A DNA stretch of 64,000 bases from a virus. The position numbers and the translations under genes are program-made. Below, piece after piece: positions 1 through 64,000 of the stretch. A model generated the notes under the pieces. It was not told the DNA's origin and searched no databases. It worked only from the letters and a program-made list of their open reading frames with translations. The DNA lies in IMG/VR virus record IMGVR_UViG_3300025138_011172, positions 1-64,000 of that record; one strand, given 5' to 3'. The first letter of the stretch is position 1, and every line of letters starts with the position of its first letter.

Positions 1-1
1 T

Positions 2-202
2 ACATCATATAAACCATACCCATCAGGAAATTCTGATTATAAATCAGCTTCATCAGTAGAAAGAATAGAAGCATTTATAAAATTAGGTAGACCTGATCCC
101 GTACAGTATGAAGATGAAACGGGCCCCGTAGATTGGAATACGGCAAAATTTTATGCTGAAGAATTATTATATGAATGGGCAGCAGATAAAGGAAGGGATT
201 AA
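2..202 (+). CDS. C-terminal end of an unidentified protein (5' truncated)
   Basis: An open frame enters from the left edge and stops with TAA at 200-202; about 66 codons remain. The visible tail is hydrophilic and ends in an acidic/aromatic helix-like stretch (FYAEELLYEWAADKGRD). It directly abuts the next ATG at 204, as tightly packed phage genes do. The start is outside the window and I do not recognise the family. Confidence 0.6.
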   Translation, partial: TSYKPYPSGNSDYKSASSVERIEAFIKLGRPDPVQYEDETGPVDWNTAKFYAEELLYEWAADKGRD

Positions 203-203
203 T

Positions 204-359
204 ATGAAACAACCAGACGCAAAAAAACACCAAACAATTAGTTTTATTAAATCTTGGATTAGGATCATTGGATATTTTTTCATACCTTTTAGTTTAGTAA
301 CAGCAACAATAATATTAGTAATAAGTGAAATAATAGGAATAATAGAAGAATTAGTATAA
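204..359 (+). CDS. small single-pass membrane protein
   Basis: A 51-residue protein with a basic N-terminal half (MKQPDAKKHQ) followed by one or two hydrophobic stretches (IIGYFFIPFSLV, TATIILVISEIIGII). I chose the ATG at 204, just after the upstream stop, over an in-frame ATG at 153 that would lie inside the upstream gene. Function unknown; small membrane proteins of this kind are common in large phages. Confidence 0.5.
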   Translation: MKQPDAKKHQTISFIKSWIRIIGYFFIPFSLVTATIILVISEIIGIIEELV

Positions 360-360
360 T

Positions 361-846
361 ATGGGAAAATATCAATCAACAAAAATATTTGACAACTACT
401 CAGTTGCAATAAGGCAATGGAAAGCACAACATTCACACTGTCAGTTATTACATGGATATGCTTTAAAATTTAAAGTATGGTTTGAATCTAATACTCCATT
501 TGATGAAAATGATGGGTTAGATGATATGAACTGGATTGTAGATTATGGTGGGTTTAAAGATGCACCTAAAGGTAATGGTTTAAAATCATGGATGAATCAT
601 ATGTGGGACCACACCACATTAATACAAAAAAATGATCCTTATGCTGATATATTTGAACAGATGGGTCAAATGGGATTAGCTAAAGTACATTTTTTAGATA
701 AAATGGGAGCTGAATCTTGTGCTAGAATGGTATATGAACATTTTAATGAAGTTCTATCTAAAAATGATGCTGGAAGATGTAAAGTAGTAAAAGTAGAATG
801 TTTTGAAAACGATAAAAATTCAAGTATATATTATGAAAACAAGTAA
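361..846 (+). CDS. queD: QueD-like 6-carboxy-tetrahydropterin synthase
   Basis: A 161-residue protein of the PTPS/QueD fold. QueD converts 7,8-dihydroneopterin triphosphate to 6-carboxy-tetrahydropterin, the second step towards preQ0. Visible family features are the histidine-rich metal site (QHSHCQLLHGY near residues 23-33, where cellular QueD usually has HGH), a second metal/catalytic histidine in MWDHTTL, and a C-terminal glutamate in VKVECFEND. Pairing with QueE 290 bases downstream and FolE2 at 11.4 kb supports a deazaguanine role. HGY in place of HGH is a mild oddity. A plain sepiapterin/PTPS role is the alternative. Confidence 0.8.
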   Translation: MGKYQSTKIFDNYSVAIRQWKAQHSHCQLLHGYALKFKVWFESNTPFDENDGLDDMNWIVDYGGFKDAPKGNGLKSWMNHMWDHTTLIQKNDPYADIFEQMGQMGLAKVHFLDKMGAESCARMVYEHFNEVLSKNDAGRCKVVKVECFENDKNSSIYYENK

Positions 847-1132
847 AACACCAAAAAATTATATCTACTGGGTATTTACAGATCATTATTTTAATAATAA
901 ACAAGGTATAGGAAAATTTATAGGTATGTTATATGGAATATTCCAAGTAATATATGTTCCACCTTTTGTATTAGAAGAATATTATGGAGGATGGATTCCA
1001 CTTTTCCCAGTTATATTAATGTATATAACAATATGGGGATTTTTAATAGGAATTACCTTACAACCTTATGGAATATATAGAAAATTAAAAAGAATGAATT
1101 GGTGGGATAGAATAAATAATGATTTTAAATAA
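833..1132 (+). CDS. small membrane protein between queD and queE
   Basis: Ninety-nine residues with two strongly hydrophobic segments (GMLYGIFQVIYVPPFVL and LFPVILMYITIWGFLIGITL) and a basic C-terminus. The ATG at 833 overlaps the end of queD by 14 bases; a longer in-frame start at 803 would sit deeper inside queD and is less likely. No family recognised. Its position suggests co-translation with the queuosine-type genes but not a role in them. Confidence 0.55.
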   Translation: MKTSKTPKNYIYWVFTDHYFNNKQGIGKFIGMLYGIFQVIYVPPFVLEEYYGGWIPLFPVILMYITIWGFLIGITLQPYGIYRKLKRMNWWDRINNDFK

Positions 1133-1135
1133 GTT

Positions 1136-1912
1136 ATGGGATTAAAAAGAATAGAAGATTATAATAAAGTATTACCAATTTTAGAATTATATAGGTGTGT
1201 ACAATCAGAAGGGTCAAGATTTGGAAGGCCTACAATAGCAGTTAGAACAACAGGATGTACCCACAGATGTTTCTTTGGAGATGGTGGTTGGTGTGATTCT
1301 TGGTATACAAGTATTCATCCTGAAAAGGGTACATTTACATTTAATGATATTATTAAAATATATGATGAAAACCCTCACATAAAAGAAATGATGTTAACAG
1401 GTGGTTCACCTACAATGCATCCTGCTTTAGTAAATGAAATAACTCATTTTGCTAATGAAAGAGGGATATTAATTACTATTGAAACTGAAGGTTCTCATTT
1501 TTTAGAAACAGATTACCCGATAGGTTTAATATCTTTATCACCTAAATTTTCTAATTCAGTACCTGTAATAGGGGCATTAACACCTAATGGAAAAGTTACA
1601 GATGAAAGAATGGTTAAAACCCATAATAGACTTAGATTAAATAAAGAAGCTATAAAAAAAACAATATATTACCATCTTGATTATCATTTTAAACCTGTAT
1701 GGGATGGTACTGAAGAAAATCTTAAAGAAATTGAAGAATTTAGAGAAGATTTAAGAATACCAAAAGATAAAACTTATATAATGCCTGCGGGAGACACAAG
1801 AGAAACTTTAATACCTATGTATAAAAAAGTATTTAAAATGTGTGAAGAAAAGGGATACAATATGACTGGCAGAGACCACATAATAGCTTTTGATACAGAA
1901 AGGGGGGTATAG
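1136..1912 (+). CDS. queE: QueE-like 7-carboxy-7-deazaguanine synthase (radical SAM)
   Basis: A 258-residue radical SAM protein. QueE rearranges 6-carboxy-tetrahydropterin to 7-carboxy-7-deazaguanine. The N-terminal substrate region (LYRCVQSEGSRFGRPTIAVR) and the glycine motif MLTGGSPTMHP match QueE. The cluster cysteines lie in TGCTHRCFFGDGGWCDSW, giving C-x3-C-x7-C rather than the classical C-x3-C-x2-C, so five residues are inserted before the third cysteine. The ATG follows a GTT triplet, as at many starts here. With queD and folE2 it points to phage-directed deazaguanine synthesis; no queC is seen in the window. Confidence 0.85.
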   Translation: MGLKRIEDYNKVLPILELYRCVQSEGSRFGRPTIAVRTTGCTHRCFFGDGGWCDSWYTSIHPEKGTFTFNDIIKIYDENPHIKEMMLTGGSPTMHPALVNEITHFANERGILITIETEGSHFLETDYPIGLISLSPKFSNSVPVIGALTPNGKVTDERMVKTHNRLRLNKEAIKKTIYYHLDYHFKPVWDGTEENLKEIEEFREDLRIPKDKTYIMPAGDTRETLIPMYKKVFKMCEEKGYNMTGRDHIIAFDTERGV

Positions 1913-1940
1913 TGAAACTTTTATATAAGGGATATACCCC
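1904..1940 (+). other. inverted repeat spanning the queE stop codon
   Basis: GGGGTATA at 1904-1911 is perfectly complementary to TATACCCC at 1933-1940, with about 21 bases between. The left arm covers the end of queE. There is no U-tract after it, so it is not a standard intrinsic terminator; it may protect the mRNA 3' end or be a processing site. Confidence 0.35.
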
Positions 1941-2002
1941 AAAATCATCAGATAAATACATTTTAACCTCTTGATTATGTTATATTAATTAATTTTACTT
2001 CA

Positions 2003-2020
2003 TTTTTAGCGTATTTATAG
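2003..2020 (+). promoter_or_regulatory. candidate promoter for the fibre genes (TTTTTAGCGTATTTATAG)
   Basis: An element ending 15 bases before the ATG at 2036. A nearly identical element (TTTTTAACGTATTTATAC) stands at 4495-4512 ahead of another virion-type gene. It lacks the TTTGG upstream box of the main promoter family here, so it may be a different (late) class. The 8-mer TATTTATA alone is expected often by chance in such A+T-rich DNA; only the longer shared string carries weight. Confidence 0.35.
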
Positions 2021-2035
2021 ATATAAATTTTATTA

Positions 2036-3616
2036 ATGGCTACAATAAAAATAAGTGAATTAACAACCCTTACTAGTGGAAGTGTTACATCTGCTACAGA
2101 TATACTACCTATAGTAGATAGTGATGCTAGTATTACTAAAAAAATAACTGTAGACGATTTAGCAGGAGCTATGTCATCTACTCTTCTTGAAGCAAAATAC
2201 CAAGATACCTTTTTTGTTTCCCCTTCTGGATCGGATTCTACGGGTGAAAAAGGAAACATTTCATTACCTTTTGCCACTATAGCAGGTGCAAGAAATGCTG
2301 CTACTGGATCTTCAGGATATAATAAACTAATTCATGTATTTCCTGGTACATATGAAGAACAAGGATTAGCATATAGTGGTAGTTTTTATTTTGCTCCAGG
2401 TTCAATTTTACAAGCCCCAGTTCAAGCATCTGCAACAGAAATACCATTATTCTCTGTTGGTACTGATAATATTCAACATATTAATATATTTGGTAAAGGT
2501 AATTTTATCTCTCAAAAATCAACAGATAATGATGATAATTCAAACATTTTAAGTGTAATAGGAACAGGTAGTGCTTATTTGGAAGCTAATTATATTTTTA
2601 ATGAAAAAAGTAATGGTATTTTCCTTCAAGATAGTGCATCCGCTATATTAAAGGCAAATGAATATGAAATTGCTGATGGTTATATGATAACCCAAAGAGA
2701 TTACTCAGTAGCTACTATAGACTTAGATACTATAAACCATTATGGTGCTGGAGCTTTTGCTTATGGGATGTTTTTTAGACAAGGATCAAGCGCTGGTTTT
2801 TTTGGTCAATCTACAGTAAATGCTAATAAAATAATCTCTACAGATAGTACATTTTTATCATGTACTAAAATGGGGGTTGGAGCTAGAGTTGATATAAATG
2901 CAAACACAATACTTGTTTCAGGTTCATCTGATGAATTTATGACTTGTATTAATAGTTTTGGAGAGCATTACATTAATATAAATGGTAATTTTAATACTAC
3001 TAAAAAAATATATAGAACTTACCCAGCAGCATCTAATTCTGGTATGAGGCTTATTTTAACGGGTACCGCAAAAGTATCAGGTTCACAATTTCTAGAATTT
3101 ACCTCTAATGAAAACAATGCTGAAATAACCTCAGATATGTGGGTAGAGGTAACAGGAAGTACTAATGCTATAACACATAATGGAAGTACGGGGGCTAATT
3201 TATTTTTAAATAGAGGATTAACTAATGAAACTGTAGATGGTAATGGTATTATATACACGGGGACAGGTAATTTAGTAGTAGATAATTATAAAATTACCCT
3301 ATCAGGATCTTTTATTTCACCTACGGGATATTCTATTTCAGGTTCTTCAACCCAAGATATTTTAGTAATGGGTCAATTATCTTCAAATGCTTCTACTAGT
3401 ACAGGTTTAAATAATACAGGACCAGGTTTAGTTAATACAGGGTATTCAGGATCTAATAATTTAACTATAGCAGGAGCTACAAATTCAACAGCATCATTTG
3501 GTTCTATGGTTTTAGAAAGTTTACCAACAACAAAACCAACTCTATCAGGATCTCTTTGGTTATCAGGTAGTGCGGGGCAAGGATCTCAGTACTTAGTAGT
3601 ATTTAATGGAATTTAA
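2036..3616 (+). CDS. tail-spike/fibre protein with right-handed beta-helix
   Basis: A 526-residue probable virion protein. Residues 1-47 form a module almost repeated at the start of the giant fibre at 4845 (SGSVTSATDILPIVD, ITKKITVDDLAGAM), probably a virion-attachment or trimerisation region. Then comes FFVSPSGSDSTGEKGN...LPFATIAGARNAA, the usual opening of pectate-lyase-like parallel beta-helix proteins, followed by irregular solenoid turns rich in N, G, S and T. The C-terminal third is Gly/Ser/Thr rich, with SGS repeats and a short compact end. It likely binds or degrades host surface glycan; no catalytic residues could be assigned. Confidence 0.7.
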   Translation: MATIKISELTTLTSGSVTSATDILPIVDSDASITKKITVDDLAGAMSSTLLEAKYQDTFFVSPSGSDSTGEKGNISLPFATIAGARNAATGSSGYNKLIHVFPGTYEEQGLAYSGSFYFAPGSILQAPVQASATEIPLFSVGTDNIQHINIFGKGNFISQKSTDNDDNSNILSVIGTGSAYLEANYIFNEKSNGIFLQDSASAILKANEYEIADGYMITQRDYSVATIDLDTINHYGAGAFAYGMFFRQGSSAGFFGQSTVNANKIISTDSTFLSCTKMGVGARVDINANTILVSGSSDEFMTCINSFGEHYININGNFNTTKKIYRTYPAASNSGMRLILTGTAKVSGSQFLEFTSNENNAEITSDMWVEVTGSTNAITHNGSTGANLFLNRGLTNETVDGNGIIYTGTGNLVVDNYKITLSGSFISPTGYSISGSSTQDILVMGQLSSNASTSTGLNNTGPGLVNTGYSGSNNLTIAGATNSTASFGSMVLESLPTTKPTLSGSLWLSGSAGQGSQYLVVFNGI

Positions 3617-3639
3617 CATATTTATTACAAATAAACATT

Positions 3640-4473
3640 ATGGCTTACAATATTCCTCCTTCAGTTTCAAAAACTATTATTTCTAATCAAAGAAAATTAC
3701 AAGGACCAACAGGAGGGAATAGCAATATCCAAAATAAACTTCAACGTGGGACTGATACAACATCAACTCTTTTAATGACATCAGATCAACTTAGAAGTCA
3801 AGGACCTAACGGACCAACAGGAGGGAATAGCAATATTCAAAATAAACTTCAACGTGGAACTTCAACAGTTAGTCCTGTTATCTCAGATCTTTTAATGGTT
3901 GGTAAGGGACCTAACGGACCAACAGGAGGGAATAGCAATATTGCTAATCAACTTCAAACTTATTCTGGTGGGTATGTAAAACAAATAAAACAAAAATCAA
4001 CAATACAAAGCCCAACTGGAGGGAATAGCAATATTGTAAATCAACTTTCACGTGGAATACCAGCATTGAAAAAAATAAAAGGTGACCTAAAACCTTCTAA
4101 ATCATCAGGAATTAGTCCTAATAATCAATTATTTAATAATGCTCAAGCTGAACATAACCCAACAACCTCAATTCCATCAGCTAAACCATATCAGACTCAA
4201 ACAGTAAGTGTTTCACAAAAACTACAAAAACAACAAACTGAAGGAAATGTTCATTTTGCACCTTCACAAGGACTTATAAAATTAATAAAATTACAAAAAT
4301 CAAGAGAATTAGGAATTAATACAACGGCTATTGCAGCCCTTGCTTTTGCACCAAATGAATCAGGTGGTGGAAGTCAAACCCCAGGTTCTACACCACAATT
4401 AGAGTTAATAACACAAACTTCATTCCCTTTAATGACACAAGGTGGAGATTTTATTATAGCAAATCAACTTTAA
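3640..4473 (+). CDS. repeat-containing putative virion protein (GPTGGNSNI repeats)
   Basis: A 277-residue polar protein. Four copies of a GPTGGNSNIxNxL(Q/S)RG motif occupy about the first 140 residues, separated by short variable linkers; the coding DNA is almost identical between copies. The rest is rich in Q, S, K and P with low predicted order. The C-terminal 25 residues (LELITQTSFPLMTQ, then FIIANQ) closely resemble the end of the next gene product. Lying between two fibre genes, it is probably a fibre-associated or adaptor protein. No known family recognised. Confidence 0.65.
   Translation: MAYNIPPSVSKTIISNQRKLQGPTGGNSNIQNKLQRGTDTTSTLLMTSDQLRSQGPNGPTGGNSNIQNKLQRGTSTVSPVISDLLMVGKGPNGPTGGNSNIANQLQTYSGGYVKQIKQKSTIQSPTGGNSNIVNQLSRGIPALKKIKGDLKPSKSSGISPNNQLFNNAQAEHNPTTSIPSAKPYQTQTVSVSQKLQKQQTEGNVHFAPSQGLIKLIKLQKSRELGINTTAIAALAFAPNESGGGSQTPGSTPQLELITQTSFPLMTQGGDFIIANQL
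3703..4035 (+). repeat. four dispersed near-identical 26-base coding repeats
   Basis: Copies lie at 3703-3728, 3811-3836, 3916-3941 and 4010-4035. The first three are identical over 26 bases (GGACCAACAGGAGGGAATAG, then CAATAT); the fourth differs at a few positions. They encode GPTGGNSNI. Spacing of about 95-108 bases is unequal and the protein stays in frame, so this is a protein repeat, not a CRISPR. Confidence 0.85.
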
Positions 4474-4494
4474 TTTTTTTGGTAATTTTTATTA

Positions 4495-4512
4495 TTTTTA
4501 ACGTATTTATAC
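4495..4512 (+). promoter_or_regulatory. candidate promoter upstream of the 4542 gene
   Basis: TTTTTAACGTATTTATAC, nearly the same as the element at 2003-2020. A TTTGG lies at 4478, 21 bases before the AACG, one base off the spacing of the main promoter family, so this could be a divergent member of that family. The gene starts 30 bases later. Confidence 0.4.
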
Positions 4513-4541
4513 AACGATAATATATAAACATTAACACATAA

Positions 4542-4835
4542 ATGGATTATTCAGTATTAGATTGGCAAGCATTTAGAAAACTTCCAGAAATTGAGGGTTT
4601 ACCTCTAATGGAACAAAAACAAAGATTTTTAGCAATTCAAAACAATGTTAATTTACTACTAGAAGGTAGAGCTCAACAACAGCTTATGATGTTTATGATG
4701 TCTATGGCTGCTTCCGGAGGATTTGTTCCAGAAGTTACAGACCCAACAGCAGGACCAGAATTAGAATTAACAACAGAAAGTTTAATACCCTTAATGACTC
4801 AAGCAGAAGAGTACATAATAGCAGAACAACAATAA
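4542..4835 (+). CDS. small putative fibre-associated protein
   Basis: Ninety-seven residues. A helical N-terminal part (LDWQAFRKLPEIEGLPLMEQ) is followed by a methionine-rich hydrophobic patch (LMMFMMSMAASGGF). The C-terminus (LELTTESLIPLMTQ, then YIIAEQQ) matches the C-terminus of the protein encoded at 3640-4473, suggesting a shared docking or assembly signal. It sits directly before the giant fibre gene. Function otherwise unknown. Confidence 0.6.
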   Translation: MDYSVLDWQAFRKLPEIEGLPLMEQKQRFLAIQNNVNLLLEGRAQQQLMMFMMSMAASGGFVPEVTDPTAGPELELTTESLIPLMTQAEEYIIAEQQ

Positions 4836-4844
4836 AATTAAAAC

Positions 4845-7800
4845 ATGGCAACTAAAAAAATTACCCAATTAACAGGATTAGTAAGTGGAAGCGTCGTTTC
4901 CGCCAATGATGTACTTCCTATAGTAGATCTTGCTAATGACATAACTAAAAAGATTACAGTAGATAACTTAGCAGGAGCAATGACTGCAAGTTGGGCTTTA
5001 AATGCTATTTCTGCATCTCATGAAATAACACATGAAGTATCCTCATCTTATGCTCAAACAGCATCTTTAGGTGCATTAGGATTTACAGTAGAAGCTAATA
5101 TTTCAGGAGGTTTTACATCAACAGCATCCTTTGGAACATATGTAGGTGATACAGCAACTTTTATACAGGGAACAGGTTTAGATAGTGTAGCAGTTGGTCC
5201 TAACTCAATAGCCAGTACAGAAGGCGCAGTTGGAATAGGAAGTGCAGCACAAGGGAAAGGTGATATTAATTCTACCGCAGTAGGTAAAAGTGCAATAGCA
5301 AATGGAAGAGGTGCCACAGCAATTGGTGATGATGCAGATGCAACAGCAAATCAATCAGTAGCAATAGGTGCAGCAGCAGCAGCATCAACTGTAGGAGCTG
5401 TTTCTATTGGTTTATCTTCTCAAGGAAAAGGTGGTGTTAATGCCACTGCAGTAGGTAAAAGTGCAGTAGCAAATGGAGCAAGTGCTGTAGCAATTGGTGA
5501 TGATGCAGATGCAGTTGGAAGTAATGCAATAGCAATAGGAGCAGGAGCAGGAGCAGCGGGTGCAAATTCTATAGCAGTAGGACAAGGAGTAAATAGTGTC
5601 CCAGCAAGTCAATTAAGAATGGGTAATAGTTCAGTTATCCCATTATCAGCTTCTTTAACAACAGGTGATGTATTATTTCCAAGTACAGCATCAGCTGAAT
5701 TTTTTGTAGGTGATGGTTCTCTTTTAACAGGAATATCTTCTTTATATGAAGCTGGATCAGGAACTCTTTCAATCCAACCAACGATAGATACCCAAAACAC
5801 ATCTTCAGGAGCTTGTTCTAGTATAGGTGGTGGAAAAAAGAACACAACCTCAGGAACCTATGGAAGAGTAGGTGGTGGATGTGGTAATCAAGTAACTACA
5901 AATAGTGTACATGGAGCTGTTTTAGGTGGTAGAAATAACTGTGTTGCTCCTGCTAATTCACAAACAGGAGGAGGTATAGTTGCAGGCCAAAACAATTGCG
6001 TTTTAGGTGGCTGGGGATTTATTGGAGGAGGATTTGGAAACTGTGCTGGTGGATTTGCACAAATAACAATAGGTGGTGGTCAAGCAAATACAGTATCTAG
6101 TGCATATGGTACCATTTCAGGAGGATATACTAATACAATACCAGCATCTTCAAATGCTTCAAACATTGGTGGTGGTGTTAAAAATTTAGCCTCTGCAGGA
6201 TGTGCAACAGTTGGAGGTGGTCAACAAAACACAGGATCAGGAGCACATTCAACAGTAGGTGGTGGTGAATTAAATAATAGTACTACACTTCATAGTACTA
6301 TAGGAGGGGGTAAAAATAATTTAATTGATGGTCAAACTTGTCAAGTTATTGCAGGTGGGCAAGATAATATTAGCTCAGGTCAACACAATGTAATAGGTGG
6401 AGGTTGTAAAAACGATACAGGAACTGGAGCAGGTGTTACAATAGCTGGGGGTAGATGTTCTACTGTTCAAGATGGGGCAAATTCATCATTTATTGGTGGT
6501 GGATTTAGAAACTGTGTAAATTCTAATGGACAAACTGGAACCTTAGCAGGTGGAATGTGTAATGTTGTAGATGCAAATAATTCAACAGTTTCTGGTGGAT
6601 ATAAAAATTGTACTACTGGTTATGCAAGTTTTGTAGGTGGAGGAATATGTAACCATGCTACAGGTTCAGGTTCAACAATTGGAGGTGGATCAGGAAGTTT
6701 TGCTCCTGGTACAATGGGAGTAGTAGGAGGTGGTTATCATAACACAGCTTCAGGAGATTGCTCAGTAGTAGTAGGTGGTACATCTGGTCAAGCTACAGGT
6801 CAACAATCAAGTATTGGTGGTGGTGTTACTAACCAAGCAACTGGAACTCATTCTACAATAGGTGGTGGAGAAACAAACCTAGGTTCAGGGGCAGCAGCAA
6901 CAGTAGCAGGTGGAAGTACAAATATTGCTTCTGCTAATTGTGCAACAATAGCAGGTGGAAAGAACAACTTAGCTAGTGGTGTTATATCTACAATAGGAGG
7001 TGGTATAAATATTTCATCATCAGGAACAGCAGCAACAGTAGGTGGTGGTCAAAACAACGAAGCAACAGCAACAACATCAACAGTAGGTGGTGGTAAACTT
7101 AACATAAGTTCAGGTGCAGGATCAACAATATCTGGTGGATATGGTAATCAAGCTGTAGGAACATGTAGTATAATAGCAGGTGGACTTAGTAATTGTGCAG
7201 ATGGAATACAATCATTTATTGGAGGTGGAATATTTAATTCAGGTTCAGGAGCAGGTTCAACAATTTCAGGTGGATCAGGAAGTTTGGCTGGTGGTGTTAT
7301 GTCTACAATAGGAGGTGGTTCTCATAACACAGCTTCAAAAATCTACTCAACAGTAGCAGGAGGATTTAATAACCAAGCTACTGGTAATTGTTCAACAGTA
7401 GCAGGAGGATGTGGTAATGTTGCATCATCTTTTGTAGCTACCATTGTTGGAGGTAGAGGCAATACAGCTTCTTCTAATTATACATTAGTAGGAGGTTGTG
7501 GTAATACTGCAGCAGCAATAGCTGGAACATCATTTGGTAGAAATAATGCTAATAATGGACAATATGGAACATTATCAGGAGGTTATCGAAACAGTGTTGT
7601 TGAACCAGGGAAATTTGCCACACTAAGTGGTGGATATAACAACGTAGCCTCAGGTTCACTTTCAGTAGTTGCAGGTGGATCAGGAAGTATAGCTAGTGGT
7701 GTTATTTCTACAATAGGAGGTGGTTCTCATAACACAGCTTCAGGATTTTGTTCAACAATTGCAGGTGGTGCTTATAACTGTACCATTAGTACTAAAGGAT

Positions 7801-8378
7801 GTAATTCAATTCTTGGTGGACATAAGAACTGTATAGGTGGAGCTTCACAACATTCAACTATAAGTGGTGGATATGATAATAAAATTTCTGCGGGTTATAG
7901 AGGATTTATTGGTCAAGGTTACCAAAACTGTATTTCAGGTAATAATAGTGCAATTGTTGGAGGAAGTAGTAACGTTGCATCATCAACCAATAACTTTATT
8001 GGAGGAGGTGGAAATAATACAACCTCAGCAAATTATGCTATAATAGTTGGTGGTAATCAAAATGTAACATCAGGGGTTAGATCAGCAATAGTTGGAGGTC
8101 AATGTAATCTCGTCTCTGGAGCTTGTTCAGTAGTTGTTGGTGGTAGATTTAATACAGGATCAGCTGCATTTTCATCAGTATTAGGTGGTGGAAATAATGC
8201 AGTAATACATGCCTCAGCATCTGCAGTAGGACATGATATATTAACAGTAACAAGTTCATCTTTACACGTTAATAACTTAGTAATCCAAACAGGAAGTTTA
8301 CCAACAGGAGATCCAGGAATTTCTGGAATGTTATGGTATGATGCAACAAGTGGATCATTAAAAGTATCATCTCTATAA
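4845..8378 (+). CDS. giant Gly/Cys-rich repeat fibre (YadA-head-like plus GGG-N repeats)
   Basis: A 1177-residue probable virion fibre. Residues 1-47 repeat the N-terminal module of the spike gene at 2036. Around residues 100-270 are YadA-head-like turns (AVGPNSIAS, GIGSAAQGKG, AVGKSAIANG, AIGDDADA). From about 325 to 1110 come dozens of roughly 14-16-residue turns of the form STIGGGxxNxASG, a probable beta-solenoid. Cysteines recur at the same turn position (for example GGGCGN, GNCSTVAGG), which is unusual for an extracellular fibre. The C-terminal 70 residues (LPTGDPGISGMLWYDATSG) resemble the compact end of phage fibres and of the 2036 product. Likely host-adhesion fibre. Confidence 0.75.
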   Translation: MATKKITQLTGLVSGSVVSANDVLPIVDLANDITKKITVDNLAGAMTASWALNAISASHEITHEVSSSYAQTASLGALGFTVEANISGGFTSTASFGTYVGDTATFIQGTGLDSVAVGPNSIASTEGAVGIGSAAQGKGDINSTAVGKSAIANGRGATAIGDDADATANQSVAIGAAAAASTVGAVSIGLSSQGKGGVNATAVGKSAVANGASAVAIGDDADAVGSNAIAIGAGAGAAGANSIAVGQGVNSVPASQLRMGNSSVIPLSASLTTGDVLFPSTASAEFFVGDGSLLTGISSLYEAGSGTLSIQPTIDTQNTSSGACSSIGGGKKNTTSGTYGRVGGGCGNQVTTNSVHGAVLGGRNNCVAPANSQTGGGIVAGQNNCVLGGWGFIGGGFGNCAGGFAQITIGGGQANTVSSAYGTISGGYTNTIPASSNASNIGGGVKNLASAGCATVGGGQQNTGSGAHSTVGGGELNNSTTLHSTIGGGKNNLIDGQTCQVIAGGQDNISSGQHNVIGGGCKNDTGTGAGVTIAGGRCSTVQDGANSSFIGGGFRNCVNSNGQTGTLAGGMCNVVDANNSTVSGGYKNCTTGYASFVGGGICNHATGSGSTIGGGSGSFAPGTMGVVGGGYHNTASGDCSVVVGGTSGQATGQQSSIGGGVTNQATGTHSTIGGGETNLGSGAAATVAGGSTNIASANCATIAGGKNNLASGVISTIGGGINISSSGTAATVGGGQNNEATATTSTVGGGKLNISSGAGSTISGGYGNQAVGTCSIIAGGLSNCADGIQSFIGGGIFNSGSGAGSTISGGSGSLAGGVMSTIGGGSHNTASKIYSTVAGGFNNQATGNCSTVAGGCGNVASSFVATIVGGRGNTASSNYTLVGGCGNTAAAIAGTSFGRNNANNGQYGTLSGGYRNSVVEPGKFATLSGGYNNVASGSLSVVAGGSGSIASGVISTIGGGSHNTASGFCSTIAGGAYNCTISTKGCNSILGGHKNCIGGASQHSTISGGYDNKISAGYRGFIGQGYQNCISGNNSAIVGGSSNVASSTNNFIGGGGNNTTSANYAIIVGGNQNVTSGVRSAIVGGQCNLVSGACSVVVGGRFNTGSAAFSSVLGGGNNAVIHASASAVGHDILTVTSSSLHVNNLVIQTGSLPTGDPGISGMLWYDATSGSLKVSSL
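5817..8175 (+). repeat. coding repeat array of GGxxN solenoid turns
   Basis: Degenerate tandem units of about 42-48 bases encode turns with the core (I/V)(G/A/S)GG...N. Several larger blocks recur almost word for word, such as the stretch encoding GGSHNTAS near 7315-7340 and again near 7720-7745. The array stays in one frame throughout and offers a template for recombination-driven length change. Confidence 0.8.
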
Positions 8379-8403
8379 TAGAGAAAATTAAAAAACAATA
8401 TAA

Positions 8404-8433
8404 AGAGCTTGGATTATTCCAGGCTCTTTTTTA
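8404..8433 (+). terminator. intrinsic terminator after the fibre module
   Basis: AGAGCTTGGA at 8404-8413 pairs with TCCAGGCTCT at 8418-8427 (ten pairs, one G-U, four-base loop) and runs into a T-tract. It is the clearest terminator in the window and closes the fibre gene cluster. Its left arm also contains the TTGG box of the promoter described next. Confidence 0.85.
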
Positions 8434-8440
8434 TATTACG
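8408..8440 (+). promoter_or_regulatory. promoter embedded in the terminator (CTTGG ... TATATTACGG)
   Basis: CTTGG at 8408 lies exactly 20 bases before the position equivalent to TTCG in the consensus, giving TATATTAC at 8432-8439. Spacing and -7 box match the main promoter family here. It would drive the gene at 8461, so the terminator and new promoter share the same bases. Confidence 0.55.
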
Positions 8441-8460
8441 GTTACATTTAAAAAAAGTAT

Positions 8461-9342
8461 ATGGAAAAATATTCTATATTCCACCTTGAGGGTGGATTAG
8501 GAAAACACGTAGGAGCAACAGCAGTTGCTTTGTGTATAAAGAACAATCACCCTGATAGAAAACTTATAGTAGTTTGTGCCTATCCAGAAATATATTTAAA
8601 TCTAAAATTTGTAGATAGGGTTTATAGAATAGGAAATACTCCTTATTTTTATGATAATTACATAAAAGATAAAGATTCTCTTATTTTTAAACATGAGCCT
8701 TATTTTACTACAGAACACATTCATAAACAAATGCCTTTAATTGAAAATTGGTGTAGATTATATAATTTAGAATATAATGGAGAAATGCCTGAAATTAGAT
8801 TAAATAAAAGGCAACAACAATTTGGGGTTAGTAAATGGATGAGGGAAAAACCTATTATGGTTATCCAAACTAATGGTGGTCCTTTTGAAGAACAACCTTA
8901 TCCATATTCATGGACTAGAGATTTACCTTCAGAAAATGCTGTGGATATAGTAAATTATTTCAAAAATGATTATCATATATTTCAAATATGTAGAAATAAA
9001 TCCCAAATAATTCCAGATACAGAACCCGTAATAGAACCAATGTCTAATATGGAACTTTTTTGTTTACTAGGAATAAGTCAAAAACGTTTATTAATAGATT
9101 CATGTTTACAACATGCGGCTTATGCTTTTAATTTACCATCAACAGTAGCATGGGTTGGTACATCCCCTTCTATATTTGGATATTCACTCCATAATAATAT
9201 AACAGCAGACATTCCAGAGGGAGTAAAATTAATAGATAGTTATTTATTTGATTTTAATTTTACAGGAACTTTACATGAATGTCCTTTTATTAATGAACAA
9301 ATTTTTGATTCAAATGATTTTATTAACTCTTTAGAACAATAA
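8461..9342 (+). CDS. GT9-like (heptosyltransferase-fold) glycosyltransferase
   Basis: A 293-residue protein with a GT-B-like layout. An N-terminal EGGLGKHVGATAVAL resembles the first loop of GT9 enzymes, and the C-terminal LLIDSCLQHAAYAFNLPSTVAWVG resembles the GT9 nucleotide-binding region (D...HxAxA...P.vaxxG). It starts a new transcription unit after the fibre terminator and sits beside a sulfotransferase, so it may modify fibre or host surface sugars. GT9 membership is tentative; another GT-B enzyme is possible. Confidence 0.5.
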   Translation: MEKYSIFHLEGGLGKHVGATAVALCIKNNHPDRKLIVVCAYPEIYLNLKFVDRVYRIGNTPYFYDNYIKDKDSLIFKHEPYFTTEHIHKQMPLIENWCRLYNLEYNGEMPEIRLNKRQQQFGVSKWMREKPIMVIQTNGGPFEEQPYPYSWTRDLPSENAVDIVNYFKNDYHIFQICRNKSQIIPDTEPVIEPMSNMELFCLLGISQKRLLIDSCLQHAAYAFNLPSTVAWVGTSPSIFGYSLHNNITADIPEGVKLIDSYLFDFNFTGTLHECPFINEQIFDSNDFINSLEQ

Positions 9343-9346
9343 CAAT

Positions 9347-10162
9347 ATGAAAAACTTATATTTCCAATCATCATTACCCCGCGCAGGATCAACATTATTA
9401 CAAAATATAATGGGACAAAATCCTGATTTTTATGTAACACCCACATCAGGAGTTTTAGAACTAGTTTACGCAGCAAGATCTAATTATTCAGATTCACCTG
9501 AATTTAAAGCTCAAGATACAGAATTAATGAAAAAAGGATTTTTATCTTTTTGTACAGGTGGAATAAATAGTTATTTTGAAGCTATCACAGATAAAAAATA
9601 TGTTATAGATAAAAGTAGAGGATGGGGAGTTCACTATGATTTTTTAAATTCATTTTACCCAAATCCTAAAATTGTTTGCATGATTAGAGATCCTAGAGCT
9701 ATAATGGCTTCAATGGAGAAAAATTTTAGAAAAAATCAACATTTAGATTCTGGTATAGTTAACCATGCAGAAATGACGGGCACTACAACTGAAAAAAGAA
9801 TAGACAATTGGGCTGCAGGCCCACCAGTAGGACTTGCAATGGAAAGGTTGTATCAAATGGTAAAAGAAGGTATTAATGAAAAAATTTTATTTATTAAATT
9901 TGAAAACTTAACATCTAACCCTGAAAAAGAAATTAAAAGGGTTTATGATTTTTTAGAAGTACCACAGTTTAAACATGATTTTAATAATGTAAAACAAATT
10001 ACTAAAGAAGATGACGAAGTATATGGTATTTATGGAGACCATAACATTAAAAGTAAAATAGAACCTGTAAAAAAAGATTATAACCAGGTTTTAGGTACCC
10101 AAGCTGCAAATTGGGTTAAAAATCATTACAAATGGTTTTATGATACATTTAAATATTTTTAA
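9347..10162 (+). CDS. PAPS-dependent sulfotransferase family protein
   Basis: A 271-residue protein with both cofactor motifs of the sulfotransferase fold: an N-terminal 5'-phosphosulfate loop (SSLPRAGSTLLQNIM, about residues 6-20) and a 3'-phosphate motif (CMIRDPRAIMASM, about 118-130). The helical C-terminal half with FENLTSNPEKEIKRVYDFL is also typical. It would move sulfate from PAPS to a hydroxyl or amine on a glycan or protein. It begins four bases after the GT9-like gene, implying joint expression. A second, different sulfotransferase is encoded at 33115. Confidence 0.75.
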   Translation: MKNLYFQSSLPRAGSTLLQNIMGQNPDFYVTPTSGVLELVYAARSNYSDSPEFKAQDTELMKKGFLSFCTGGINSYFEAITDKKYVIDKSRGWGVHYDFLNSFYPNPKIVCMIRDPRAIMASMEKNFRKNQHLDSGIVNHAEMTGTTTEKRIDNWAAGPPVGLAMERLYQMVKEGINEKILFIKFENLTSNPEKEIKRVYDFLEVPQFKHDFNNVKQITKEDDEVYGIYGDHNIKSKIEPVKKDYNQVLGTQAANWVKNHYKWFYDTFKYF

Positions 10163-10182
10163 ATTTATTGTAAAATTAAAAA

Positions 10183-10332
10183 ATGTCTAATAAAAAAATG
10201 TCTAAAGGAGAAGTACTAAAAATATTAGAAGAAGTAAAAGAAAATGTTAATACTTGCTGCGCCATAACAATGGAACCAGATGAAGTATTAGATTTAATAG
10301 AAAAAATAGAAAAATTTATACAAGATGTTTGA
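10183..10332 (+). CDS. small acidic helical protein
   Basis: A 49-residue reading frame from ATG 10183 to TGA 10330-10332, overlapping the next start by eight bases. It is rich in E, K and I with a central TCCAITMEPDE, and probably forms two helices. Tight coupling to neighbours and typical codon use support it being real. Function unknown. Confidence 0.5.
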   Translation: MSNKKMSKGEVLKILEEVKENVNTCCAITMEPDEVLDLIEKIEKFIQDV

Positions 10333-10672
10333 ATACAACGCAACAACAGTAAGAGTAGTTGACGGCGATACAGTTGACGCTCTAGTAGATTTAGGATTTG
10401 ATACTTGGAAAAAAGTAAGAATTAGAATGCATGGTTTTAATGCTCCTGAATCTAGAACTAGAGATTTAGAAGAAAAAAAACGAGGTTTAGCTGCAAAAGC
10501 TAGACTAATTGAACTTTTAGACTCCATTGATAATAAATTTATCCTAAAATCTCATGGGGTAGGTAAATATGGAAGATGTTTAGGTGAAATAATGTTAAAT
10601 GATTCCTCCACAGCACAAGGCCAGTTAATAAAAGAAGGTCATGGTGTAGAATATTTTGGAGGTAAAAGATAA
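10325..10672 (+). CDS. staphylococcal-nuclease-like (SNase/thermonuclease) protein
   Basis: A 115-residue SNase-fold protein. It shows the diagnostic RVVDGDTVDALVDLGF near the start, then the catalytic arginine and glutamate region RIRMHGFNAPESRTRD (about 35-50) and the second catalytic arginine in KYGRCLGEIML (about 80-90). There is no signal peptide, so it probably acts in the cytoplasm on nucleic acid, for example in host DNA or RNA breakdown. SNase genes of this length are common in large phages. Confidence 0.8.
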   Translation: MFEYNATTVRVVDGDTVDALVDLGFDTWKKVRIRMHGFNAPESRTRDLEEKKRGLAAKARLIELLDSIDNKFILKSHGVGKYGRCLGEIMLNDSSTAQGQLIKEGHGVEYFGGKR

Positions 10673-10684
10673 AAAATAGAAATT

Positions 10685-10852
10685 ATGAATGGAATAAATT
10701 TATTAAAACGTATGCATCTCTTAAATGGTGATGTAATAGAGTTAAAATTAAGAATTAGTAAACTAGTAATATTAGATATTTTTATAAGCAAAAAAAGGTT
10801 TAAATTTTTAATATTTAATCTAGGTTTTGAAAGTGATAAAAAAAATAAATGA
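10685..10852 (+). CDS. small basic hydrophobic protein
   Basis: Fifty-five residues from ATG 10685 to TGA 10850-10852, overlapping the next ATG (10849) in an ATGA arrangement. Rich in L, I, F and K. No family recognised; the coupling to the phosphoribosyltransferase start is the main support. Confidence 0.45.
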   Translation: MNGINLLKRMHLLNGDVIELKLRISKLVILDIFISKKRFKFLIFNLGFESDKKNK

Positions 10853-11373
10853 AAGAGTTATTTAACCCTCGTGTTATAGATTTTGAAACAAAGATAATAG
10901 CTAAACAAATAACAGATCATCACAGAGATGATAAATCACCTATTGTATTTATATGTTTATTAAATGGGGGTTTTATGTTTTTTTCAGATTTAGTTAAAAA
11001 TTGTAATTTTGACTTTGAATGTGATTTTATGAGAGTAAAATCTTACATAGGAAAAAAGAAACAGGGAGATATAGAAATAACAAAAGATTTAGAAGTTTCA
11101 ATTAAGGGTAAAACTATATACATCGTAGATGATATATTTGATTCAGGTAATACAATGAAAGCAGTTGTAGAATATTTAAACCTTAAACATCCATCTAATA
11201 TAAATTTAGTTACATTAGCTAAAAGAAAAAATAATAAATGGATCCCCAAAAAACCAGAAGAAGTAAATACTTTTAGATATGGGTTTGAATTAGATAATGA
11301 ATGGGTAATAGGTTATGGGATGGATAATGATAATGGTCATTGCCGAAATTATAAAACAATTTATAAAATTTAG
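10849..11373 (+). CDS. hypoxanthine-guanine-type phosphoribosyltransferase
   Basis: A 174-residue type I PRTase. The PRPP-binding signature is IYIVDDIFDSGNTM (about residues 89-102), preceded by a PPi loop region (VFICLLNGGFMFFSDL) and followed by a hood segment with the ending typical of HPRT (FELDNEWVIGYGMD). It joins a purine-like base to PRPP to make the nucleotide. Next to FolE2 and in the same phage as QueD/QueE, it may recycle guanine or act on a deazapurine base, but that is inference. Confidence 0.8.
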   Translation: MKELFNPRVIDFETKIIAKQITDHHRDDKSPIVFICLLNGGFMFFSDLVKNCNFDFECDFMRVKSYIGKKKQGDIEITKDLEVSIKGKTIYIVDDIFDSGNTMKAVVEYLNLKHPSNINLVTLAKRKNNKWIPKKPEEVNTFRYGFELDNEWVIGYGMDNDNGHCRNYKTIYKI

Positions 11374-11405
11374 GTTGGAATTTATATTTTTTTTTATTAC
11401 ATTTA
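11374..11405 (+). promoter_or_regulatory. promoter upstream of folE2 (GTTGG ... TACATTTA)
   Basis: GTTGG at 11374 and TACATTTA at 11398-11405 fit the TTTGG/TATATTTA family with the same 20-base offset. The spacer is T-rich. It overlaps the end of the phosphoribosyltransferase gene and lies 25 bases before the folE2 ATG. Confidence 0.5.
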
Positions 11406-11430
11406 ATCACAAATTAACAATTAAACACAA

Positions 11431-12459
11431 ATGAAAGAAACTAAAAAGTTTACTAAAAAGTATGAATGGGTAGGTGATGTTAAATCCTACACTGAACCAC
11501 AAGACAATGAACATTCACTTAAATATAATGAACCAAATAGAGAATATGATTCAGAGTATAAACCTACTAAAAAAGACATAGAAACATTCCCAGATTTACA
11601 AAATGGTCCTTCATCATTAATTCAAGGTTCTCCTGTTGAAATCCAACAAGTAGGAATTCATAATTTTAGATTACCATTAAAATATAAAACAAGAGATAAT
11701 GGTATTAAAGAATTAGAAACTAAAGTAACAGGAACTGTATCACTTGAAGCTCATAAAAAAGGAATTAATATGTCTCGTATTATGAGATCATTTTATGAAT
11801 TTAAAAATGATACCTTTAGTATAGATAAATTAGAAACAGTACTATCAGCTTACCAGGAAAAACTAAATTCATTTGAATCTAAAATAGCACTTAAATTTTC
11901 ATATCCTATTATTCAACCATCATTAAGATCAGGCTTAGAAGGGTATCAATATTATGATGTTACATTAGAGGGTGATTTAAATAAACAGGGTGAACTAAAA
12001 AAGATTATACATTTTGACTTTGTATACTCCTCAGCATGCCCTTGTTCATATGAATTAGCAGAATTTGCAAGAAAATATAGGAATAAAGCAACAGTATCAC
12101 ATTCACAAAGATCAGTAACTAGAATATCTATTGAATTTGATGATATGGTTTGGATAGAAGATCTAAAAGAAATGTGTGATAAAGCATTACACACTGAAAC
12201 CCAAGTAATTGTTAAACGTGAAGATGAAATGGCATTTGCAGAATTAAATGGGTCTTATTTAAAATTTGTTGAAGATGCAGCTAGGCTATTATATGAGCAG
12301 TTAGTTAAAGATAAAAGAGTTAAAGATTTTAGGGTAATATGTTCTCATCAAGAATCATTACATTCGCATGATGCCGTTTCAGTAATACTAGCACCAAATA
12401 GTAATTTTAGTGGAGATGTTCCACATGAATTATGGTCAAGTTTAATACACATTTCATAA
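11431..12459 (+). CDS. folE2: GTP cyclohydrolase I type IB (FolE2)
   Basis: A 342-residue protein, slightly longer than typical FolE2. It opens the purine ring of GTP to make 7,8-dihydroneopterin triphosphate, the substrate of QueD. FolE2 features are VGIHNFRLPLKY in the first third, the metal/zinc region SSACPCSYELA with the later SHSQRS (about residues 195-225), and the C-terminal ICSHQESLHSHDAV. It is preceded by its own promoter. In this phage it most likely feeds deazaguanine synthesis rather than folate. Confidence 0.88.
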   Translation: MKETKKFTKKYEWVGDVKSYTEPQDNEHSLKYNEPNREYDSEYKPTKKDIETFPDLQNGPSSLIQGSPVEIQQVGIHNFRLPLKYKTRDNGIKELETKVTGTVSLEAHKKGINMSRIMRSFYEFKNDTFSIDKLETVLSAYQEKLNSFESKIALKFSYPIIQPSLRSGLEGYQYYDVTLEGDLNKQGELKKIIHFDFVYSSACPCSYELAEFARKYRNKATVSHSQRSVTRISIEFDDMVWIEDLKEMCDKALHTETQVIVKREDEMAFAELNGSYLKFVEDAARLLYEQLVKDKRVKDFRVICSHQESLHSHDAVSVILAPNSNFSGDVPHELWSSLIHIS

Positions 12460-12469
12460 AAAATAAAAA

Positions 12470-13093
12470 ATGGAAATATTTCAAATACCTAAGTATGACC
12501 CACAAACAGGAGAATTGAATCCTTATTACGCTGAATTAACAGGAAAAAATGATTTTAACCAATTAGAAATCCCCTTTGATTATAAAGGAGTTGATTTTGT
12601 TAATGAAGTAGAAGAATTTAATACAACATTTGGTAAACCTAATAATTATAAACCCACAATCCCAGAACAGAAAGAATGGCAATTCGTCTATGATTTCATT
12701 CTTGAAGAACTTGAAGAATACAAAGAAGCCTGTGAACGAGGAGATATCGTGGAAGTTTTGGATGCTTTGTGTGATATTGCTTATGTTTCCCTTGGGAACG
12801 GTACTATGTTACACGGCCTTAAGGATAAGATATGGCCAGCATATCAAGAAGTACAAGCATCAAATATGTCAAAAGCTTGTGAAACTAAGGAAGAAGCAAT
12901 ACAAACTGTCTCCAAAAGAGCTAAGGAACAGGGTGAGGAATGTCATTATGAAAAAGTAGGTAATTATTATGTAGTTTACAGATCACGAGATAAAAAAGTA
13001 ATGAAATCAATAAATTATTTTAAACCTGATTTAGTTCAATTTTTTACAGGGGATGAATTAGCAAGAATAAAATTTGATAATTTAGGAATATAA
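12470..13093 (+). CDS. MazG-like nucleotide pyrophosphohydrolase
   Basis: A 207-residue protein with an all-alpha NTP-PPase core. The helix LEELEEYKEACERGD, followed by VLDALCDIAYV, gives the ExxE ... ExxD-type metal-binding pattern of MazG-like enzymes. These cleave nucleoside triphosphates to monophosphates and PPi; phage versions can protect modified DNA from unwanted dNTPs or alter host signalling. A C-terminal extension (about 130-207) is not assigned. DNA from about 12660 to 12960 uses CTT, TTG and C-ending codons more than its surroundings, suggesting recombination. It ends one base into the polymerase start. Confidence 0.7.
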   Translation: MEIFQIPKYDPQTGELNPYYAELTGKNDFNQLEIPFDYKGVDFVNEVEEFNTTFGKPNNYKPTIPEQKEWQFVYDFILEELEEYKEACERGDIVEVLDALCDIAYVSLGNGTMLHGLKDKIWPAYQEVQASNMSKACETKEEAIQTVSKRAKEQGEECHYEKVGNYYVVYRSRDKKVMKSINYFKPDLVQFFTGDELARIKFDNLGI

Positions 13094-14772
13094 TGTATAA
13101 AAAAATATTTGCACAAAAAATAGGAAATAATAAACATAAAATTCATCTTTGGACAGATATAGGATATGAAAAAGTAGAATGGACAAACTATGCATATAAA
13201 GAATGTCCTGAAGCAGATGCTTCTCATATAGGTTTAAATGGAGAACCATTAAGAAAGACTAGTAAATGGAGTTCTGATAATTCAGGACTCCATTTTCATG
13301 ATATGAAAATTCACCAAAAATTTTTAATTGAAAAATATGGAACTAATGATGAACCTTCTACCACTCAAAAAGAATTATTTTTTGATATTGAAACAGAAAT
13401 GGGTGATGCTCTTACAGTTGAATATATTCAATCTGCACCAAAAAAAGTTACATCTATTGCATGGTATGACAAACAAGTAAATGAATGGGGTATATTAATT
13501 TTAGATACTAAAAATCAACTAAAACATAATAAATTTAAAAATAAAGAAATAACCCCCGTTAAATCAGAACAAGAGCTATTAGCTAAATTCCTAGAAAAAT
13601 TTAGAGAAATTGATCCTGATATTTTAGTAGGTTATAATAGTGATTATTTTGATATACCTTACCTATACTACAGGATGTGTAATGTATTAGGTGAAGATTG
13701 GGCTAGACATTTATCCCCAATTGGTTATGTAAGAGAAACACCTTGGTTTAAAGACCAATATATTCAAATAGCAGGAGTTGAATCTTTAGACTATATGCGT
13801 TTACATAAAAAATATAGCTGGGCAGATGAACCCAGTTGGAAATTAGATGCTATTGGTGAAAAGTATGCTGGTATGAATAAGATAGAGTATGAAGGTAATT
13901 TAGATACTTTATTTGAAACTGACATACAGAAGTTTATACAATATAACTTTGTTGATGTTGAAATATTAGTAAAATTAGATGAAAAATTAGAGTATTTAGC
14001 TTTAACTAAAAACTTATCTCATAAAGGTAAACATAACTATAGTGAAGTATATGCTAATACTAATACTCAAGATGGGGCTATTTCTGCATATTTGCTTAGC
14101 AAAAACATTATTCCACCAGCTAAAGATAAAGATGGTAAAGCAGAAAAAGGGTACGCTGGTGGGTACCTATTTTGCCCTAAAGCTGGGATATACAATTATA
14201 TGTTTGATGAAGATTTAACTTCACTATACCCGTCAATTATAATGTCTCTTAATATTGGTAAAGAAACATTAATGGCTAGAATTAAAACTACAGATGATAG
14301 AAATAATAGATTAGGGTTAGATGATTTAAAACTTAAAGACCCAAATGAAATTGTTACTATCTTAAAAGATAAAAAAAGAGCAGAACTTCCAATAAATAAA
14401 CTTGTAGAACATATTGAAAAAAATCAATGGACCATATCAGCAAATGGTACAATGTATGCTACAAATAGACAATCAGTACTATCTACAATATTGGCTAAAT
14501 GGTTTAGTGAAAGGGTATTTTACAAGGGTGAAATGAAAAAAGCATTTAAGTCCGGAAATAAAGAATTGGGTACTTCATTTCATATGAAACAATATACAAT
14601 GAAAATTTTATTAAATTCTCTTTATGGTGCAACTGCTCTTCCAAGTTTTAGATATGGTAATGTTCAATTATCAAAATCAATCACATTAAGTGGTCAACGA
14701 ATAATTCAAGAAAGTGCTTTAGCAGCTAATAGACATATGAATAAAGTAATAAAAAATGAAATAATGTTATAA
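13093..14772 (+). CDS. family B DNA polymerase, N-terminal fragment (exonuclease and motifs A, B)
   Basis: A 559-residue fragment of a T4 gp43-type replicative polymerase. Proofreading motifs are visible: Exo I (FFDIETEMG, about 97-104), Exo II (ILVGYNSDYFDIPYL) and Exo III (YNFVDVEILVKLD). Polymerase motif A is DEDLTSLYPSIIMS and motif B is MKILLNSLYGATALPSF. The frame then stops at 14770-14772, before the catalytic motif C, which is encoded in the third ORF downstream. The fragment must associate with that product to be active. It starts on the last base of the MazG-like stop. Confidence 0.9.
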   Translation: MYKKIFAQKIGNNKHKIHLWTDIGYEKVEWTNYAYKECPEADASHIGLNGEPLRKTSKWSSDNSGLHFHDMKIHQKFLIEKYGTNDEPSTTQKELFFDIETEMGDALTVEYIQSAPKKVTSIAWYDKQVNEWGILILDTKNQLKHNKFKNKEITPVKSEQELLAKFLEKFREIDPDILVGYNSDYFDIPYLYYRMCNVLGEDWARHLSPIGYVRETPWFKDQYIQIAGVESLDYMRLHKKYSWADEPSWKLDAIGEKYAGMNKIEYEGNLDTLFETDIQKFIQYNFVDVEILVKLDEKLEYLALTKNLSHKGKHNYSEVYANTNTQDGAISAYLLSKNIIPPAKDKDGKAEKGYAGGYLFCPKAGIYNYMFDEDLTSLYPSIIMSLNIGKETLMARIKTTDDRNNRLGLDDLKLKDPNEIVTILKDKKRAELPINKLVEHIEKNQWTISANGTMYATNRQSVLSTILAKWFSERVFYKGEMKKAFKSGNKELGTSFHMKQYTMKILLNSLYGATALPSFRYGNVQLSKSITLSGQRIIQESALAANRHMNKVIKNEIML

Positions 14773-14774
14773 TT

Positions 14775-15035
14775 ATGTTAAGTAAACAATCAATAAGAAA
14801 AGAACACACTATATTCCTAAACAGAGTAGAAATGTCAAAAGATGAAATTCTAGAAATTACAAAAGACTTTACAGAAAATGAAGAACTAACCTTTAGAAAA
14901 ATGCTAAAACAAGGTGGTATTTTTACAATCCGAGGTAATGAATATGAAATAAAAAGAACTGAGAATAAATATAGAAATAGTAAAGGTGAATATGAAGCAG
15001 CTGCTAAACCTCATAAAGACTCAGATTGGGAATGA
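14775..15035 (+). CDS. 86-residue ORF inside the split DNA polymerase
   Basis: This small charged ORF lies between polymerase motifs B and C. It begins two bases after the upstream stop and ends in an ATGA overlap with the third polymerase ORF. It has no recognisable homing-endonuclease motif (no GIY-YIG, LAGLIDADG or HNH). ATGTTA occurs at 14764-14769 and again at 14775-14780; removing one 11-base unit would join ORF 1 and this ORF in frame. It may therefore be an insert domain of the polymerase that has become a separate chain. Confidence 0.6.
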   Translation: MLSKQSIRKEHTIFLNRVEMSKDEILEITKDFTENEELTFRKMLKQGGIFTIRGNEYEIKRTENKYRNSKGEYEAAAKPHKDSDWE

Positions 15036-16018
15036 AACATTTAGAAGATACACCATGGTGGATTTGTGATCCTGAAGATACTAATTATTGTGCTTATGTA
15101 GATACAGATAGTAATTATTTTCATGCTGAACCTATACTAAGACATTTATATCCTGATTTTGATAAAATGTCTGAAATTGAAAGGGAAAGTAAATTAGAAA
15201 CAATTGCTTTAAAATACCAAGATATAATTACAGACCACTATGACATATTAGCAAAAAATACCTTTAATATACATAAATTTCCATGGTTTAAAGATAAAAA
15301 AAGAAACCATTGGCTAGAAATGAAAACTGAATGTATAATTAGAGCTTCGTATTTTAGGGCTACCCGAAGATATGCCCAATGGATTACTAAAGAAGATGGT
15401 ACACCAAAAGATACATTAGACATAAAAGGTTTAGAATTTAAAAAAGCAAATTTCCCCCCCATTTTAGGTAAATTTTTTCATAAAGCATTGGTAGATGTTC
15501 TAAAAGGAGCTGAACAAAAAGAAATTGATGGGAGAGTTAAAGAATTTAAAAATCAAATATTAGGTGGAGAAATATCTTTAACTGAACTAGGTAATCCAAC
15601 AGCTGTTAAGCAATTAAACAAACATGCAGGTAAACCTGCTAGAGCGGGTCAAATGTTTTCAACTCTTAATCATGTAGAAAATGCTAGGGGACATAAATTA
15701 GGAGCACCTGCTGCTATAAAAGCAGCTATTGCCTATAATGATCTAATTAGATTTTGGAAATTAAGTAATAAACACAGTTATATAACACAATCAGATAAAA
15801 TTAAGTGGATATATTTAAAACAAAATCCATATCAACTTGAACAAATTGCTTTTATAGAGTTTGATATGCCAGAAAAAATTCGTATATTCCTAGAAGAATA
15901 CGCAGACCGAGAAAAAGTATTTGAAAGTATATTAATGAATAAATTAGAGGGGTTTTATAGTGATCTGGGATGGACATTAAATTTAAACCCTTATATAAAC
16001 CAATTTTTTGAATTATGA
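15032..16018 (+). CDS. family B DNA polymerase, C-terminal fragment (motif C, thumb)
   Basis: A 328-residue fragment starting at ATG 15032, which overlaps the previous TGA; a TTG six bases earlier is possible but less likely. Near its start is motif C (CAYVDTDSNYF) with the two catalytic aspartates missing from the N-terminal fragment. Further on are KTECIIRASYFRATRRYAQWI, typical of the palm/KKRY region, and a helical thumb. The extreme C-terminus (NPYINQFFEL) is where T4-type polymerases bind the clamp. The clamp gene overlaps its last bases. Confidence 0.88.
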   Translation: MKHLEDTPWWICDPEDTNYCAYVDTDSNYFHAEPILRHLYPDFDKMSEIERESKLETIALKYQDIITDHYDILAKNTFNIHKFPWFKDKKRNHWLEMKTECIIRASYFRATRRYAQWITKEDGTPKDTLDIKGLEFKKANFPPILGKFFHKALVDVLKGAEQKEIDGRVKEFKNQILGGEISLTELGNPTAVKQLNKHAGKPARAGQMFSTLNHVENARGHKLGAPAAIKAAIAYNDLIRFWKLSNKHSYITQSDKIKWIYLKQNPYQLEQIAFIEFDMPEKIRIFLEEYADREKVFESILMNKLEGFYSDLGWTLNLNPYINQFFEL

Positions 16019-16752
16019 TAAGTAAATCAATTTTACAATCAATTATAAAAAAGTACCATTTAGGAGAAATTGAACAAGTTAAATGGGAAATAGAAGATAA
16101 TAAACTTGAAATTAATTTTGTTGCCCCAAGCAAAATAGTAATAGGTAAGGTAGAATGTACTGATTTCCCGCTAGAAGACGCTGATTTAGCCATATATAAT
16201 ACTAAAAAACTAGACACTTTAGTTGGGATTACTAGCGGAGATCTATTACTAGAATTAGAAAAACAAAATGAGTTATTATTAAAATTAAATATAAAAGATT
16301 TAAACTATAATTTATCATATGCATTATCAGATCCACTTTTAGTACCTAAGAGTGGTAAAGTTAATTCCCCTAATACATGGGAAATTGATTTACAACTAGA
16401 ACATGATGATGTTTTTAATATTTTAAAAGCAAAAAATGCATTATCTGAAATAGATAATATGATTATTACTACTACTCAAAATTTAGATGGGAAAGTAGTA
16501 TGTGAGTTTGTTTTTGGAGATGAAGCAGGCCATAATAATAAGGTAACATACCAAATTCAAGGTAATATTACTAAAGAAGATATGAAAATTAGATATAATT
16601 CTAATATGCTTAAAACTATATTAACTGCAAATAGGGATGCTGAAGATGGAATATTACAGGTTAGTAAAATGGGATTAATGAGATTAGAATTTAAAAATGA
16701 AACTATTACAAGTGAGTATTATATGGTTCCTCAAGAAGGAGGAGTTTATTAA
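16015..16752 (+). CDS. T4 gp45-like sliding clamp
   Basis: A 245-residue protein placed immediately after the polymerase and starting four bases before its stop. Its length, acidic pI, beta-rich two-domain pattern and position match T4 gp45-type DNA polymerase clamps, which form a trimeric ring that tethers the polymerase. The C-terminal motif EYYMVPQEGG is the sort of strand end seen in PCNA folds. Sequence identity to known clamps is low, so the call leans on synteny with polymerase, gp44 and gp62. Confidence 0.75.
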   Translation: MISKSILQSIIKKYHLGEIEQVKWEIEDNKLEINFVAPSKIVIGKVECTDFPLEDADLAIYNTKKLDTLVGITSGDLLLELEKQNELLLKLNIKDLNYNLSYALSDPLLVPKSGKVNSPNTWEIDLQLEHDDVFNILKAKNALSEIDNMIITTTQNLDGKVVCEFVFGDEAGHNNKVTYQIQGNITKEDMKIRYNSNMLKTILTANRDAEDGILQVSKMGLMRLEFKNETITSEYYMVPQEGGVY

Positions 16753-16800
16753 GAACTTATTTTGTATGTATGTATAACTGCAAACTTAGGATGCACAACC

Positions 16801-16828
16801 GGCTCACCAAAATGGGAGCTATTTTATT
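16801..16828 (+). terminator. probable terminator after the clamp gene
   Basis: GGCTC at 16801-16805 and CCA at 16807-16809 pair with TGG and GAGCT at 16813-16820, leaving one bulged A and a three-base loop, followed by ATTTTATT. The U-tract is interrupted, so efficiency may be modest. The 98-base gap between clamp and Hsp20 genes holds this hairpin and a TGTATGTATG repeat. Confidence 0.5.
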
Positions 16829-16851
16829 AACAAAACATAAATTTAAGAATT

Positions 16852-17298
16852 ATGACACATTTATTAAGAGAGCTAGACAATAGCCTCTCCCCTCGATTAA
16901 CAACACCTTTTGACATATTAGTCAGAAATTTCTTCGATACCGAAGCACCATTTAATCCACTACATTCAGTCAAATTAAAACATCCAGTAGATGTTTATGA
17001 AGATGAAAAAGGCCTTCATTTAGAAGTAGCTTGTACTGGGTTAACTAAAGAAGACGTAAACCTTGATATTGAAGGAGACGTTTTAAGAGTTAGTTATGAA
17101 AAAACAGAAGATACAAATGAAGGTAGAAATTACCATTACCAAGGCATAGCAAAAAGATCATTTAACTTTGGATACAAAGTAGCCAATAGATTTAGATTAA
17201 CTGAAGCTGAAGCTGAAATGAAAAATGGACTGTTAAATGTAACAGTTCCTTATTCACCACAATCAATTACGAAAACTAAAACATTAAAAATTAAATAA
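16852..17298 (+). CDS. small heat-shock protein (Hsp20/alpha-crystallin)
   Basis: A 148-residue sHSP. The alpha-crystallin domain runs from about HPVDVYEDEKGLHLEVACTG (residue 43 on) through EDVNLDIEGDVLRVSYEK to the conserved AEMKNGLLNVTVPY, and the protein ends in an IxI-type tail (LKIK). The N-terminal arm carries LTTPFDILVRNFF as in bacterial sHSPs. Such holdases keep unfolding proteins soluble; sHSPs are known in cyanophages. Next to GroES and GroEL it forms a phage chaperone set. Confidence 0.88.
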   Translation: MTHLLRELDNSLSPRLTTPFDILVRNFFDTEAPFNPLHSVKLKHPVDVYEDEKGLHLEVACTGLTKEDVNLDIEGDVLRVSYEKTEDTNEGRNYHYQGIAKRSFNFGYKVANRFRLTEAEAEMKNGLLNVTVPYSPQSITKTKTLKIK

Positions 17299-17315
17299 GA
17301 AAATTGTATCCTAGG

Positions 17316-17348
17316 TTTGCTTATTAAATTATTTTTCGTATATTCACC
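17316..17348 (+). promoter_or_regulatory. promoter upstream of groES (TTTGC ... TTCGTATATTCAC)
   Basis: TTTGC at 17316 and TTCGTATATTCAC at 17335-17347; the offset is 19 rather than the usual 20. It lies just after the Hsp20 stop and 24 bases before the groES ATG. Confidence 0.7.
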
Positions 17349-17371
17349 ACAAATTAAAAAATTATAAAATT

Positions 17372-17734
17372 ATGGAATTAGAAGCATTATTTGATGCAGT
17401 TATAGTTAAACCTCAAGAAGAGGAAGAGACTACCTATGGTTCAATAGTAGTACCAGATTTAGGTAAAGACAGAAATGAACATGGGACAGTAGTAGCTATT
17501 GGCCCCGGTCGTCATGTTGCTGGAATTGGGTTTATAAAAACTGAAATAAGTATAGGTGATAAAGTTATTTTACCTACAATTGGTTTTACTAAATTAGAAC
17601 ACAAAGGAGATGAATATTATATTGGTGCTGAAAATCAAATTTTAGCAAGAATTAAAAAAGAAGTTAAAGTTGAAGATATTTTAGCTGAAACCAAAGTTAC
17701 ACCAGAAGAAAAAACACTTTTAGAAAATGAGTAA
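17372..17734 (+). CDS. groES: GroES-type co-chaperonin
   Basis: A 120-residue Hsp10. It shows the GroES fold start (LFDAVIVKPQEEEETTYGSI), a mobile loop with hydrophobic SIVVPD, then HGTVVAIGPGRHVAG and GDKVILPTIGFTKLEHKG. It has a C-terminal extension of about 20 acidic residues beyond normal GroES length. It overlaps groEL by eight bases. T4 encodes a diverged Hsp10 (gp31) that uses host GroEL; here the phage carries both partners. Confidence 0.9.
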   Translation: MELEALFDAVIVKPQEEEETTYGSIVVPDLGKDRNEHGTVVAIGPGRHVAGIGFIKTEISIGDKVILPTIGFTKLEHKGDEYYIGAENQILARIKKEVKVEDILAETKVTPEEKTLLENE

Positions 17735-19334
17735 AATTATAGAATTAGGCCCAGAAGCTAGAAAGAAATTAGTTAAGGGTATTGATCAAATAGCAGATGC
17801 TGTTGTATCAACATTAGGACCAAATGGAAGGAATGTAGTAATTTCAAAACCAGGTGAATCTCCACAATCAACAAAAGATGGGGTAACTGTAGCAAAAAAT
17901 ATTTCATTAGAAGATCCAACCGAAGAGTTAGGGGTTCAAATGTTAAAACAAGCAGCAATTAAAACAGCGGATAAAGCAGGAGATGGTACAACTACTTCTA
18001 CATTATTAGCTAGAGAAATGGTAAAGGCTGGTTTATCAGCTTTAGATGATGGGTTAAATGCTGTAGATATTAAAAGAGGAATTGATAATGCTGTAGAGCA
18101 AGTAATAAATAATTTAACCCCTTTTCAAGAAGATGTTTCTTCACCTGAACAACTAGAACAAGTAGCTACTATTTCAGCAAATAACGATGAAACAGTAGGA
18201 AAACTTATTTCTAGAGCAATGGAAAAGGTAGGCAGAGAAGGTGTTGTTCATATTGAAGAATCTAAAACAGGAGAAACATATTTAGAAACTGTTGAAGGCA
18301 TGCAGTTTGATAGAGGTTATAAATCCCCTTATTTTGTTACTAATAACAATACAATGACTTCTATTTTAAATGATGTTTATATTTTAATTGCAGACCATAA
18401 TTTTACTTCAGTTAAAGAATTATTACCAATACTAGAAAGTGTTTCTAATACTAATAAATCTTTATTAATTATTGCAAAGGATATTGATAATGAAGCATTA
18501 GCTACTCTTATTGTTAATAAAATGAGAGGTACACTAAAGGTATGTGCTGTTAAAGCCCCGGAATTTGGAGATAGACAAAAATTAGTTTTAGATGATATAG
18601 CAGTTTTAACAGGTGGTCAAGTATTTTCTAAAGAAAAAGGAATGAAACTTGATAAATTTAGTTGGGAATGGTTTGGTGAAGCTAGAGTAGCTACAATTAC
18701 TAAAGAAAAAACAACTGTTGTTGATGGTAAAGGTAGTGAGGAAGCTATTACTAATAGGGTTGAAGAATTAGCAACACAAATTGAACATTCACAAACTCCA
18801 TTTGAATTAGAAAGGCTTCAAGATAGAATGTCTAAATTTGTAGGTGGAGTAGCAATTGTTCATGTAGGTGGAAATACTGAAACTGAAATGAATGAAAAAA
18901 AAGACAGAGTTGATGATGCCTTAAATGCTACAAAAGCAGCAATCGAAGAAGGAATACTCCCAGGTGGGGGTGTTGCTTTAGTAAGAGCTTCACAGGGAAT
19001 AGAATATAATGGAAACCCAAATTTTAATATTGGGATTGATATTGTTAAAAAAGCATGTTGTAAACCTTATGAACAAATCTTAATAAATGCGGGTATAAAT
19101 GAATTCCCTGAATTAGATTATAGTGATGAATGGGCTGGTTTTGATATTAAGCAAAATAAAATGGTAGACTTTAAAGAAGCGGGTATCATAGATCCATTTA
19201 AAGTTACTAGAAGTGCATTACAAAATGCATCTTCAATAGCAGGTACTATTTTACTTACAGAAGCCACAATTGTTGATAAGCCATCAGAAAATAATACACC
19301 CCAAATGGATCCATCTATGATGGGTATGATGTAA
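17727..19334 (+). CDS. groEL: GroEL-type chaperonin
   Basis: A full-length 535-residue Hsp60. Key segments are present: STLGPNGRNVVI and DGVTVAKNISLEDP near the start, the ATP-site TADKAGDGTTTSTLLAREM (about 80-98), the apical domain, and EEGILPGGGVALVRA near 405. It ends in a methionine-rich tail (MDPSMMGMM), replacing the usual GGM repeats. It likely folds phage proteins such as capsid or the large fibres. The gene uses the same A/T-ending codons as neighbouring genes, so it is long adapted to the phage. Confidence 0.95.
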   Translation: MSKIIELGPEARKKLVKGIDQIADAVVSTLGPNGRNVVISKPGESPQSTKDGVTVAKNISLEDPTEELGVQMLKQAAIKTADKAGDGTTTSTLLAREMVKAGLSALDDGLNAVDIKRGIDNAVEQVINNLTPFQEDVSSPEQLEQVATISANNDETVGKLISRAMEKVGREGVVHIEESKTGETYLETVEGMQFDRGYKSPYFVTNNNTMTSILNDVYILIADHNFTSVKELLPILESVSNTNKSLLIIAKDIDNEALATLIVNKMRGTLKVCAVKAPEFGDRQKLVLDDIAVLTGGQVFSKEKGMKLDKFSWEWFGEARVATITKEKTTVVDGKGSEEAITNRVEELATQIEHSQTPFELERLQDRMSKFVGGVAIVHVGGNTETEMNEKKDRVDDALNATKAAIEEGILPGGGVALVRASQGIEYNGNPNFNIGIDIVKKACCKPYEQILINAGINEFPELDYSDEWAGFDIKQNKMVDFKEAGIIDPFKVTRSALQNASSIAGTILLTEATIVDKPSENNTPQMDPSMMGMM

Positions 19335-19397
19335 TATGATTGTAAAAATTATATTTTTAATAATCTGTTGTATATTAACAATAACAAAGGATAAAAT

Positions 19398-19661
19398 ATG
19401 AAAACAAAGGTTATAGAAAGAAATGAGGTTATAGCAACAAGAGTACCACCTGGTGACAGGTGGTCTTTAGTTGAAGATTCTAAAAAAATTATTCACAAAT
19501 CTTTAACAGATGCTTTGGAAGCGTACCTAGAAGTTAGTACATTTAAGGGTGAATATAGGTTAGCCCCTTTAGATGGTAAGTTATATGCTATTAAAACATC
19601 TGAAGAGGAGGTAAAACCCGAACCAATAAAGAAATATAATATATATGGTGATGAATACTAA
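19398..19661 (+). CDS. hypothetical 87-residue protein between groEL and gp44
   Basis: A small soluble protein with TRVPPGDRWSLVEDSKKIIH and a C-terminal YNIYGDEY. Its 3' end overlaps the clamp-loader start by 17 bases, so it belongs to that unit. TATATTAAC at 19371 resembles the -7 box of the local promoters but lacks a TTTGG box at the right distance. Function unknown. Confidence 0.6.
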   Translation: MKTKVIERNEVIATRVPPGDRWSLVEDSKKIIHKSLTDALEAYLEVSTFKGEYRLAPLDGKLYAIKTSEEEVKPEPIKKYNIYGDEY

Positions 19662-20583
19662 GGAACACTCATTATTAGTAGAAAAATATCGATCAAAAAC
19701 CCTAAATGAATATGTAGGGAACGAACATATAAAAACCCAAATACAAAAATATTTAGATCAAGATGACATTCAAAATTTCATTTTTTATGGACCCGCTGGT
19801 ACTGGTAAAACTACTCTTGCTAAACTCATTATTAATAACTTGGACTGCGACCATTTATACATTAACGCTAGTGATGAACGTGGTATCGAAACTATTAGGG
19901 ATAAAGTCACCAACTTTTCAAGTACTGCTTCGTTTCGACAGATTAAAGTTGTCATATTGGACGAGGCAGATTTCCTCACAATTCAAGCGCAAGCATCACT
20001 AAGAAATGTAATAGAAACATTTTCAAGATCCACACGTTTTATTATGACGTGTAATTTTATAGAAAGAATAATAGACCCATTACAATCTAGATGCCAGGTA
20101 TTAAAAATAGTACCACCAAGTAAACAAGAAGTAGCAAAACATCTAAATAAAATAATAATAGATGAAATAGGAAAAGGTTTTAATGTAGATTTTCTTGTTA
20201 ACATAGTTAACGCCCATTATCCGGATATACGAAAAATGTTAAATACAATTCAATTATCAATTAAAGATAATGAATTAGTACTTGATGAATCTATTATGGT
20301 GTCATCTAACTACATTAAACAGGTTATAGAAGAGTTAAAACAAAAGAAAACTAATTTTAGAAAACTAAGACAAATAATAGCCGATTCAGGAGTTAAGGAC
20401 TTTGAAGAATTATATAGAGCTTTATTTGATAATGCCAATGAATATGCTAAAGGTAGAGAAGGTAGTATAGCAATAATATTAAACGAACATCAATATCATT
20501 CTAATTTTAGAATAGATAAAGAAGTAAACATAGCAAGCGCGTTAGCGAAAATAATAGAAATAAAAAAACCACAAGTAATATGA
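19645..20583 (+). CDS. T4 gp44-like clamp-loader ATPase
   Basis: A 312-residue AAA+ ATPase that with gp62 opens and loads the sliding clamp. Walker A is FYGPAGTGKTT (about 48-58), Walker B VVILDEAD, sensor/arginine region TRFIMTCNFIERIIDPLQSR with the SRC motif of clamp loaders. The start could also be the ATG at 19651. About 200 bases covering Walker A to Walker B (19790-19990) use CTT, CTC, TTG and GAC codons unlike the flanks, suggesting a recombined patch. The next gene overlaps its stop. Confidence 0.9.
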   Translation: MVMNTKEHSLLVEKYRSKTLNEYVGNEHIKTQIQKYLDQDDIQNFIFYGPAGTGKTTLAKLIINNLDCDHLYINASDERGIETIRDKVTNFSSTASFRQIKVVILDEADFLTIQAQASLRNVIETFSRSTRFIMTCNFIERIIDPLQSRCQVLKIVPPSKQEVAKHLNKIIIDEIGKGFNVDFLVNIVNAHYPDIRKMLNTIQLSIKDNELVLDESIMVSSNYIKQVIEELKQKKTNFRKLRQIIADSGVKDFEELYRALFDNANEYAKGREGSIAIILNEHQYHSNFRIDKEVNIASALAKIIEIKKPQVI

Positions 20584-20825
20584 ACCAACAAAATGGAACG
20601 GGTCTAAACATAGACTTTAAAAACACAACAGCAGTAGAAGGATTTAATGGAGAACAATTATTCGGTCAGGCCTTTGTCTTAAGAAAAGTAAGTAAATTTG
20701 TAGTAGGAGGATCAGAAGATGCTCTTTTACCAATTCCAGTATTTTATGACTTAGAAACTAAAAAAATACTATTAGATTCTATTCCTAAAGAATTAAAAGA
20801 TGAATATAAAGATATGTCACTATAA
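20580..20825 (+). CDS. hypothetical 81-residue protein
   Basis: Overlaps the gp44 stop (ATGA) and lies between the clamp-loader subunits. It includes FNGEQLFGQAFVLRKVSKFV, followed by an acidic C-terminus. No transmembrane segment or known motif. A role with the clamp loader is possible from position only. Confidence 0.6.
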   Translation: MNQQNGTGLNIDFKNTTAVEGFNGEQLFGQAFVLRKVSKFVVGGSEDALLPIPVFYDLETKKILLDSIPKELKDEYKDMSL

Positions 20826-21329
20826 ATGGAGATATTATTTATAAAAGATAAAGAGTATGAAGTTTTAAATAAGGATGTTATTAATCCTTATAGAAAATAT
20901 TATACTTTAAAAAATTTATATAATAATCAACATTATGCTTTAATAATTTCAGATTATAGAAAAGCTAACTTTGTAGTAGAAGGAAATATCACAGCCCAAA
21001 TTCATAAAATAGGAACAAGTCCATTATTTACTGTAAAAAACCCGGATGAAATAATTTTTAAGACTATATCTTCTAAAAAAACATCCAATAAATTATTTAA
21101 GAGGTTTAATTTTAATAGTGGAACAGTTGATATAAAAAGACATATTGCTAAAACTTTAACATGGAGAGTTTTAGGAACTATAGATACTATAATATTATCT
21201 TATTTAATAACAGGAAATATGAAAATTGGGTTTACAATAGGGTCTGTAGAAGTGTTTACAAAAATGATACTTTATTATCTTCATGAAAGAACTTGGTATA
21301 AATTTTCAAAATTTGGGGTAAAAAAATGA
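20826..21329 (+). CDS. DUF2061-type membrane protein with extra N-terminal domain
   Basis: A 167-residue protein. The C-terminal half (about 100-163) matches the DUF2061 pattern: KTLTWRVLGTIDTIILSYLI, then VEVFTKMILYYLHERTWY, with two membrane segments. The first roughly 90 residues are soluble and beta-rich and not part of that family as I know it. Cellular DUF2061 proteins are small inner-membrane proteins of uncertain function. The fusion to an N-terminal domain is notable. Confidence 0.65.
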   Translation: MEILFIKDKEYEVLNKDVINPYRKYYTLKNLYNNQHYALIISDYRKANFVVEGNITAQIHKIGTSPLFTVKNPDEIIFKTISSKKTSNKLFKRFNFNSGTVDIKRHIAKTLTWRVLGTIDTIILSYLITGNMKIGFTIGSVEVFTKMILYYLHERTWYKFSKFGVKK

Positions 21330-21526
21330 TGGGAAAGGGTATCCAAAAAATAACAATGAAAACCCAATTACTATTTAATGGGTGGTGGGCTCACTATCAC
21401 CCTAATTGTTGGTTTAAAGACTCAGAAGATACTCAATATTTAGAAAAAGGTGTATTAGTTGGATTTAGACCTGAAGAAGAAGGATTAACCATGAAAGAAG
21501 CATATGAAAGATCCAAAAAAAGATAA
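21326..21526 (+). CDS. small hypothetical protein with Trp/His-rich motif
   Basis: Sixty-six residues starting in an ATGA overlap. Contains LLFNGWWAHYHPNCWFKDSE, then a short charged tail. The pattern of aromatic residues and a single Cys could suggest a small folded domain. It overlaps the gp62 start by 23 bases. Unknown function. Confidence 0.55.
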   Translation: MMGKGIQKITMKTQLLFNGWWAHYHPNCWFKDSEDTQYLEKGVLVGFRPEEEGLTMKEAYERSKKR

Positions 21527-21941
21527 AATAAGAAATATATTTGATTGGTTAAATCATATAACTTTGTATAAAACACCAAGTACAGAGTTTACCGATAACG
21601 ACTGGGAAAATTTTAATTCATATATGGTGCATAGATTTATAAGTATGAATCAATATTATGTTGAAATCGCCGATTATGCGCAATCTTTAATGCCAAATAT
21701 GAAAAAAGAAATATATAATTTTTATAAAGAAATGATACCAAAAAGCAAAACATATTTAAAATATGTTAAATCCCAAACTAAGGATTATAATAAAGAGTTA
21801 ATAGAAAAAATAGCAGAATACTATGAAGTTGGAATCCGTGAAGCTCGTTCGTATATTGCTGTAATGGAAAAAGATGAATTAACCCAAATATTAGGAGAAA
21901 TGGGGTTAGAACAAAAATATATTAAAAAATTATTTAAATGA
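21504..21941 (+). CDS. T4 gp62-like clamp-loader small subunit
   Basis: A 145-residue all-helical protein. IFDWLNHITLYKTPSTEFTD and FNSYMVHRFISMNQYYVE match the conserved start of gp62-type subunits in T4-like phages, and its length is in the usual range. It partners gp44 (about 0.9 kb upstream) in a 4:1 complex. Four small ORFs separate or overlap the two subunits, unlike the adjacent order in T4. Confidence 0.8.
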   Translation: MKDPKKDKIRNIFDWLNHITLYKTPSTEFTDNDWENFNSYMVHRFISMNQYYVEIADYAQSLMPNMKKEIYNFYKEMIPKSKTYLKYVKSQTKDYNKELIEKIAEYYEVGIREARSYIAVMEKDELTQILGEMGLEQKYIKKLFK

Positions 21942-22156
21942 CAGAATCAGATGAAGTAGAAGAAGTTCTATTTGAAGCATATTATTTAGGAATAAGAGAC
22001 CAAGTAATGAAAAAAGCCAATGATTGGATAAAGAGAAAAAAGATGCCAAAAGGAGTAGCATATCGAAGAGCACTTGATCGTTATAAAAAAGAGGGGAAAA
22101 TAGAGATAGGCTCTAGTGGAACTTTCCATAAAGACAAAACACCATCAAATAAATGA
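21938..22156 (+). CDS. small basic hypothetical protein
   Basis: Seventy-two residues, acidic at the N-terminus and basic after residue 25 (WIKRKKMPKGVAYRRALDRY). ATGA overlap with gp62. Possibly nucleic-acid binding; no family recognised. Confidence 0.55.
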   Translation: MTESDEVEEVLFEAYYLGIRDQVMKKANDWIKRKKMPKGVAYRRALDRYKKEGKIEIGSSGTFHKDKTPSNK

Positions 22157-22380
22157 AAAAAAGTAAAGTTATAGAAGCATTAACGGCACAAGCAAATGCA
22201 GATAAAGCAAAGGCCATGATGGCATTAGATTTATTAGAAAACCAAGCAGTAGGAATTGGTGATCATACAGTAAATGATTTTATGAAAGATGCCGTTGAAG
22301 CATTAGAATTATTAGTTGAAGCTGATGATAAATTAGAAACATTAAATAAATATTGGGGCGATCAACCTCTACCTTTTTAA
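22153..22380 (+). CDS. small helical hypothetical protein
   Basis: Seventy-five residues, alanine- and leucine-rich helices (ALTAQANADKAKAMMALDLL), ending in a WGDQPLPF tail. ATGA overlap with the previous gene. The short acidic/aromatic tail ending in PLPF is similar to DPLPF at the end of the 60036 product and could be a binding peptide. Confidence 0.5.
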   Translation: MKKSKVIEALTAQANADKAKAMMALDLLENQAVGIGDHTVNDFMKDAVEALELLVEADDKLETLNKYWGDQPLPF

Positions 22381-22381
22381 T

Positions 22382-22717
22382 ATGGACCCAGTAAAAGTAT
22401 TTGAAAAAGAATACCCTGAATTATCTCAGGAGTTTAAAGAAATTCAAGATGAAATGTATAGAATGTTTGCAGCTAAACATTTAGACTATGGATTAAATAA
22501 CATCTCACTAGGTGGTGATTTAACCCAAGAAAAGGATAAAAAATTTTCATTAACGGGATTAGCAATTAGATTAACTGATAAAATTTCAAGATTAAGAAAT
22601 TTATTAACTAATGGTAGAAATTTTGTTAGAGGTGAAGGAATGGAAGACACGTTTATAGATGTAGCTAATTATGGTATAATTGGTTTATTAGTAGGACGTG
22701 ATAAATGGAAAAAATAA
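22382..22717 (+). CDS. DUF1599 (Nmad1-type) nucleotide-modification-associated protein
   Basis: A 111-residue helical protein. Signature segments are MFAAKHLDYGLNNISLGG, LTGLAIRLTDKISRLRNLL and the C-terminal DTFIDVANYGIIGLLV, which match the DUF1599 family (also called nucleotide modification associated domain 1). Family members occur in phages next to base-modification genes and have a MazG-like helical fold. With FolE2/QueD/QueE it fits a modified-base phage. Exact reaction unknown. Confidence 0.7.
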   Translation: MDPVKVFEKEYPELSQEFKEIQDEMYRMFAAKHLDYGLNNISLGGDLTQEKDKKFSLTGLAIRLTDKISRLRNLLTNGRNFVRGEGMEDTFIDVANYGIIGLLVGRDKWKK

Positions 22718-23665
22718 ATGCCTAAAACTCCAACTATAGTAAGGGAAATCCAACAATCTCCAAAAAGAGAAGTAAATTATGCTTTTCAAAAGAATATTTC
22801 ATATTCACAATATTCAATGTGGAAAAAATGCCCTAAACAGTGGGCATTACAATATAGAGATGGTCATAAAATTTACACCCCAAGTGTTCATACTGTATTT
22901 GGGAAAGCTTTACATGAAGCATTCCAACATTACATAGAAGTAATGTACACTGAGAGTGCAGCAGCAGCTGATAGAGAAGATATATTAGGATTATTAAAAG
23001 ATAAACTTAGAGAACACTATCAGGATGAATATAAAAAAAACAATAGCCAACACTTTTCAGACCCAGGTGAACTAAGTGAATTTTATGATGATGGAGTAGA
23101 AATATTAAATTATTTAAAAAAGAACCGTGGAAAATATTTTTCTAAGAGAGGATGGCATCTAGTAGGAATAGAAACACCCATTACAATACCTCCTATACAG
23201 TATAACCCTAATGTTTTATTTATAGGATATTTAGATATTGTAATGTATAATGAAAAATTAAATAAGTTTAAAATTATAGATATAAAAACATCTACTAATG
23301 GTTGGAAGTTAAATTATGTTAAAAATGATGAAGATAAACAATTTCAACTTATTTTATACAAAAAATTCTTTGCAGAACAATTTGGAGTCCCAGAAAAGAA
23401 TATTGATATTGAGTTCTTTATCACTCGGAGAAAAGTTTACACTGGGGGTGACTATCCTCAAAAAAGATTTCAAATGTATGAACCTCCCTCGGGTAAGATA
23501 AAAATAGGTAGAGCAACTAAAGCTTTAAATGAATTTATAAATGAATGTTTTATAAAAAGTGAATATACAACTAAAGAAATGCAAGCTAACCCAAGTAAAT
23601 GGAATTGTGGTTTTTGTTCTTACAAAAATGATAAAAAATTATGTGGGCTAGGTGCGCATCTTTAA
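22718..23665 (+). CDS. PD-(D/E)XK nuclease, Cas4/RecB-like
   Basis: A 315-residue protein. N-terminal SYSQYSMWKKCPKQWALQYR is typical of the RecB/Cas4 nuclease family. The active-site strands are FIGYLDIVMYN and FKIIDIKTSTNGW (D ... D-x-K). C-terminal NCGFCSYKNDKKLCG, with the N-terminal Cys, could hold an iron-sulfur cluster as in Cas4/AddB. Likely processes DNA ends in recombination or packaging. No cas genes or CRISPR arrays lie nearby, so an adaptation role is unlikely. Confidence 0.8.
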   Translation: MPKTPTIVREIQQSPKREVNYAFQKNISYSQYSMWKKCPKQWALQYRDGHKIYTPSVHTVFGKALHEAFQHYIEVMYTESAAAADREDILGLLKDKLREHYQDEYKKNNSQHFSDPGELSEFYDDGVEILNYLKKNRGKYFSKRGWHLVGIETPITIPPIQYNPNVLFIGYLDIVMYNEKLNKFKIIDIKTSTNGWKLNYVKNDEDKQFQLILYKKFFAEQFGVPEKNIDIEFFITRRKVYTGGDYPQKRFQMYEPPSGKIKIGRATKALNEFINECFIKSEYTTKEMQANPSKWNCGFCSYKNDKKLCGLGAHL

Positions 23666-23714
23666 AAAGAATATGTATGTATGAATATACAAATAGTTAT
23701 TAAAAATAAAAGAT

Positions 23715-23900
23715 ATGCCAAATAAAGAAAAAACACTAACTAGTGTTAAAATCCAAAGCGATTTATTCCAAGATTTTAAAATAGAATGCGTAAAACGTAA
23801 ATTTTCATTCCAGAAACTTGCTGATCGTGCTATTCATTTATATCTTACAAATGAAGATTTTAGAAAAACAATAAACAATCATAATAACCTAGAACTATAA
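23715..23900 (+). CDS. ribbon-helix-helix DNA-binding protein
   Basis: Sixty-one residues with the RHH pattern: a short strand TSVKIQSDLFQDFKIEC, then FSFQKLADRAIHLYL as helix B. Such proteins dimerise and bind operators. It lies at the border between replication genes and the glycan island, so it could control the latter. The 49-base upstream gap contains ATATGTATGTATGAATATAC, an imperfect palindrome that might be its operator. Confidence 0.6.
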   Translation: MPNKEKTLTSVKIQSDLFQDFKIECVKRKFSFQKLADRAIHLYLTNEDFRKTINNHNNLEL

Positions 23901-23903
23901 AAA

Positions 23904-25343
23904 ATGAATAAAGATTTTAAATACCTCCCAAAAGATAAAAGAAAAAAAATACTATTATTATGTGATGATATTAGAGTTCATTCAGGGGTGGCTACTGTAG
24001 CAAAAGAAATAGTTTTAAAAACATCCCAACATTTTAATTGGGTTCAAGTAGCAGGAGCAATCAAACATCCTGATGAAGGAAAGAAATTAGATTTAAGTGA
24101 ATCTATAAACAATGAAACAGGGCTAGAAGATGCAAGTTTAATTTTATATCCTACAAGTGGTTATGGTAGTCAAGAATTAGTAAGACAAATGATAAAAATG
24201 GAAAAACCTGATGGTATTTTCATCATTACAGACCCTAGATATTTTTCATGGTTATTTGAAATGGAAAATGAAATTAGAAGAAAATGTCCTATTATTTATC
24301 TTAATATTTGGGATGATTACCCAGCTCCATTATATAATAAAGCTTTTTATGAATCTTGTGATGCTTTATTAGGCATTTCAAAACAAACAGTAAATATTAA
24401 TAAAATTGTTTTAGGAGATAAAGCTAAGGATAAAATTATAAAATATGTTCCTCATGGTTTAAATTGGAAAGTATATAAACCTTTAGATAAAAATTCTAAA
24501 GAAGTTCAAGATTTTAAAAATAAAACATTTGATAAAAAAGAAGTAGATTTTGTTCTATTTTTTAATTCAAGAAATATTAGAAGAAAACAAATCCCAGATA
24601 CAATGTGGGCGTTTAGGATGTTTTTAGATAAACTCCCTAAGGAAAAAGCAGATAAATGTAGGTTAATTTTACATACTGAAATATCACATGAAGCTGGTAC
24701 TAATTTAGAAGCTGTAAAAGAATTATTGTTTGATGATAAGTATCCAAATGCTATAAAATTTTCAACAAATAAATTAAGCCCAGATGATTTAAATTTAATG
24801 TACAACATGTCTGATGCCCAAATACTTTTAACCTCTAATGAAGGGTGGGGATTAACACTAACAGAAGCTATGTTAACAGGTAATCCTATTATAGCTAATG
24901 TTACAGGGGGCATGCAAGATCAAATGAGATTTGTTGATGAAAATGAAAAATGGTTTATACCTTCCCCAGAAGTACCTTCTAACAATTCAGGAAAATATAA
25001 GGAACATGGTGAGTGGGCATTTCCTGTTTATCCTGCTTGTAGATCTATTCAAGGTTCTCCTATTACTCCTTATATTTGGGATGATAGATGTAAACCAGAG
25101 GATGCAGCAGATAGAATTAGAGAAATATATGACCTTTCTCCTAAAAAAAGAAAAGAATTAGGTCTTAAAGGAAGAAAATGGGCTTTAAGTGAAGAAGCCG
25201 GTTTTACAACTGAGATGCAAGCTAAAAGGGTAATAGAGGCTATAGATGAATTATTTAAAACTTGGAAACCTAGAAAGAGATATGAATTAATAAATTCTAA
25301 TATTAACATTAAACAAACACAAACACATAATTTAGTATATTAA
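23904..25343 (+). CDS. GT4-like glycosyltransferase
   Basis: A 479-residue GT-B enzyme. The N-terminal domain opens with KILLLCDDIRVHSGVATVAK; the C-terminal nucleotide-sugar domain shows FNSRNIRRKQIPDTMWAF and the E-x7-E motif region NEGWGLTLTEAMLTGNPIIA. It adds a sugar from an NDP donor to a growing glycan. It is the first of a long run of glycan genes with no visible internal terminator or strong promoter until about 45.2 kb. Confidence 0.82.
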   Translation: MNKDFKYLPKDKRKKILLLCDDIRVHSGVATVAKEIVLKTSQHFNWVQVAGAIKHPDEGKKLDLSESINNETGLEDASLILYPTSGYGSQELVRQMIKMEKPDGIFIITDPRYFSWLFEMENEIRRKCPIIYLNIWDDYPAPLYNKAFYESCDALLGISKQTVNINKIVLGDKAKDKIIKYVPHGLNWKVYKPLDKNSKEVQDFKNKTFDKKEVDFVLFFNSRNIRRKQIPDTMWAFRMFLDKLPKEKADKCRLILHTEISHEAGTNLEAVKELLFDDKYPNAIKFSTNKLSPDDLNLMYNMSDAQILLTSNEGWGLTLTEAMLTGNPIIANVTGGMQDQMRFVDENEKWFIPSPEVPSNNSGKYKEHGEWAFPVYPACRSIQGSPITPYIWDDRCKPEDAADRIREIYDLSPKKRKELGLKGRKWALSEEAGFTTEMQAKRVIEAIDELFKTWKPRKRYELINSNINIKQTQTHNLVY

Positions 25344-25344
25344 T

Positions 25345-26694
25345 ATGAAACCAATATTTGTAATAAGTTGCCCTATTGATACCTATTCAGGGTATGGGGC
25401 AAGAGGAAGAGATGTAGCAAAAGCTATAATAGAACTAGATAAATATGATGTAAAAATTTTGCCTCAAAGATGGGGTGCTACTCCTTGGGGATTTATAGAA
25501 GATCACTCTGAATGGGAATTTTTAAACAAACATTTAGTTTTTGATAATAGCCAAATTACCCAAAAACCAGACATATGGATGCAAATAACAATTCCAAATG
25601 AATTCCAACCACTTGGACATTTTAATATTGGTATGACAGCAGGCATAGAAACTACCTTATGTAAAAAAGAATGGATTGATGGGGGTAACAGGATGGATAT
25701 AATATTAGGATCCTCAGAACATTCATTAAATGTATTAAAAAATACTAAATATGAACAAAGAGATAATAAAACCCAACAGGTTGTCCAAATAATAGAATTA
25801 ACAACCCCTACAGAAGTTTTATTTGAGGGATTAAATTTAGACATTTATAAAAAAACAGACTCAACATTTGATCTTTCTAATATAAAAGAATCATTTGCTT
25901 TTCTATTTGTAGGACATTGGACAGGAGGAGGATTAGGACATGATAGAAAAAACATTCCAGCTTTAATAAAGGGTTTTTGTGAATCCTTTAAAAATCAAAA
26001 ATCACCACCTGCTTTAATATTAAAAACTACAACGGGTATTCCCTCTTATATAGATAGAGATAGAGTTTTAAGTATGATCCAAGAAATTAAAAAAACCGTA
26101 AGAGGAAAATGTCCTAACATATATTTACTTCATGGGGAATTTACAGATAAAGAAATAAATGATCTTTATAATCACCCAAAGATTAAAACAATGATTAGTT
26201 TAACTCGAGGGGAAGGATTTGGAAGACCTTTACTTGAATTTACTCAAACTAAAAAACCAATCATTACTACAGGATGGTCAGGTCATACGGATTTTCTAAA
26301 ACCTAATATGAGTACTTTACTTCCTGGAAAATTAATTGATCTCCATCCTAGTTCAAGAAATGATTGGTTTGTAGAAGGGGCTAAATGGTTTGAAGTTGAT
26401 ATTATGGCTTTAGGAAAATCATTAAAAGAAATGTTTAAAAAGTATAATACTTTTTTACATGGGGCAAAGAAACAAGGTAATTATTGTAAAGAAAATTTTA
26501 GTTATGAAAAAATGAAAGAAAAATTCAAAAGAATTCTTTCTCAAAACTTAAAAGAAAAGCCAAAACAAGTAGGACTAAATTTACCGAAATTAAATAAAGT
26601 TTCAAGTCCTCCACCTAAATTAAATTTACCTAAATTAGCTAAATCTAATCAAGATTCACCTAAATTAAAATTACCAAAACTTCAAAAAGTATAA
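25345..26694 (+). CDS. GT4-like glycosyltransferase with PKL-repeat tail
   Basis: A 449-residue protein. Residues 1-400 form a GT-B enzyme: GYGARGRDVAKAI near the start and SLTRGEGFGRPLLEFTQTKK as the donor-site motif. The last roughly 40 residues are a low-complexity tail of repeated LNLPKL/LKLPKL units with Lys, Pro and Ser, perhaps a flexible basic tether to membrane or to partner enzymes. It follows the previous GT gene by one base. Confidence 0.8.
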   Translation: MKPIFVISCPIDTYSGYGARGRDVAKAIIELDKYDVKILPQRWGATPWGFIEDHSEWEFLNKHLVFDNSQITQKPDIWMQITIPNEFQPLGHFNIGMTAGIETTLCKKEWIDGGNRMDIILGSSEHSLNVLKNTKYEQRDNKTQQVVQIIELTTPTEVLFEGLNLDIYKKTDSTFDLSNIKESFAFLFVGHWTGGGLGHDRKNIPALIKGFCESFKNQKSPPALILKTTTGIPSYIDRDRVLSMIQEIKKTVRGKCPNIYLLHGEFTDKEINDLYNHPKIKTMISLTRGEGFGRPLLEFTQTKKPIITTGWSGHTDFLKPNMSTLLPGKLIDLHPSSRNDWFVEGAKWFEVDIMALGKSLKEMFKKYNTFLHGAKKQGNYCKENFSYEKMKEKFKRILSQNLKEKPKQVGLNLPKLNKVSSPPPKLNLPKLAKSNQDSPKLKLPKLQKV

Positions 26695-26697
26695 ATT

Positions 26698-27162
26698 ATG
26701 CAAGGTACAGATAAATTAACAATATGTCCTAGATGTGGATCAGACGCATGTTATGTTACTGAAGTAAACCAAGATATAAATAATTATTTTTGTTATGGAT
26801 GTGGTTTTCAATCAAACACGTTAATGAGAGAAGGAGAATTATTAATGGAAGAACAAATGGATGTTCTTCCTGAGCTTTATAAAGATTTAAAGTTTGAACA
26901 TGAAAGTGGTCAAATATGGTTCCCTTCAACAATAAATTTAACAGAACAGGGAATGGTATTTGCAAACGGGTCTACAACTGATAATTGGGCATGGGCTGCT
27001 GTTAAATCCATTGAAGTAACTGAGGAAGAAAAAGAAAAATATCCAATACCTAATAAAGAAGGGGAATATTATAAACATAGGATGGATATGACTACTATGA
27101 AACAATTTAAAGAACGTGATTTTATAGAAGCTCTTTCATATATTGGGGTATTACCAGGTTAA
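26698..27162 (+). CDS. zinc-ribbon protein
   Basis: A 154-residue protein with an N-terminal zinc ribbon: CPRCGSDACYV ... FCYGCGF (C-x2-C ... C-x2-C, residues about 10-38). The rest is acidic with a WFPSTINLTEQGMVFANG segment. No further family recognised. Placed among glycosyltransferases, it may be a regulator or structural protein rather than an enzyme. Confidence 0.6.
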   Translation: MQGTDKLTICPRCGSDACYVTEVNQDINNYFCYGCGFQSNTLMREGELLMEEQMDVLPELYKDLKFEHESGQIWFPSTINLTEQGMVFANGSTTDNWAWAAVKSIEVTEEEKEKYPIPNKEGEYYKHRMDMTTMKQFKERDFIEALSYIGVLPG

Positions 27163-27167
27163 AAAAT

Positions 27168-27791
27168 ATGAAAATAAGTTATGCAATTACAGTCTGTAAT
27201 GAATTTTTAGAAATTCAACGACTAGTAAAATTTCTATTAAAAAATAAACGTAAACAAGATGAAATAGTAATACTATTTGATTCTAATAATAAGGGTAATG
27301 ATGTTGAAGAGTTTTTAAGGGCAAAATCAGTTAATGGAGAATTTAATTGGGTCCCTTATAAATTTGATGGTCATTTTGCTAATATGAAAAATCAATTATC
27401 TTCTTTATGTTATGGAGATTATATTTTTCAAATAGATGCTGATGAAATTCCCCATAAATATTTAATAGAAACACTCCCAATTATATTAGAATCTAACCCT
27501 GATAATGAAGTTTATTTAGTTCCCAGAGTAAATACGGTTAAGGGTTTAACCCAAGAACATATTCAAAGATGGGGATGGAGAGTTGATGAAAAAAATTGGG
27601 TAAACTACCCAGATTATCAATATCGTATTTGGAAAAATAAACCTGAAATTAAATGGAAAAATAAAGTTCATGAGATTTTAGAGGGCCACATTAATTTTTC
27701 TCCTTTACCTAGTGAAGAAGAATTATCATTATATCACCCCAAAACAATAGAAAAACAAGAAAAACAAAATAACTACTATAATACCTTATGA
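27168..27791 (+). CDS. GT2-type (GT-A) glycosyltransferase
   Basis: A 207-residue GT-A domain. SYAITVCNEFLEIQRLVKFL at the N-terminus and the DXD-like QIDADEIPHKYLIE match WaaE/KdtX-type GT2 enzymes. WRVDEKNWVNYPDYQYRIWK downstream is also typical. It overlaps the next gene by four bases. Confidence 0.8.
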   Translation: MKISYAITVCNEFLEIQRLVKFLLKNKRKQDEIVILFDSNNKGNDVEEFLRAKSVNGEFNWVPYKFDGHFANMKNQLSSLCYGDYIFQIDADEIPHKYLIETLPIILESNPDNEVYLVPRVNTVKGLTQEHIQRWGWRVDEKNWVNYPDYQYRIWKNKPEIKWKNKVHEILEGHINFSPLPSEEELSLYHPKTIEKQEKQNNYYNTL

Positions 27792-28657
27792 TACAAATAG
27801 TTTTACATTGTCTTCCTAATGAATTAGATCAAATAGGATGGATAGTAGATCAATTAAAGAGATCTTCTAGATTTGTTAACCCTAATAATTTTATTTTAGA
27901 TTTTACTCTTAATGTATCTGATGAAGATGTTAATTGGGAAAAATCAATATTAAAAAAACAATTTTGTATTGATAAATTCAACCTTCTTTTTGAAAAAAGC
28001 CCATTTATTAACCAAAACAAAATTTCAGAAATAAAAACAGGTTGTAATACTGTAAGAAGAAATGCTTTAAGAGAACAAAATAATAATGTAACTCACATAA
28101 TAGGATTAGACCCTGATTTATTATTTCCAGAACAATTACTATATTATCTATATAATGCAACAAAAATTATTGAAAATAAATATAGTATAGTTACACCTCA
28201 AATTTTTCAATTATGGGATTCTTCTTGGGATATTATATCTCATGATGAGTATAAAGATACCCCTAGAAATGAAAAATTATGGTTAAAAGACCCTTATAGG
28301 TTATTTGATCATGAAACTTCAAATGCCCAATTAAAACAATTACCCTACACTAAATTTGATGGAGGGTGGATGACTATGTATAGTAAAAATCTTTTACAGT
28401 TAATTGATATCCCCGATAGTTTAGGACATTATGGTTTAGATGATACTTTTATTTCTGATTGTTCAAACCTTTTAATGCAGAAAGATTATGATGTAAAGCA
28501 TTACATTATTGAAGATGTTATTGTGATGGAAGATAGGGTATACCGTTCTAGTACAATGGATCCTTTTATATCTTTAAGAGACCATAAAAATAGTATGAGA
28601 GATAATTCTCATGTTAAATATGCTTTAGAAATAGAAAAATTTAAAAATAGAATATAG
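27788..28657 (+). CDS. putative glycosyltransferase-like protein
   Basis: A 289-residue protein. It includes NTVRRNALREQNNNVTHIIG followed by LDPDLLFPEQLLYYL, which looks like a GT-A DXD site, and FDGGWMTMYSKNLLQLI, like the acceptor loop of GT2 enzymes. The N-terminus (IQIVLHCLPNELDQIGWIVD) fits a Rossmann-type strand/helix. I infer a GT-A fold; family not certain. A short overlap couples it to the upstream GT2 gene. Confidence 0.55.
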   Translation: MIQIVLHCLPNELDQIGWIVDQLKRSSRFVNPNNFILDFTLNVSDEDVNWEKSILKKQFCIDKFNLLFEKSPFINQNKISEIKTGCNTVRRNALREQNNNVTHIIGLDPDLLFPEQLLYYLYNATKIIENKYSIVTPQIFQLWDSSWDIISHDEYKDTPRNEKLWLKDPYRLFDHETSNAQLKQLPYTKFDGGWMTMYSKNLLQLIDIPDSLGHYGLDDTFISDCSNLLMQKDYDVKHYIIEDVIVMEDRVYRSSTMDPFISLRDHKNSMRDNSHVKYALEIEKFKNRI

Positions 28658-29305
28658 ATGAAAATACTTTACGTTTTTGTAGCACATATAGATGATTTAG
28701 AATTTTCATGTTTAGGATATTTACTTAATTCTAAATATGATAAAATAAAAGTAATTATAGCTACTACATGGGAAGCTAAAGAAAAAATATTTCAAAAAAA
28801 TCTAAAATTATTAAAAAGTAATATAAATAAAAAAAATTTAATTAAACATATTGATTTAGAATATATTAATTTAGGATTTGAACAGAGAGTAATTCCTACA
28901 CATTTTGATAAAGTTAAGGATAAATTTTATAAAAAAATTGATTTTAATAGTGATTTTGATATATTAACCCATGATATAAATGACGCTCATACAGATCATA
29001 GATCCTTATATGATATTTCATTAGGTCTTTACAAATATGCTAATAAGTTTATTACAATTTATAGCCCTGAAGCTATTAACTTTAAACCTAATTATTTTGT
29101 AGAATTATCAAAGGAACAAAATGATCTAAAAAAAGACCTATTAAATAACTATAACTTTAATGAAGAACAATCATATGCTCAAAAAGGTAGTTATTTTAAT
29201 GATAATAGAATAGATTTACCAACACATTTTGCACTTGAAAACTTTCATGGAAAAGATATAGAAAGTTGTGAAATATACAAAATACACAAATGGTTACAAA
29301 ATTAA
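28658..29305 (+). CDS. PIG-L/LmbE-family deacetylase
   Basis: A 215-residue protein. The zinc/catalytic motif AHIDDLEFSCLGYL (residues 9-22) corresponds to the AHPDD motif, and HDINDAHTDHRSLYDIS to the second metal-binding histidine motif. PIG-L enzymes remove N-acetyl groups from amino sugars. In this island it probably deacetylates an N-acetyl sugar before a further substitution. Pro-to-Ile in AHPDD is a small deviation. Confidence 0.78.
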   Translation: MKILYVFVAHIDDLEFSCLGYLLNSKYDKIKVIIATTWEAKEKIFQKNLKLLKSNINKKNLIKHIDLEYINLGFEQRVIPTHFDKVKDKFYKKIDFNSDFDILTHDINDAHTDHRSLYDISLGLYKYANKFITIYSPEAINFKPNYFVELSKEQNDLKKDLLNNYNFNEEQSYAQKGSYFNDNRIDLPTHFALENFHGKDIESCEIYKIHKWLQN

Positions 29306-30957
29306 ATTACAAAGTTTTAGATTGCACCTTAAGAGATGGAGGGTATTACACTGATTGGAAATTTGAAACCCCTTTAGTTCGTAAAATGGTTAAAGCCTTA
29401 GATAATAATAAGGTTGATATAATTGAATTAGGATATAAATCTCCAATAAAGGGAGGACCTTATAGGAAATGTAATGATGGGTTTATCTCAGATATAATAG
29501 ATTTTAAAGTAAATGCTTCTTTAGCTTTTATGATTGATGTTAAAGATTATGTACTGGAGGGTAAAGTAAACCATGAATTACTTTTAGATATAATTAAACC
29601 CCAAAACACATTCCAAGTTTGTCGTGTAGCAGCTAAATATGATGAACTTATATATCTTTCTACAATTGTTAAATTAATTCAAGGTTTAGGGTATAGAGTT
29701 ATTTGCAATTTAATGGCTGCTTCAAGATTAACTAAAAAAGAAATAACTAATTATGTTTCTATTGCTAATTCTTTAAATTTAGAGGCTATTTATGTAGCAG
29801 ATAGTTATGGAGCTTTATATCCTACAGATGTAAATTCAATTTTTTCTAATAAAAAAATTACAGGGATTCATACCCATGATAATATGGGATTAGCATTTGC
29901 TAATTGTTTAGAAGCTATAAACCAGGGAGCTACATATATAGATGGAACTTTAACTGGAATGGGGCGTGGAGTTGGGAATGTTACAACAGAACAATTATTA
30001 ATCCATAGGGGGGAGATTAATTCTGATTTATTAGATTGCATTAATATATTTAATAAGATGAAAAAGCATTATGGATGGGGAGTAAATGCCCTTTATCATC
30101 AAGCAGGTAAACACCATATTCACCCTCTATATATGCAAGACTTAAACCAATCAAATTTAACTCCAAAGCAACTAATAGATGTTATTCAATCTTTATATGA
30201 ATGTCATTCATATGATAATGAAGCTTTAAATGAATTAAAAAAACAACGTTCTGTAGTTGTAATTCCTGCTAGATATAAATCAAGTAGATTTCCAGGCAAA
30301 CCATTGGCAAAAATTAAAGGAAAAGAAATGATACTTCATGTCGCGGAAAAAGCAGAACAAGCTATAGGAAAAGAAAATGTTTACATAGCTACTGAAAATC
30401 AATTAATAGCTAATATTGTGAGAAAATCAGGATATAAAGTAATAATAACCTCAGATTCTTGTTTAACTGGAACTGATAGGATAGCTGAAGCTTCTAAAGA
30501 AATTAATGCTGACATTTTTATAAATGTTCAAGGTGATGAACCCATGATTGATCCTAAAGATATAAAAAAAGTAATTAAGTTAAAAAAAGATAACCCAAAT
30601 TATGTAATTAATTGTATGTCCCAACTTCATAAAGATGAAGATTCTAATGATAAAAAAATTCCAAAAATTGTTTGTGATTTAGAAGATAATTTATTATATT
30701 CAAGCCGAAATTCAATACCAACAAGAAAATCACAGGATAGTAAAAAAATAATGAAACAAGTTTGTATTTATGCTTTTAGTAAATCTCAATTAAATAAGTT
30801 TTATAGTTTATCAAAAACTCCCCTAGAATCTGAAGAAGATATTGAAATAATTAGATGTTTAGAAAAAGGAATGTTAGTAAAAATGTTAAAGGTAGATAAA
30901 GTATCATACGCCGTAGATTATCCTGAAGATATTAAAATAATTGAAAAAGTGTTATGA
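29290..30957 (+). CDS. bifunctional HMGL-type aldolase / KdsB-like cytidylyltransferase
   Basis: A 555-residue fusion. Residues 1 to about 305 are a DRE-TIM aldolase domain: LDCTLRDGGYYTDWKF, then ITGIHTHDNMGLAFANCLEA and GTLTGMGRGVGNV. Residues about 315-555 resemble CMP-Kdo synthetase: VVIPARYKSSRFPGKPLAKI, ADIFINVQGDEPMIDP and CIYAFSKSQLNKF. The first half would make or cleave a 2-keto acid, the second would CMP-activate a ulosonate. Covalent joining suggests successive steps on one sugar. It overlaps both neighbours. Confidence 0.82.
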   Translation: MVTKLNYKVLDCTLRDGGYYTDWKFETPLVRKMVKALDNNKVDIIELGYKSPIKGGPYRKCNDGFISDIIDFKVNASLAFMIDVKDYVLEGKVNHELLLDIIKPQNTFQVCRVAAKYDELIYLSTIVKLIQGLGYRVICNLMAASRLTKKEITNYVSIANSLNLEAIYVADSYGALYPTDVNSIFSNKKITGIHTHDNMGLAFANCLEAINQGATYIDGTLTGMGRGVGNVTTEQLLIHRGEINSDLLDCINIFNKMKKHYGWGVNALYHQAGKHHIHPLYMQDLNQSNLTPKQLIDVIQSLYECHSYDNEALNELKKQRSVVVIPARYKSSRFPGKPLAKIKGKEMILHVAEKAEQAIGKENVYIATENQLIANIVRKSGYKVIITSDSCLTGTDRIAEASKEINADIFINVQGDEPMIDPKDIKKVIKLKKDNPNYVINCMSQLHKDEDSNDKKIPKIVCDLEDNLLYSSRNSIPTRKSQDSKKIMKQVCIYAFSKSQLNKFYSLSKTPLESEEDIEIIRCLEKGMLVKMLKVDKVSYAVDYPEDIKIIEKVL

Positions 30958-31448
30958 ATATAGAAGAATATGATATTATCCAAATAAAAGAAAATAATAA
31001 TCAAATTGCTATTGATTTTGATGGTGTAATTCACAAAAATTCTAAAGGGTTTTATGATGGAACTGTATACGATCCCCCTATTGAAGGAGCAATTGAAACC
31101 ATTAAAAAACTTTCAGAAAAATATACAATAGTTATTTTTACAGCTAAGGTAAAACCTGATAGACCTTTAGTAAATGGTAAAACAGGTGAGGAATTAATTT
31201 GGGAATGGCTTGATAAATATAAAATTTCTTCGTATATTAAAGAAATTACGTGTGAAAAACCACGAGCAGTAGTTTACATAGATGATAGAGCCATTGGGTT
31301 TAAAGATTGGAATTCTTGTTTAATTGAATTAAAAACTATAGAAGAAGAAAGAGAAAGATTAATTCAACAAAGTAAAACTTTATTTCAAAAAATGGAAGAA
31401 TTTTTTATAAAAACTTTAAGTGATTTAAATATATTAAAAGAAAAGTAG
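30954..31448 (+). CDS. HAD-like phosphatase/hydrolase
   Basis: A 164-residue HAD-fold protein. Motif I is AIDFDGVIHKN (nucleophile Asp, about 21-31), followed by TIVIFTAKV as motif II region and VVYIDDRAIGF as motif IV. In ulosonate pathways a phosphatase removes phosphate before CMP activation (as KdsC does), and this gene directly follows the fusion enzyme with an ATGA overlap. Substrate not provable. Confidence 0.7.
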   Translation: MNIEEYDIIQIKENNNQIAIDFDGVIHKNSKGFYDGTVYDPPIEGAIETIKKLSEKYTIVIFTAKVKPDRPLVNGKTGEELIWEWLDKYKISSYIKEITCEKPRAVVYIDDRAIGFKDWNSCLIELKTIEEERERLIQQSKTLFQKMEEFFIKTLSDLNILKEK

Positions 31449-31451
31449 TAA

Positions 31452-32246
31452 ATGCACAGTAATACTAATATTTTAAGAAACCGAATGCTTCAATATGAAG
31501 ATATCCCTGATAGATTAAGAGTTTTACAAGATTCCTATAAAAATGAAACTTGCTACATAATATCCGCTGGACCTTCTTTAAAAAATTACTCTAAAGAATA
31601 TTTAAAAGAAAAATTAGATGGAAAGTTAGTTATAAGTATAAAACAAGCTTATAATGTTTTACAAGAAATAGCAGATTTTCATGTTTTAAATTTTACAAAT
31701 TTTCAACCCTATAATTATGTTAATGAAGATAGTATAGTAGTTTGGGAGGTATTTGAACAGTTCCACCCAGATATGATACTGCAAAATAATTTAAAGTGTG
31801 AATTAATGTTACCAGTTACAGGAAATCATAACCCTGATATTATTACTAGAATAAATGAATCACAGGCAGGTAAATTAAGTTTTGAAAATTTTACTTTAGA
31901 TAAAACTTTAGATAGAATGTATGGTCCTGGAATAATGTATGAAACTGTAATACATTTAGCTTTATACTTAGGGGTAAATAAAATTATAACTTTAGGATGG
32001 GACATAGGAGATGTTAGTAAATTCAATGGAAATGATCTAAGAGAAGATGTATGGCAAGACCATTTCTATGAAGACACATCAGAAAAAATGGCGTATGCTC
32101 CTACACCTATGAACTTTCATGAAGTAAATACTGTAGTAAATTCAACAGAATATTTAAATAAATGGTTAAAATCAAAAGGAGTTGAACTTAATATAATTTC
32201 AGATATTAACCCATCACATAAATCAATAAAAAGAACTAAATTATGA
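31452..32246 (+). CDS. DUF115/GT42-like protein
   Basis: A 264-residue protein. CYIISAGPSLKNYSKEYL matches the nucleotide-binding start of DUF115/MAF and GT42 sialyltransferase-like proteins (aGxGPSL). MYGPGIMYETVIHLALYLGV followed by KIITLGWDIGD matches their second half (a helix, then a strand with GxD). Such proteins act on CMP-activated nonulosonates or related donors. Substrate unknown. Confidence 0.6.
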   Translation: MHSNTNILRNRMLQYEDIPDRLRVLQDSYKNETCYIISAGPSLKNYSKEYLKEKLDGKLVISIKQAYNVLQEIADFHVLNFTNFQPYNYVNEDSIVVWEVFEQFHPDMILQNNLKCELMLPVTGNHNPDIITRINESQAGKLSFENFTLDKTLDRMYGPGIMYETVIHLALYLGVNKIITLGWDIGDVSKFNGNDLREDVWQDHFYEDTSEKMAYAPTPMNFHEVNTVVNSTEYLNKWLKSKGVELNIISDINPSHKSIKRTKL

Positions 32247-33115
32247 GTAAAATAACAAATTGTATATCATCATTTAATAACTTAAACTATGTTAAATTAG
32301 CTGTTAAATCAGTTAGAGAAAATTCTTATTATAAAGATTCACCATTAATTGTTTTAGCTGAAAATTGTCAAGATGGGACTGATGAATGGTTAAAAGAAAA
32401 TGCTAAAAAATGGGGTATAGAATATTATATTGAAAAAAACAAAACCCCTATGGGCATAGGAGGTGGGATGAATTTTTGTGCTAAAAGAGTTAAAACAGAA
32501 TTTATTAATTTTATACATGCTGATTTTTATGTGTCTAAGAATTGGGATTTAGAATTATTAAAAACATTTGATAAATATCCAAATCAAAGAATGATGGTAT
32601 TTAGTCATAGAGTTCAACCTGATATTTTTAATGAAGAAAGCAGGTCTGGTACAGTTATAGTCCCTATGGATGAATTTGGAGAATATCATCATAATTTTAA
32701 TGAAAAATATTTTTTAAGATGGGCTGAGGAATTTTCATCATTAAATAACTTTGAAATTAAAAAAAGTGAAGGAGTTTCAGGATTAATCCGTAAAAGAGAT
32801 TGGGATTATATCGGAGGGAATGACGATAGGTTTGCCCCTGCTTATTGGGAGGATGCAGATTTATTTATTAGAATGATTAATGAAAGTTATAAATTTGTTT
32901 TAACCTCACAATCAGTAGTTTTTCATTTTGCTTCAAGAGCAAGTAGATTTCCTGATGATAACTTAACAACTAGACCAGTTAATCTAGCAGAAATAGAACA
33001 AAGAAGCACTCAAAGATTTATTGAAAAATACGGACAATTACCTGGGAGAGATGAAAATGATTTTTATATACCTCTCCAAATAGTAGATGGTTCACCAAAT
33101 AGAATTAATCAATAA
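32243..33115 (+). CDS. GT2-type glycosyltransferase
   Basis: A 290-residue GT-A enzyme. Starts TNCISSFNNLNYVKLAVKSV, has FINFIHADFYVSKNWD as the DXD-like site, and GVSGLIRKRDWDYIGGNDDR plus YWEDADLFIRMI as the catalytic-base region. Similar in layout to the GT2 gene at 37424, so the two may be paralogs. Confidence 0.8.
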   Translation: MSKITNCISSFNNLNYVKLAVKSVRENSYYKDSPLIVLAENCQDGTDEWLKENAKKWGIEYYIEKNKTPMGIGGGMNFCAKRVKTEFINFIHADFYVSKNWDLELLKTFDKYPNQRMMVFSHRVQPDIFNEESRSGTVIVPMDEFGEYHHNFNEKYFLRWAEEFSSLNNFEIKKSEGVSGLIRKRDWDYIGGNDDRFAPAYWEDADLFIRMINESYKFVLTSQSVVFHFASRASRFPDDNLTTRPVNLAEIEQRSTQRFIEKYGQLPGRDENDFYIPLQIVDGSPNRINQ

Positions 33116-33813
33116 TGTTAAATTATAGTAAAAAATACCCTCTTATTTTCTTCCATTTACCTAAAAATGCAGGAAAGAGTATATGTCAAGCTTTACAAAT
33201 AGATAAAGAATACCACCCACCCAATTTAAACCAAACAGTTTTACTTGGAGATGATATAAAAAATTCTTATACTAATCAACAATGGGCCCAATTATTTAAA
33301 TTTACAATTATTAGAAACCCTTGGGATAGAATGGTATCTTTATATCATTTTAGAAAAAAGGAAAATGATTTATTGATTAGACTTCAAAATGAAGGATTAT
33401 GGGAACCTCAAAACGGGGATTCATCACAAGAAGGGTGGACTTTTAAAAAATGGTTATTAGAACCTAAAGTAACTGGAGTAATGAATCATGAAGTTTTTGT
33501 AGATTACAAAAACATTTTAAAACAACAACCTCAATCAAGCAATTTCTTTAGAACAGCAGCTGAATATATTAATCAACTAGATTTAATTACAGATAGTAAT
33601 GGAATGCTTTATGTTGATTATATTATAAAATATGAAAATTTGACAGAAGAATTAAATAGTATGTTTAACTATTTAAAATTAACACCTTTTGAACTCCCAG
33701 TAATTAATAATTCTAATCATAAAAATTATAGAGAATATTATGATGAAGAAACAAAAGGTTTTATAGGTAGATTATTTAATAAAGATATAAATTATTTTGG
33801 ATATGAATTTTAA
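33115..33813 (+). CDS. carbohydrate sulfotransferase family protein
   Basis: A 232-residue protein of the sulfotransferase-2 (chondroitin/heparan sulfotransferase-like) type. The PAPS-binding motifs are FFHLPKNAGKSICQAL (about 11-26) and FTIIRNPWDRMVSLYHF (about 62-78). The C-terminal YIIKYENLTEELNSMFNYL is also typical. It would sulfate a sugar of the glycan built by this island. It shares one base with the previous gene. Confidence 0.8.
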   Translation: MLNYSKKYPLIFFHLPKNAGKSICQALQIDKEYHPPNLNQTVLLGDDIKNSYTNQQWAQLFKFTIIRNPWDRMVSLYHFRKKENDLLIRLQNEGLWEPQNGDSSQEGWTFKKWLLEPKVTGVMNHEVFVDYKNILKQQPQSSNFFRTAAEYINQLDLITDSNGMLYVDYIIKYENLTEELNSMFNYLKLTPFELPVINNSNHKNYREYYDEETKGFIGRLFNKDINYFGYEF

Positions 33814-34648
33814 AATACAAATAATAATATGTGGTTGGTGGTTTGATAAATTTGATAACCAGGAAGGTCAAACAGATTTTATTGAATCCCTAAAATGGAT
33901 TAATGATAGTAATGATAATATAAATGTTTTTTGGGCATGTCATAAAGACCCAATTCCATTAGTAAAAGATAATTTTGAATGGAAGTTATATGAAAATGTA
34001 GGACTAGAATGGGGGGCTTATGATAAAGCTTTTAATACCCTAAATTTAGATGATGATACTTTTGTGTTTTGCATACAAGATGATATGCTTATTAAAGATT
34101 GGGGGTTTATTAATGCCTGTGTTGACTATCTAAAAGATGATCAAATTAAAATAATAGGTAATGGGTTTAACTATCCTTATAATATGACTCCAAATGAAGA
34201 AGCTAGACTTAGTTATTGGTTAAAAACTAATGATCGTTGGGTTGATTACGTAAAAACTGAAAATCAACATATGTTTAATACACCAGTAAATTGTTTATCT
34301 ATTAGGGGTAGTTTTTTAGCTACACGATATAAACACATTAAGTTAATAAATGGGTTTGAATATGTAAATAAATCTTTAGAAGAAGGTATAAAAGAAGATG
34401 GAACAAAGTTTTTATTAATTGACCCTTTTGGAAATACTTCTCTCTATTTGAATGCTTATAAATTTTCAAAATATTTTGGTAATGCTGGATTTAAGTGGTT
34501 ATCAAATACTTACAGAAGATCTAAATGGATGGTTGAATGTGGGAGAGGAAATATTGATTTACCTCAAGATGAAGAAACCCAACCTTTTGATATACCCCAA
34601 GAATTTTTAATAGATGGATATGAATATGAAGAAGATAAACGTACTTAA
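33797..34648 (+). CDS. putative glycosyltransferase (GT-A-like)
   Basis: A 283-residue protein. KIQIIICGWWFDKFD opens a Rossmann-like strand, and FVFCIQDDMLIKDWGFINAC looks like a DXD site. IRGSFLATRYKHIKLINGFE resembles an acceptor/catalytic loop. The ATG at 33803 is an alternative start. No exact family match from memory; context is the main support. Confidence 0.55.
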   Translation: MDMNFKIQIIICGWWFDKFDNQEGQTDFIESLKWINDSNDNINVFWACHKDPIPLVKDNFEWKLYENVGLEWGAYDKAFNTLNLDDDTFVFCIQDDMLIKDWGFINACVDYLKDDQIKIIGNGFNYPYNMTPNEEARLSYWLKTNDRWVDYVKTENQHMFNTPVNCLSIRGSFLATRYKHIKLINGFEYVNKSLEEGIKEDGTKFLLIDPFGNTSLYLNAYKFSKYFGNAGFKWLSNTYRRSKWMVECGRGNIDLPQDEETQPFDIPQEFLIDGYEYEEDKRT

Positions 34649-35789
34649 ACCTAAATTTAGGACAGAAGAGATTTTAGAAACTATACGAGAATGCCTTGAT
34701 AAAGGATGGACTGGTATGGGATTTAAAACAGAAGAATTTGAAAATGCTTGGAAAGATTATACTGATTTACCAAACTCCCATTTTATTTCTTCTAATACAG
34801 TAGGATTACATTTGGCTTTAAATGTTTTTAAGAAAAAAAATGGATGGGAAGATGGAGATGAAATAATAACAACCCCTCTTACTTTTATTTCAACTAATCA
34901 TTCTATAATGTATGAAAGATTAAAACCAGTTTTTGCTGATGTAGATAAATCTTTATGCTTAGACCCAAAATCAGTTGAATCTAAAATAACTAATAAAACA
35001 AAAGCCGTAATTTACGTAGGTATTGGAGGTAATACTGGACAGTTAGAAGAAATTCAATCCATTTGTAAAAAACACAATTTAAAATTAATCTTAGATGCAG
35101 CCCACATGGCAGGAACTAAAATTAAGAATATGTTTGATGGAATGGGGTACACAACAGAACATGTGGGAAAACAAGCGGATGTTACTGTGTTTAGTTTTCA
35201 AGCTGTAAAAAATCTTCCAACAGCAGATAGTGGAATGATATGTTTTAAAGATAAAGAAGATGATAAATTAGCTAGAAAATTAAGTTGGTTAGGAATTAAT
35301 AAAGATACTTTCAATAGAAGCACTCAGGGATCTTATAAATGGAAATATAATGTTGAAGAAGTTGGGTTTAAATACCATGGAAATTCTATTATGGCTTCCA
35401 TTGGATTAACCCAATTACAATATCTTGATGAAGATAATGATTATAGAAATTATATAGCAGAACAATATATTTCTAACCTTAAGGATATTAAAGGAATTAA
35501 AATAATATATGATTCTCCTTTAGTAGAAAAATCATCAAGACATTTATTTCAAATTAGAGTAGATAAGAATAAAAGAGATTCTATAATCGAACAACTATAT
35601 AAAAATGAAATATACCCAGGTGTTCATTATATTGATAATACAACTTATCCAATGTATAATTATGCTTTTGGATCTTGCCCTAATGCACATCAATTTTCAG
35701 ATGAATTAATTACTTTACCAATCCACTTAGATATAACCTTGGAGGATATAAGTAGAGTTTGTAACGTTTTAATAAATACAATAACATGA
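34626..35789 (+). CDS. DegT/DnrJ/EryC1-type sugar aminotransferase (perosamine-synthase-like)
   Basis: A 387-residue PLP-dependent enzyme. It shows the family opening KPKFRTEEILETIRECLDKG, DEIITTPLTFISTNHSIMYE, the aspartate segment LILDAAHMAGTK, and the PLP lysine in VFSFQAVKNLPTADSGM. The later NDYRNYIAEQYISNL fits as well. Starts at 34614 and 34620 are possible. With the Gmd-like gene at 36466 it would complete GDP-perosamine synthesis (GDP-4-keto-6-deoxymannose to GDP-perosamine). Confidence 0.85.
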   Translation: MKKINVLKPKFRTEEILETIRECLDKGWTGMGFKTEEFENAWKDYTDLPNSHFISSNTVGLHLALNVFKKKNGWEDGDEIITTPLTFISTNHSIMYERLKPVFADVDKSLCLDPKSVESKITNKTKAVIYVGIGGNTGQLEEIQSICKKHNLKLILDAAHMAGTKIKNMFDGMGYTTEHVGKQADVTVFSFQAVKNLPTADSGMICFKDKEDDKLARKLSWLGINKDTFNRSTQGSYKWKYNVEEVGFKYHGNSIMASIGLTQLQYLDEDNDYRNYIAEQYISNLKDIKGIKIIYDSPLVEKSSRHLFQIRVDKNKRDSIIEQLYKNEIYPGVHYIDNTTYPMYNYAFGSCPNAHQFSDELITLPIHLDITLEDISRVCNVLINTIT

Positions 35790-36469
35790 TAAAAAAATAT
35801 GGAGAACCTAAACATTATATAAATAGACCATTGTGTCGATTTGATATAATTAATTACTTTATTGAAAAAAACAATTATCTTAATTATCTAGAAATAGGGG
35901 TTAGAGCTCCTCAAGCTTGTTTTAATAGGATTATTGCTTCACATAAGGATGCAGTAGATCCTGCACCCTTACAACCCGGAGAAATTAACTATCCAGTAAC
36001 ATCAGATGAATTTTTTCAATTATTAGAAAACAACCCAGAAATAAAATATGATATAATTTTTATAGATGGTTTGCATTTATATGAACAAGTTAAGAAAGAT
36101 ATATCTAATTCATTAAACCATCTAACAGATAACGGAACTATAGTAATGCATGATTGTAGTCCACCATCAATTCACCACCAAAGAACTAATTATGGTGATT
36201 ATTCAACACCTGCGGGATCTGATTGGAATGGTACTACATGGAGAGCTTTTGTAGAATTAAGATGTACTAATCCAAATTTAAATATGAGTGTAGTAGATAC
36301 TGATTATGGGGTAGGTATTATCCAAAAAGGTAATCAACAAGTATGGGATAAAGAAAATATTGAAACCTGTATGACTTATGAATATTTAGATAAAAATAGA
36401 AAAGATTTATTAAATTTATTTAATGTAGAACAGTTTGAACAAAATTATAAAACCGGATTTTTAAAATGA
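35786..36469 (+). CDS. class I SAM-dependent methyltransferase (Methyltransf_24-like)
   Basis: A 227-residue protein. LNYLEIGVRAPQACFNRII is the SAM-binding motif I, DIIFIDGLHLYEQVKKDI motif II region, and NGTIVMHDCSPPS the post-II strand. Members act on sugars or small molecules. Here probably a glycan O- or N-methylation. ATGA overlaps on both sides. Confidence 0.75.
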   Translation: MIKKYGEPKHYINRPLCRFDIINYFIEKNNYLNYLEIGVRAPQACFNRIIASHKDAVDPAPLQPGEINYPVTSDEFFQLLENNPEIKYDIIFIDGLHLYEQVKKDISNSLNHLTDNGTIVMHDCSPPSIHHQRTNYGDYSTPAGSDWNGTTWRAFVELRCTNPNLNMSVVDTDYGVGIIQKGNQQVWDKENIETCMTYEYLDKNRKDLLNLFNVEQFEQNYKTGFLK

Positions 36470-37431
36470 AAACAGCACTTGTAACAGGAATAAATGGAAT
36501 GGATGGCAGCCATCTATCAGACTTACTTTTATCAAAGGGATATAAAGTTTTTGGGATGGAAAGAAGGTCATCATCCAAGAATAGAACAAATACTTTACAT
36601 TTAGAGGATAAAGTAACTTTCCTCCAGGGGGACTTAACTGACCAAAACTCACTATTAAGATGTTTAAAAGAGTCTAATCCTGATGAAGTATATAATTTAG
36701 CAGCACAATCATTTGTAGGTGAAAGTTGGAATACTCCAGAACACACCTCTGAAGTAACTGGGTTAGGGGTATTAAGAATATTAGAAGCAATTAGAGAATT
36801 TAACCCAAAAATTAAATTCTACCAAGCAAGTTCATCAGAAATGTTTGGTAGAATGGTTGAAAATCCTGCTAATGAAAATACCCCATTTTACCCGAGAAGC
36901 CCCTATGGAGTATCTAAGTTATATGGACATTGGATAACAAAAAATTATAGAGAATCATATGACATGTTTGCTTGTAGTGGTATTTTATTCAACCATGAAT
37001 CAGAAAAACGAGGAATAGAATTTGTAACTCGAAAAATATCAGATGGGGTAGCTAAAATTAAATTAGGTCTAGCTGATTATATATCTTTGGGTAATTTAGA
37101 TGCTAAAAGAGATTGGGGGTATGCTCCTGATTATGTAGAAGCTATGTGGTTAATGTTACAACAGGAAACCCCAGATGATTATGTTATAGCTACTGGTAAT
37201 ACTTACTCTATTAGAGAATTTTTAGATATTGCTTTTAACCATGTTGGTATTAAAAATTGGGAACCTTATATTAAACAAGATCCAAGATTTATGAGACCTG
37301 CGGAAGTAGATGTATTAAGAGGTGATTTTACAAAAGCTAAAGAAAATTTAGATTGGATTCCTAAAACATCTTTTGTAAATTTAGTGAAGAAAATGGTTGA
37401 TAACGATATTAATTTATTAAATAATGGATAA
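36466..37431 (+). CDS. gmd: GDP-mannose 4,6-dehydratase
   Basis: A 321-residue extended SDR, slightly shorter than cellular Gmd. TGINGMDGSHLSDLLLSKGY binds NADP; EVYNLAAQSFVGESWNTPE is characteristic of Gmd; catalytic residues are in QASSSEMFG and YGVSKLYG. It converts GDP-mannose to GDP-4-keto-6-deoxy-mannose, feeding the aminotransferase at 34626. GDP-mannose would come from the host. Confidence 0.92.
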   Translation: MKTALVTGINGMDGSHLSDLLLSKGYKVFGMERRSSSKNRTNTLHLEDKVTFLQGDLTDQNSLLRCLKESNPDEVYNLAAQSFVGESWNTPEHTSEVTGLGVLRILEAIREFNPKIKFYQASSSEMFGRMVENPANENTPFYPRSPYGVSKLYGHWITKNYRESYDMFACSGILFNHESEKRGIEFVTRKISDGVAKIKLGLADYISLGNLDAKRDWGYAPDYVEAMWLMLQQETPDDYVIATGNTYSIREFLDIAFNHVGIKNWEPYIKQDPRFMRPAEVDVLRGDFTKAKENLDWIPKTSFVNLVKKMVDNDINLLNNG

Positions 37432-38485
37432 AATTACATTTTGTATTCCTAGTAAATCTAATCTTAGATATCTTAAAACTTGTATATCTTCAATTAGAAA
37501 AAATGCTTATAGAAATGATCATGAAATTATAGTATTTGTAGACGAAGATACAGATGGTACTTGTGAATGGTTAAAAGAAAATGCTGATAAATATAATGTA
37601 GATTATTATATTAATTTTAACTTAGGAGATAAATTATTTGGGATTGGTAAAGCCTATGATTATTGTATAGAAAAATCTACTACAGATATTTTTATGATAT
37701 TTCATGCTGATATGATGTTAGGGAAAAATGCAGATTTAAACGCATATAATCAATTAAAATCAAAATCTGTAGTATGTTCTACAAGAATAGAACCTCCACT
37801 TCACCCTAATGGAGGAGAAAAAATATTGCTTGATTTTGGAATGTGGCCTGAAGAATTTAAAGAAGAAGAATTTGATGTTTATGTAAATGAACATTTAGAA
37901 GATACTAAAATAACAGAGGGTATATTTGCCCCGTGGATGATGTATAAAAATGATTTTCTAGAAATTTTAGGAGGACACGACCCAGTAATGCATTCTTGTA
38001 GAGAAGATTCTGATTTATTTAATAGAATGTTATTAGCTGGATTTGATTTTATTCAACCCTGGAATTCTTTAGTATACCATTTAACAGGAAGAGGAGCAGG
38101 TAGTTTTGATGGTGACCCTGAAAGACATGAAAAATGGAAAAAAGATATGAATGATTCAACTTTAGAATTTATTCAAAAATGGGGAAGTAATGTTAATCAT
38201 ACCCCCTTAATGAAACCTATAGTTTCCCCTGTTTATAAAAAATGTGTTAATATTATTAACTCAAATCCACAATTACAAGAAGCGTTAAAACCTTGGTTTA
38301 ATGGAGGAAGAGACATAATAGTTGAAATTGATGGTAATAAATTTACTCAACAAGATTATCAAATAATTCAACAACTCTCAGCGATTATCCAGGATAGTGG
38401 AGAAATTGGTACATTTGAGTTAGGTAATTTAAAAATTACAATTAATAATTTAAATTCATATGAAAAAGATTTAATAAAAATATGA
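37424..38485 (+). CDS. GT2-type glycosyltransferase with C-terminal extension
   Basis: A 353-residue protein. The first roughly 265 residues form a GT-A domain: ITFCIPSKSNLRYLKTCISS, FMIFHADMMLGKNADLN, then HSCREDSDLFNRMLLAGFDF. The last about 85 residues (from about YKKCVNIINSNPQLQEALKP) are a separate small region of unknown role. Overlaps the Gmd gene by eight bases. Confidence 0.8.
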   Translation: MDKITFCIPSKSNLRYLKTCISSIRKNAYRNDHEIIVFVDEDTDGTCEWLKENADKYNVDYYINFNLGDKLFGIGKAYDYCIEKSTTDIFMIFHADMMLGKNADLNAYNQLKSKSVVCSTRIEPPLHPNGGEKILLDFGMWPEEFKEEEFDVYVNEHLEDTKITEGIFAPWMMYKNDFLEILGGHDPVMHSCREDSDLFNRMLLAGFDFIQPWNSLVYHLTGRGAGSFDGDPERHEKWKKDMNDSTLEFIQKWGSNVNHTPLMKPIVSPVYKKCVNIINSNPQLQEALKPWFNGGRDIIVEIDGNKFTQQDYQIIQQLSAIIQDSGEIGTFELGNLKITINNLNSYEKDLIKI

Positions 38486-39408
38486 TAAAAAAAATTGCAG
38501 TTATTACCCCAGTATCCCATTTAGTAGGAATAAAGGAATTATTAGATACTAAAGGAGAAATATTCTACCTAGAGGATAACCCAATAAAATCAAAAGTAAG
38601 AGTACTATTAGAAACTAAAGATATTGATACTATAGTTTGTAATCCTAATCAACAATCATTTAAAATTGATAAACAATTATTAAATAACACTAAAGTAAAA
38701 ATTATAAATTCATGTTCAACTGGGTTAAATCACATTGACTTAGAATATTGTAAATCTCAAAACATTGAAATTCAATGTCATAAAAACGATTATGAATTAA
38801 TAAATCAATTACCATCAACTTCAGAATTAGCTTTTGGGTTAATGGTTTCTTTATTAAGAAATATCCCAAAATGTAATAATCATGTTAAAAATTATGGGTG
38901 GGATTATACTAGGTTCATGGGGAGACAAGTTAAAGATTTAACTATTGGTATTATAGGGTATGGTAGGTTAGGTAAAATGATGAAAAAATATTGTGATGCT
39001 TTTGATGCTAAAACTTATGTTTATGATCCTTACGTTGATATTAAACAAACTTCTTTAAAAGAAATATTTAAAAAATGTGATGTTGTTTCACTCCATGTCC
39101 ATGTTACGAATGAAACAAAATATATGATTTCAGAGGAATTACTTGGATTATCTAAAAAGGGTTTGTATATTATAAACACAAGTAGAGGAGAAATTGTTAA
39201 AGAAGAAGATGTGGTTAAAGCATTAAATAATGGTAAATTAATAGGTTATGGAACAGATGTTATTGAAAATGAATTTGATAATATTAAGGATTCACCAATA
39301 ATAAAAGCAATGAATAAAGGTAAAAATGTTATAGTTACTCCTCATATAGGAGGGATGACAACTGAAGGACAAACAAAAGCGTATAAATGGTCAATAGATA
39401 AATTATAA
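38482..39408 (+). CDS. D-2-hydroxyacid dehydrogenase family protein
   Basis: A 308-residue protein of the D-isomer-specific 2-hydroxyacid dehydrogenase family. The NAD-binding motif is GIIGYGRLGKMMKK, followed by VYDPY; catalytic-domain segments include LYIINTSRGEIVKEEDVV and VTPHIGGMTTEG with the conserved histidine. It would reduce or oxidise a 2-keto/2-hydroxy acid, consistent with a keto-acid sugar route. Pathway position is inferred. Confidence 0.82.
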   Translation: MIKKIAVITPVSHLVGIKELLDTKGEIFYLEDNPIKSKVRVLLETKDIDTIVCNPNQQSFKIDKQLLNNTKVKIINSCSTGLNHIDLEYCKSQNIEIQCHKNDYELINQLPSTSELAFGLMVSLLRNIPKCNNHVKNYGWDYTRFMGRQVKDLTIGIIGYGRLGKMMKKYCDAFDAKTYVYDPYVDIKQTSLKEIFKKCDVVSLHVHVTNETKYMISEELLGLSKKGLYIINTSRGEIVKEEDVVKALNNGKLIGYGTDVIENEFDNIKDSPIIKAMNKGKNVIVTPHIGGMTTEGQTKAYKWSIDKL

Positions 39409-39410
39409 AA

Positions 39411-39971
39411 ATGGAAAAAGTATTAGTAATAATTCCTGCAAAAGCAGATTCAACAAGGTTTATTGGGAAAAATAAACAATTAATCCAAGGTAAAACTTTA
39501 GTAGAACATGCTATTAGTTATGCTAAAAACAGTAAACACCAAGTTAGAATTATAGTATCAACAGAAGATGAAGAAACTAAATTAATAGCTCTTAATAAGG
39601 GGGTTGAAGTAATACATAGAGAAAAAGAATTTATGGGTGATAGAGAGGTAATGGATGTTTATGTAGATGTGTTTGAGAAACTAAAAGATGATAACATTGA
39701 TTATGTTATAGGTTTACAACCAGACAACCCAGATAGGAATGTTACTTTAGATGATGGGTTAGAATATTTTATAGATTTAAAATATGATGATTTAGTTACA
39801 GTTAGTTCTGATGGATCGAGAAATGGAGCTTTAAGAATTACTAGGGCATCACACATTAAATCTGGATATGTTAGTAGAAGAGTAGGTACTATATTAGATA
39901 ATTGTACTAATATTCATTCTAAAAATGATCTTACAAACGCTGAAAAAAATATAAATGAACGAGTATATTAA
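39411..39971 (+). CDS. CMP-ulosonate/nonulosonate cytidylyltransferase-like protein
   Basis: A 186-residue NeuA/KdsB-type nucleotidyltransferase. [20 protein letters not shown] is the P-loop-like signature of CMP-sugar synthetases; [19 protein letters not shown] contains the metal-binding site region. It is short (NeuA is about 220 residues or more). The next gene, a DAHP-synthase-like enzyme, starts 17 bases before its stop, strongly suggesting make-and-activate coupling. Confidence 0.72.
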
Positions 39972-40764
39972 ATCATTAAAAAACCAGGATAAATTAAATA
40001 TATCAATTAACCTTGATAAAAAGTTTAAATGGGAACATTTTAAAATAGCAGGACCCTGTTCAGTAGAGGGAGAAAGTATTATTGAGATTTCAAAAGAAAT
40101 TAAAAAATGTGGAGCAGATGCCTTAAGAGCAGGAGCCTATAAACCTTGTACTTATCCTATTTTAAAAGAAACAAATGGGTGGAAAGAAGGTCTTAGAAAA
40201 GAAGGACTTGAATTACTTAAAGAAGCTAAAAAACAATCAGGTTTACCTATTGTAACTGAAGTAATGGATGCTAGTATGATAGAAGAAGTTAGTGAAGTAG
40301 CAGACATATTTCAAATAGGAACTAGAAATTTTCAAAATTATACACTTTTGGATGCTTTAGGAAAATCTAATACCCCTGTATTATTGAAAAGAGGAACATG
40401 GGGTACTTTAGATGAAATATTAGGAGCATGTGAGCGTATTTTAGTTGGGGGTAATGAAAATATTGCTATATGTTTAAGAGGTGTAGTAGGTATGCCTAAT
40501 TATAGACATATTTTTCCAACAATTAGATGGGCACCTGATTTAATGATGATCCCAGCTTTAAAGGAATTTACTAATATCCCCATTATATATGATCCAAGTC
40601 ATTCTACTGGGTATAGAAATTTTGTTAAACCTATTTCTAGAGCAGCAATAGCTGCAGGTGCCGATGGTTTAATTATTGAAGCTCACCCTACACCTGATGA
40701 ATCTATTAGTGACCCAGCTCAAGCAATTAATTATAGAACTTTAAAAACTATCTTTAATGATTAG
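39955..40764 (+). CDS. DAHP-synthase-like (type I beta) aldol-condensing enzyme with altered substrate motifs
   Basis: A 269-residue TIM-barrel enzyme. [68 protein letters not shown] and [16 protein letters not shown] all match type I beta DAHP synthase. These condense PEP with an aldose phosphate to a 3-deoxy-2-ulosonate. Two conserved motifs differ: KPRT, which contacts erythrose-4-phosphate, is KPCT here (residues 63-66), and ERGIRT is LRGVVG. A different aldehyde substrate is therefore plausible. KDO8P synthase fits less well by motif. Confidence 0.82.
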
Positions 40765-41398
40765 TATTATAATAAGAAATAAAGATGAGTCTGATTTTAT
40801 AGGGCATGCTATTCAATCTTGTGTTGATAACTTTAAAGATCCTGAGATTATAATAGTAGATGATAATTCTCAAGATGATTCTGATAGAGTAATTTCACTG
40901 TTTGATAACACTAATATTAGAATTCATTCTTTACCTAAAAAATATTCCCCAGGATACTCTTTAAACTATGGGGTAAGTGAATGTAATAATAACACAATTT
41001 TAGTCCTTTCAGCCCACTGTCAACTTACAAATTTAGAGGGTTGGGAAAAAAGGGTTAAAACCCAACTAAATGATTATTGTGCTGTTTTTGGGAAACAAAC
41101 CCCAATATATAGAGGTAAAAAAATAACACCTAGGTATATTTGGAGCCATTTTGGGGATACACAAGAAAAAAATTTATTTTCAAAAATTGAACAACGTTAT
41201 TTTTTACATAATGCTTTTTGTTTTTATAATAAAGAATTTTTAGAAAATAACCCATTTGATGAAAAACTTCATGGAAAAGAAGATAGATATTGGGCAATTG
41301 ATATGGTTAAACAAGGGCATAATTACTTATATGACCCTAAACTAAAATGTAATCATTTTTGGACTCCAAGGGGAGCTACATGGAAAGGAATAGGATAA
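40757..41398 (+). CDS. GT2-type glycosyltransferase
   Basis: A 213-residue GT-A enzyme: [32 protein letters not shown] and [20 protein letters not shown] match GT2 donor and catalytic-base motifs. Overlaps the DAHP-synthase-like gene by eight bases. Confidence 0.83.
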
Positions 41399-41409
41399 AA
41401 TAAAAATAC

Positions 41410-42159
41410 ATGAAAATAAAAAATAAAAAATTCACACAACAACATTTAGATAAATGTGATAAAATTAAACAACAGGCTAATATTCAATTTAATTTAACCC
41501 CTGTTAATAATATTTGTTTAATTCTTCAAAAACTAAAAGAATTAAATGATACTGAAGGTCATTATGTTGAATGTGGTACCTATAGAGGAAATACTCTTAT
41601 TCCATCAGCACTGTATTCTTTAAATTATGGGTATTTTAGTGAAAAAAAATTAATAGGTATTGATACATTTAAGGGTTTTCCTAAAACTACACAACATGAT
41701 TATAGAGATCTTCCTAATTATTTTGAAACTTTAAAATCACAAAATTTAATCTCAGAAGATCATTTTAATAAATCAAAACTTAGAACTAAAAATTTTCAGA
41801 GTTTATCACATTTAGAAAATGAATATTTTTTAGATACTCAAGAAGTATTTAACAATTGTAATGAATTCAATAATATTTCTTTATTAAAAGGCACATTTGA
41901 AGAAATAACCCCTACATTTAAAGATAAAATTTCGGTTCTTCATTTAGATGGAGATTTATATAAAAGTTATTTAACATGTTTAGATAATCTATATGATAAT
42001 GTAATTAGTGGGGGTGCAGTAATTTTTGATGAATATTATTCTCATAAATATCCTGGGGCTCGTGTTGCTGTAAATGAATTCTTTTTAGATAAAAAAGGAC
42101 ATTTTGAAAAATATTTAACTGATGAAGGCCATGAAAGATGGTGTTTTATAAAAAAATAA
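41410..42159 (+). CDS. TylF/MycF-type O-methyltransferase
   Basis: A 249-residue methyltransferase. GHYVECGTYRGNTLI is SAM motif I, KLIGIDTFKGFPKT motif II, and VLHLDGDLYKSYLTCLDNL followed by GGAVIFDEYYSHKYPGA carries the metal-binding aspartates seen in TylF. Members methylate sugar hydroxyls, so this likely caps or modifies a glycan. Confidence 0.8.
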   Translation: MKIKNKKFTQQHLDKCDKIKQQANIQFNLTPVNNICLILQKLKELNDTEGHYVECGTYRGNTLIPSALYSLNYGYFSEKKLIGIDTFKGFPKTTQHDYRDLPNYFETLKSQNLISEDHFNKSKLRTKNFQSLSHLENEYFLDTQEVFNNCNEFNNISLLKGTFEEITPTFKDKISVLHLDGDLYKSYLTCLDNLYDNVISGGAVIFDEYYSHKYPGARVAVNEFFLDKKGHFEKYLTDEGHERWCFIKK

Positions 42160-42161
42160 TA

Positions 42162-42779
42162 ATGAGTAAGATTTTATTAATAGGAAATGGCCCCTCAGCT
42201 ATAGAAAAAGAATTAGGATCAAGGATAGATTCAGATGAATTTGATAAAGTTGTTAGGTTTAATAGATGGAAATTTAATGAAGATGGATCAGAGTACGAAA
42301 AAGATCATTCAAAATTTGTAGGTACTAGATGTGATTATTGGGTTATAAATGATTTACATTTAACAGAAACTAAACTAGGAATAAATAAAAGACTTTATTA
42401 TGAATTAGTATTAGTAGTAATGCCTAATTTTAAATTTAATAATAATTTAGTAAATGAAGTTGAAAATAATTACCCTAATATAAAGTTTCTTAGACCCGAA
42501 TTAGAAAATAATGTTAATCAGGTTATTAGTTTCTCTCCATCATGGCCTTCGACAGGTGTTATTGCAATGGAATTTGCTATACAAAATTTTGATGAAGTTT
42601 ATTTACATGGGTTTGATACTTATGATATTAAATATGATACTTTACATTATTTTGAAGGAATAAATGAAACCTATGGTAAAAATGTATTTAAATTTAAAAA
42701 AAGAAAAGATCATACCCCTGAAAAAGAATTACAATATATTAATCATATAATTAAAAACCATAACGTAAAATTTTTATGA
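42162..42779 (+). CDS. GT29 (sialyltransferase)-like protein
   Basis: A 205-residue protein; ATG 42162 chosen over one 24 bases upstream because it directly precedes the fold and clears the previous stop. KILLIGNGPSAIEKELGSRI followed by DKVVRFNRWKF matches sialylmotif L of GT29 (VGNG..L....GxxID..D.VxRfN). SPSWPSTGVIAMEFAIQNFD, then EVYLHGFDTYD, resembles sialylmotif S (TG...A...c.eV...GF). GT29 enzymes use CMP-activated acidic sugars, which fits the cytidylyltransferases in this island. Confidence 0.7.
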   Translation: MSKILLIGNGPSAIEKELGSRIDSDEFDKVVRFNRWKFNEDGSEYEKDHSKFVGTRCDYWVINDLHLTETKLGINKRLYYELVLVVMPNFKFNNNLVNEVENNYPNIKFLRPELENNVNQVISFSPSWPSTGVIAMEFAIQNFDEVYLHGFDTYDIKYDTLHYFEGINETYGKNVFKFKKRKDHTPEKELQYINHIIKNHNVKFL

Positions 42780-43678
42780 AAAAAGCATTAGTAACAGGAG
42801 GAGCTGGTTTTATTGGCTCTAATTTAGTAGATAAGTTAATAAATAAAGGAATAGATGTTATAGTACTAGATGATTTATCCACAGGTAAAATTGAAAATAT
42901 TAACTCAAAAGCAAAATTTTGGAAAACTTCCTTATTAGATTTAACAGATACTTCATTTATTGGGATGGAGATTGATGTAGTATTTCATTTAGCAGCATTA
43001 GCTAGGGTACAACCTTCAATAGAAGATCCAATTAAATATAATAGTATAAATGTGGAAGGTACTCTTAAATTATTATTTGCAGCTCATAAAGCAGGAGTAA
43101 AACGTGTAGTTTATAGTGCTAGTAGTTCTTGTTATGGTAATGCTACTATTTTTCCAACTCCTGAAACCCACCCAACAAATCCATTATCTCCCTATGGTTT
43201 ACAAAAATATATTGGAGAACAATATTGTGAAGTGTTTAGTGAAGTATATGGTTTAGATACTTGTTCGTTAAGATATTTTAATGTATATGGTGAGAGAATG
43301 AATTTAGAAGGAGCTTATTGTTTAGTTATGGGTATATTTGCAAAGCAAATGTTAGATGGTAAACCTTTAACAATTACTAATGATGGAGAACAACTTAGGG
43401 ATTTTACGTATGTAGGTGATGTTGTAGATGCTAATATATTAGCAGCAACCCATAAAAAAAACTTACAAGGAGAATCTTTTAATATTGGGAATTGTGATAA
43501 TTATTCTGTTAATGAAGTAGCAGATATGTTAGGAGGTGAAAAAACTTACGGAGAAAAAAGATTAGAACCCTTTAAAACTTTAGCAGATAATAAAAAAGCT
43601 AAAAATATATTGGGTTGGGATCCAAAAGGAGATTTACCCCAATGGATTAAAAAATATAAAAAAGACTTAGGAATATGA
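42776..43678 (+). CDS. NAD-dependent sugar epimerase/dehydratase
   Basis: A 300-residue extended SDR. TGGAGFIGSNLVDKLINKGI binds NAD, VFHLAALARVQPSIEDP and the catalytic SASSSCYGN ... SPYGLQKYIGEQY follow, then SLRYFNVYGERM. It is most like UDP-glucose/GlcNAc 4-epimerases. It overlaps the GT29-like gene and closes the glycan island. Confidence 0.87.
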   Translation: MKKALVTGGAGFIGSNLVDKLINKGIDVIVLDDLSTGKIENINSKAKFWKTSLLDLTDTSFIGMEIDVVFHLAALARVQPSIEDPIKYNSINVEGTLKLLFAAHKAGVKRVVYSASSSCYGNATIFPTPETHPTNPLSPYGLQKYIGEQYCEVFSEVYGLDTCSLRYFNVYGERMNLEGAYCLVMGIFAKQMLDGKPLTITNDGEQLRDFTYVGDVVDANILAATHKKNLQGESFNIGNCDNYSVNEVADMLGGEKTYGEKRLEPFKTLADNKKAKNILGWDPKGDLPQWIKKYKKDLGI

Positions 43679-43836
43679 ACAAATATAAGTATTTTCATAG
43701 ATCAGACTTAAACAAGGAAACTGTAGGGGTTGTAAAAGCTAAAAATGAAAAAGAAGCTTTTTTAAAGGCTGCTAATAAAAAGCAACTTTCAATTTCTCAT
43801 TTTATAAACTTATTTGCTATAGAAGAAATTAAATAA
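43675..43836 (+). CDS. small hypothetical protein
   Basis: Fifty-three residues from ATG 43675 to TAA 43834-43836, with ATGA and TAATG overlaps at both ends. KYFHRSDLNKETVGVVKAKN suggests a small beta-alpha fold. No family recognised. Confidence 0.5.
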   Translation: MNKYKYFHRSDLNKETVGVVKAKNEKEAFLKAANKKQLSISHFINLFAIEEIK

Positions 43837-44237
43837 TGAAAGAAAAAATCAAAAAATCTTTATTACCTATTGGGGGGAAAAATGTTAAAGTTGAAGAAAG
43901 TAAAAAATCTAAGGAAAATAAACATAAATTATTTTTTCTTCAAACTTTAAATACCTTAGTTTCAATCCAAGAACGTTCTGAAAAGTTATTTGTAGAATAT
44001 GGAATTAATCAAATTATGTATGAAGATTTATATTTTCAAATTATAGAAGATTTAGTATATGAACATTTTGGATCATCAGTAGCTGAAGTAGTGTTTTGGT
44101 GGGTTAGTGATGTAAATTCTCCAAAAAATGAAACTTTTTATATTCTAGATGAAAAATCTGGGGTAAAACACAGGGTAAAAACTCCACTTCAAGTATATAA
44201 CACTTTAAAAAAATTAAAGATATTTAAAAATATATAA
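43836..44237 (+). CDS. hypothetical protein, T4-like small-gene cluster
   Basis: A 133-residue protein: lysine-rich N-terminal 30 residues, then a helical region (FFLQTLNTLVSIQERSEKLF) and a Trp-containing acidic region (AEVVFWWVSDV). No recognised motif. Overlaps the previous stop. Confidence 0.6.
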   Translation: MKEKIKKSLLPIGGKNVKVEESKKSKENKHKLFFLQTLNTLVSIQERSEKLFVEYGINQIMYEDLYFQIIEDLVYEHFGSSVAEVVFWWVSDVNSPKNETFYILDEKSGVKHRVKTPLQVYNTLKKLKIFKNI

Positions 44238-44238
44238 T

Positions 44239-44550
44239 ATGTATCAAACAAAAACAATGGAATTAAAAATGATTGAATGTCCTAAATGTGGAGATGATTT
44301 TCCAAAACTAAGAAAAGAAAAATATGGTTATCATGTTTGTGTTAACTGTTCAACAGAAACCGCAAAAAGAGGAATACCTGTAATGAGAGGAACAGGGGAT
44401 CATACATGGGTAGATTTAGAAGTAATGACTCAGGAACAATTTGAACGTTTTGAAGAAATGGAAAAGAAAACAAAAAGTGAAGTAACCCCACTTAGAAATG
44501 AAGATAATAACCTACAAGGCCCATTTACTATAAAAGAAACAGATAATTAA
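44239..44550 (+). CDS. small zinc-ribbon protein
   Basis: A 103-residue protein with CPKCGDDFPKL ... CVNCSTET, a C-x2-C pair repeated 18 residues apart, forming a zinc ribbon. The second half is acidic/charged (EQFERFEEMEKKTK). Possibly a transcription-related or DNA-binding adaptor, as small zinc-ribbon proteins of phages often are. Confidence 0.6.
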   Translation: MYQTKTMELKMIECPKCGDDFPKLRKEKYGYHVCVNCSTETAKRGIPVMRGTGDHTWVDLEVMTQEQFERFEEMEKKTKSEVTPLRNEDNNLQGPFTIKETDN

Positions 44551-45197
44551 TGCCTGCAGCAAAACCCATATCAAAAGATATGTGTTTAGCAGCTATGGAT
44601 AAAACGAAATCAGTTAAGGCAGCTGCTAGATATCTAAATTGCTCATATCACCATTTAAAGCGTTATATGAAGCTGTATGTTGATGAAGAATCAGGTAAAA
44701 CATTATTTGATAAACATAAAAACCAACAAGGTAAAGGTATACCTAAATTTTTAAGAGCAAGTGGTAAAGAGCCTGCTTTATTAGATATTATAGAAGGTAG
44801 AATAGATGTATCTTCATTTTCACCTGATAAATTAAAATACAGACTTACAACTGAGGGTTATTTAGAGGAATGTTGTGGTAATTGTGGATTTCAAGAACAT
44901 AGAGTAACTGACCATAAAGTCCCATTAATATTACATTTTAAAGATAAAAATAAACTAAATTATAGACTAGAAAATATTCAATTTTTATGTTATAATTGTT
45001 ATTTCTTATTTATAGGTGAAGTATTTTCAGAACGTGATATTATTAAACTAGAAGATAATAAATCAGTGACTAAAACTACAGATGCAGTAGATATGCAACT
45101 AGATGACTACCATTTACAGAGGCTACGTGAGTTAGGTTTAGATGGTGAAAATCCAACAGATGATGATGATCCTTATAATTTAGTTTCCTATAGCTAA
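44550..45197 (+). CDS. HNH-like endonuclease domain protein
   Basis: A 215-residue protein. An N-terminal helix-turn-helix-like segment (SVKAAARYLNCSYHHLKRYM) precedes a zinc-HNH-like core: CCGNCGFQEHRVTDHKVPLI, then NYRLENIQFLCYNCYFLF. The pattern C-x2-C ... DH ... N ... C-x2-C fits HNH nucleases, although the last His is replaced by Tyr. It could be a homing endonuclease or a packaging-associated HNH. Activity uncertain. Confidence 0.65.
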   Translation: MPAAKPISKDMCLAAMDKTKSVKAAARYLNCSYHHLKRYMKLYVDEESGKTLFDKHKNQQGKGIPKFLRASGKEPALLDIIEGRIDVSSFSPDKLKYRLTTEGYLEECCGNCGFQEHRVTDHKVPLILHFKDKNKLNYRLENIQFLCYNCYFLFIGEVFSERDIIKLEDNKSVTKTTDAVDMQLDDYHLQRLRELGLDGENPTDDDDPYNLVSYS

Positions 45198-45231
45198 TTT
45201 GGTTTTCCCACGCTTTTTTATTATATTTATT
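45198..45231 (+). promoter_or_regulatory. promoter (TTTGG ... TTATTATATTTA)
   Basis: TTTGG starts at 45198 and the -7 box TATATTTA at 45222-45229, with the family's 20-base offset. It lies just after the HNH gene stop and 6 bases before the next ATG. Confidence 0.5.
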
Positions 45232-45236
45232 ACTGA

Positions 45237-45419
45237 ATGAAAAAAGGTAAAAAAATACCACTTCTTAAAAAAAATAAGCATAACAAAATTGTAAATGATT
45301 TTGAAACTACAAAATCAAGACATCTTGAAAAGCAGGCTACTAAAATGCTTAAAAAAGATGAACAATTTCAAAAACTTAAGGAGAAAAAAATAAATACTAA
45401 CTTTTTAAACTTATTTTAA
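45237..45419 (+). CDS. small lysine-rich protein
   Basis: Sixty residues, about one third lysine, highly basic and probably helical. Preceded by its own promoter. Possibly a nucleic-acid-binding peptide; function unknown. Confidence 0.5.
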   Translation: MKKGKKIPLLKKNKHNKIVNDFETTKSRHLEKQATKMLKKDEQFQKLKEKKINTNFLNLF

Positions 45420-45420
45420 T

Positions 45421-45735
45421 ATGGCACGAGAATTTGAAGTAAAAAATGCAGAGGAATTTGAACAATTAATTCAATCCCAAGATTTTAGAGTGTATGAAGC
45501 ATTGGTTAGTACAGTATTAAAAAATCTTAAAAGTACTAAACGTCACCATCATGCTTTAAGTGTAATAAGCACTGATGAAGATTCAGTATATGATGTTACT
45601 ATTGATAAAAAAGATTTCCACCATACATTAGAAGAAAGTTTATCAGCATACGAAAAAGAAGAAAAATATGAAGAATGTGCTAAAATAAAGGAAGCGATGA
45701 AATTTTTATCAAAAAAAAAGTTGAAGAAGAAATAA
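45421..45735 (+). CDS. small protein with UVR-like helical hairpin
   Basis: A 104-residue protein. The C-terminal LEESLSAYEKEEKYEECAKI, then KEAMKFL, resembles the UVR motif (a helical hairpin used by UvrB/UvrC and ClpC/McsA partners). The N-terminal half (FEQLIQSQDFRVYEALVSTV) is helical. Suggests protein-protein interaction. Confidence 0.55.
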   Translation: MAREFEVKNAEEFEQLIQSQDFRVYEALVSTVLKNLKSTKRHHHALSVISTDEDSVYDVTIDKKDFHHTLEESLSAYEKEEKYEECAKIKEAMKFLSKKKLKKK

Positions 45736-45751
45736 ATTCTATTATAAATTC

Positions 45752-45784
45752 TTTGGCTACCTGAAGAAGGATTCGTATATTTAC
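45752..45784 (+). promoter_or_regulatory. promoter (TTTGGCTACC ... TTCGTATATTTAC)
   Basis: TTTGGCTACC at 45752-45761 and TTCGTATATTTAC at 45772-45784. A full match to the family consensus. It drives the gene at 45810. Confidence 0.85.
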
Positions 45785-45809
45785 GGCATAAATAAAAATA
45801 ATAAAGGTT

Positions 45810-45965
45810 ATGAATAAAGTAGAAAAAATAAGTCAAATATGCGATGAAATGCTTGCATTTTCAAGAACCGCAGGTACAGTTGTAAAGGATGAATTAGATT
45901 ATGATATATTAGCTGAAGAGCAAGCACAACAAGATGCTTATGAATCAGGTAGAGTTTTCCATTAA
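45810..45965 (+). CDS. small acidic protein
   Basis: Fifty-one residues (ATG 45810, TAA 45963-45965) preceded by a consensus promoter and the AAAGGTTATG start context. Mainly helical and acidic. Function unknown; early-gene placement. Confidence 0.65.
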   Translation: MNKVEKISQICDEMLAFSRTAGTVVKDELDYDILAEEQAQQDAYESGRVFH

Positions 45966-45969
45966 AATA

Positions 45970-46002
45970 TTTGGTTACCTGGGAGAGGGTTCGTATATTT
46001 AC
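45970..46002 (+). promoter_or_regulatory. promoter (TTTGGTTACC ... TTCGTATATTTAC)
   Basis: TTTGGTTACC at 45970-45979, TTCGTATATTTAC at 45990-46002; drives the ORF at 46031 and probably the genes after it. Confidence 0.85.
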
Positions 46003-46030
46003 GACGTAAATAAAAAAATAAATAAAGGTT

Positions 46031-46147
46031 ATGAAAGAATTAGATTATTATATGTACCAATTTTCAGATGGAACAGTTGCCCCACATGAATTGAAAGATA
46101 AAGTTATAATAGCAATTTGGAAGGTTTATCAAAAATTAAGTAAATAA
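46031..46147 (+). CDS. very small protein
   Basis: Thirty-eight residues from ATG 46031 with the AAAGGTTATG context and an upstream consensus promoter. Starts MKELDYYMYQFSDGTVAPHE. Its own promoter and start signal argue it is translated. Confidence 0.6.
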   Translation: MKELDYYMYQFSDGTVAPHELKDKVIIAIWKVYQKLSK

Positions 46148-46159
46148 AAAATTAAGGTT

Positions 46160-46603
46160 ATGGCATTATTCAAATTTCAAAATAACAATAAACATGGTAA
46201 TCTAAGAACTAGAATAGTTCATAGTCCTACCTCACAATTTTCATTTAAACCAAGAGGTTTAGGAAAATTTGTAAATGTGCAAAGATTTTACTATGAAATG
46301 GAGCATGCAACTCTATCTCCAATTCTATTTAAAGATCAAAATGGGGATAAAATAATGATGCCTGATGGTATTAAAGTTCATCCTGAAACTACCTTGGATG
46401 ATATTAAAATAAAGAGGCCAAAACCTAAAAAGCGTAAAGAACCAATAATAGAAACACATATTAGCAGTTCAAGTGGTGATGAATATACTACAAAATATTT
46501 CCCGGATTCAGGTAAGATATATTGTTCATGTCCAGGTAGTTGGAGAGCAAAAGATAGGAGATGTAAACATATTAAAGCAATGGAATTAAAAGTTAAAAAA
46601 TGA
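46160..46603 (+). CDS. SWIM zinc-finger protein
   Basis: A 147-residue protein. The C-terminus has the SWIM signature CSCPGSWRAKDRRCKH (C-x-C ... C-x-H). The N-terminal 60 residues are beta-like and basic. SWIM domains bind DNA or proteins and often accompany recombination factors. Preceded by TTAAGGTTATG. Confidence 0.78.
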   Translation: MALFKFQNNNKHGNLRTRIVHSPTSQFSFKPRGLGKFVNVQRFYYEMEHATLSPILFKDQNGDKIMMPDGIKVHPETTLDDIKIKRPKPKKRKEPIIETHISSSSGDEYTTKYFPDSGKIYCSCPGSWRAKDRRCKHIKAMELKVKK

Positions 46604-46608
46604 AAGTT

Positions 46609-47118
46609 ATGGATAAAAAAACCTTAAAACATTTAAATAAATATTACCCTTTATTTTCAAATAATGGTAAAGCTTCAACTTCAGGTTATTTAGGAGAATG
46701 TATCTTATGTGATATATTAGGGTGGAAACAAATAGATGGTGATGGTTATGATGCCGAAGCTGAAGAAACAGTTTATGTTAAAATAGGAAATTTAACCGTA
46801 AAAGATGCAACTAGGACTATAAGATTAGAAATAAAAACAATGACAGATAATACTGACACTCATATTTTACCTTACAGCTCAGAATCTAAAAAAGGAAAAC
46901 ATCATTATTTAGTTGTATATTTCTTTACCCATGATAGAGTATCTATTATCCCCCATGATGAACTAGAAGATTTATTAAGTGAATCTGGTGTTGGAAAAAC
47001 TATAAATTTAAATCCTGGTATAAGACATAACCACAGTAAACCAGTATATAGCCCCCTTACAAAATTATTTCTTAAATATGAATTAGATGATTTTAAAACA
47101 TTATTAAATGAAAGGTAG
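46609..47118 (+). CDS. putative PD-(D/E)XK-type nuclease
   Basis: A 169-residue protein; ATG 46609 in the AAAGTTATG context is preferred to one nine bases upstream. GDGYDAEAEETVYVK followed by RTIRLEIKTMTDN gives the D ... E-x-K spacing of restriction-like nucleases, and the preceding YLGECILCDILGWKQI resembles their N-terminal helix. Overlaps SWIM gene end region. Function (host DNA degradation or repair) not provable. Confidence 0.55.
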   Translation: MDKKTLKHLNKYYPLFSNNGKASTSGYLGECILCDILGWKQIDGDGYDAEAEETVYVKIGNLTVKDATRTIRLEIKTMTDNTDTHILPYSSESKKGKHHYLVVYFFTHDRVSIIPHDELEDLLSESGVGKTINLNPGIRHNHSKPVYSPLTKLFLKYELDDFKTLLNER

Positions 47119-47230
47119 ATATTATTGCGAAATGGAAAGCCCTATATACAGGCAAATAATAGCTGAAAAGCTAATAATAGAAGGTAAACAAATTAAAGGA
47201 ACTAAAAAAGGAAAAAGGAAAAATGCCTAG
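47108..47230 (+). CDS. small basic peptide
   Basis: Forty residues (ATG 47108, TAG 47228-47230), overlapping both neighbours. Ends in a lysine/glycine-rich tail (KGTKKGKRKNA). Could be a real small basic protein or a chance frame between two genes. Confidence 0.4.
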   Translation: MKGRYYCEMESPIYRQIIAEKLIIEGKQIKGTKKGKRKNA

Positions 47231-47450
47231 ACAAAAAAGTTACATATTCCCAGTATCATTAGTATTTAAAACATCAAATCGTTCAAATGCTAAAACTAAA
47301 ATAAAAGTCTATAAAACTAGAAATGTAGATGAAATTATGGATGATTTAGAAAAAGGTAAATTACCTGGGGTACCTCCTAAAGCTAAAATAATCACTATTG
47401 GCTTAGGTGAGGGTATGGTTAAAAAATATAAACAACAATATAATTTATAA
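47223..47450 (+). CDS. small basic hypothetical protein
   Basis: Seventy-five residues; beta-like N-terminus (YIFPVSLVFKTSNRSNAKTK) and a helix DEIMDDLEKG. Starts inside the previous small ORF. No family recognised. Confidence 0.6.
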   Translation: MPRQKSYIFPVSLVFKTSNRSNAKTKIKVYKTRNVDEIMDDLEKGKLPGVPPKAKIITIGLGEGMVKKYKQQYNL

Positions 47451-47461
47451 TATTTATAAAT

Positions 47462-47803
47462 ATGGCATCATATACATCAGAACAATTAAGAGGAGCAGGT
47501 ACACCTATAGAAGCAATAAGTGGTAATGTAACATTTACTTTAACTAATCCTTCAAGCTCAGCTTATTTTACAATAGAAACAGTTAGAAATTCAGAAGGAT
47601 TTTATTCTTCTTCATCACCCAAAAACTCCTTAGGGGTTTATAGTTCATTAAACCAAGTAAAAAGTTTAGTAACATCTTCTTATATAGCATCTGTTGTAGT
47701 TCCAATTGGTGGTGGGTCTTTTGATTTTAATCCTACTACAAATATATCTGTAGGTACTTCTATGTTACGTGCAACTGGTAATATTTCATTAGAAATTTCT
47801 TAA
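47462..47803 (+). CDS. putative structural protein (Ser/Thr-rich beta)
   Basis: A 113-residue protein, Ser/Thr/Gly rich and predicted all-beta (VTFTLTNPSSSAYFTIETV, VVPIGGGSFDFNPTTNIS). Its composition resembles the fibre proteins at 2-8 kb rather than neighbouring small genes. A TATTTATA lies at 47451-47458. Likely a virion component, but no family was recognised. Confidence 0.5.
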   Translation: MASYTSEQLRGAGTPIEAISGNVTFTLTNPSSSAYFTIETVRNSEGFYSSSSPKNSLGVYSSLNQVKSLVTSSYIASVVVPIGGGSFDFNPTTNISVGTSMLRATGNISLEIS

Positions 47804-47820
47804 AGACTCCTGCGTATATA

Positions 47821-47853
47821 TTTGGTTACCTTGAATATTGTTCGTATATTCAC
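47821..47853 (+). promoter_or_regulatory. promoter (TTTGGTTACC ... TTCGTATATTCAC)
   Basis: TTTGGTTACC at 47821-47830 and TTCGTATATTCAC at 47841-47853, followed by CATGTAGTTAAG, which recurs after the promoters at 59488 and 61023. Confidence 0.85.
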
Positions 47854-47859
47854 CATGTA

Positions 47860-47876
47860 GTTAAGAAAATCTTAAC
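47860..47876 (+). other. 5' leader hairpin
   Basis: GTTAAG at 47860-47865 pairs with CTTAAC at 47871-47876 around a five-base loop just after the promoter. A matching hairpin lies in the leader of the DUF932 gene. It may stabilise the mRNA 5' end. Confidence 0.4.
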
Positions 47877-47898
47877 TTATTAAATAAAAATTAAGGTT

Positions 47899-48105
47899 AT
47901 GTTTAAATTTCAAGTTATTTTAAAAAATGGTAAAAATGCAGATAGGTTATACAGTAGTATACCAAAAGCAATTAAAGCAAATTCTGGAAATATCCAATCA
48001 ATTACTGAGATCCAATTAATGGATTTAAGCGATTCAGCTGATGGTAAAAATACATCCAGAGGTAAACAATTTCAAAGTAGAAAAAATAAAAACTATTCTA
48101 GGTAA
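47899..48105 (+). CDS. small hypothetical protein
   Basis: Sixty-eight residues under its own promoter and hairpin leader. Starts MFKFQVILKNGKNADRLYSS; the C-terminus is basic (GKQFQSRKNKNYSR). Function unknown. Confidence 0.65.
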   Translation: MFKFQVILKNGKNADRLYSSIPKAIKANSGNIQSITEIQLMDLSDSADGKNTSRGKQFQSRKNKNYSR

Positions 48106-48108
48106 TTA

Positions 48109-48141
48109 TTTGGTTACTTAAAGTAGAATTCGTATATTTAC
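48109..48141 (+). promoter_or_regulatory. promoter (TTTGGTTACTT ... TTCGTATATTTAC)
   Basis: TTTGGTTAC at 48109-48117 and TTCGTATATTTAC at 48129-48141; drives the gene at 48168. Confidence 0.85.
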
Positions 48142-48167
48142 ACAATTAAATTAAAAAAATAAAAGTT

Positions 48168-48410
48168 ATGTTAAAAGAATATAAGTACAAAGATGGATTA
48201 TTAGAAAAAGGATTTTTACAAGCAAAAACCTTAATTGAAGAAGGAAATAAAGATAAAGCTCGTGATATTTTAGATGCTTGTATAGCTATAGTTGCTGAAA
48301 CTAGATATACTAATGGTAAAGATATAGAAGATGAATTAGAAGGAGTTAAAATTGGAGTTTGGTTAAAAAGATTTTGGAATACTTTAGAAAATAATAATTT
48401 ATTACTATGA
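48168..48410 (+). CDS. small helical protein
   Basis: Eighty residues; FLQAKTLIEEGNKDKARDIL suggests a TPR-like helical pair. Preceded by AAAAGTTATG. Overlaps the next gene by four bases. Unknown function. Confidence 0.6.
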   Translation: MLKEYKYKDGLLEKGFLQAKTLIEEGNKDKARDILDACIAIVAETRYTNGKDIEDELEGVKIGVWLKRFWNTLENNNLLL

Positions 48411-48727
48411 TAGAAGGTTATGACAAATTTATAACATCATATGCTCCTAATTATAATTTTGGGATGTTTACTGAATATGGAAATGAAGAAGTTAGGAAAA
48501 TGTTAGAAGAAACTGCATATGTTATATTTACCGATCCTAGTTTAGTTAGAATTAAATTTATTGAATATGTTAAAAAAACTATCAAAAAACTATACAATAA
48601 TAATAGTAAAAGTTTAGCAGAAATTAGAGATACTGAGGTTGAAGAAGAAATAGCCTTATATTTAAACACAGCTCTTGAATTTGCTGGTCATAGGTTTAAA
48701 TTAACAAGATGGAATATACAAAATTAA
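48407..48727 (+). CDS. hypothetical helical protein
   Basis: A 106-residue, mostly helical, charged protein (VRKMLEETAYVIF, IKFIEYVKKTIKKLYNN). No motif recognised. ATGA overlap with the previous gene. Confidence 0.6.
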   Translation: MIEGYDKFITSYAPNYNFGMFTEYGNEEVRKMLEETAYVIFTDPSLVRIKFIEYVKKTIKKLYNNNSKSLAEIRDTEVEEEIALYLNTALEFAGHRFKLTRWNIQN

Positions 48728-48733
48728 AAAATA

Positions 48734-48871
48734 ATGAAAAATAAAATAACAATAGACGATGTATGTAAATATGTTTCAAATTGTAGTAAAAGAGATTTAT
48801 ATTTTATCAAAAAATCAATAGATTTTAATAAAGAAAAATTAAATATGTTTGAAGACTCAACTAAGTTATGA
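48734..48871 (+). CDS. small hypothetical protein
   Basis: Forty-five residues from ATG 48734 to TGA 48869-48871, overlapping the next ATG at 48868. ITIDDVCKYVSNCSKRDLYF suggests a short helix-turn motif. Function unknown. Confidence 0.5.
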   Translation: MKNKITIDDVCKYVSNCSKRDLYFIKKSIDFNKEKLNMFEDSTKL

Positions 48872-49212
48872 ATGTAAATTTATTATACGGGGTATTAATT
48901 TTTACCATAGCTCATATAGTAACTTGGTTTCAATTAAATGGACAGTTTAAATGGGAATGGTTTACTAAACATGAATGGGTATTAGCTTTATTAGGGATAC
49001 CAATGTCATTACTTTATATTTGGGGGACTAAATATACGGTTCAAGGAATGGGTGGTTTGTTATGGCCAACACGTTTTATAGGATTTGGAATTGGAATGGT
49101 TATCTATTCAATATTAGTAAGTCATTTTTTTAATGAAGGTATAACAACAAAAACATTTATATCTTTATCATTAGCTGTTATATTAATTTGTATTCAAGTT
49201 CTCTGGAAATGA
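48868..49212 (+). CDS. multi-pass membrane protein
   Basis: A 114-residue protein with about four hydrophobic segments (LLYGVLIFTIAHIVTWF, VLALLGIPMSLLYIWG, FGIGMVIYSILV, ISLSLAVILICIQVLW). Resembles a half-size small transporter or channel. No family assigned. Confidence 0.6.
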   Translation: MNVNLLYGVLIFTIAHIVTWFQLNGQFKWEWFTKHEWVLALLGIPMSLLYIWGTKYTVQGMGGLLWPTRFIGFGIGMVIYSILVSHFFNEGITTKTFISLSLAVILICIQVLWK

Positions 49213-49400
49213 AATATTACCATCACCAAGGACACTTATATAACATTCTTAGAGAAATCCCAATCCATAATTTCCCAGATAAGGGTATGATTAAAAAGTT
49301 TATGGAAACTATAATACACTGTGATCATGTATTAATGAATAAAACCCATTATTTATTTTGTGAAACAGTGCAAGAAGCAGAAGTAGTTGAATATTTATAG
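49209..49400 (+). CDS. small histidine-rich protein
   Basis: Sixty-three residues starting in an ATGA overlap with the membrane protein. Contains YYHHQGHLYNILREIPIHNF and IHCDHVLMNKTHYLF, many His that could bind metal. Function unknown. Confidence 0.55.
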   Translation: MKYYHHQGHLYNILREIPIHNFPDKGMIKKFMETIIHCDHVLMNKTHYLFCETVQEAEVVEYL

Positions 49401-49414
49401 TATATAATTAAATT

Positions 49415-50752
49415 ATGAAAGATTTTAAAAAATTTATTAAAGAAGCATATTTAGGAAATCCCCTAAATGAAGACAGAAAAGCCACAGAATATATTAAATC
49501 TATTTCAGACCCTGAAGAAAGGGAATCTGAAAGGAAAAGAATGTTTGGTGATGATGAGCTAGATGAAGCAACTGATTTTAATGATCCTGCTTTAATAGCA
49601 GCAAGAGCAGCTCAAATGGCAGATGAAAAAGAAAAAGCTAGACAAGCAGCATTAGATAAAAAATATGGATCCAATTTTATGGATAAATTAGATGCTGAAT
49701 TAGATTTAAAAGCTGAACTTGAAGATCTAAACCAAGAAAGGGAAATGATCATGATTGACATGGAGGAAGAAGCAGAACCAGAAGGGGGACCAATAGCTGA
49801 TAGATATGGTGAAAGACTTAATCAAATTGATCAAAGAATAGCAGATATTCAAGAAGAATTAGATGATTTAAGAATGTATGAATCAGTTAAAGAAATAACT
49901 ACATCCCCTGTATCTGGCACAAAAGCGGGTGTTATTCATTCATTAGATAATAGAAAGTATGTGTTAACAAGTGATATTAAAGGTGCTCAGATTGGAGATT
50001 TTATAAATGTAACTCTTCCTAAAGGAACAGTTATATATAATTTACCTGGTGGAGTATTTGCAGATCATTTTTCTTTAAAGAACAAATATGCAAGTAGATC
50101 ATCAAGCGGCCCACAATATTTTGAAAAGCCTACATTTAGTGGCATATCAATTAGACGAATGCCTGATATTTTAACTGCTATTGAAAATAATAGTAATGTT
50201 ATTGAAGAATCATTAAATGAAGAATTTAAAGTTGGAGATAAAGTAACTTATCTTGGACACCCAGGTGTAATAACTCACACTGAAAAAGACCCAATTGGTA
50301 GAGATTTTGTATCTATATCTTATGATAAAGGTAAGGGTAAAACAAAAGTAAGGATGATTTTAGCTAAAAGTCCTGTTGTTAAAGCTGTTAATGAAATGGA
50401 AGATGAAATGCTATTTATGGATAGAATGTATAAAGATGCAGCTGAAACTTCAATTAATTTAGATGATTTTAAAAGAACCATTAAAGCTACATATGGCAAA
50501 TATGCTGAAGATGATGATACATTAGAATCAGCATATGAAAGGTTTAGAATTACTAGACCAGATCTTGAAGAAGAAAAAGATACTGATGTAGGTGGTGGAG
50601 CTAAACAAGCAATTGGACTTGATATTGATGATGTCCATGGTGGAGATGCTGCACTTGATGATGAAGTAGAAAAAATGGGGTATAATGAATCTAAAAAATT
50701 TGATTTTAAAAAGATGGTTAAAGAAGCTTTAACACCTGACTATCTTAAATAA
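49415..50752 (+). CDS. putative internal/core head protein with capsid-targeting N-terminus
   Basis: A 445-residue acidic protein. The N-terminus MKDFKKFIKEAYLGNPLNE closely resembles the T4 capsid-targeting sequence of internal proteins (MKTYQEFIAEA); I-x-E before Ala (FIKE/A) matches the gp21 protease cleavage rule. A long helical, Glu-rich segment follows (about 60-165), then a small beta domain (EFKVGDKVTYLGHPGVITH), and a C-terminal KKMVKEALTPDYL echo of the N-terminal motif. Likely a scaffold/core or DNA-packaged internal protein. TATTTATA lies at 49392. Confidence 0.65.
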   Translation: MKDFKKFIKEAYLGNPLNEDRKATEYIKSISDPEERESERKRMFGDDELDEATDFNDPALIAARAAQMADEKEKARQAALDKKYGSNFMDKLDAELDLKAELEDLNQEREMIMIDMEEEAEPEGGPIADRYGERLNQIDQRIADIQEELDDLRMYESVKEITTSPVSGTKAGVIHSLDNRKYVLTSDIKGAQIGDFINVTLPKGTVIYNLPGGVFADHFSLKNKYASRSSSGPQYFEKPTFSGISIRRMPDILTAIENNSNVIEESLNEEFKVGDKVTYLGHPGVITHTEKDPIGRDFVSISYDKGKGKTKVRMILAKSPVVKAVNEMEDEMLFMDRMYKDAAETSINLDDFKRTIKATYGKYAEDDDTLESAYERFRITRPDLEEEKDTDVGGGAKQAIGLDIDDVHGGDAALDDEVEKMGYNESKKFDFKKMVKEALTPDYLK

Positions 50753-51294
50753 TGAAAGGTAAAATATTATTTTTTATATTATTAGTTTTAATAGGATGTC
50801 GTAAAATTGATTCTGAGGGTTATAAAACTTACACAATAAAAGAAGGTAAACATCGTTCAACTTACGCATATAATACTTCAAGAGATACAGTTTTTAATTG
50901 GTCTATAATATTTGATTCTACAGCTATTTACACAACCCAAGACTCAGCAAACCAATATGATATTAATAAATTAATTGGGTGGAGTGATTGTGATGAAAAT
51001 CACATGGATTATTCAATTAGGTTTGGGTGGAGATGGTTAAATGATAATCTCGAAATACATTGGTTTAAACATACTAATGGTAGTTTTGATTTTGCTAAAA
51101 TATGTAATGTTAGTTTATGTGAGGCCCATGAGTATTATCTTTCATTAACTGGTTATAAATATAAGTTATGTGTTGATGGAAATTGTGTTAATTTAGATAG
51201 GTCATGTTCTAATGATTATAAAAAATATAAATTATATCCTTATTTTGGGGGTCAAGAAGTTGCACCTTATGATATAAAAATTAAAATAAAATAA
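50752..51294 (+). CDS. predicted lipoprotein
   Basis: A 180-residue protein with a signal peptide and lipobox: KILFFILLVLIGCRKIDSEG, Cys at residue 16. It would be lipidated and sent to the envelope. The mature part is polar with several Cys (KICNVSLCEAHEY, LCVDGNCVNLDRSC) that may form disulfides. First gene of an envelope cassette. Could act in superinfection exclusion, as phage lipoproteins sometimes do; unproven. Confidence 0.7.
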   Translation: MKGKILFFILLVLIGCRKIDSEGYKTYTIKEGKHRSTYAYNTSRDTVFNWSIIFDSTAIYTTQDSANQYDINKLIGWSDCDENHMDYSIRFGWRWLNDNLEIHWFKHTNGSFDFAKICNVSLCEAHEYYLSLTGYKYKLCVDGNCVNLDRSCSNDYKKYKLYPYFGGQEVAPYDIKIKIK

Positions 51295-51346
51295 TTCTTA
51301 CTAGTATTTATAATAAAAGTTATTCTTACTTTAAAAACGAAAATAA

Positions 51347-51583
51347 ATGAAAGAAGTATTAGACCTCGTTAAAGAATTTGGTTTATCTTTAGTAATAGCA
51401 ATTGGAGCCTTATATGCTCTATACAAGTTTTTCTTCTTTAGCATTAGAGAGGTTAAAAATGAATTTGGAAAAAGACATGAAACCATGGCTAAAAACATGG
51501 AAGAAGTAAAAGTAAGCTTAGCTGAAGTAAAATCAGATCTAAAATTAATAGTAGAATTTATTAAAGATGCCAAAACAAAATAA
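51347..51583 (+). CDS. holin-like membrane/coiled-coil protein
   Basis: Seventy-eight residues. One strong membrane segment (GLSLVIAIGALYALYKFFFF, about 12-31) is followed by a charged coiled coil (EVKVSLAEVKSDLKLIVEFI). This layout is seen in small holins and XhlA-like proteins. A TATTTATA motif lies 42 bases upstream. Confidence 0.5.
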   Translation: MKEVLDLVKEFGLSLVIAIGALYALYKFFFFSIREVKNEFGKRHETMAKNMEEVKVSLAEVKSDLKLIVEFIKDAKTK

Positions 51584-51584
51584 G

Positions 51585-54395
51585 ATGAAAAAAATATTAT
51601 TTAGTTTTGTAACAGTTCTATGCTTATTTTCAACTGTTAATTTTTCACAAACTGTAGCACCAGTTACTTTCAGACTAGATCTAAATGATGTCATAAGTAA
51701 TGTACCTAATTCTGATTCAGCACAAGTATTTGTACAAACAAATGTTGCCAGTTGGGTTGATATACCAATGGAAGATATTGGTGGAAATGGTATATGGAGA
51801 AAAAATATCAATATAACCCACCCAGCAGGTCAAAATGTAGATGTATTTTATAGGTTTAAAGTAACATCATTTGGATCAAATGGGTTACCTTACATCTTAT
51901 GGGAAGGAGGACCTAATGCAGATACTAGTTGTTTAGCTGACCCAAATGATTATGGATTAGCAGGAGGATTGGTAAGAGAAGTACTAGTACCACAAGAATT
52001 AATTGATAATGGTACTTATGTTAACCCATCAGGAGAATTTAAGTTAACGCATTGTTTTAATATATGTGGTAATGCACCATGCCCACCAGAACCTTGTATT
52101 AATGGTTTAACTTCAACTAACGCCTATCAACAGTGTATTAATGGGGGAGCTCAAACTCTTATAGTTTTTGAATGGCAAACCGACTGCGAAATCCAGTCTG
52201 TTGAATATACTAATGCAGAAGGCGTTGGTCCATTTACATATCTAGTTAATTTTGATGCTTTAAATTTTGGGGTATTTGCGGGAACACTAAATATGCCACC
52301 AAATTGGTCAGTAGAACATCAATTAACAGTTAATTTTGTTGATGGAACACAATCTGCTCCTATTTTTTATACTCCACAACCATGTATTCCAGGTTGCATG
52401 GATCCTAATTCAATATCTTATAATCCATGGGCAACTAACGATGATGGCTCCTGTATCAGCAGTGGTAATAGCGGTGGTTGTGATACAAATGATTTTGAAA
52501 TAACAATATCAATAACTTTAGATAATTGGCCTGGAGAAACCTCTTGGACACTAGTGTCGTTATCCGATGGAGGAATTCCTATACAGATGCCACAAGGGGA
52601 ATATGACTTTGCAGATGTAGGTCAAACATATGATTATACAGTTTGTATTGATAGTTTAGGAGTCGAACTTATTATAAATGATTCATATGGTGATGGTTTA
52701 CAAGGAGGTAACACACCTGGAAATGTTATTATATATAACTGTGATGGCGATACCATATGGGAACTTCCTGCACCAAACTTTGGATCTGTAGCTTATTCAG
52801 GACCTGTACAGGGAAGTGCATGTAGTGGAACAACACCTGTTCTAGGATGTACAGATCCGATGTATCAAGAATTTGATCCTACAGCTAATATAGATGATGG
52901 AAGTTGTTTAACTTCTCACATATTTGGATGTACTGATCCAACATCATTTAACTATGATCCAGTTGCAACAATGCAAGAAATAATTCCTACATGCAACTAT
53001 GAGTTATGGATAGGAGATGCAGCTGCTGATGGTTGGGGCAATTCCTATATTGGTGTAATTCAAGGAACAAATCAATGGACATTTACAATTGGGCCTGGAT
53101 CTTATAATCAAACATTTCCAATAACATTAGACACAGATAAACCTATTGAAGTTTATTATTTTGAAGTAGCAGCACCACAACAATCAGCACAAGAAGTTGA
53201 ATTTCAAACATGGCATAATTCATTTAAACTAACTAATGCAGACGGAGTGGTATTAATACACGAAGGACAAAACCCATTTGCTAATAATGGACAAGGCGCT
53301 TTACAGCCATTTGAATCCCCATTTTATGAAAAATATCAAGCAATACCTTTTTGTGGAGATTTATGTATTCCTGTTATACTCGGATGTACTGATTCAACAT
53401 CATTGAATTATGATCCATTAGCTAACACAGATAATGGTACATGCATTCCAATAATATATGGTTGTACTAATAACTTAGCATTTAATTATGATTCAACAGC
53501 AACAGTAGATGATGGCTCTTGTATAGCAACAATATATGGGTGTACAGATTTAACTTCATTTAATTATAATCCATTAGCAAATGTTGATGACGGTTCTTGT
53601 ATATATTTTGGTTGCACTGATTTAACTGCATTAAATTATGATCCAAATGCTAATGTTGATAATGGTACTTGTATTTACCCAGTTTATGGTTGCACAGACC
53701 CAACTATGTTTAATTATGATCCTAATGCAAATGTAAATGATGGTAGTTGTGTACCTTTTATTTATGGTTGTATGGATCCAACTATGTTTAATTATAACTC
53801 AACTGCCAACACAGATAATGGATCATGTATACCTATAGTATTTGGGTGTATTGATTCAATCGCATTAAATTATGATCCAATGGCAAATACCGATAATGGA
53901 ACTTGTATTATACCAGTAATAGGTTGTACAGATCCAAATGCTTATAATTATGATCCTACAGCTAATGTAACAGATTCTACCTCTTGTTTATATGATGCAG
54001 GTTGTATTACAGGGCCAGGTAATCCTTATTGGCTAAATGATGATTGTTATGCTTGGGTAATTAGTATAGACCCTTATTGTTGTAATGTAGCTTGGGACAA
54101 CAATTGTCAAAATACTTATGATTATTGTGCTTCAAATAGTGGTTGGGTTGGAGTTGAAGATTTAGTTCAAGGTGGAGGTGTAGCTATTTATCCAAACCCT
54201 ACTACAGATAAATTAAATATAGTAAGTTCAAGATTAAATAATACATTTGTAACTATGTATTCAACATCGGGTCAAATAGTTATTAATGAAACTAATAATA
54301 GTGTTATTGATATAAGTCATTTAGAAAATGGAATATACTTTATGAATGTAAAAGTAGGAAAATTAACTTATATTAAAAAAGTAATTAAACAATAA
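51585..54395 (+). CDS. secreted Cys-rich repeat protein with T9SS C-terminal sorting domain
   Basis: A 936-residue protein from ATG 51585; an ATG 18 bases upstream would only add residues ahead of the signal peptide. The signal peptide is MKKILFSFVTVLCLFSTVNF. Then come a beta-sandwich region, two domains with DSYGDGLQGG/DAAADGWGNS, and about eleven repeats of the form GCTDPTSFNYDPLANVDDGSC, common in marine Bacteroidota surface proteins. The last roughly 70 residues (VAIYPNPTTDKLNIVSS ... NGIYFMNVKVGKLTYIKKV) are a type A T9SS sorting domain. It should be exported through the host T9SS. Very unusual in a phage. Confidence 0.85.
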   Translation: MKKILFSFVTVLCLFSTVNFSQTVAPVTFRLDLNDVISNVPNSDSAQVFVQTNVASWVDIPMEDIGGNGIWRKNINITHPAGQNVDVFYRFKVTSFGSNGLPYILWEGGPNADTSCLADPNDYGLAGGLVREVLVPQELIDNGTYVNPSGEFKLTHCFNICGNAPCPPEPCINGLTSTNAYQQCINGGAQTLIVFEWQTDCEIQSVEYTNAEGVGPFTYLVNFDALNFGVFAGTLNMPPNWSVEHQLTVNFVDGTQSAPIFYTPQPCIPGCMDPNSISYNPWATNDDGSCISSGNSGGCDTNDFEITISITLDNWPGETSWTLVSLSDGGIPIQMPQGEYDFADVGQTYDYTVCIDSLGVELIINDSYGDGLQGGNTPGNVIIYNCDGDTIWELPAPNFGSVAYSGPVQGSACSGTTPVLGCTDPMYQEFDPTANIDDGSCLTSHIFGCTDPTSFNYDPVATMQEIIPTCNYELWIGDAAADGWGNSYIGVIQGTNQWTFTIGPGSYNQTFPITLDTDKPIEVYYFEVAAPQQSAQEVEFQTWHNSFKLTNADGVVLIHEGQNPFANNGQGALQPFESPFYEKYQAIPFCGDLCIPVILGCTDSTSLNYDPLANTDNGTCIPIIYGCTNNLAFNYDSTATVDDGSCIATIYGCTDLTSFNYNPLANVDDGSCIYFGCTDLTALNYDPNANVDNGTCIYPVYGCTDPTMFNYDPNANVNDGSCVPFIYGCMDPTMFNYNSTANTDNGSCIPIVFGCIDSIALNYDPMANTDNGTCIIPVIGCTDPNAYNYDPTANVTDSTSCLYDAGCITGPGNPYWLNDDCYAWVISIDPYCCNVAWDNNCQNTYDYCASNSGWVGVEDLVQGGGVAIYPNPTTDKLNIVSSRLNNTFVTMYSTSGQIVINETNNSVIDISHLENGIYFMNVKVGKLTYIKKVIKQ
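52396..53992 (+). repeat. eleven GCTD...NYDP...DDGSC coding repeats
   Basis: Protein repeats of about 21 core residues, one near 52396-52455 and ten between about 52846 and 53992. The final eight are nearly continuous from about 53382. Each has two conserved Cys, a NYDP core and a D(D/N)G(S/T)C end, perhaps a Ca-binding and disulfide-bonded unit. Confidence 0.8.
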
Positions 54396-55477
54396 TGAAA
54401 AGAATATTATATATATTAATATTAATACCATCTTTAATATTTGGACAAGAAATAGAAAAGAAGCCATTTGAAGATTTTAATAAAAAATTTAAAAAGGCAA
54501 TTAAGTTTGCTACTTTCTATGGAGCAGTAAATGGAAATAATAGTATTGCTGATGTAGACATATATTCAGTTAATACAGGCCAATTACAAAATAGTACGAT
54601 TAAAACCCCATTTGATTATTCAGTTGTATTAGGTGTTAGAAAAATAGCTAGATTTGGATATGAAAATAGAGCAAATGTGTTTTATAATGGTACAGAACAT
54701 TCATATGCTGATGCAGCTACAGTAGGTAAAGTATCTGGATTTGAATTTTTATTTGAAGTAGATTATAAAAGAAGATTTGGTAATTCATTTTTAGACCAAC
54801 AACATTTTTTAAGATATGTAGCTGATAAATGGATAATTAAAACAGAATATGTACAACAAGGATTTGCTGATATAAAATACTTTGAGTCATCCCAAAGGTA
54901 TAGACATAAAATGGGAAAGAAATTTTCATGGAATGTTGGTATAGTTCAAAGAATATCTGAACCCTATGGTTATAACCCACTTGAAGAATTTATACTACCA
55001 AATGGTAGTTTACATTATACTTCATTAGCATTACAAGAGGGATACAATATAGAATTTTTACCAAATGGAGAAACTAATTATCTAAACCCAGAGGGAAATG
55101 TAGTTGCAAATAATTCTATAATATGGGAAGAAGTAATAATTCCCCAAGTATTATCTGATTATGTAAGACGTAAAAAGGAAGAAATACCACAACAATGGAA
55201 TCATTCTTTTGTATTAGGGTATGATTTTTATCATTATACTAAAACATTCTGGATACATTCTTGGGCTAGTGTTATGCCATTTCATTTAGAAACAGGAACT
55301 TACGCTTATCATAAATTTATAGCACCCAAGCAAACATGGGTTGATTTAGGGGCAGGTTTTATCTTAGGATATAAATTTAATAAACATCTTGGGGTATTTA
55401 TGGAAGGTAAATATAATAAATATTGGAATAGGCAATGGCACGATTTTAGTGTTGGATTAAACTATATAATTTTCTAA
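54395..55477 (+). CDS. predicted outer-membrane beta-barrel protein
   Basis: A 360-residue protein with a signal peptide (LYILILIPSLIFGQ) and a sequence of alternating aromatic/hydrophobic strands (FEFLFEVDYKRRF, SFVLGYDFYHYTKTFWIHSW, HLGVFMEGKYNKYW), ending in aromatic Phe (SVGLNYIIF), the usual barrel-insertion signal. It shares one base with the T9SS gene stop, so the pair is co-translated. It could anchor or export the T9SS protein, or block receptors. Not clearly PorP/SprF. Confidence 0.7.
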   Translation: MKRILYILILIPSLIFGQEIEKKPFEDFNKKFKKAIKFATFYGAVNGNNSIADVDIYSVNTGQLQNSTIKTPFDYSVVLGVRKIARFGYENRANVFYNGTEHSYADAATVGKVSGFEFLFEVDYKRRFGNSFLDQQHFLRYVADKWIIKTEYVQQGFADIKYFESSQRYRHKMGKKFSWNVGIVQRISEPYGYNPLEEFILPNGSLHYTSLALQEGYNIEFLPNGETNYLNPEGNVVANNSIIWEEVIIPQVLSDYVRRKKEEIPQQWNHSFVLGYDFYHYTKTFWIHSWASVMPFHLETGTYAYHKFIAPKQTWVDLGAGFILGYKFNKHLGVFMEGKYNKYWNRQWHDFSVGLNYIIF

Positions 55478-55487
55478 AGAACTAGTA

Positions 55488-55781
55488 ATGGCTAAAGAGT
55501 TAAATGAAGATACAGGTTTTAAAGTAAGTATCAAAACCTTAGTTGGGATAGGAGCAGCAATGGCTACAGTAATTAGTATGTGGTTTGTATTACAATCGGA
55601 TATAGCTGAAGCAAAAGAACTTCCTATACCACCCCCACCAGATGTAACTCGAATGGAGTTTGATATGAAGGATCAATTAATACGTCAAACTATTATGTCA
55701 ACCCAACAAACGGTTGATAAATTAGAAGAAAATATGAAGCGTATTGAGGAAAAGTTAGATAGGTTAATCGAAAAAAGATAA
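55488..55781 (+). CDS. membrane-anchored coiled-coil protein (holin/spanin-like)
   Basis: Ninety-seven residues. One membrane segment (TLVGIGAAMATVISMWFVL), a proline linker (LPIPPPPDV) and a C-terminal coiled coil (TVDKLEENMKRIEEKLDRLI). Similar layout to the 51347 product. Could serve in lysis or as a membrane scaffold. Confidence 0.55.
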   Translation: MAKELNEDTGFKVSIKTLVGIGAAMATVISMWFVLQSDIAEAKELPIPPPPDVTRMEFDMKDQLIRQTIMSTQQTVDKLEENMKRIEEKLDRLIEKR

Positions 55782-55782
55782 T

Positions 55783-56109
55783 ATGAAAAAGATATTAACA
55801 TTAATCATTTTATTATTTACCCTAAGTGTTACATCACAAATCCAAGTAATACAATTTAATGCTAATTGGAATACAGCTAATGGGGTTAAATGGTTAGACC
55901 AATTAACAGATTGTAAAGTTAAAGAAATTTGTATAGTAGCAGATAAAAATGCTCAATCAAAATATAAAATAGTAGTAGTACCAACAATTATTGTTTTGAA
56001 TCATGGTGAAGAAGTAAAACGTTACCAAGCAAATATCATGATGAAAATGGAAGCTAAATTAGAAGATATACAAAATTTAGTAGATGAAACAGTAATGGAA
56101 TCTTTTTAA
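55783..56109 (+). CDS. exported thioredoxin-like protein lacking CxxC
   Basis: A 108-residue protein with a signal peptide (LTLIILLFTLSVTSQ). The mature part resembles a thioredoxin fold: strand IQVIQFNANWN where the WCxxC would be, then KYKIVVVPTIIVLNHGEEVK with the cis-proline (VPT) and following strand. The two active-site cysteines are absent (NANWNTANG), so it is not a redox enzyme; perhaps a binding protein. Confidence 0.55.
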   Translation: MKKILTLIILLFTLSVTSQIQVIQFNANWNTANGVKWLDQLTDCKVKEICIVADKNAQSKYKIVVVPTIIVLNHGEEVKRYQANIMMKMEAKLEDIQNLVDETVMESF

Positions 56110-56155
56110 ATTATAAGTGAGATATAAGATAACAACATATTGAAGGTGTGCACAT

Positions 56156-56248
56156 AAAGGAATAGACAAAGGGGCAGTTAACCCCTGGTAGGACCTTGAA
56201 AAGCCATTGAAGATTGAAGCTCTTAACTACAGTTCTATTCCTTTTTTT
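56156..56248 (+). ncRNA. candidate structured non-coding RNA with closing stem and pseudoknot
   Basis: A 190-base gap between genes holds this element. AAAGGAATAGA (56156-56166) is perfectly complementary over 11 bases to TCTATTCCTTT (56234-56244), followed by T residues. Inside, GGGG (56171-56174) and CCCC (56182-56185) form a hairpin whose loop AGTTAA (56176-56181) is complementary to TTAACT (56223-56228), allowing a pseudoknot. It fits no tRNA cloverleaf and no riboswitch I recognise. No clear promoter was found. It may be a free sRNA or a cis element of the 56301 gene. Confidence 0.65.
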
Positions 56249-56255
56249 AAAAAAA

Positions 56256-56287
56256 CTTGATATTTTTATAAAAGTTTATTATATTCC
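56256..56287 (+). promoter_or_regulatory. promoter (CTTGA ... TTATTATATTCC)
   Basis: CTTGA at 56256 and TATATTCC at 56280-56287, with the usual 20-base offset, 14 bases before the ATG at 56301. Lies just after the structured RNA terminator, so the next gene has its own start. Confidence 0.5.
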
Positions 56288-56300
56288 AAGTAAAAATAAT

Positions 56301-56510
56301 ATGAAAAACATTTCTTCCTCTATAGAAGATGAAAAATATTTTTGTATGCTTAATAGATTAAATGGTTTTGATTTAATCAAACATGAACAATCAAAACAAA
56401 TAGAATTAGGTATTGCAGAAGCTAATAATAATCTTATTTTATCCAAAAATCTAGAAAAACAATTAATGTTTATTGATGCTATTTTAGAAGTAAGATCTAT
56501 AAAAAATTAA
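56301..56510 (+). CDS. small hypothetical protein
   Basis: Sixty-nine residues; ATG 56301 chosen because an upstream in-frame ATG at 56214 would read through the structured RNA and promoter. ISSSIEDEKYFCMLNRLNGF then a helical half. Function unknown. Confidence 0.6.
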   Translation: MKNISSSIEDEKYFCMLNRLNGFDLIKHEQSKQIELGIAEANNNLILSKNLEKQLMFIDAILEVRSIKN

Positions 56511-56528
56511 TAGAATTAATAAAAATAA

Positions 56529-56560
56529 TTTGGCTTTTTAAATAATTTTTCGTATATTCC
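56529..56560 (+). promoter_or_regulatory. promoter (TTTGGCTTTT ... TTCGTATATTCC)
   Basis: TTTGGC at 56529 and TTCGTATATTCC at 56549-56560; drives the gene at 56575. Confidence 0.8.
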
Positions 56561-56574
56561 GGTAAATTAAAAAT

Positions 56575-56904
56575 ATGAAAAAAATTACTACCTCACGTTC
56601 TTTTTATAAAGAATTAGTTAATAAATTCCCGAAAGTTAAACCAACAGTTATGCCTAGACTTTTATTAGAAATAGCTGAAGGGATGGATAAACAGGGATTA
56701 ATTGCATTTAAAGAAGTTTCAAAACCTAATCTTATGGATTTGGGTCATTTAGATGAAGTAGAGTATAAAATGCAGGCTTATGCCTTATCTCCTACTGAAA
56801 TTGAAAATGCAAGAAATTTAATAGCAGCAGTAAAAACATTACTCCCTGAAAACCATAGAGTGTTAGCTGAAAAATTAGAAAGTATACTTTTAATTAATCA
56901 GTAA
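56575..56904 (+). CDS. hypothetical helical protein
   Basis: A 109-residue protein, helical and leucine-rich (TVMPRLLLEIAEGMDKQGLI, IENARNLIAAVKTLLPENHR). Well placed after a consensus promoter. No family recognised. Confidence 0.65.
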   Translation: MKKITTSRSFYKELVNKFPKVKPTVMPRLLLEIAEGMDKQGLIAFKEVSKPNLMDLGHLDEVEYKMQAYALSPTEIENARNLIAAVKTLLPENHRVLAEKLESILLINQ

Positions 56905-56908
56905 AGTT

Positions 56909-57109
56909 ATGGCAAAATTAAGAAAAATGGTTACTTACACTGATTACAGATGGGAAGAAACCGAGGATTTAACTCCTGAACAAATTAAAAAATGGAAATC
57001 TGAAGATGAAGATCTTCAAGAAGAAGTATTAGAAGAAGTAGAATTTGACTTGTCACATGATAAAGTTTTAGAAGATCATGATTGGCCTGAGTTAATAGAG
57101 GATGAATAA
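56909..57109 (+). CDS. small strongly acidic protein
   Basis: Sixty-six residues; after a basic N-terminal ten residues it is dominated by Glu and Asp (EDEDLQEEVLEEVEFD). Such acidic phage proteins can mimic DNA or bind basic host factors. Eight-base overlap with the next gene. Confidence 0.6.
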   Translation: MAKLRKMVTYTDYRWEETEDLTPEQIKKWKSEDEDLQEEVLEEVEFDLSHDKVLEDHDWPELIEDE

Positions 57110-57293
57110 TTTTATCAAATTTACTTTAATATGGATAAGTCAAAATTTAGCTATACCATTTTGGATAGTAGGACACATCCATTTATCAATAAATGTGTAT
57201 AAAGATATACATGAGTTAGGAGCATCAGTAGGAATGAATCTTATAGTATTAATAGGATTTATATTAGATTATAAACAACAAAATAAAAAATAA
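57102..57293 (+). CDS. small two-segment membrane protein
   Basis: Sixty-three residues with two hydrophobic stretches (FIKFTLIWISQNLAIPFWIV and LGASVGMNLIVLIGFIL) and a basic C-terminus. Unknown function. Confidence 0.55.
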   Translation: MNNFIKFTLIWISQNLAIPFWIVGHIHLSINVYKDIHELGASVGMNLIVLIGFILDYKQQNKK

Positions 57294-57296
57294 GTT

Positions 57297-57596
57297 ATGG
57301 CAAGAAAAGGAAGACCCTCAGGTAGTGTAACAAGAACATGTTTAATAAAAGATAAATTAATATTACCATATGAGATTCATATTGATGAAACAACAGGTTC
57401 ATATTTAAAAGTAGTAGCAGAATCACAATCAACAGTTGGTTATTATGCTTCATTAGCTCATTTAATAAAAAGTATTTCAAAAGAAAAACATGTACCTCAA
57501 GGTGCTAATGGTAAAGTTTATTCATTAAATGAATATGTTAATGCAATGTCTAAATTAGAAAAATCAATGAATGAATTACTTTCGCCTTCTTTGTAA
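57297..57596 (+). CDS. small AT-hook-like protein
   Basis: Ninety-nine residues. The N-terminus MARKGRPSGSVTRT carries an AT-hook-like GRP core for the DNA minor groove. The remainder is mixed alpha/beta (YEIHIDETTGSYLKVVAESQ). May be a DNA-binding accessory factor. Confidence 0.6.
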   Translation: MARKGRPSGSVTRTCLIKDKLILPYEIHIDETTGSYLKVVAESQSTVGYYASLAHLIKSISKEKHVPQGANGKVYSLNEYVNAMSKLEKSMNELLSPSL

Positions 57597-57612
57597 GGCT
57601 TCCGGTGGAGTG

Positions 57613-57645
57613 CTTGGATACCACAGATCTTGTTCGTATATTTAC
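57613..57645 (+). promoter_or_regulatory. promoter (CTTGGATACC ... TTCGTATATTTAC)
   Basis: TTGGATACC at 57614-57622 and TTCGTATATTTAC at 57633-57645, driving the DUF932 gene. Confidence 0.85.
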
Positions 57646-57656
57646 GGCATAAGAAA

Positions 57657-57673
57657 GTTAAGAAATACTTAAC
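57657..57673 (+). other. 5' leader hairpin of the DUF932 gene
   Basis: GTTAAG at 57657-57662 and CTTAAC at 57668-57673 around a five-base loop, matching the leader hairpin at 47860. Lies about 12 bases after the -7 box. Confidence 0.4.
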
Positions 57674-57699
57674 AAGTTATAATTAAATAAATAAAAGTT

Positions 57700-58506
57700 A
57701 TGTTAGATTTAGAAAAAAGTGAATTTTTAAATGATGCTCAAATTGCAGAGCAAGCTCCATGTGTATTCAATGAAAGCCCAAGTGCTGAAGTTTCAAAACA
57801 TTATACACACATTCCTACTAGTAAAGTAATTAACGATATGAGAACATTAGGTTGGGATGTTGTTGATGCTAAAGAAGTTAAAGCAAGAAAAAATAGTACT
57901 AAAGGTTTCCAAAAACACCTAGTAGTATTTAGAAATCCAGATGTTATTATTAATGGTAAAGATGGAGATACAGTTTTCCCACAAGTATTACTTACTAATA
58001 GCCATGATGGTAAAAATGCATTTACATTTACCGCTGGATTATTTAGAATGATTTGCGAAAACGGTTTAGTTATATCAACTTCAACATTTGAAGATGTCAA
58101 AATGAGACATATGGGTTATTCATTTGAGGAATTACAGGTTAAAATTAAAGAAATGGTTGAAAAATTACCTTTAACTGTTGAATCAATGAATAAAATGCAA
58201 GCAACCGAAATTGGTGAGAATCAAGCAGTTGAATTTGCTAAAAAAGCTCTTAGTACTAGATTCCCAGAAAAGGAATTAAAGAGAATTAAGATTGATTTTA
58301 ATCAATTACTTACACCTACTAGAGATGAAGATTGTGGATCTGATCTTTGGAGTAGATTTAATGTAGTTCAAGAAAAAATTATTAGTGGTGATTTTACTTA
58401 CATTGCAGGTGGTAAAGTAAGAAAAGCTAGAGAAATTAAAAATTTCAAGCAAGATCAAAAGATTAATAAAGATTTATTTGAATTAGCGTTAGAATATGCA
58501 AATTAA
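57700..58506 (+). CDS. DUF932 phage/plasmid-like protein
   Basis: A 268-residue protein. SKVINDMRTLGWDVVDAKEV, QKHLVVFRNPDVIINGKDGD, QVLLTNSHDGKNAFTFTAGL and FRMICENGLVIS match the DUF932 family found in phages and plasmids. Its role is unknown, perhaps in DNA processing or anti-defence. It has a strong promoter and leader hairpin, suggesting high early expression. Confidence 0.82.
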   Translation: MLDLEKSEFLNDAQIAEQAPCVFNESPSAEVSKHYTHIPTSKVINDMRTLGWDVVDAKEVKARKNSTKGFQKHLVVFRNPDVIINGKDGDTVFPQVLLTNSHDGKNAFTFTAGLFRMICENGLVISTSTFEDVKMRHMGYSFEELQVKIKEMVEKLPLTVESMNKMQATEIGENQAVEFAKKALSTRFPEKELKRIKIDFNQLLTPTRDEDCGSDLWSRFNVVQEKIISGDFTYIAGGKVRKAREIKNFKQDQKINKDLFELALEYAN

Positions 58507-58522
58507 TTTAAAGGCTTATGCG

Positions 58523-58548
58523 CAGAGGCTTGGTTACCTGAGCCTCTG
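58523..58548 (+). other. perfect 8-base inverted repeat overlapping a promoter
   Basis: CAGAGGCT at 58523-58530 and AGCCTCTG at 58541-58548 with a ten-base spacer that holds the TTGGTTACC box of the next promoter. It could be a weak terminator for the DUF932 transcript, an operator, or both. Confidence 0.6.
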
Positions 58549-58560
58549 TTCGTATATTTA
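58529..58560 (+). promoter_or_regulatory. promoter inside the inverted repeat (CTTGGTTACC ... TTCGTATATTTA)
   Basis: TTGGTTACC at 58530-58538 and TTCGTATATTTA at 58549-58560; standard offset. The upstream box lies in the spacer and left arm of the palindrome. Confidence 0.85.
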
Positions 58561-58587
58561 TGACATAAGAAATTAAAAATAAAGGTT

Positions 58588-58719
58588 ATGAAAAAAGTTT
58601 TAAAATACATCAATAATAATATAGTAGAATTAGTAGCACTTAGAGATATAGCTATACTTGCTGTTATGTTAGTTGCGGCATGGGAATTAATTAAATTTTT
58701 AATTATAAATGTAGCATAA
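58588..58719 (+). CDS. small single-pass membrane protein
   Basis: Forty-three residues (ATG 58588 in AAAGGTTATG context). One membrane segment IAILAVMLVAAWELIKFLII. Stop overlaps the next start (TAATG). Confidence 0.6.
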   Translation: MKKVLKYINNNIVELVALRDIAILAVMLVAAWELIKFLIINVA

Positions 58720-59096
58720 TGAATAAAGAAGAAATTTTAAATATAGCAAACGAAGTCTATCCTAAAATAGTAAAACATTTTGGTAAAGGTGAAAAATCAA
58801 TCCCAGAGATAAAGATATATAGAAATGTTTTTGTTGCTTTAACTGGAGATGAAGATGCAGAAGGTGAAGATACACCAACTGGTAGATATGATAGAGAAAG
58901 TAATGAAATACAAATATTTTCAGATTATATTCCAAATAAAGAAGAAGTAATTAGAAATCTAATTCATGAATATACTCATTATAAACAACCAGATGGTATA
59001 GATAAATGGTATTATGATAGAGGTTATACTTACAAAAGTAACCCTGCTGAATTAGAAGCAATAGATGCAGAGGATGACTGGAAGTTATTTTCTTAA
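58719..59096 (+). CDS. zincin-like metalloprotease-fold protein
   Basis: A 125-residue protein with the zinc-protease motif LIHEYTHYKQ (HEYTH at 83-87) and a downstream NPAELEAIDAEDD that could supply the third ligand. No signal peptide, so it acts in the cytoplasm. Small HExxH proteins occur in phages as putative anti-host factors or prohead-like enzymes; exact role unknown. Confidence 0.7.
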   Translation: MNKEEILNIANEVYPKIVKHFGKGEKSIPEIKIYRNVFVALTGDEDAEGEDTPTGRYDRESNEIQIFSDYIPNKEEVIRNLIHEYTHYKQPDGIDKWYYDRGYTYKSNPAELEAIDAEDDWKLFS

Positions 59097-59107
59097 TATT
59101 TATAAGC

Positions 59108-59470
59108 ATGGAAAATTTCAATAAACTAATAAAAGAAGCATTATCAGGAAATCCACTTCCAGAAATGATGTCTGCTGAGATGAGAAAAGTTATGGATCAA
59201 GAAAAGGCAAAAGTAGAAGATACACTTCAAGCCTTTGATAGAGAAAATCCTGATTATAGATATAAATCATATGATGTTAATGATCATGAAGGTGAAATTT
59301 TTATAGTATATAATACTCAAGCTGATTATGATCAAATTAGAGGCAAAGAGGCATTATTAGATTTATTAAGCAATTTTCAATTTCCTGTTTACCTACACTA
59401 CACAGTTAGAGATGATTATAGATCAGATAATCATGATATCTATTCTAAAAAAGGCTATGAATTAGCTTAA
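59108..59470 (+). CDS. small protein with T4-like capsid-targeting N-terminus
   Basis: A 120-residue protein. MENFNKLIKEALSGNPLPE closely resembles the N-terminus of the 49415 product (MKDFKKFIKEAYLGNPLNE) and the T4 capsid-targeting sequence; LIKE/A matches an I-x-E cleavage site. The rest is acidic with Tyr/Asp-rich segments. Likely co-packaged in the head with the larger protein. Confidence 0.6.
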   Translation: MENFNKLIKEALSGNPLPEMMSAEMRKVMDQEKAKVEDTLQAFDRENPDYRYKSYDVNDHEGEIFIVYNTQADYDQIRGKEALLDLLSNFQFPVYLHYTVRDDYRSDNHDIYSKKGYELA

Positions 59471-59487
59471 AAATAATTGCGTAAATA

Positions 59488-59520
59488 TTTGGCTACCACA
59501 GATATTGTTCGTATATTCAC
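59488..59520 (+). promoter_or_regulatory. promoter (TTTGGCTACC ... TTCGTATATTCAC)
   Basis: TTTGGCTACC at 59488-59497 and TTCGTATATTCAC at 59508-59520, followed by CATGTAGTTAAG. Drives the genes at 59560 onward. Confidence 0.87.
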
Positions 59521-59559
59521 CATGTAGTTAAGGTTAATTACAATTAAAAAATAAAGGTT

Positions 59560-59721
59560 ATGATAAAAATAGATGATTTAGTAGGTGTTTTTCAGTTTGG
59601 AACTGATACATTCAAAGTAAAAAGAATTCAAGGTAATAATGTATTAATTCAAGGTGCTAATAAAGCAACTACCACAGTTAATATTCACGATTGCATTAAA
59701 AAAACATTTAAAATAGTATAA
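59560..59721 (+). CDS. small hypothetical protein
   Basis: Fifty-three residues (ATG 59560, TAA 59719-59721) with the AAAGGTTATG context. Beta-rich (GVFQFGTDTFKVKRIQGNNV), possibly a small barrel. Function unknown. Confidence 0.6.
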   Translation: MIKIDDLVGVFQFGTDTFKVKRIQGNNVLIQGANKATTTVNIHDCIKKTFKIV

Positions 59722-59730
59722 ATAAAGGTT

Positions 59731-60024
59731 ATGAAATTAGATTACAGCACATTAACAAAAGTAGAGCAATTATATAAATCAGATGATTTTAAAATTGAAA
59801 CAAAATCCAATAAGTTTGAAGGTAAATCTCTTATGCTTAGATTTGGATATTGGAATGAAGTAGATATTACGGGATTAATGAAAATATTTAGGCCCTTAGG
59901 TTTCACAGTTGAAATGAGTGAATGGGAAGATGATGAATGTGGTTGGAAATATAGTTACCACATTAAAAAATCAAGCAATCCCTTAGAATTAATTCCAGGA
60001 TTTATGGGCACTGAAAAAGGATAA
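59731..60024 (+). CDS. hypothetical protein
   Basis: Ninety-seven residues; Trp- and acidic-rich centre (VEMSEWEDDECGWKYSYHIK). AAAGGTTATG start context. No family recognised. Confidence 0.65.
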   Translation: MKLDYSTLTKVEQLYKSDDFKIETKSNKFEGKSLMLRFGYWNEVDITGLMKIFRPLGFTVEMSEWEDDECGWKYSYHIKKSSNPLELIPGFMGTEKG

Positions 60025-60035
60025 AAATAAAAGTT

Positions 60036-60311
60036 ATGAGAAAATTAAAAAGATACGCAGTAGTAATAGACACATATGTTTATGCTGAAAATGATTATAT
60101 GGCTAGAAAGAAAGCCCATGAATGTAAAAAAGAGGTAGATGGTGTTTCATTTAGTGATCACACTCGAGTAATAGAAATTACTGAATGTCCTTTTGCTAGT
60201 ATAGAAACTAGAGCATTAGATAATATAGGTGAACCATATAAGGTTCAAAATAAAGTGAAATTTGAAATATCAACATCTAAATGGACTAATAAAGACCCTT
60301 TACCGTTTTGA
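60036..60311 (+). CDS. hypothetical protein
   Basis: Ninety-one residues, mixed alpha/beta (KRYAVVIDTYVYAENDYMAR), ending in the NKDPLPF tail, similar to that of the 22153 product. Basic N-terminus. Unknown function. Confidence 0.6.
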   Translation: MRKLKRYAVVIDTYVYAENDYMARKKAHECKKEVDGVSFSDHTRVIEITECPFASIETRALDNIGEPYKVQNKVKFEISTSKWTNKDPLPF

Positions 60312-60319
60312 TAGTAGTA

Positions 60320-60448
60320 ATGCAAATAACTCTTGACTATCTGATAGCCCATCAGATGGTACAAGAATTAGATAATTTAATGGGGCATAATTTACCTTGG
60401 CATCAAACAGAAACAAAATCCCAAATAAAATATTTTAAATTAGACTGA
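60320..60448 (+). CDS. small hypothetical protein
   Basis: Forty-two residues from ATG 60320 to TGA 60446-60448, ending one base before the lysozyme-like gene. Helical N-terminus, then a polar tail. May help couple translation to the next gene. Confidence 0.45.
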   Translation: MQITLDYLIAHQMVQELDNLMGHNLPWHQTETKSQIKYFKLD

Positions 60449-60449
60449 A

Positions 60450-61019
60450 ATGAATAAATTAGTTTTAATATCTTTATTTACATCCCTAATTGGAATAGGT
60501 TTCATACCTAAAAGTAAATCTATTCTAATTTCTAAGGATAAAGCATTAACTGTAACTGATTCTACTTATGTAGAAGAAATAGATGGTGTAGGGGGGGTTT
60601 GGGTTAAAGATACTTATATTATTAATTTAACACCTATCAAATTAACAGATGAAGAAATAAATGCTATTAGATTAATTCAAGCATTAATTCAAGTTGAAAG
60701 TAGAGGTAAAGAAAATTGTGTTGGGGATAAACATTTAATAATACCTTCAATAGGTGTTTTACAAATTAGACCCATAATGGTTAAAGAAGTAAACCGTATA
60801 TTAAAAAGGCAAAATAAAAATAAACGCTATAAAAATAAAGATAGATATAGTAGAGTTAAATCTATTGAAATGTTTATTATATGGAGAGATTTTCACCATA
60901 AAGACCATGATAATGAAATAATAGCTCGTTGTTGGAATGGTGGTCCTAAGGGATGGAAGCGTAAAGCAACATTACATTACTGGAATAAAGTGCAAAAAGC
61001 ATTAAAGAAAATTGCATAA
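60450..61019 (+). CDS. lysozyme/lytic-transglycosylase-like protein
   Basis: A 189-residue protein with an N-terminal signal-like segment (LVLISLFTSLIGIGFI). The lytic core shows ALIQVESRGKENC (catalytic Glu about 83), IPSIGVLQIRPIMVKEV, and CWNGGPKGWKRKATLHYWNK, the order seen in SLT-type enzymes (E-S-x-x ... G-x-x-Q-I ... N-G-G). It probably cleaves peptidoglycan for lysis or entry; export would be by its own signal, as in SAR-type endolysins. Confidence 0.7.
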   Translation: MNKLVLISLFTSLIGIGFIPKSKSILISKDKALTVTDSTYVEEIDGVGGVWVKDTYIINLTPIKLTDEEINAIRLIQALIQVESRGKENCVGDKHLIIPSIGVLQIRPIMVKEVNRILKRQNKNKRYKNKDRYSRVKSIEMFIIWRDFHHKDHDNEIIARCWNGGPKGWKRKATLHYWNKVQKALKKIA

Positions 61020-61022
61020 ATA

Positions 61023-61055
61023 TTTGGCTACCGCAAATATGGTTCGTATATTTAC
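61023..61055 (+). promoter_or_regulatory. promoter (TTTGGCTACC ... TTCGTATATTTAC)
   Basis: TTTGGCTACC at 61023-61032 and TTCGTATATTTAC at 61043-61055, followed by CATGTAGTTAAG. Drives the RecA-fold gene. Confidence 0.87.
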
Positions 61056-61094
61056 CATGTAGTTAAGTTAAAAAATATATAAAAAATAAAGGTT

Positions 61095-61904
61095 ATGTTA
61101 AAAGTAGAAAAAAAAGTTAAAAGAGGTCGTCCAAGTAAAAAGCAAGTTGTAGGTAATGCTACAGTTAGTAAATGGAAGCCTGAATTAGTAAAAATGGATA
61201 ACTTATCATTCGATAAAGATTTATTCGTTCCTATGAAAACAGGTAAAAAAATTGATTCATTACTTTCAAGCGAAGGCGGGTTAATGAAAGGTACAAATTT
61301 TGCTTTTGTTGGAGATCCAGGAGTTGGTAAATCAACAGTTATGTTAGATGTATTAGCTGATTTACAAGAAAAAGGTCAAAAATGTTTATTCATTTCTGGT
61401 GAAATGACAAGTATTGATATGTTTGGGTATGTTAAAAGATACCCAAAGTTTGGTCAATTAGATATTTTATTTATGGGTGATTATATTGAAAAAGATCCTA
61501 TGGTTGTATTAAAAAGTGTATTAGCTCAAGGGTTTGATGTTGTATTGATTGATTCAATGGCTGAAGTTTGTACTAACATTGTAGATTTTCATGGTGGTAC
61601 TTTTAAAAATGCTGAGAGCCAAGTGTTAAATTTACTTGAAAAGCATAATAAAGCTGAAAATACTGCTAATAAAAATACTTCATTCATGATCATTCAACAA
61701 GTTACTAAAGGTGGTGAGTTTGCTGGTTCAAATAGATTCAAGCACATGCTTACTGGAATGGGTCATATGAAATTCACTGAAGGCAGTAGAGTATTATTCT
61801 TTAGTAAAAATAGAAGAGGTGGTCAAATGGATAAATTACATTTTAGCCTTGATCAGAGTAATCATGTTGGATGGTTATTCACTGAAGCAATGAATGCTGA
61901 ATAA
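61095..61904 (+). CDS. RecA/RadA-fold ATPase with AT-hook-like N-terminus
   Basis: A 269-residue ATPase. N-terminal KKVKRGRPSKKQ is AT-hook-like. Walker A is FVGDPGVGKST (73-81), then CLFISGEMTSIDMFGYVKRY and Walker B DVVLIDSMAEV, with the C-terminal MIIQQVTKGGEFAGSNRFKH resembling loop 2 of RecA/RadA. Probably the phage recombinase or a DnaB/RadA-like motor. It is shorter than UvsX. Confidence 0.8.
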   Translation: MLKVEKKVKRGRPSKKQVVGNATVSKWKPELVKMDNLSFDKDLFVPMKTGKKIDSLLSSEGGLMKGTNFAFVGDPGVGKSTVMLDVLADLQEKGQKCLFISGEMTSIDMFGYVKRYPKFGQLDILFMGDYIEKDPMVVLKSVLAQGFDVVLIDSMAEVCTNIVDFHGGTFKNAESQVLNLLEKHNKAENTANKNTSFMIIQQVTKGGEFAGSNRFKHMLTGMGHMKFTEGSRVLFFSKNRRGGQMDKLHFSLDQSNHVGWLFTEAMNAE

Positions 61905-61928
61905 AATATTAACTACACATAACCAATA

Positions 61929-61962
61929 CCCCCATTTCCTAGCGCGTAAGCGCTTTTGGGGG
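61929..61962 (+). other. structured intergenic hairpin with GTAA tetraloop
   Basis: CCCCCA (61929-61934) pairs with TGGGGG (61957-61962), and the inner AGCGC (61941-61945) pairs with GCGCT (61950-61954) around the tetraloop GTAA (GNRA class). The inner loop is asymmetric. No U-tract follows, so it is more than a terminator: possibly a translational or stability element for the gene at 61979. Confidence 0.6.
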
Positions 61963-61978
61963 CTGAAAAATAAAAGTT

Positions 61979-62200
61979 ATGATTAGAGAAAAACAACCAC
62001 CAAAAGAAATAATAATAGATTTAACAGGCCCAGATGGTAATGCATTTGCATTAATGGGTTATGCTAAACGATTTGCTAAACAATTAGAATGGAAAGATGG
62101 AGGAGCAGCTCTTATAAACGAAATGATGGAAGGTGACTATGAACATTTGTTAGAAGTGTTTGACAATGCTTTTGGTTCATTTGTAATACTAGAAAGATGA
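61979..62200 (+). CDS. small hypothetical protein
   Basis: Seventy-three residues; PPKEIIIDLTGPDGNAFALM then helical (LEWKDGGAALINEMMEGDYE). AAAAGTTATG start context after the structured hairpin. Unknown function. Confidence 0.6.
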   Translation: MIREKQPPKEIIIDLTGPDGNAFALMGYAKRFAKQLEWKDGGAALINEMMEGDYEHLLEVFDNAFGSFVILER

Positions 62201-62520
62201 ATAAAGAAGATAAAGGTAAAAAATACGCATTTAGAACAGAACAATCAATTCCACCAAAAGATGAATATTGTCACTACTCAGGTTTACCATCACCAAGTGC
62301 ATATGGTAAGGATGATATAGATTATGATGGGATGGGTAATCAAGGCAGAGTGCCTTCTAAAAAGAAAAAAATGAGACATAGAGAAGAAATAGTATTAATG
62401 TGGATTATATTAGTAATAACAGGTTTAGGAGCAATAGTATATTATCCCCCTATTTTACTAGTTGGTATAATTTTATATGCATCAATTACACTATATAATC
62501 ACTACAGGTATAATAAATGA
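62197..62520 (+). CDS. two-segment membrane protein
   Basis: A 107-residue protein: charged soluble N-terminus, a basic stretch (PSKKKKMRHREE), then two membrane segments (IVLMWIILVITGLGAIVYY and PPILLVGIILYASITLY). ATGA overlap upstream. Unknown function. Confidence 0.6.
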   Translation: MNKEDKGKKYAFRTEQSIPPKDEYCHYSGLPSPSAYGKDDIDYDGMGNQGRVPSKKKKMRHREEIVLMWIILVITGLGAIVYYPPILLVGIILYASITLYNHYRYNK

Positions 62521-62729
62521 GAAAGTTTGATATAATAAAAGATTGTGATGGTAATAAAATCCAATCAGGGGATCAAGTTCACCATAAATGTAAAATAGAT
62601 GGTCAGTATAAGGAAGGTACTATCCATCATATGGTTGGTGGTTCGTTTGGAATTGGAAGTGATAGATTTAGAGCAATTTATAATTATAGTGAAGTGAAAG
62701 TTTATAGTATTAGAAAAATAAATAAATGA
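62517..62729 (+). CDS. small hypothetical beta protein
   Basis: Seventy residues: KDCDGNKIQSGDQVHHKCKI, MVGGSFGIGSDRF, suggesting an SH3-like small barrel. ATGA overlap. No family recognised. Confidence 0.55.
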   Translation: MRKFDIIKDCDGNKIQSGDQVHHKCKIDGQYKEGTIHHMVGGSFGIGSDRFRAIYNYSEVKVYSIRKINK

Positions 62730-62730
62730 T

Positions 62731-62970
62731 ATGGTTAAATACATAATAGCAATATGTTTGTTAACAAGTTGTGTTAGTAAACAATTAATTTCGGATAAAG
62801 CAAGTATTGATGGTGCGTTAAAAAATCTAAATGAATTAAACAGGTGGGTTTATTATGATTATAATCATGGTAATATCAGTGATAAGACAATGAGAGAATA
62901 CAATAACTTAATAGAATTGATAGAATATCAGTTAGAGGATATTAAATATAAAAAAAATAAGAAAAAATGA
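62731..62970 (+). CDS. predicted small lipoprotein
   Basis: Seventy-nine residues with a lipobox signal: KYIIAICLLTSCVSKQ (Cys 14). Mature part is helical and charged. Its small size and signal fit an outer-membrane spanin (o-spanin) or exclusion lipoprotein; no i-spanin proven nearby. Confidence 0.6.
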   Translation: MVKYIIAICLLTSCVSKQLISDKASIDGALKNLNELNRWVYYDYNHGNISDKTMREYNNLIELIEYQLEDIKYKKNKKK

Positions 62971-63275
62971 AATCATATTTAATTATTATATTATGCTCTA
63001 TTAGTTTTAATTATTATTCTCAATTGATGAATCCTACAACATTAAATATTAATTTAAATACTCCCCCGCCTAAACATAAGGTAGATTATACTGAAAATGT
63101 ATTAATGGTTGTTGGTGGTTTAGGTTTTATAACAGCGGGTGTTTTGGGTAATAATAAAAATCGTCGTGATCCGTTTAATAATAAAAATGCTTTATTTTGG
63201 AGGATTAGTCCTTCTAAACTTGCTATTGTGTTAGGTAGTGGAACTATTGTGTTAGGGTTAACGATAAGATTATAA
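62967..63275 (+). CDS. membrane protein with signal-like N-terminus
   Basis: A 102-residue protein: hydrophobic N-terminal segment (YLIIILCSISFNYYS), a proline-rich linker (LNTPPPKHK) and two further hydrophobic segments (VLMVVGGLGFITAGVLG; LAIVLGSGTIVLGLTI). ATGA overlap with the lipoprotein gene, so the two may act together at the envelope. Confidence 0.55.
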   Translation: MKSYLIIILCSISFNYYSQLMNPTTLNINLNTPPPKHKVDYTENVLMVVGGLGFITAGVLGNNKNRRDPFNNKNALFWRISPSKLAIVLGSGTIVLGLTIRL

Positions 63276-63286
63276 AAAAATAAATA

Positions 63287-63787
63287 ATGGGTACAAAAAG
63301 TAAGGTATTAGATTATATAGAAAATATTTTGGAAATACCCAGACAGGAATATGATGGAATGCCTGCTTGCCCCTTTGCTAAGCAAGAAAGAGAATCAAAT
63401 AATATCTATTTGGATGAGATAACAAGTGGTAATAGTTTCCTTAAGTGTATAGGTAAGTTTTATAAATCAAATATGAATTCAGCAGTGTTTATTCAAAATG
63501 ATGATATCGAGGAAAATGAAACTAGGGCGTATCAAAAGTATTTAAATAGATTATTAAAAGAATTTAATATAAAACATTGGAAGGTGTTGTGTATTAACCC
63601 AAAGGATGAATTAGATGCTAGTGGGCTAAATGTTAGATCATTGGCACCTTGCTTTTTAATATTAATTAATCCTAAACAACAGATAAATGATGCTCATAAG
63701 TCAATGTTAGATACAAAGTATTATGATAATATGAGTAGTAAGTATAAAAAATATTTAAACGTAATTAAAAAAGAACGTGATAGGTAG
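63287..63787 (+). CDS. hypothetical cytoplasmic protein
   Basis: A 166-residue protein. GMPACPFAKQERESNN near residues 24-38, reminiscent of DUF1415-type CPFA motifs but not a sure match, and CINPKDELDASGLNVRSLAP later. Polar, no membrane segment. Function unknown. Confidence 0.6.
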   Translation: MGTKSKVLDYIENILEIPRQEYDGMPACPFAKQERESNNIYLDEITSGNSFLKCIGKFYKSNMNSAVFIQNDDIEENETRAYQKYLNRLLKEFNIKHWKVLCINPKDELDASGLNVRSLAPCFLILINPKQQINDAHKSMLDTKYYDNMSSKYKKYLNVIKKERDR

Positions 63788-63795
63788 CAAAAAAG

Positions 63796-63808
63796 TTCGT
63801 ATATTACC
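63796..63808 (+). promoter_or_regulatory. -7 element (TTCGTATATTACC)
   Basis: TTCGTATATTACC at 63796-63808 matches the promoter -7 region, but no TTTGG box is present 20 bases upstream. Probably a weaker or variant promoter for the last gene. Confidence 0.5.
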
Positions 63809-63815
63809 AATAAAA

Positions 63816-63856
63816 ATAAAATAAAATAAAATAAAATAAAATAAAATAAAATAAAA
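63816..63856 (+). repeat. ATAAA pentanucleotide tandem repeat in a 5' leader
   Basis: Eight uninterrupted copies of ATAAA (63816-63855) lie between the -7 element and the AAAAGTTATG start. Slippage could change the leader length. Confidence 0.9.
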
Positions 63857-63859
63857 GTT

Positions 63860-64000
63860 ATGAGTAAAAACAGTTTAAGACAAATAGTGTTAACATTTAG
63901 TGCTTGGAGAGAGACTTTAAGCCATGTTAAAGAGAAAAAGGCTCGATTAGAGGAGAGAAAAAGGAGACAAAATAGGAAGTCAATGATTCAAAAACCTAAA
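63860..64000 (+). CDS. N-terminal part of a basic protein (3' truncated)
   Basis: Forty-seven codons from ATG 63860 to the window edge with no stop. Very basic (HVKEKKARLEERKRRQNRKS), likely helical and nucleic-acid binding. Preceded by the ATAAA repeat and AAAAGTTATG context. Confidence 0.6.
   Translation, partial: MSKNSLRQIVLTFSAWRETLSHVKEKKARLEERKRRQNRKSMIQKPK

Follow-up and report, generated by a model that had tools for sequence, protein, structure and literature searches.

A DAHP synthase-derived protein as the probable counterpart of NeuB in a predicted CMP-ulosonate gene module of uncultivated phages

In a 64,000-nucleotide stretch of viral DNA (positions 1 to 64,000 of the IMG/VR record IMGVR_UViG_3300025138_011172, hereafter the window), we found a protein resembling DAHP synthase (DAHPS) that is probably a DAHPS-derived ulosonate synthase doing a NeuB-type job in a phage CMP-ulosonate module, a reading to which we give a probability of about 0.8 on comparative sequence evidence. 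The DAHPS-like clade most likely does the job of NeuB because the two kinds of synthase share one operon slot, were never found in it together, and have been repeatedly exchanged. The initial annotation had proposed that the enzyme produces another 3-deoxy-ulosonate for later activation with CMP, and this proposal gains support, mostly from evidence beyond that annotation: the exchange, the fold of the neighbouring nucleotidyltransferase, and the presence of a further DAHPS or KdsA-type enzyme in three of the genomes that carry the gene.

The source virus record is 65.6 kb long and carries phage replication genes. Within a long stretch of glycan genes in the window, the genes of a dehydrogenase, a cytidylyltransferase (NTase), the DAHPS-like protein and a GT2 glycosyltransferase overlap or abut one another (Table 1), and the positions of the reading frames confirm the initial annotation, down to the 17 bases by which the start of the DAHPS-like gene lies inside the end of the NTase gene. 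Elsewhere in the window, a 555-aa protein (29290-30957) joins an HMGL-like domain, similar to 4-hydroxy-2-oxovalerate aldolase, to a KdsB-type cytidylyltransferase, and a 1177-aa protein (4845-8378) has many short repeats that, judged by eye, are like trimeric-autotransporter head repeats. A 942-aa protein (51567-54395) was likewise judged by eye to have a signal-peptide-like N-terminus and a C-terminus like a T9SS sorting domain, the latter suggesting a Bacteroidota host.

Table 1. Genes of the module and an optional partner in the window
Feature	Coordinates	Strand	Evidence
D-2-hydroxyacid dehydrogenase, 308 aa, first module gene	38482..39408	+	PF02826, E 5e-46
Compact NeuA-like cytidylyltransferase (NTase), 186 aa	39411..39971	+	PF02348, profile match 1EYR, structural matches
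DAHPS-like ulosonate synthase (predicted), 269 aa	39955..40764	+	PF00793, E 1.3e-50; clade SH-aLRT 99
GT2 glycosyltransferase, 213 aa, LSAHC at expected DxD position	40757..41398	+	PF00535
GT29 (sialyltransferase)-like gene, same cluster, optional partner	42138..42779	+	PF00777, E 4e-12

A scan of IMG/VR with profiles of the NTase and the dehydrogenase gave 46 distinct loci carrying both genes, three of them in cellular records; the loci are related by descent, and the counts below are not independent events. The slot between the NTase and the GT2 was occupied by a NeuB-family gene in 30 loci and by a DAHPS-like gene in 15, and by neither in the one locus whose contig ends before the slot. None of the 46 had both synthases, as checked over flanks of 6-8 kb in contigs that are often partial, and a KDO8PS-like gene lay near 2 of the 15 DAHPS-like genes. 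An independent clustering that included the window gave the same division, with 16 DAHPS-like loci having no NeuB and 30 NeuB loci having no DAHPS-like gene. PF03102 was confirmed for example enzymes of the NeuB slot, and the phage NeuB enzymes found there are without a SAF domain, except in locus L140, where NeuB is fused to the NTase. The idea that the DAHPS-like gene is a chance neighbour of a glycan cluster was rejected, the arrangement being conserved over the 46 loci.

The trees of the partner genes, which are quick searches with some long branches, require the synthase label to change 4 times for the NTase (supported branches force at least 3 of these), 9 times for the dehydrogenase (at least 5 forced) and 10 times for the GT2. 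Comparing the 173-kb phages of loci L002 and L153, DNA identity is 88.6% over the dehydrogenase and NTase genes and 97.9% over the 3.3 kb downstream; despite these near-identical flanks, L002 carries the DAHPS-like gene and L153 carries NeuB. NeuB and the DAHPS-like enzyme have thus been swapped repeatedly, and the simplest reading of this, together with their occupation of one slot, is functional replacement.

The DAHPS-like protein is a genuine PF00793 member (172 bits), its nearest solved structures by sequence are I-beta DAHP synthases, and its AlphaFold model (pLDDT 89) has 1VS1 as the best structural match. It scored below the cut-off of each equivalog model: the window protein (P0001) reached 237.3 bits against 267.75 for TIGR01361 (DAHPS), 93 against 314 for TIGR01362 (KDO8PS) and 20.8 against 399.65 for TIGR03569 (NeuB), and the family members in L015, L016 and L017 reached 261, 240 and 248 bits with TIGR01361. 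The match to PF03102 (NeuB) was weak, at 31 bits, and a domain search of the window protein gave no match to a C-terminal SAF domain. When the protein was set against known synthases, the check proposed along with the initial annotation, its relatives formed a clade of their own (SH-aLRT 99) on the DAHPS side and apart from KDO8PS, in a quick tree without bootstrap. Identity as a KDO8PS or a NeuB by sequence was rejected on the domain and equivalog scores together with the position in the tree. The family is also set off by a gap in score, with members at 446-518 bits and everything else in the scored loci at 251 bits or less, and the gene is evidently maintained, since dN/dS was about 0.05-0.12 in three pairs, indicating purifying selection.

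The type I-beta DAHPS-like, PEP-binding body recognised in the initial annotation holds up at the level of single residues. Taking the roles of residues in I-beta enzymes from PMC6362186, the metal residues C35, H216, E242 and D253 and the PEP residues R58, K63, R124, K145 and R175 do not vary among 19 family sequences, and in the same 19 the Arg67 that contacts the phosphate of erythrose 4-phosphate (E4P) is Cys, with Thr68 kept. The loss of Arg67 with the PEP and metal sites retained is counted in favour of a NeuB-type role. In addition, the Ser after the KPxT motif is Tyr or Phe in the family, and there are two insertions, one after KPCTYP and the other after LRGV. The substrate motifs on which the initial annotation relied fared less well. 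The change from KPRT to KPCT is present, with no variation in 17 aligned family sequences, but it is not unique, occurring in 8 of the 40 ordinary I-beta DAHP synthases of the comparison set, from Armatimonadota-type genomes; Armatimonadota enzymes with KPCT exceed the TIGR01361 cut-off along their entire length, and among the loci with such ordinary synthases (L018-L027) several have the gene directly downstream of one for a HisC-type aminotransferase. KPCT was therefore rejected as a diagnostic in itself. The string LRGVVG in place of ERGIRT is likewise present, but by the HMM and MAFFT alignments it reflects a Glu-to-Leu change and a 6-residue insertion, and not a loss: the second Arg of ERGIRT falls on R184 (in YRH), which is invariant in the family, and so appears to be retained despite the insertion. 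Because KPCT occurs in ordinary DAHPS and the second Arg has a counterpart at R184, the argument from motifs is weak when taken alone, and the compatibility of KPCT with an ordinary DAHPS is counted against our reading.

It could accordingly be proposed that the protein is an ordinary, feedback-insensitive DAHPS, an auxiliary gene with which the phage boosts the shikimate pathway in infection and which lies in a glycan cluster by chance. The type I-beta ancestry, the intact PEP and metal sites and the presence of KPCT in DAHP synthases of aromatic context would all agree with this. We consider it very unlikely, in view of the score under the TIGR01361 cut-off, the fixed place of the gene in an operon with the dehydrogenase, NTase and GT2, both in phages and in four cellular lineages, its exchange with NeuB, and the finding of no other shikimate gene among the constant neighbours in the clustered loci. 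That three of the carrier genomes have a further DAHPS or KdsA-type enzyme is counted for the NeuB-type role: besides the family member, the Synechococcus carrier encodes a type I-alpha DAHPS and a KdsA, and the Pelagibacter and Elusimicrobia carriers each have another PF00793 enzyme, scoring KDO8PS-like in the comparison set. In L013 and L014, whose genomes are incomplete, the sole PF00793 match was the family member.

A second DAHPS-like family was seen in Pelagibacterales (L057-L064 and L095-L102), with KPLT and with Asn in place of the metal Cys; in the tree its sister group is the phage family, though the branches are long. Its clusters contain AroE-like and Gfo/Idh-type genes, and several of them have a NeuA-like NTase and a SAHC-type GT2 as well.

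As for the partners, the NeuA/KdsB-like label given to the NTase gene in the initial annotation is borne out by the CTP_transf_3 domain (PF02348), the profile match to 1EYR and a NeuA-like fold, for which the 13 best structural matches were CMP-sialate-type synthetases (CMP-Neu5Ac, CMP-Kdn or CMP-Pse synthetases), with query-normalised TM-scores of 0.86-0.87 to 6IFD and 1EYR. The metal pair Asp209/Asp211 of NmNeuA is replaced by Asn and His in the window NTase (Asn-Ile-His). Across the module, the C-terminal metal motif is N/D-I-H, with Asn predominating in DAHPS-partnered copies, and the D-I-H of NeuB-partnered copies is also kept in the DAHPS-partnered L002, L006 and L029. The dehydrogenase, present in 45 of the 46 clustered loci, has the NAD fold and Arg-Glu-His set of a D-2-hydroxyacid dehydrogenase, and its catalytic R235, E264 and H288 and its GYGRLG motif are invariant in 11 relatives. 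To our knowledge, such an enzyme has no place in the known Neu, Leg, Pse or Kdo pathways; this, and the NTase metal ligands that differ from those of NeuA, are counted against our reading. Directly upstream of the dehydrogenase in L002 (L002:5889-6542), a transaldolase-like gene was noted by eye, which does not belong to the constant part of the module. Gene fusions join the NTase to the dehydrogenase in L015 and the GT2 to the NTase in L029 and L030, and these, the L140 fusion and an NTase fold nearest to CMP-sialate synthetases are counted for the NeuB-type role.

All 42 GT2s of the module have SAH or SSH at the DxD position. A GT2 without DxD would fit a CMP donor, which is not proof of one because metal-independent GT6 enzymes, as described in PMC3961637, use UDP-sugars. 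The SAH/SSH subfamily goes with NeuA-type NTases in phages, SAR11, Synechococcus and Elusimicrobia. GT29-like genes were found in 7 of 16 DAHPS-type loci, the window included, versus 2 of 30 NeuB-type loci.

These partners also bear on a different scheme, in which the module makes a phosphorylated acid: the dehydrogenase reduces or oxidises the 2-keto group, the NTase acts as a CTP:phosphate cytidylyltransferase, and the GT2 transfers a CDP-linked, non-anomeric acid. The constancy of the dehydrogenase and its fusion to an NTase in L015 speak for such a scheme, as do metal ligands unlike those of NeuA. It is nevertheless unlikely, as the NTase is nearest to NeuA in sequence and fold, and not to IspD or MobA, and as the window cluster, like 6 other DAHPS-type loci, contains a GT29-type gene.

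For the preferred NeuB-type role, a pathway can be envisioned in which the synthase, with a divalent metal held by the four metal residues, would condense PEP with the aldehyde of an aldose to give a 3-deoxy-2-ulosonic acid; the NeuA-like enzyme of the overlapping gene would convert this acid into a CMP-sugar, and the GT2 lacking DxD, or the nearby GT29-like enzyme, would transfer the sugar to a glycan of the virion or the host. The dehydrogenase would carry out some step of the same pathway. The substrates of NeuB (the Neu, Leg and Pse synthases) are unphosphorylated; since, in addition, Arg67 has become Cys and no phosphatase was found in the constant module of the clustered loci, we lean slightly towards an unphosphorylated aldose. 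We see about even chances that the dehydrogenase, NTase, synthase and GT2 make up a complete CMP-ulosonate pathway of marine phages that has not been described before and leads to a new acidic sugar, with two recruitments for the synthase step, one from NeuB and the other from DAHPS, and repeated natural exchange of the two.

The dehydrogenase, NTase and GT2 were kept in all of the first 11 IMG/VR relatives. Five contigs are cellular carriers, from a Bacteroidetes SAG, a Pelagibacteraceae SAG, a Synechococcus SAG, an Elusimicrobia MAG and one short MAG contig. The family looks rare in cells, because a search of four groups found it in 1/299, 1/297, 1/345 and 1/248 genomes, each hit being the carrier used as the centre. 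The compact NTases of SAR11 are often near NeuB and not near the module dehydrogenase. Among 50,697 records of isolated phages, neither the NTase nor the GT2 had a match, and the synthase had none above 60% identity; the weak matches sit in small unannotated or bacterial-looking records. Our literature search found no paper tying DAHPS, a cytidylyltransferase and glycan genes together in such a manner. The component families are thus already known, and it is the DAHPS lineage as a substitute for NeuB, the four-gene module and its distribution in phages that were not found in the literature searched or in isolated phages.

The database label of such proteins is 3-deoxy-7-phosphoheptulonate synthase, and phage surveys would score them as shikimate genes; if our reading is true, the proteins of this phage family are sugar-acid synthases instead. 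The exchange would also provide a natural experiment on the change of aldose within the superfamily, with matched operons such as L002 and L153 that differ in the synthase. The finding also suggests that uncultivated marine phages make acidic surface sugars.

Compared with known systems, the window protein shares with type I-beta DAHPS (TIGR01361; 1VS1, 1ZCO, 1RZM) its fold, its PEP and metal residues, the K-P-x-T motif and its sequence ancestry, but differs in having Cys for the E4P-phosphate Arg, Tyr/Phe after KPxT, two insertions, no regulatory domain, a score below the equivalog cut-off, and a glycan instead of an aromatic operon. With NeuB-type sialic acid synthases (PF03102) it shares the slot, the dehydrogenase, the NTase and the GT2, and PEP condensation followed by CMP activation is expected of both, whereas it belongs to another branch of the superfamily, matches PF03102 weakly and falls short of the NeuB equivalog models. 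The predicted sequence of events, from PEP and an aldose to a 3-deoxy-ulosonate and then to CMP activation, is that of KDO-8-phosphate synthase with KdsB, but the protein is without the KANRS-type motif and outside the KDO8PS clade, and the constant module is without a KdsC-type phosphatase. Finally, epaA and epaB of Acinetobacter prophages, phage-encoded genes for 8-epi-pseudaminic acid (PMC12053666), are likewise nonulosonate genes carried by phages, and they alter a surface polysaccharide; unlike the present module, in which the synthase and activation steps are predicted to be phage-encoded, they modify a sugar made by the host.

Follow-up and report, generated by a model that had tools for sequence, protein, structure and literature searches.

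The stretch of DNA analysed here (the window) comprises positions 1 to 64,000 of the IMG/VR virus record IMGVR_UViG_3300025138_011172. It contains an intact gene for a protein with a sorting domain of the type IX secretion system (T9SS), hereafter the cargo, followed on the same strand by genes for a predicted outer-membrane beta-barrel, a small membrane protein (TM97) and a thioredoxin-like (Trx-like) protein (Table 1). The surroundings are those of a phage: DNA polymerase and clamp-loader genes were recognised with PHROGs, and GroEL/GroES-like genes and many sugar-enzyme genes by eye. The gene for the family B-type phage DNA polymerase seems to be divided, its two ORFs (13093-14772 and 15026-16018) being separated by about 250 bases. 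Genes for glycosyltransferases, sugar-nucleotide enzymes and related enzymes, named by eye, span about 20 kb (23904-43678); they include epimerases, an aminotransferase, and DAHP-synthase-like and CMP-Kdo-synthetase-like genes. A 1177-aa protein with GGG-rich repeats (4845-8378; GC up to 0.41) is probably part of the virion, as a fibre or adhesin-like protein. Directly upstream of the cargo and its partners lies a lipoprotein-like gene (50752-51294, lipobox IGC), which is not conserved as a neighbour in related loci.

Table 1 Cargo, cargo domains and partner genes in the window
Feature	Start	End	Strand	Basis or remark
T9SS cargo, 936 aa	51585	54395	+	Intact ORF; HMM matches, modelled fold, repeat profile
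GCTD repeat region, 11 repeats of ~22 aa	52392	53984	+	Repeat profile; repeats common to host surface proteins
CYAW domain, Cys-rich, ~residues 806-851	54000	54137	+	Found only in cassette-bearing contigs among genomes searched
T9SS type A sorting domain (Por_Secre_tail)	54186	54392	+	TIGR04183, PF18962, structure
Predicted outer-membrane beta-barrel, 360 aa	54395	55477	+	AF2 model, Foldseek; signal-peptide-like start (by eye)
TM97, 97 aa, one membrane helix and coiled-coil tail	55488	55781	+	64% mean column identity
Trx-like, exported thioredoxin-fold protein, 108 aa	55783	56109	+	WNxAN in place of WCxxC

From N- to C-terminus, the cargo consists of a signal-peptide-like start, variable beta domains, the repeats, the CYAW domain and the sorting domain, and its mature part has 42 cysteines. 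The preliminary description had attributed to it a signal peptide, about eleven GCTD...DGSC repeats and a type A sorting domain, and all three were recovered, the first as a signal-peptide-like start. The N-terminus, MKKILFSFVTVLCLFSTVNFSQ, is signal-peptide-like as judged by eye; an alternative in-frame ATG at 51567 would add six residues, and the start used here suits the signal peptide better. The repeat profile gave 11 copies in the record, those listed all lying inside the cargo ORF. The C-terminus matched TIGR04183 (E 2.2e-12, 46.8 bits against a curated cut-off of 23) and PF18962 (E 8.9e-14, 52 bits against 27), the latter being the only PF18962 match within the 65.6-kb record. The type B profile TIGR04131, which the preliminary description had proposed for the check together with TIGR04183, did not match the cargo. 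In the AlphaFold2 model the C-terminal end folds as a beta-sandwich, and Foldseek aligned this modelled domain to the C-terminal domain (CTD) of NucA in a T9SS complex (8glk_D; TM 0.81 of target, rmsd 2.5, 32% identity). On a sorting-domain score above the cut-off and a modelled CTD fold, we classify the cargo as a putative T9SS type A protein.

Across related loci the complete cargos are 654 to 1645 aa long and, as judged by eye, begin with a putative N-terminal Sec signal peptide. Their front part varies by locus, with MAM domains in some members, and the number of GCTD repeats differs, whereas the CYAW cysteine domain that precedes the tail is near-invariant; this domain was absent from the 297 other genomes searched. 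GCTD repeats also occur within three virion-type proteins (L033, L035, L036) and may thus be general adhesion modules; one such protein sits among tail-fibre-like genes in the Kyanoviridae record MH319765. We considered whether the cargo might itself be a virion protein, which is unlikely given its export signal and CTD, yet the repeats do occur in proteins of that type.

The barrel gene, which shares 1 nt with the stop codon of the cargo gene, is the most reliable marker of the gene set. Confidence in the AF2 model of the barrel is moderate (pLDDT 71.8), and its Foldseek matches in the PDB are almost all outer-membrane barrels, the best being the porin NanC. The modelled fold, together with an export signal judged by eye, is that expected of an outer-membrane beta-barrel, and the protein is very probably located in that membrane. 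It is more conserved than the sorting domain (median pairwise identity 62% vs 35%). At least 585 relatives were found in IMG/VR and none by tblastn among 50,697 deposited phages; bacterial genome assemblies gave only five matches, all in MAG contigs, and three of these contigs fall in Bacteroidota bins (Flavobacteriales, Winogradskyella, Sphingobacteriales). The BFVD search returned one structural homologue, A0A516LKJ4 (E 2e-24, TM 0.66, 23% identity). A relationship to PorV, the T9SS shuttle barrel, was rejected: the T9SS complex chain 8gl6_F (367 aa), which we take to be PorV, ranked only 32nd (E 0.012) among generic barrels. TM97 was likewise not accepted as an Rz-type spanin or holin, the PHROG matches being weak (best Rz-like spanin E 0.01, with 5 of 23 members; holin E 0.068). 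The Trx-like protein has weak thioredoxin HMM matches below the cut-off and does not pass as a true thioredoxin, WNxAN standing where the CxxC active site should be; because CxxC is missing, it was also ruled out as a disulfide catalyst for the cysteines of the cargo.

Relatives of the cargo were first found in 34 viral contigs, and in nearly all loci with enough DNA their neighbours are those of the window, namely the 360-aa, 97-aa and 108-aa thioredoxin-like proteins. Sufficient flanking sequence was available for 58 barrel loci. Every one of them has a cargo (54 with the CTD and four with a second tail described below), 57 have the Trx-like gene and 52 have TM97. These cassette genes lie on one strand throughout, in three main gene orders, and 25 cargo/barrel overlaps of 4 nt were counted among the cassette loci. 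The next commonest neighbour family occurs in only 36 of 108 loci. A gene order that permutes while membership stays constant points to a functional unit. Some 100 further contigs show the same set of neighbours, which excludes a chimeric assembly. The initial reading of the cargo as a phage gene is upheld. In 47/108 loci (16/24 in the portal lineage defined below) a gene for a holin, an amidase or a DUF5675 protein is found at most 6 kb from the cassette. About 30 related loci have an SNase-like nuclease gene inside the cassette or next to it (for example L019:6539-6907); in the window's phage it lies elsewhere, at 10325-10672.

A T4-type capsid protein (gp23) is encoded in 10/28 long records and the phrog_6547 portal in 24/42 records, with no record having both. 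On the barrel tree these labels interleave, requiring four changes, at least two of them on well-supported branches; therefore the cassette, or at least the barrel, moves between unrelated phages. The preliminary description had missed that the cargo is one of four genes in a conserved envelope cassette common to such phages.

In six phage cargos (L016, L018, L019, L020, L023, L024) the place of the CTD is taken by a C-terminal tail of 40 aa, VTDLLGRP..LFYIYDDGTVEKKI, written VTDLLGRE..LFYIYDDGTVEKKI across the host loci L131-L140 and L143 and phage cargos. A single PF18962 domain is present in 25 of 28 phage records, and the other three (L018, L019, L023) carry this second tail. Host proteins carry the tail at their very end, with 0-3 residues left before the stop; the proteins are varied, and several have signal-peptide-like starts. 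Within the order to which the NAT55 Flavobacteriales MAG belongs, 69 of 198 genomes have the tail, with scored copies per genome reaching at least 37, and Pfam and NCBIfam have no family for it. The tail is a candidate new sorting signal that swaps with the T9SS CTD in phage cargos. We also looked for co-evolution of barrel and CTD as a sign of contact. Their distance correlation (0.74) was the highest of the pairs, but the two genes abut, and in the 10 loci where they are separated the value was 0.66, not above some other pairs. A single barrel clade carries either tail (L013, L014 vs L019, L023, L024), an argument against strict recognition.

The genomes in which GCTD repeats abound are nearly the same as those with the second tail; most measure 0.8-2 Mb, and 65 carry both (Fisher p 1e-44). 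One host protein combines 11 GCTD repeats with the CTD (L149) and another combines four repeats with the second tail (L143). Judged by these modules, the repeats and tail of the cargo imitate the hosts' own surface proteins, a point that the preliminary description had also passed over. Its premise that the probable hosts possess a T9SS held, as SprA is encoded by 30 of 32 likely-host genomes; PF18962 domains are present in all 32, with 25-62 in each. None of 55 window ORFs has a Shine-Dalgarno-like site upstream, where only about one would be expected by chance. Absence of such sites is usual in Bacteroidota, and the window fits this group. From shared modules, MAG binning and T9SS, with the order taken from the title of the NAT55 Flavobacteriales MAG, the likely hosts are small-genome marine Flavobacteriales encoding SprA.

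The best explanation, to which we give a little less than an even chance, is that the cassette serves surface display. The cargo would be made in the infected cell and exported through Sec, after which the host's T9SS would take it across the outer membrane via its C-terminal domain and leave it on the cell surface. In view of the tail, host SprA and the export signal, and by established T9SS biology, export is highly probable. We would place the barrel in the outer membrane, TM97 in the inner one and the Trx-like protein in the periplasm. Their probable task is to support the display by stabilising, assembling or anchoring it; we lean slightly towards a physical co-operation of all four products. 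Display probably alters which viruses or partners attach to the infected cell. Most likely the cargo would mask surface receptors or compete for them and thereby keep further virions from adsorbing (superinfection exclusion); the same may hold for progeny that meet cell debris. This role is suggested by a cargo built of host surface-protein modules with a variable front beside a conserved barrel, by the pairing of a changeable outer protein with a membrane partner that stays the same, by the late or lysis-near position and by the precedent of T5 Llp; we hold it tentatively, below the display itself. A bolder reading, possible but doubtful, is that the four products form one phage-encoded envelope-spanning machine whose outer part relies on the host T9SS and which has come to be distributed across unrelated phages, with the second tail as an unrecognised sorting signal of marine Flavobacteriales.

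The position near lysis-type genes also fits a role tied to lysis, in which barrel, TM97 and Trx-like protein span the envelope and weaken or open the outer membrane, with the cargo as the outer part. TM97 has a spanin-like topology and the PHROG matches given above point the same way, but those matches are weak, most other loci have no lysis-type neighbour within the available flank, and late genes cluster anyway. Moreover, no known lysis function requires a T9SS-sorted repeat protein imitating host surface proteins, and we regard this explanation as unlikely. Somewhat less probable still is an aid to uptake (auxiliary metabolism), with the cargo capturing glycans or ions and the barrel acting as a porin that feeds the infected cell. 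NanC, the best match of the barrel, is an acidic-sugar porin, and the N-terminal beta domains of the cargo and the MAM domain of some members could bind ligands; however, the TM score to NanC is low (0.32 of query, 0.50 of target) and generic for small barrels, and the cassette lacks an inner-membrane transporter or enzyme.

The abundance of GCTD repeats in large host surface proteins, and their presence in virion-type proteins, would suit adhesion, whereby displayed repeats stick infected cells together or to particles and bring new hosts to released progeny. This leaves the invariant barrel and two small proteins unexplained. We rank it slightly below the uptake role. That a host surface-protein gene was acquired by the phage and persists with no function for it agrees with the host-like modules of the cargo, but is very improbable: the frames are full-length in about 100 loci, the gene is tightly linked to three others that are phage-only, there has been transfer from one phage lineage to another, and each phage has one cargo.

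Surface display remains the reading we prefer, and the cassette suggests that phage-protein display via host secretion is a regular component of infection in a large marine phage group and not a curiosity of one genome. As a defined set of four genes, the cassette makes surface change in infected Bacteroidota testable; it also links uncultured phages with small-genome marine Flavobacteriales, and the natural domain swap in phage cargos points to an unrecognised protein-sorting tail. In the open-access literature we found no description of the cassette, which is weak evidence as subscription journals and preprints were outside this scope. The cassette and its spread appear new, as does the uncatalogued second tail. 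The preliminary claim of a new way to alter the infected cell surface is partly anticipated and finds no support in the form given, because phage-encoded T9SS cargo as such had already been reported for Cryophage (PMC7468147) and gut BACON phages (PMC6949934).

Compared with host GCTD T9SS cargos of small-genome Flavobacteriales (e.g. L149), the phage cargo has the same repeats and type A sorting domain, whereas the host proteins lack the CYAW domain (in the 297 other genomes) and have no link to a barrel. Like the cassette phages, Cryophage (Bellas et al. 2020) encodes proteins with T9SS type A sorting domains, which its authors presume to be exported by the host, and superinfection exclusion was suggested. 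Unlike the cassette, its cargos are three in number, variable, of enzyme or PA14 type and confined to a single 76-kb phage; the text consulted mentions neither a GCTD protein nor a barrel cassette, nor any spread over several lineages (PMC7468147). The Bacteroidetes phages of gut BACON-phage cluster 2 similarly encode proteins with T9SS sorting domains, located near head genes, one of them fused to BACON repeats. Their repeats are different, and the accessible part of the paper leaves the role open and describes no outer-membrane barrel cassette (PMC6949934). The T5 lipoprotein Llp acts at the outer membrane, where it blocks FhuA and stops adsorption to infected cells and debris (PMC9586334). 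Unlike the cargo, it is a small FhuA-binding lipoprotein that is not a T9SS client and has neither repeats nor a partner barrel, and the likeness lies in the proposed role only, that of a phage protein at the outer membrane that stops adsorption (PMC9586334).
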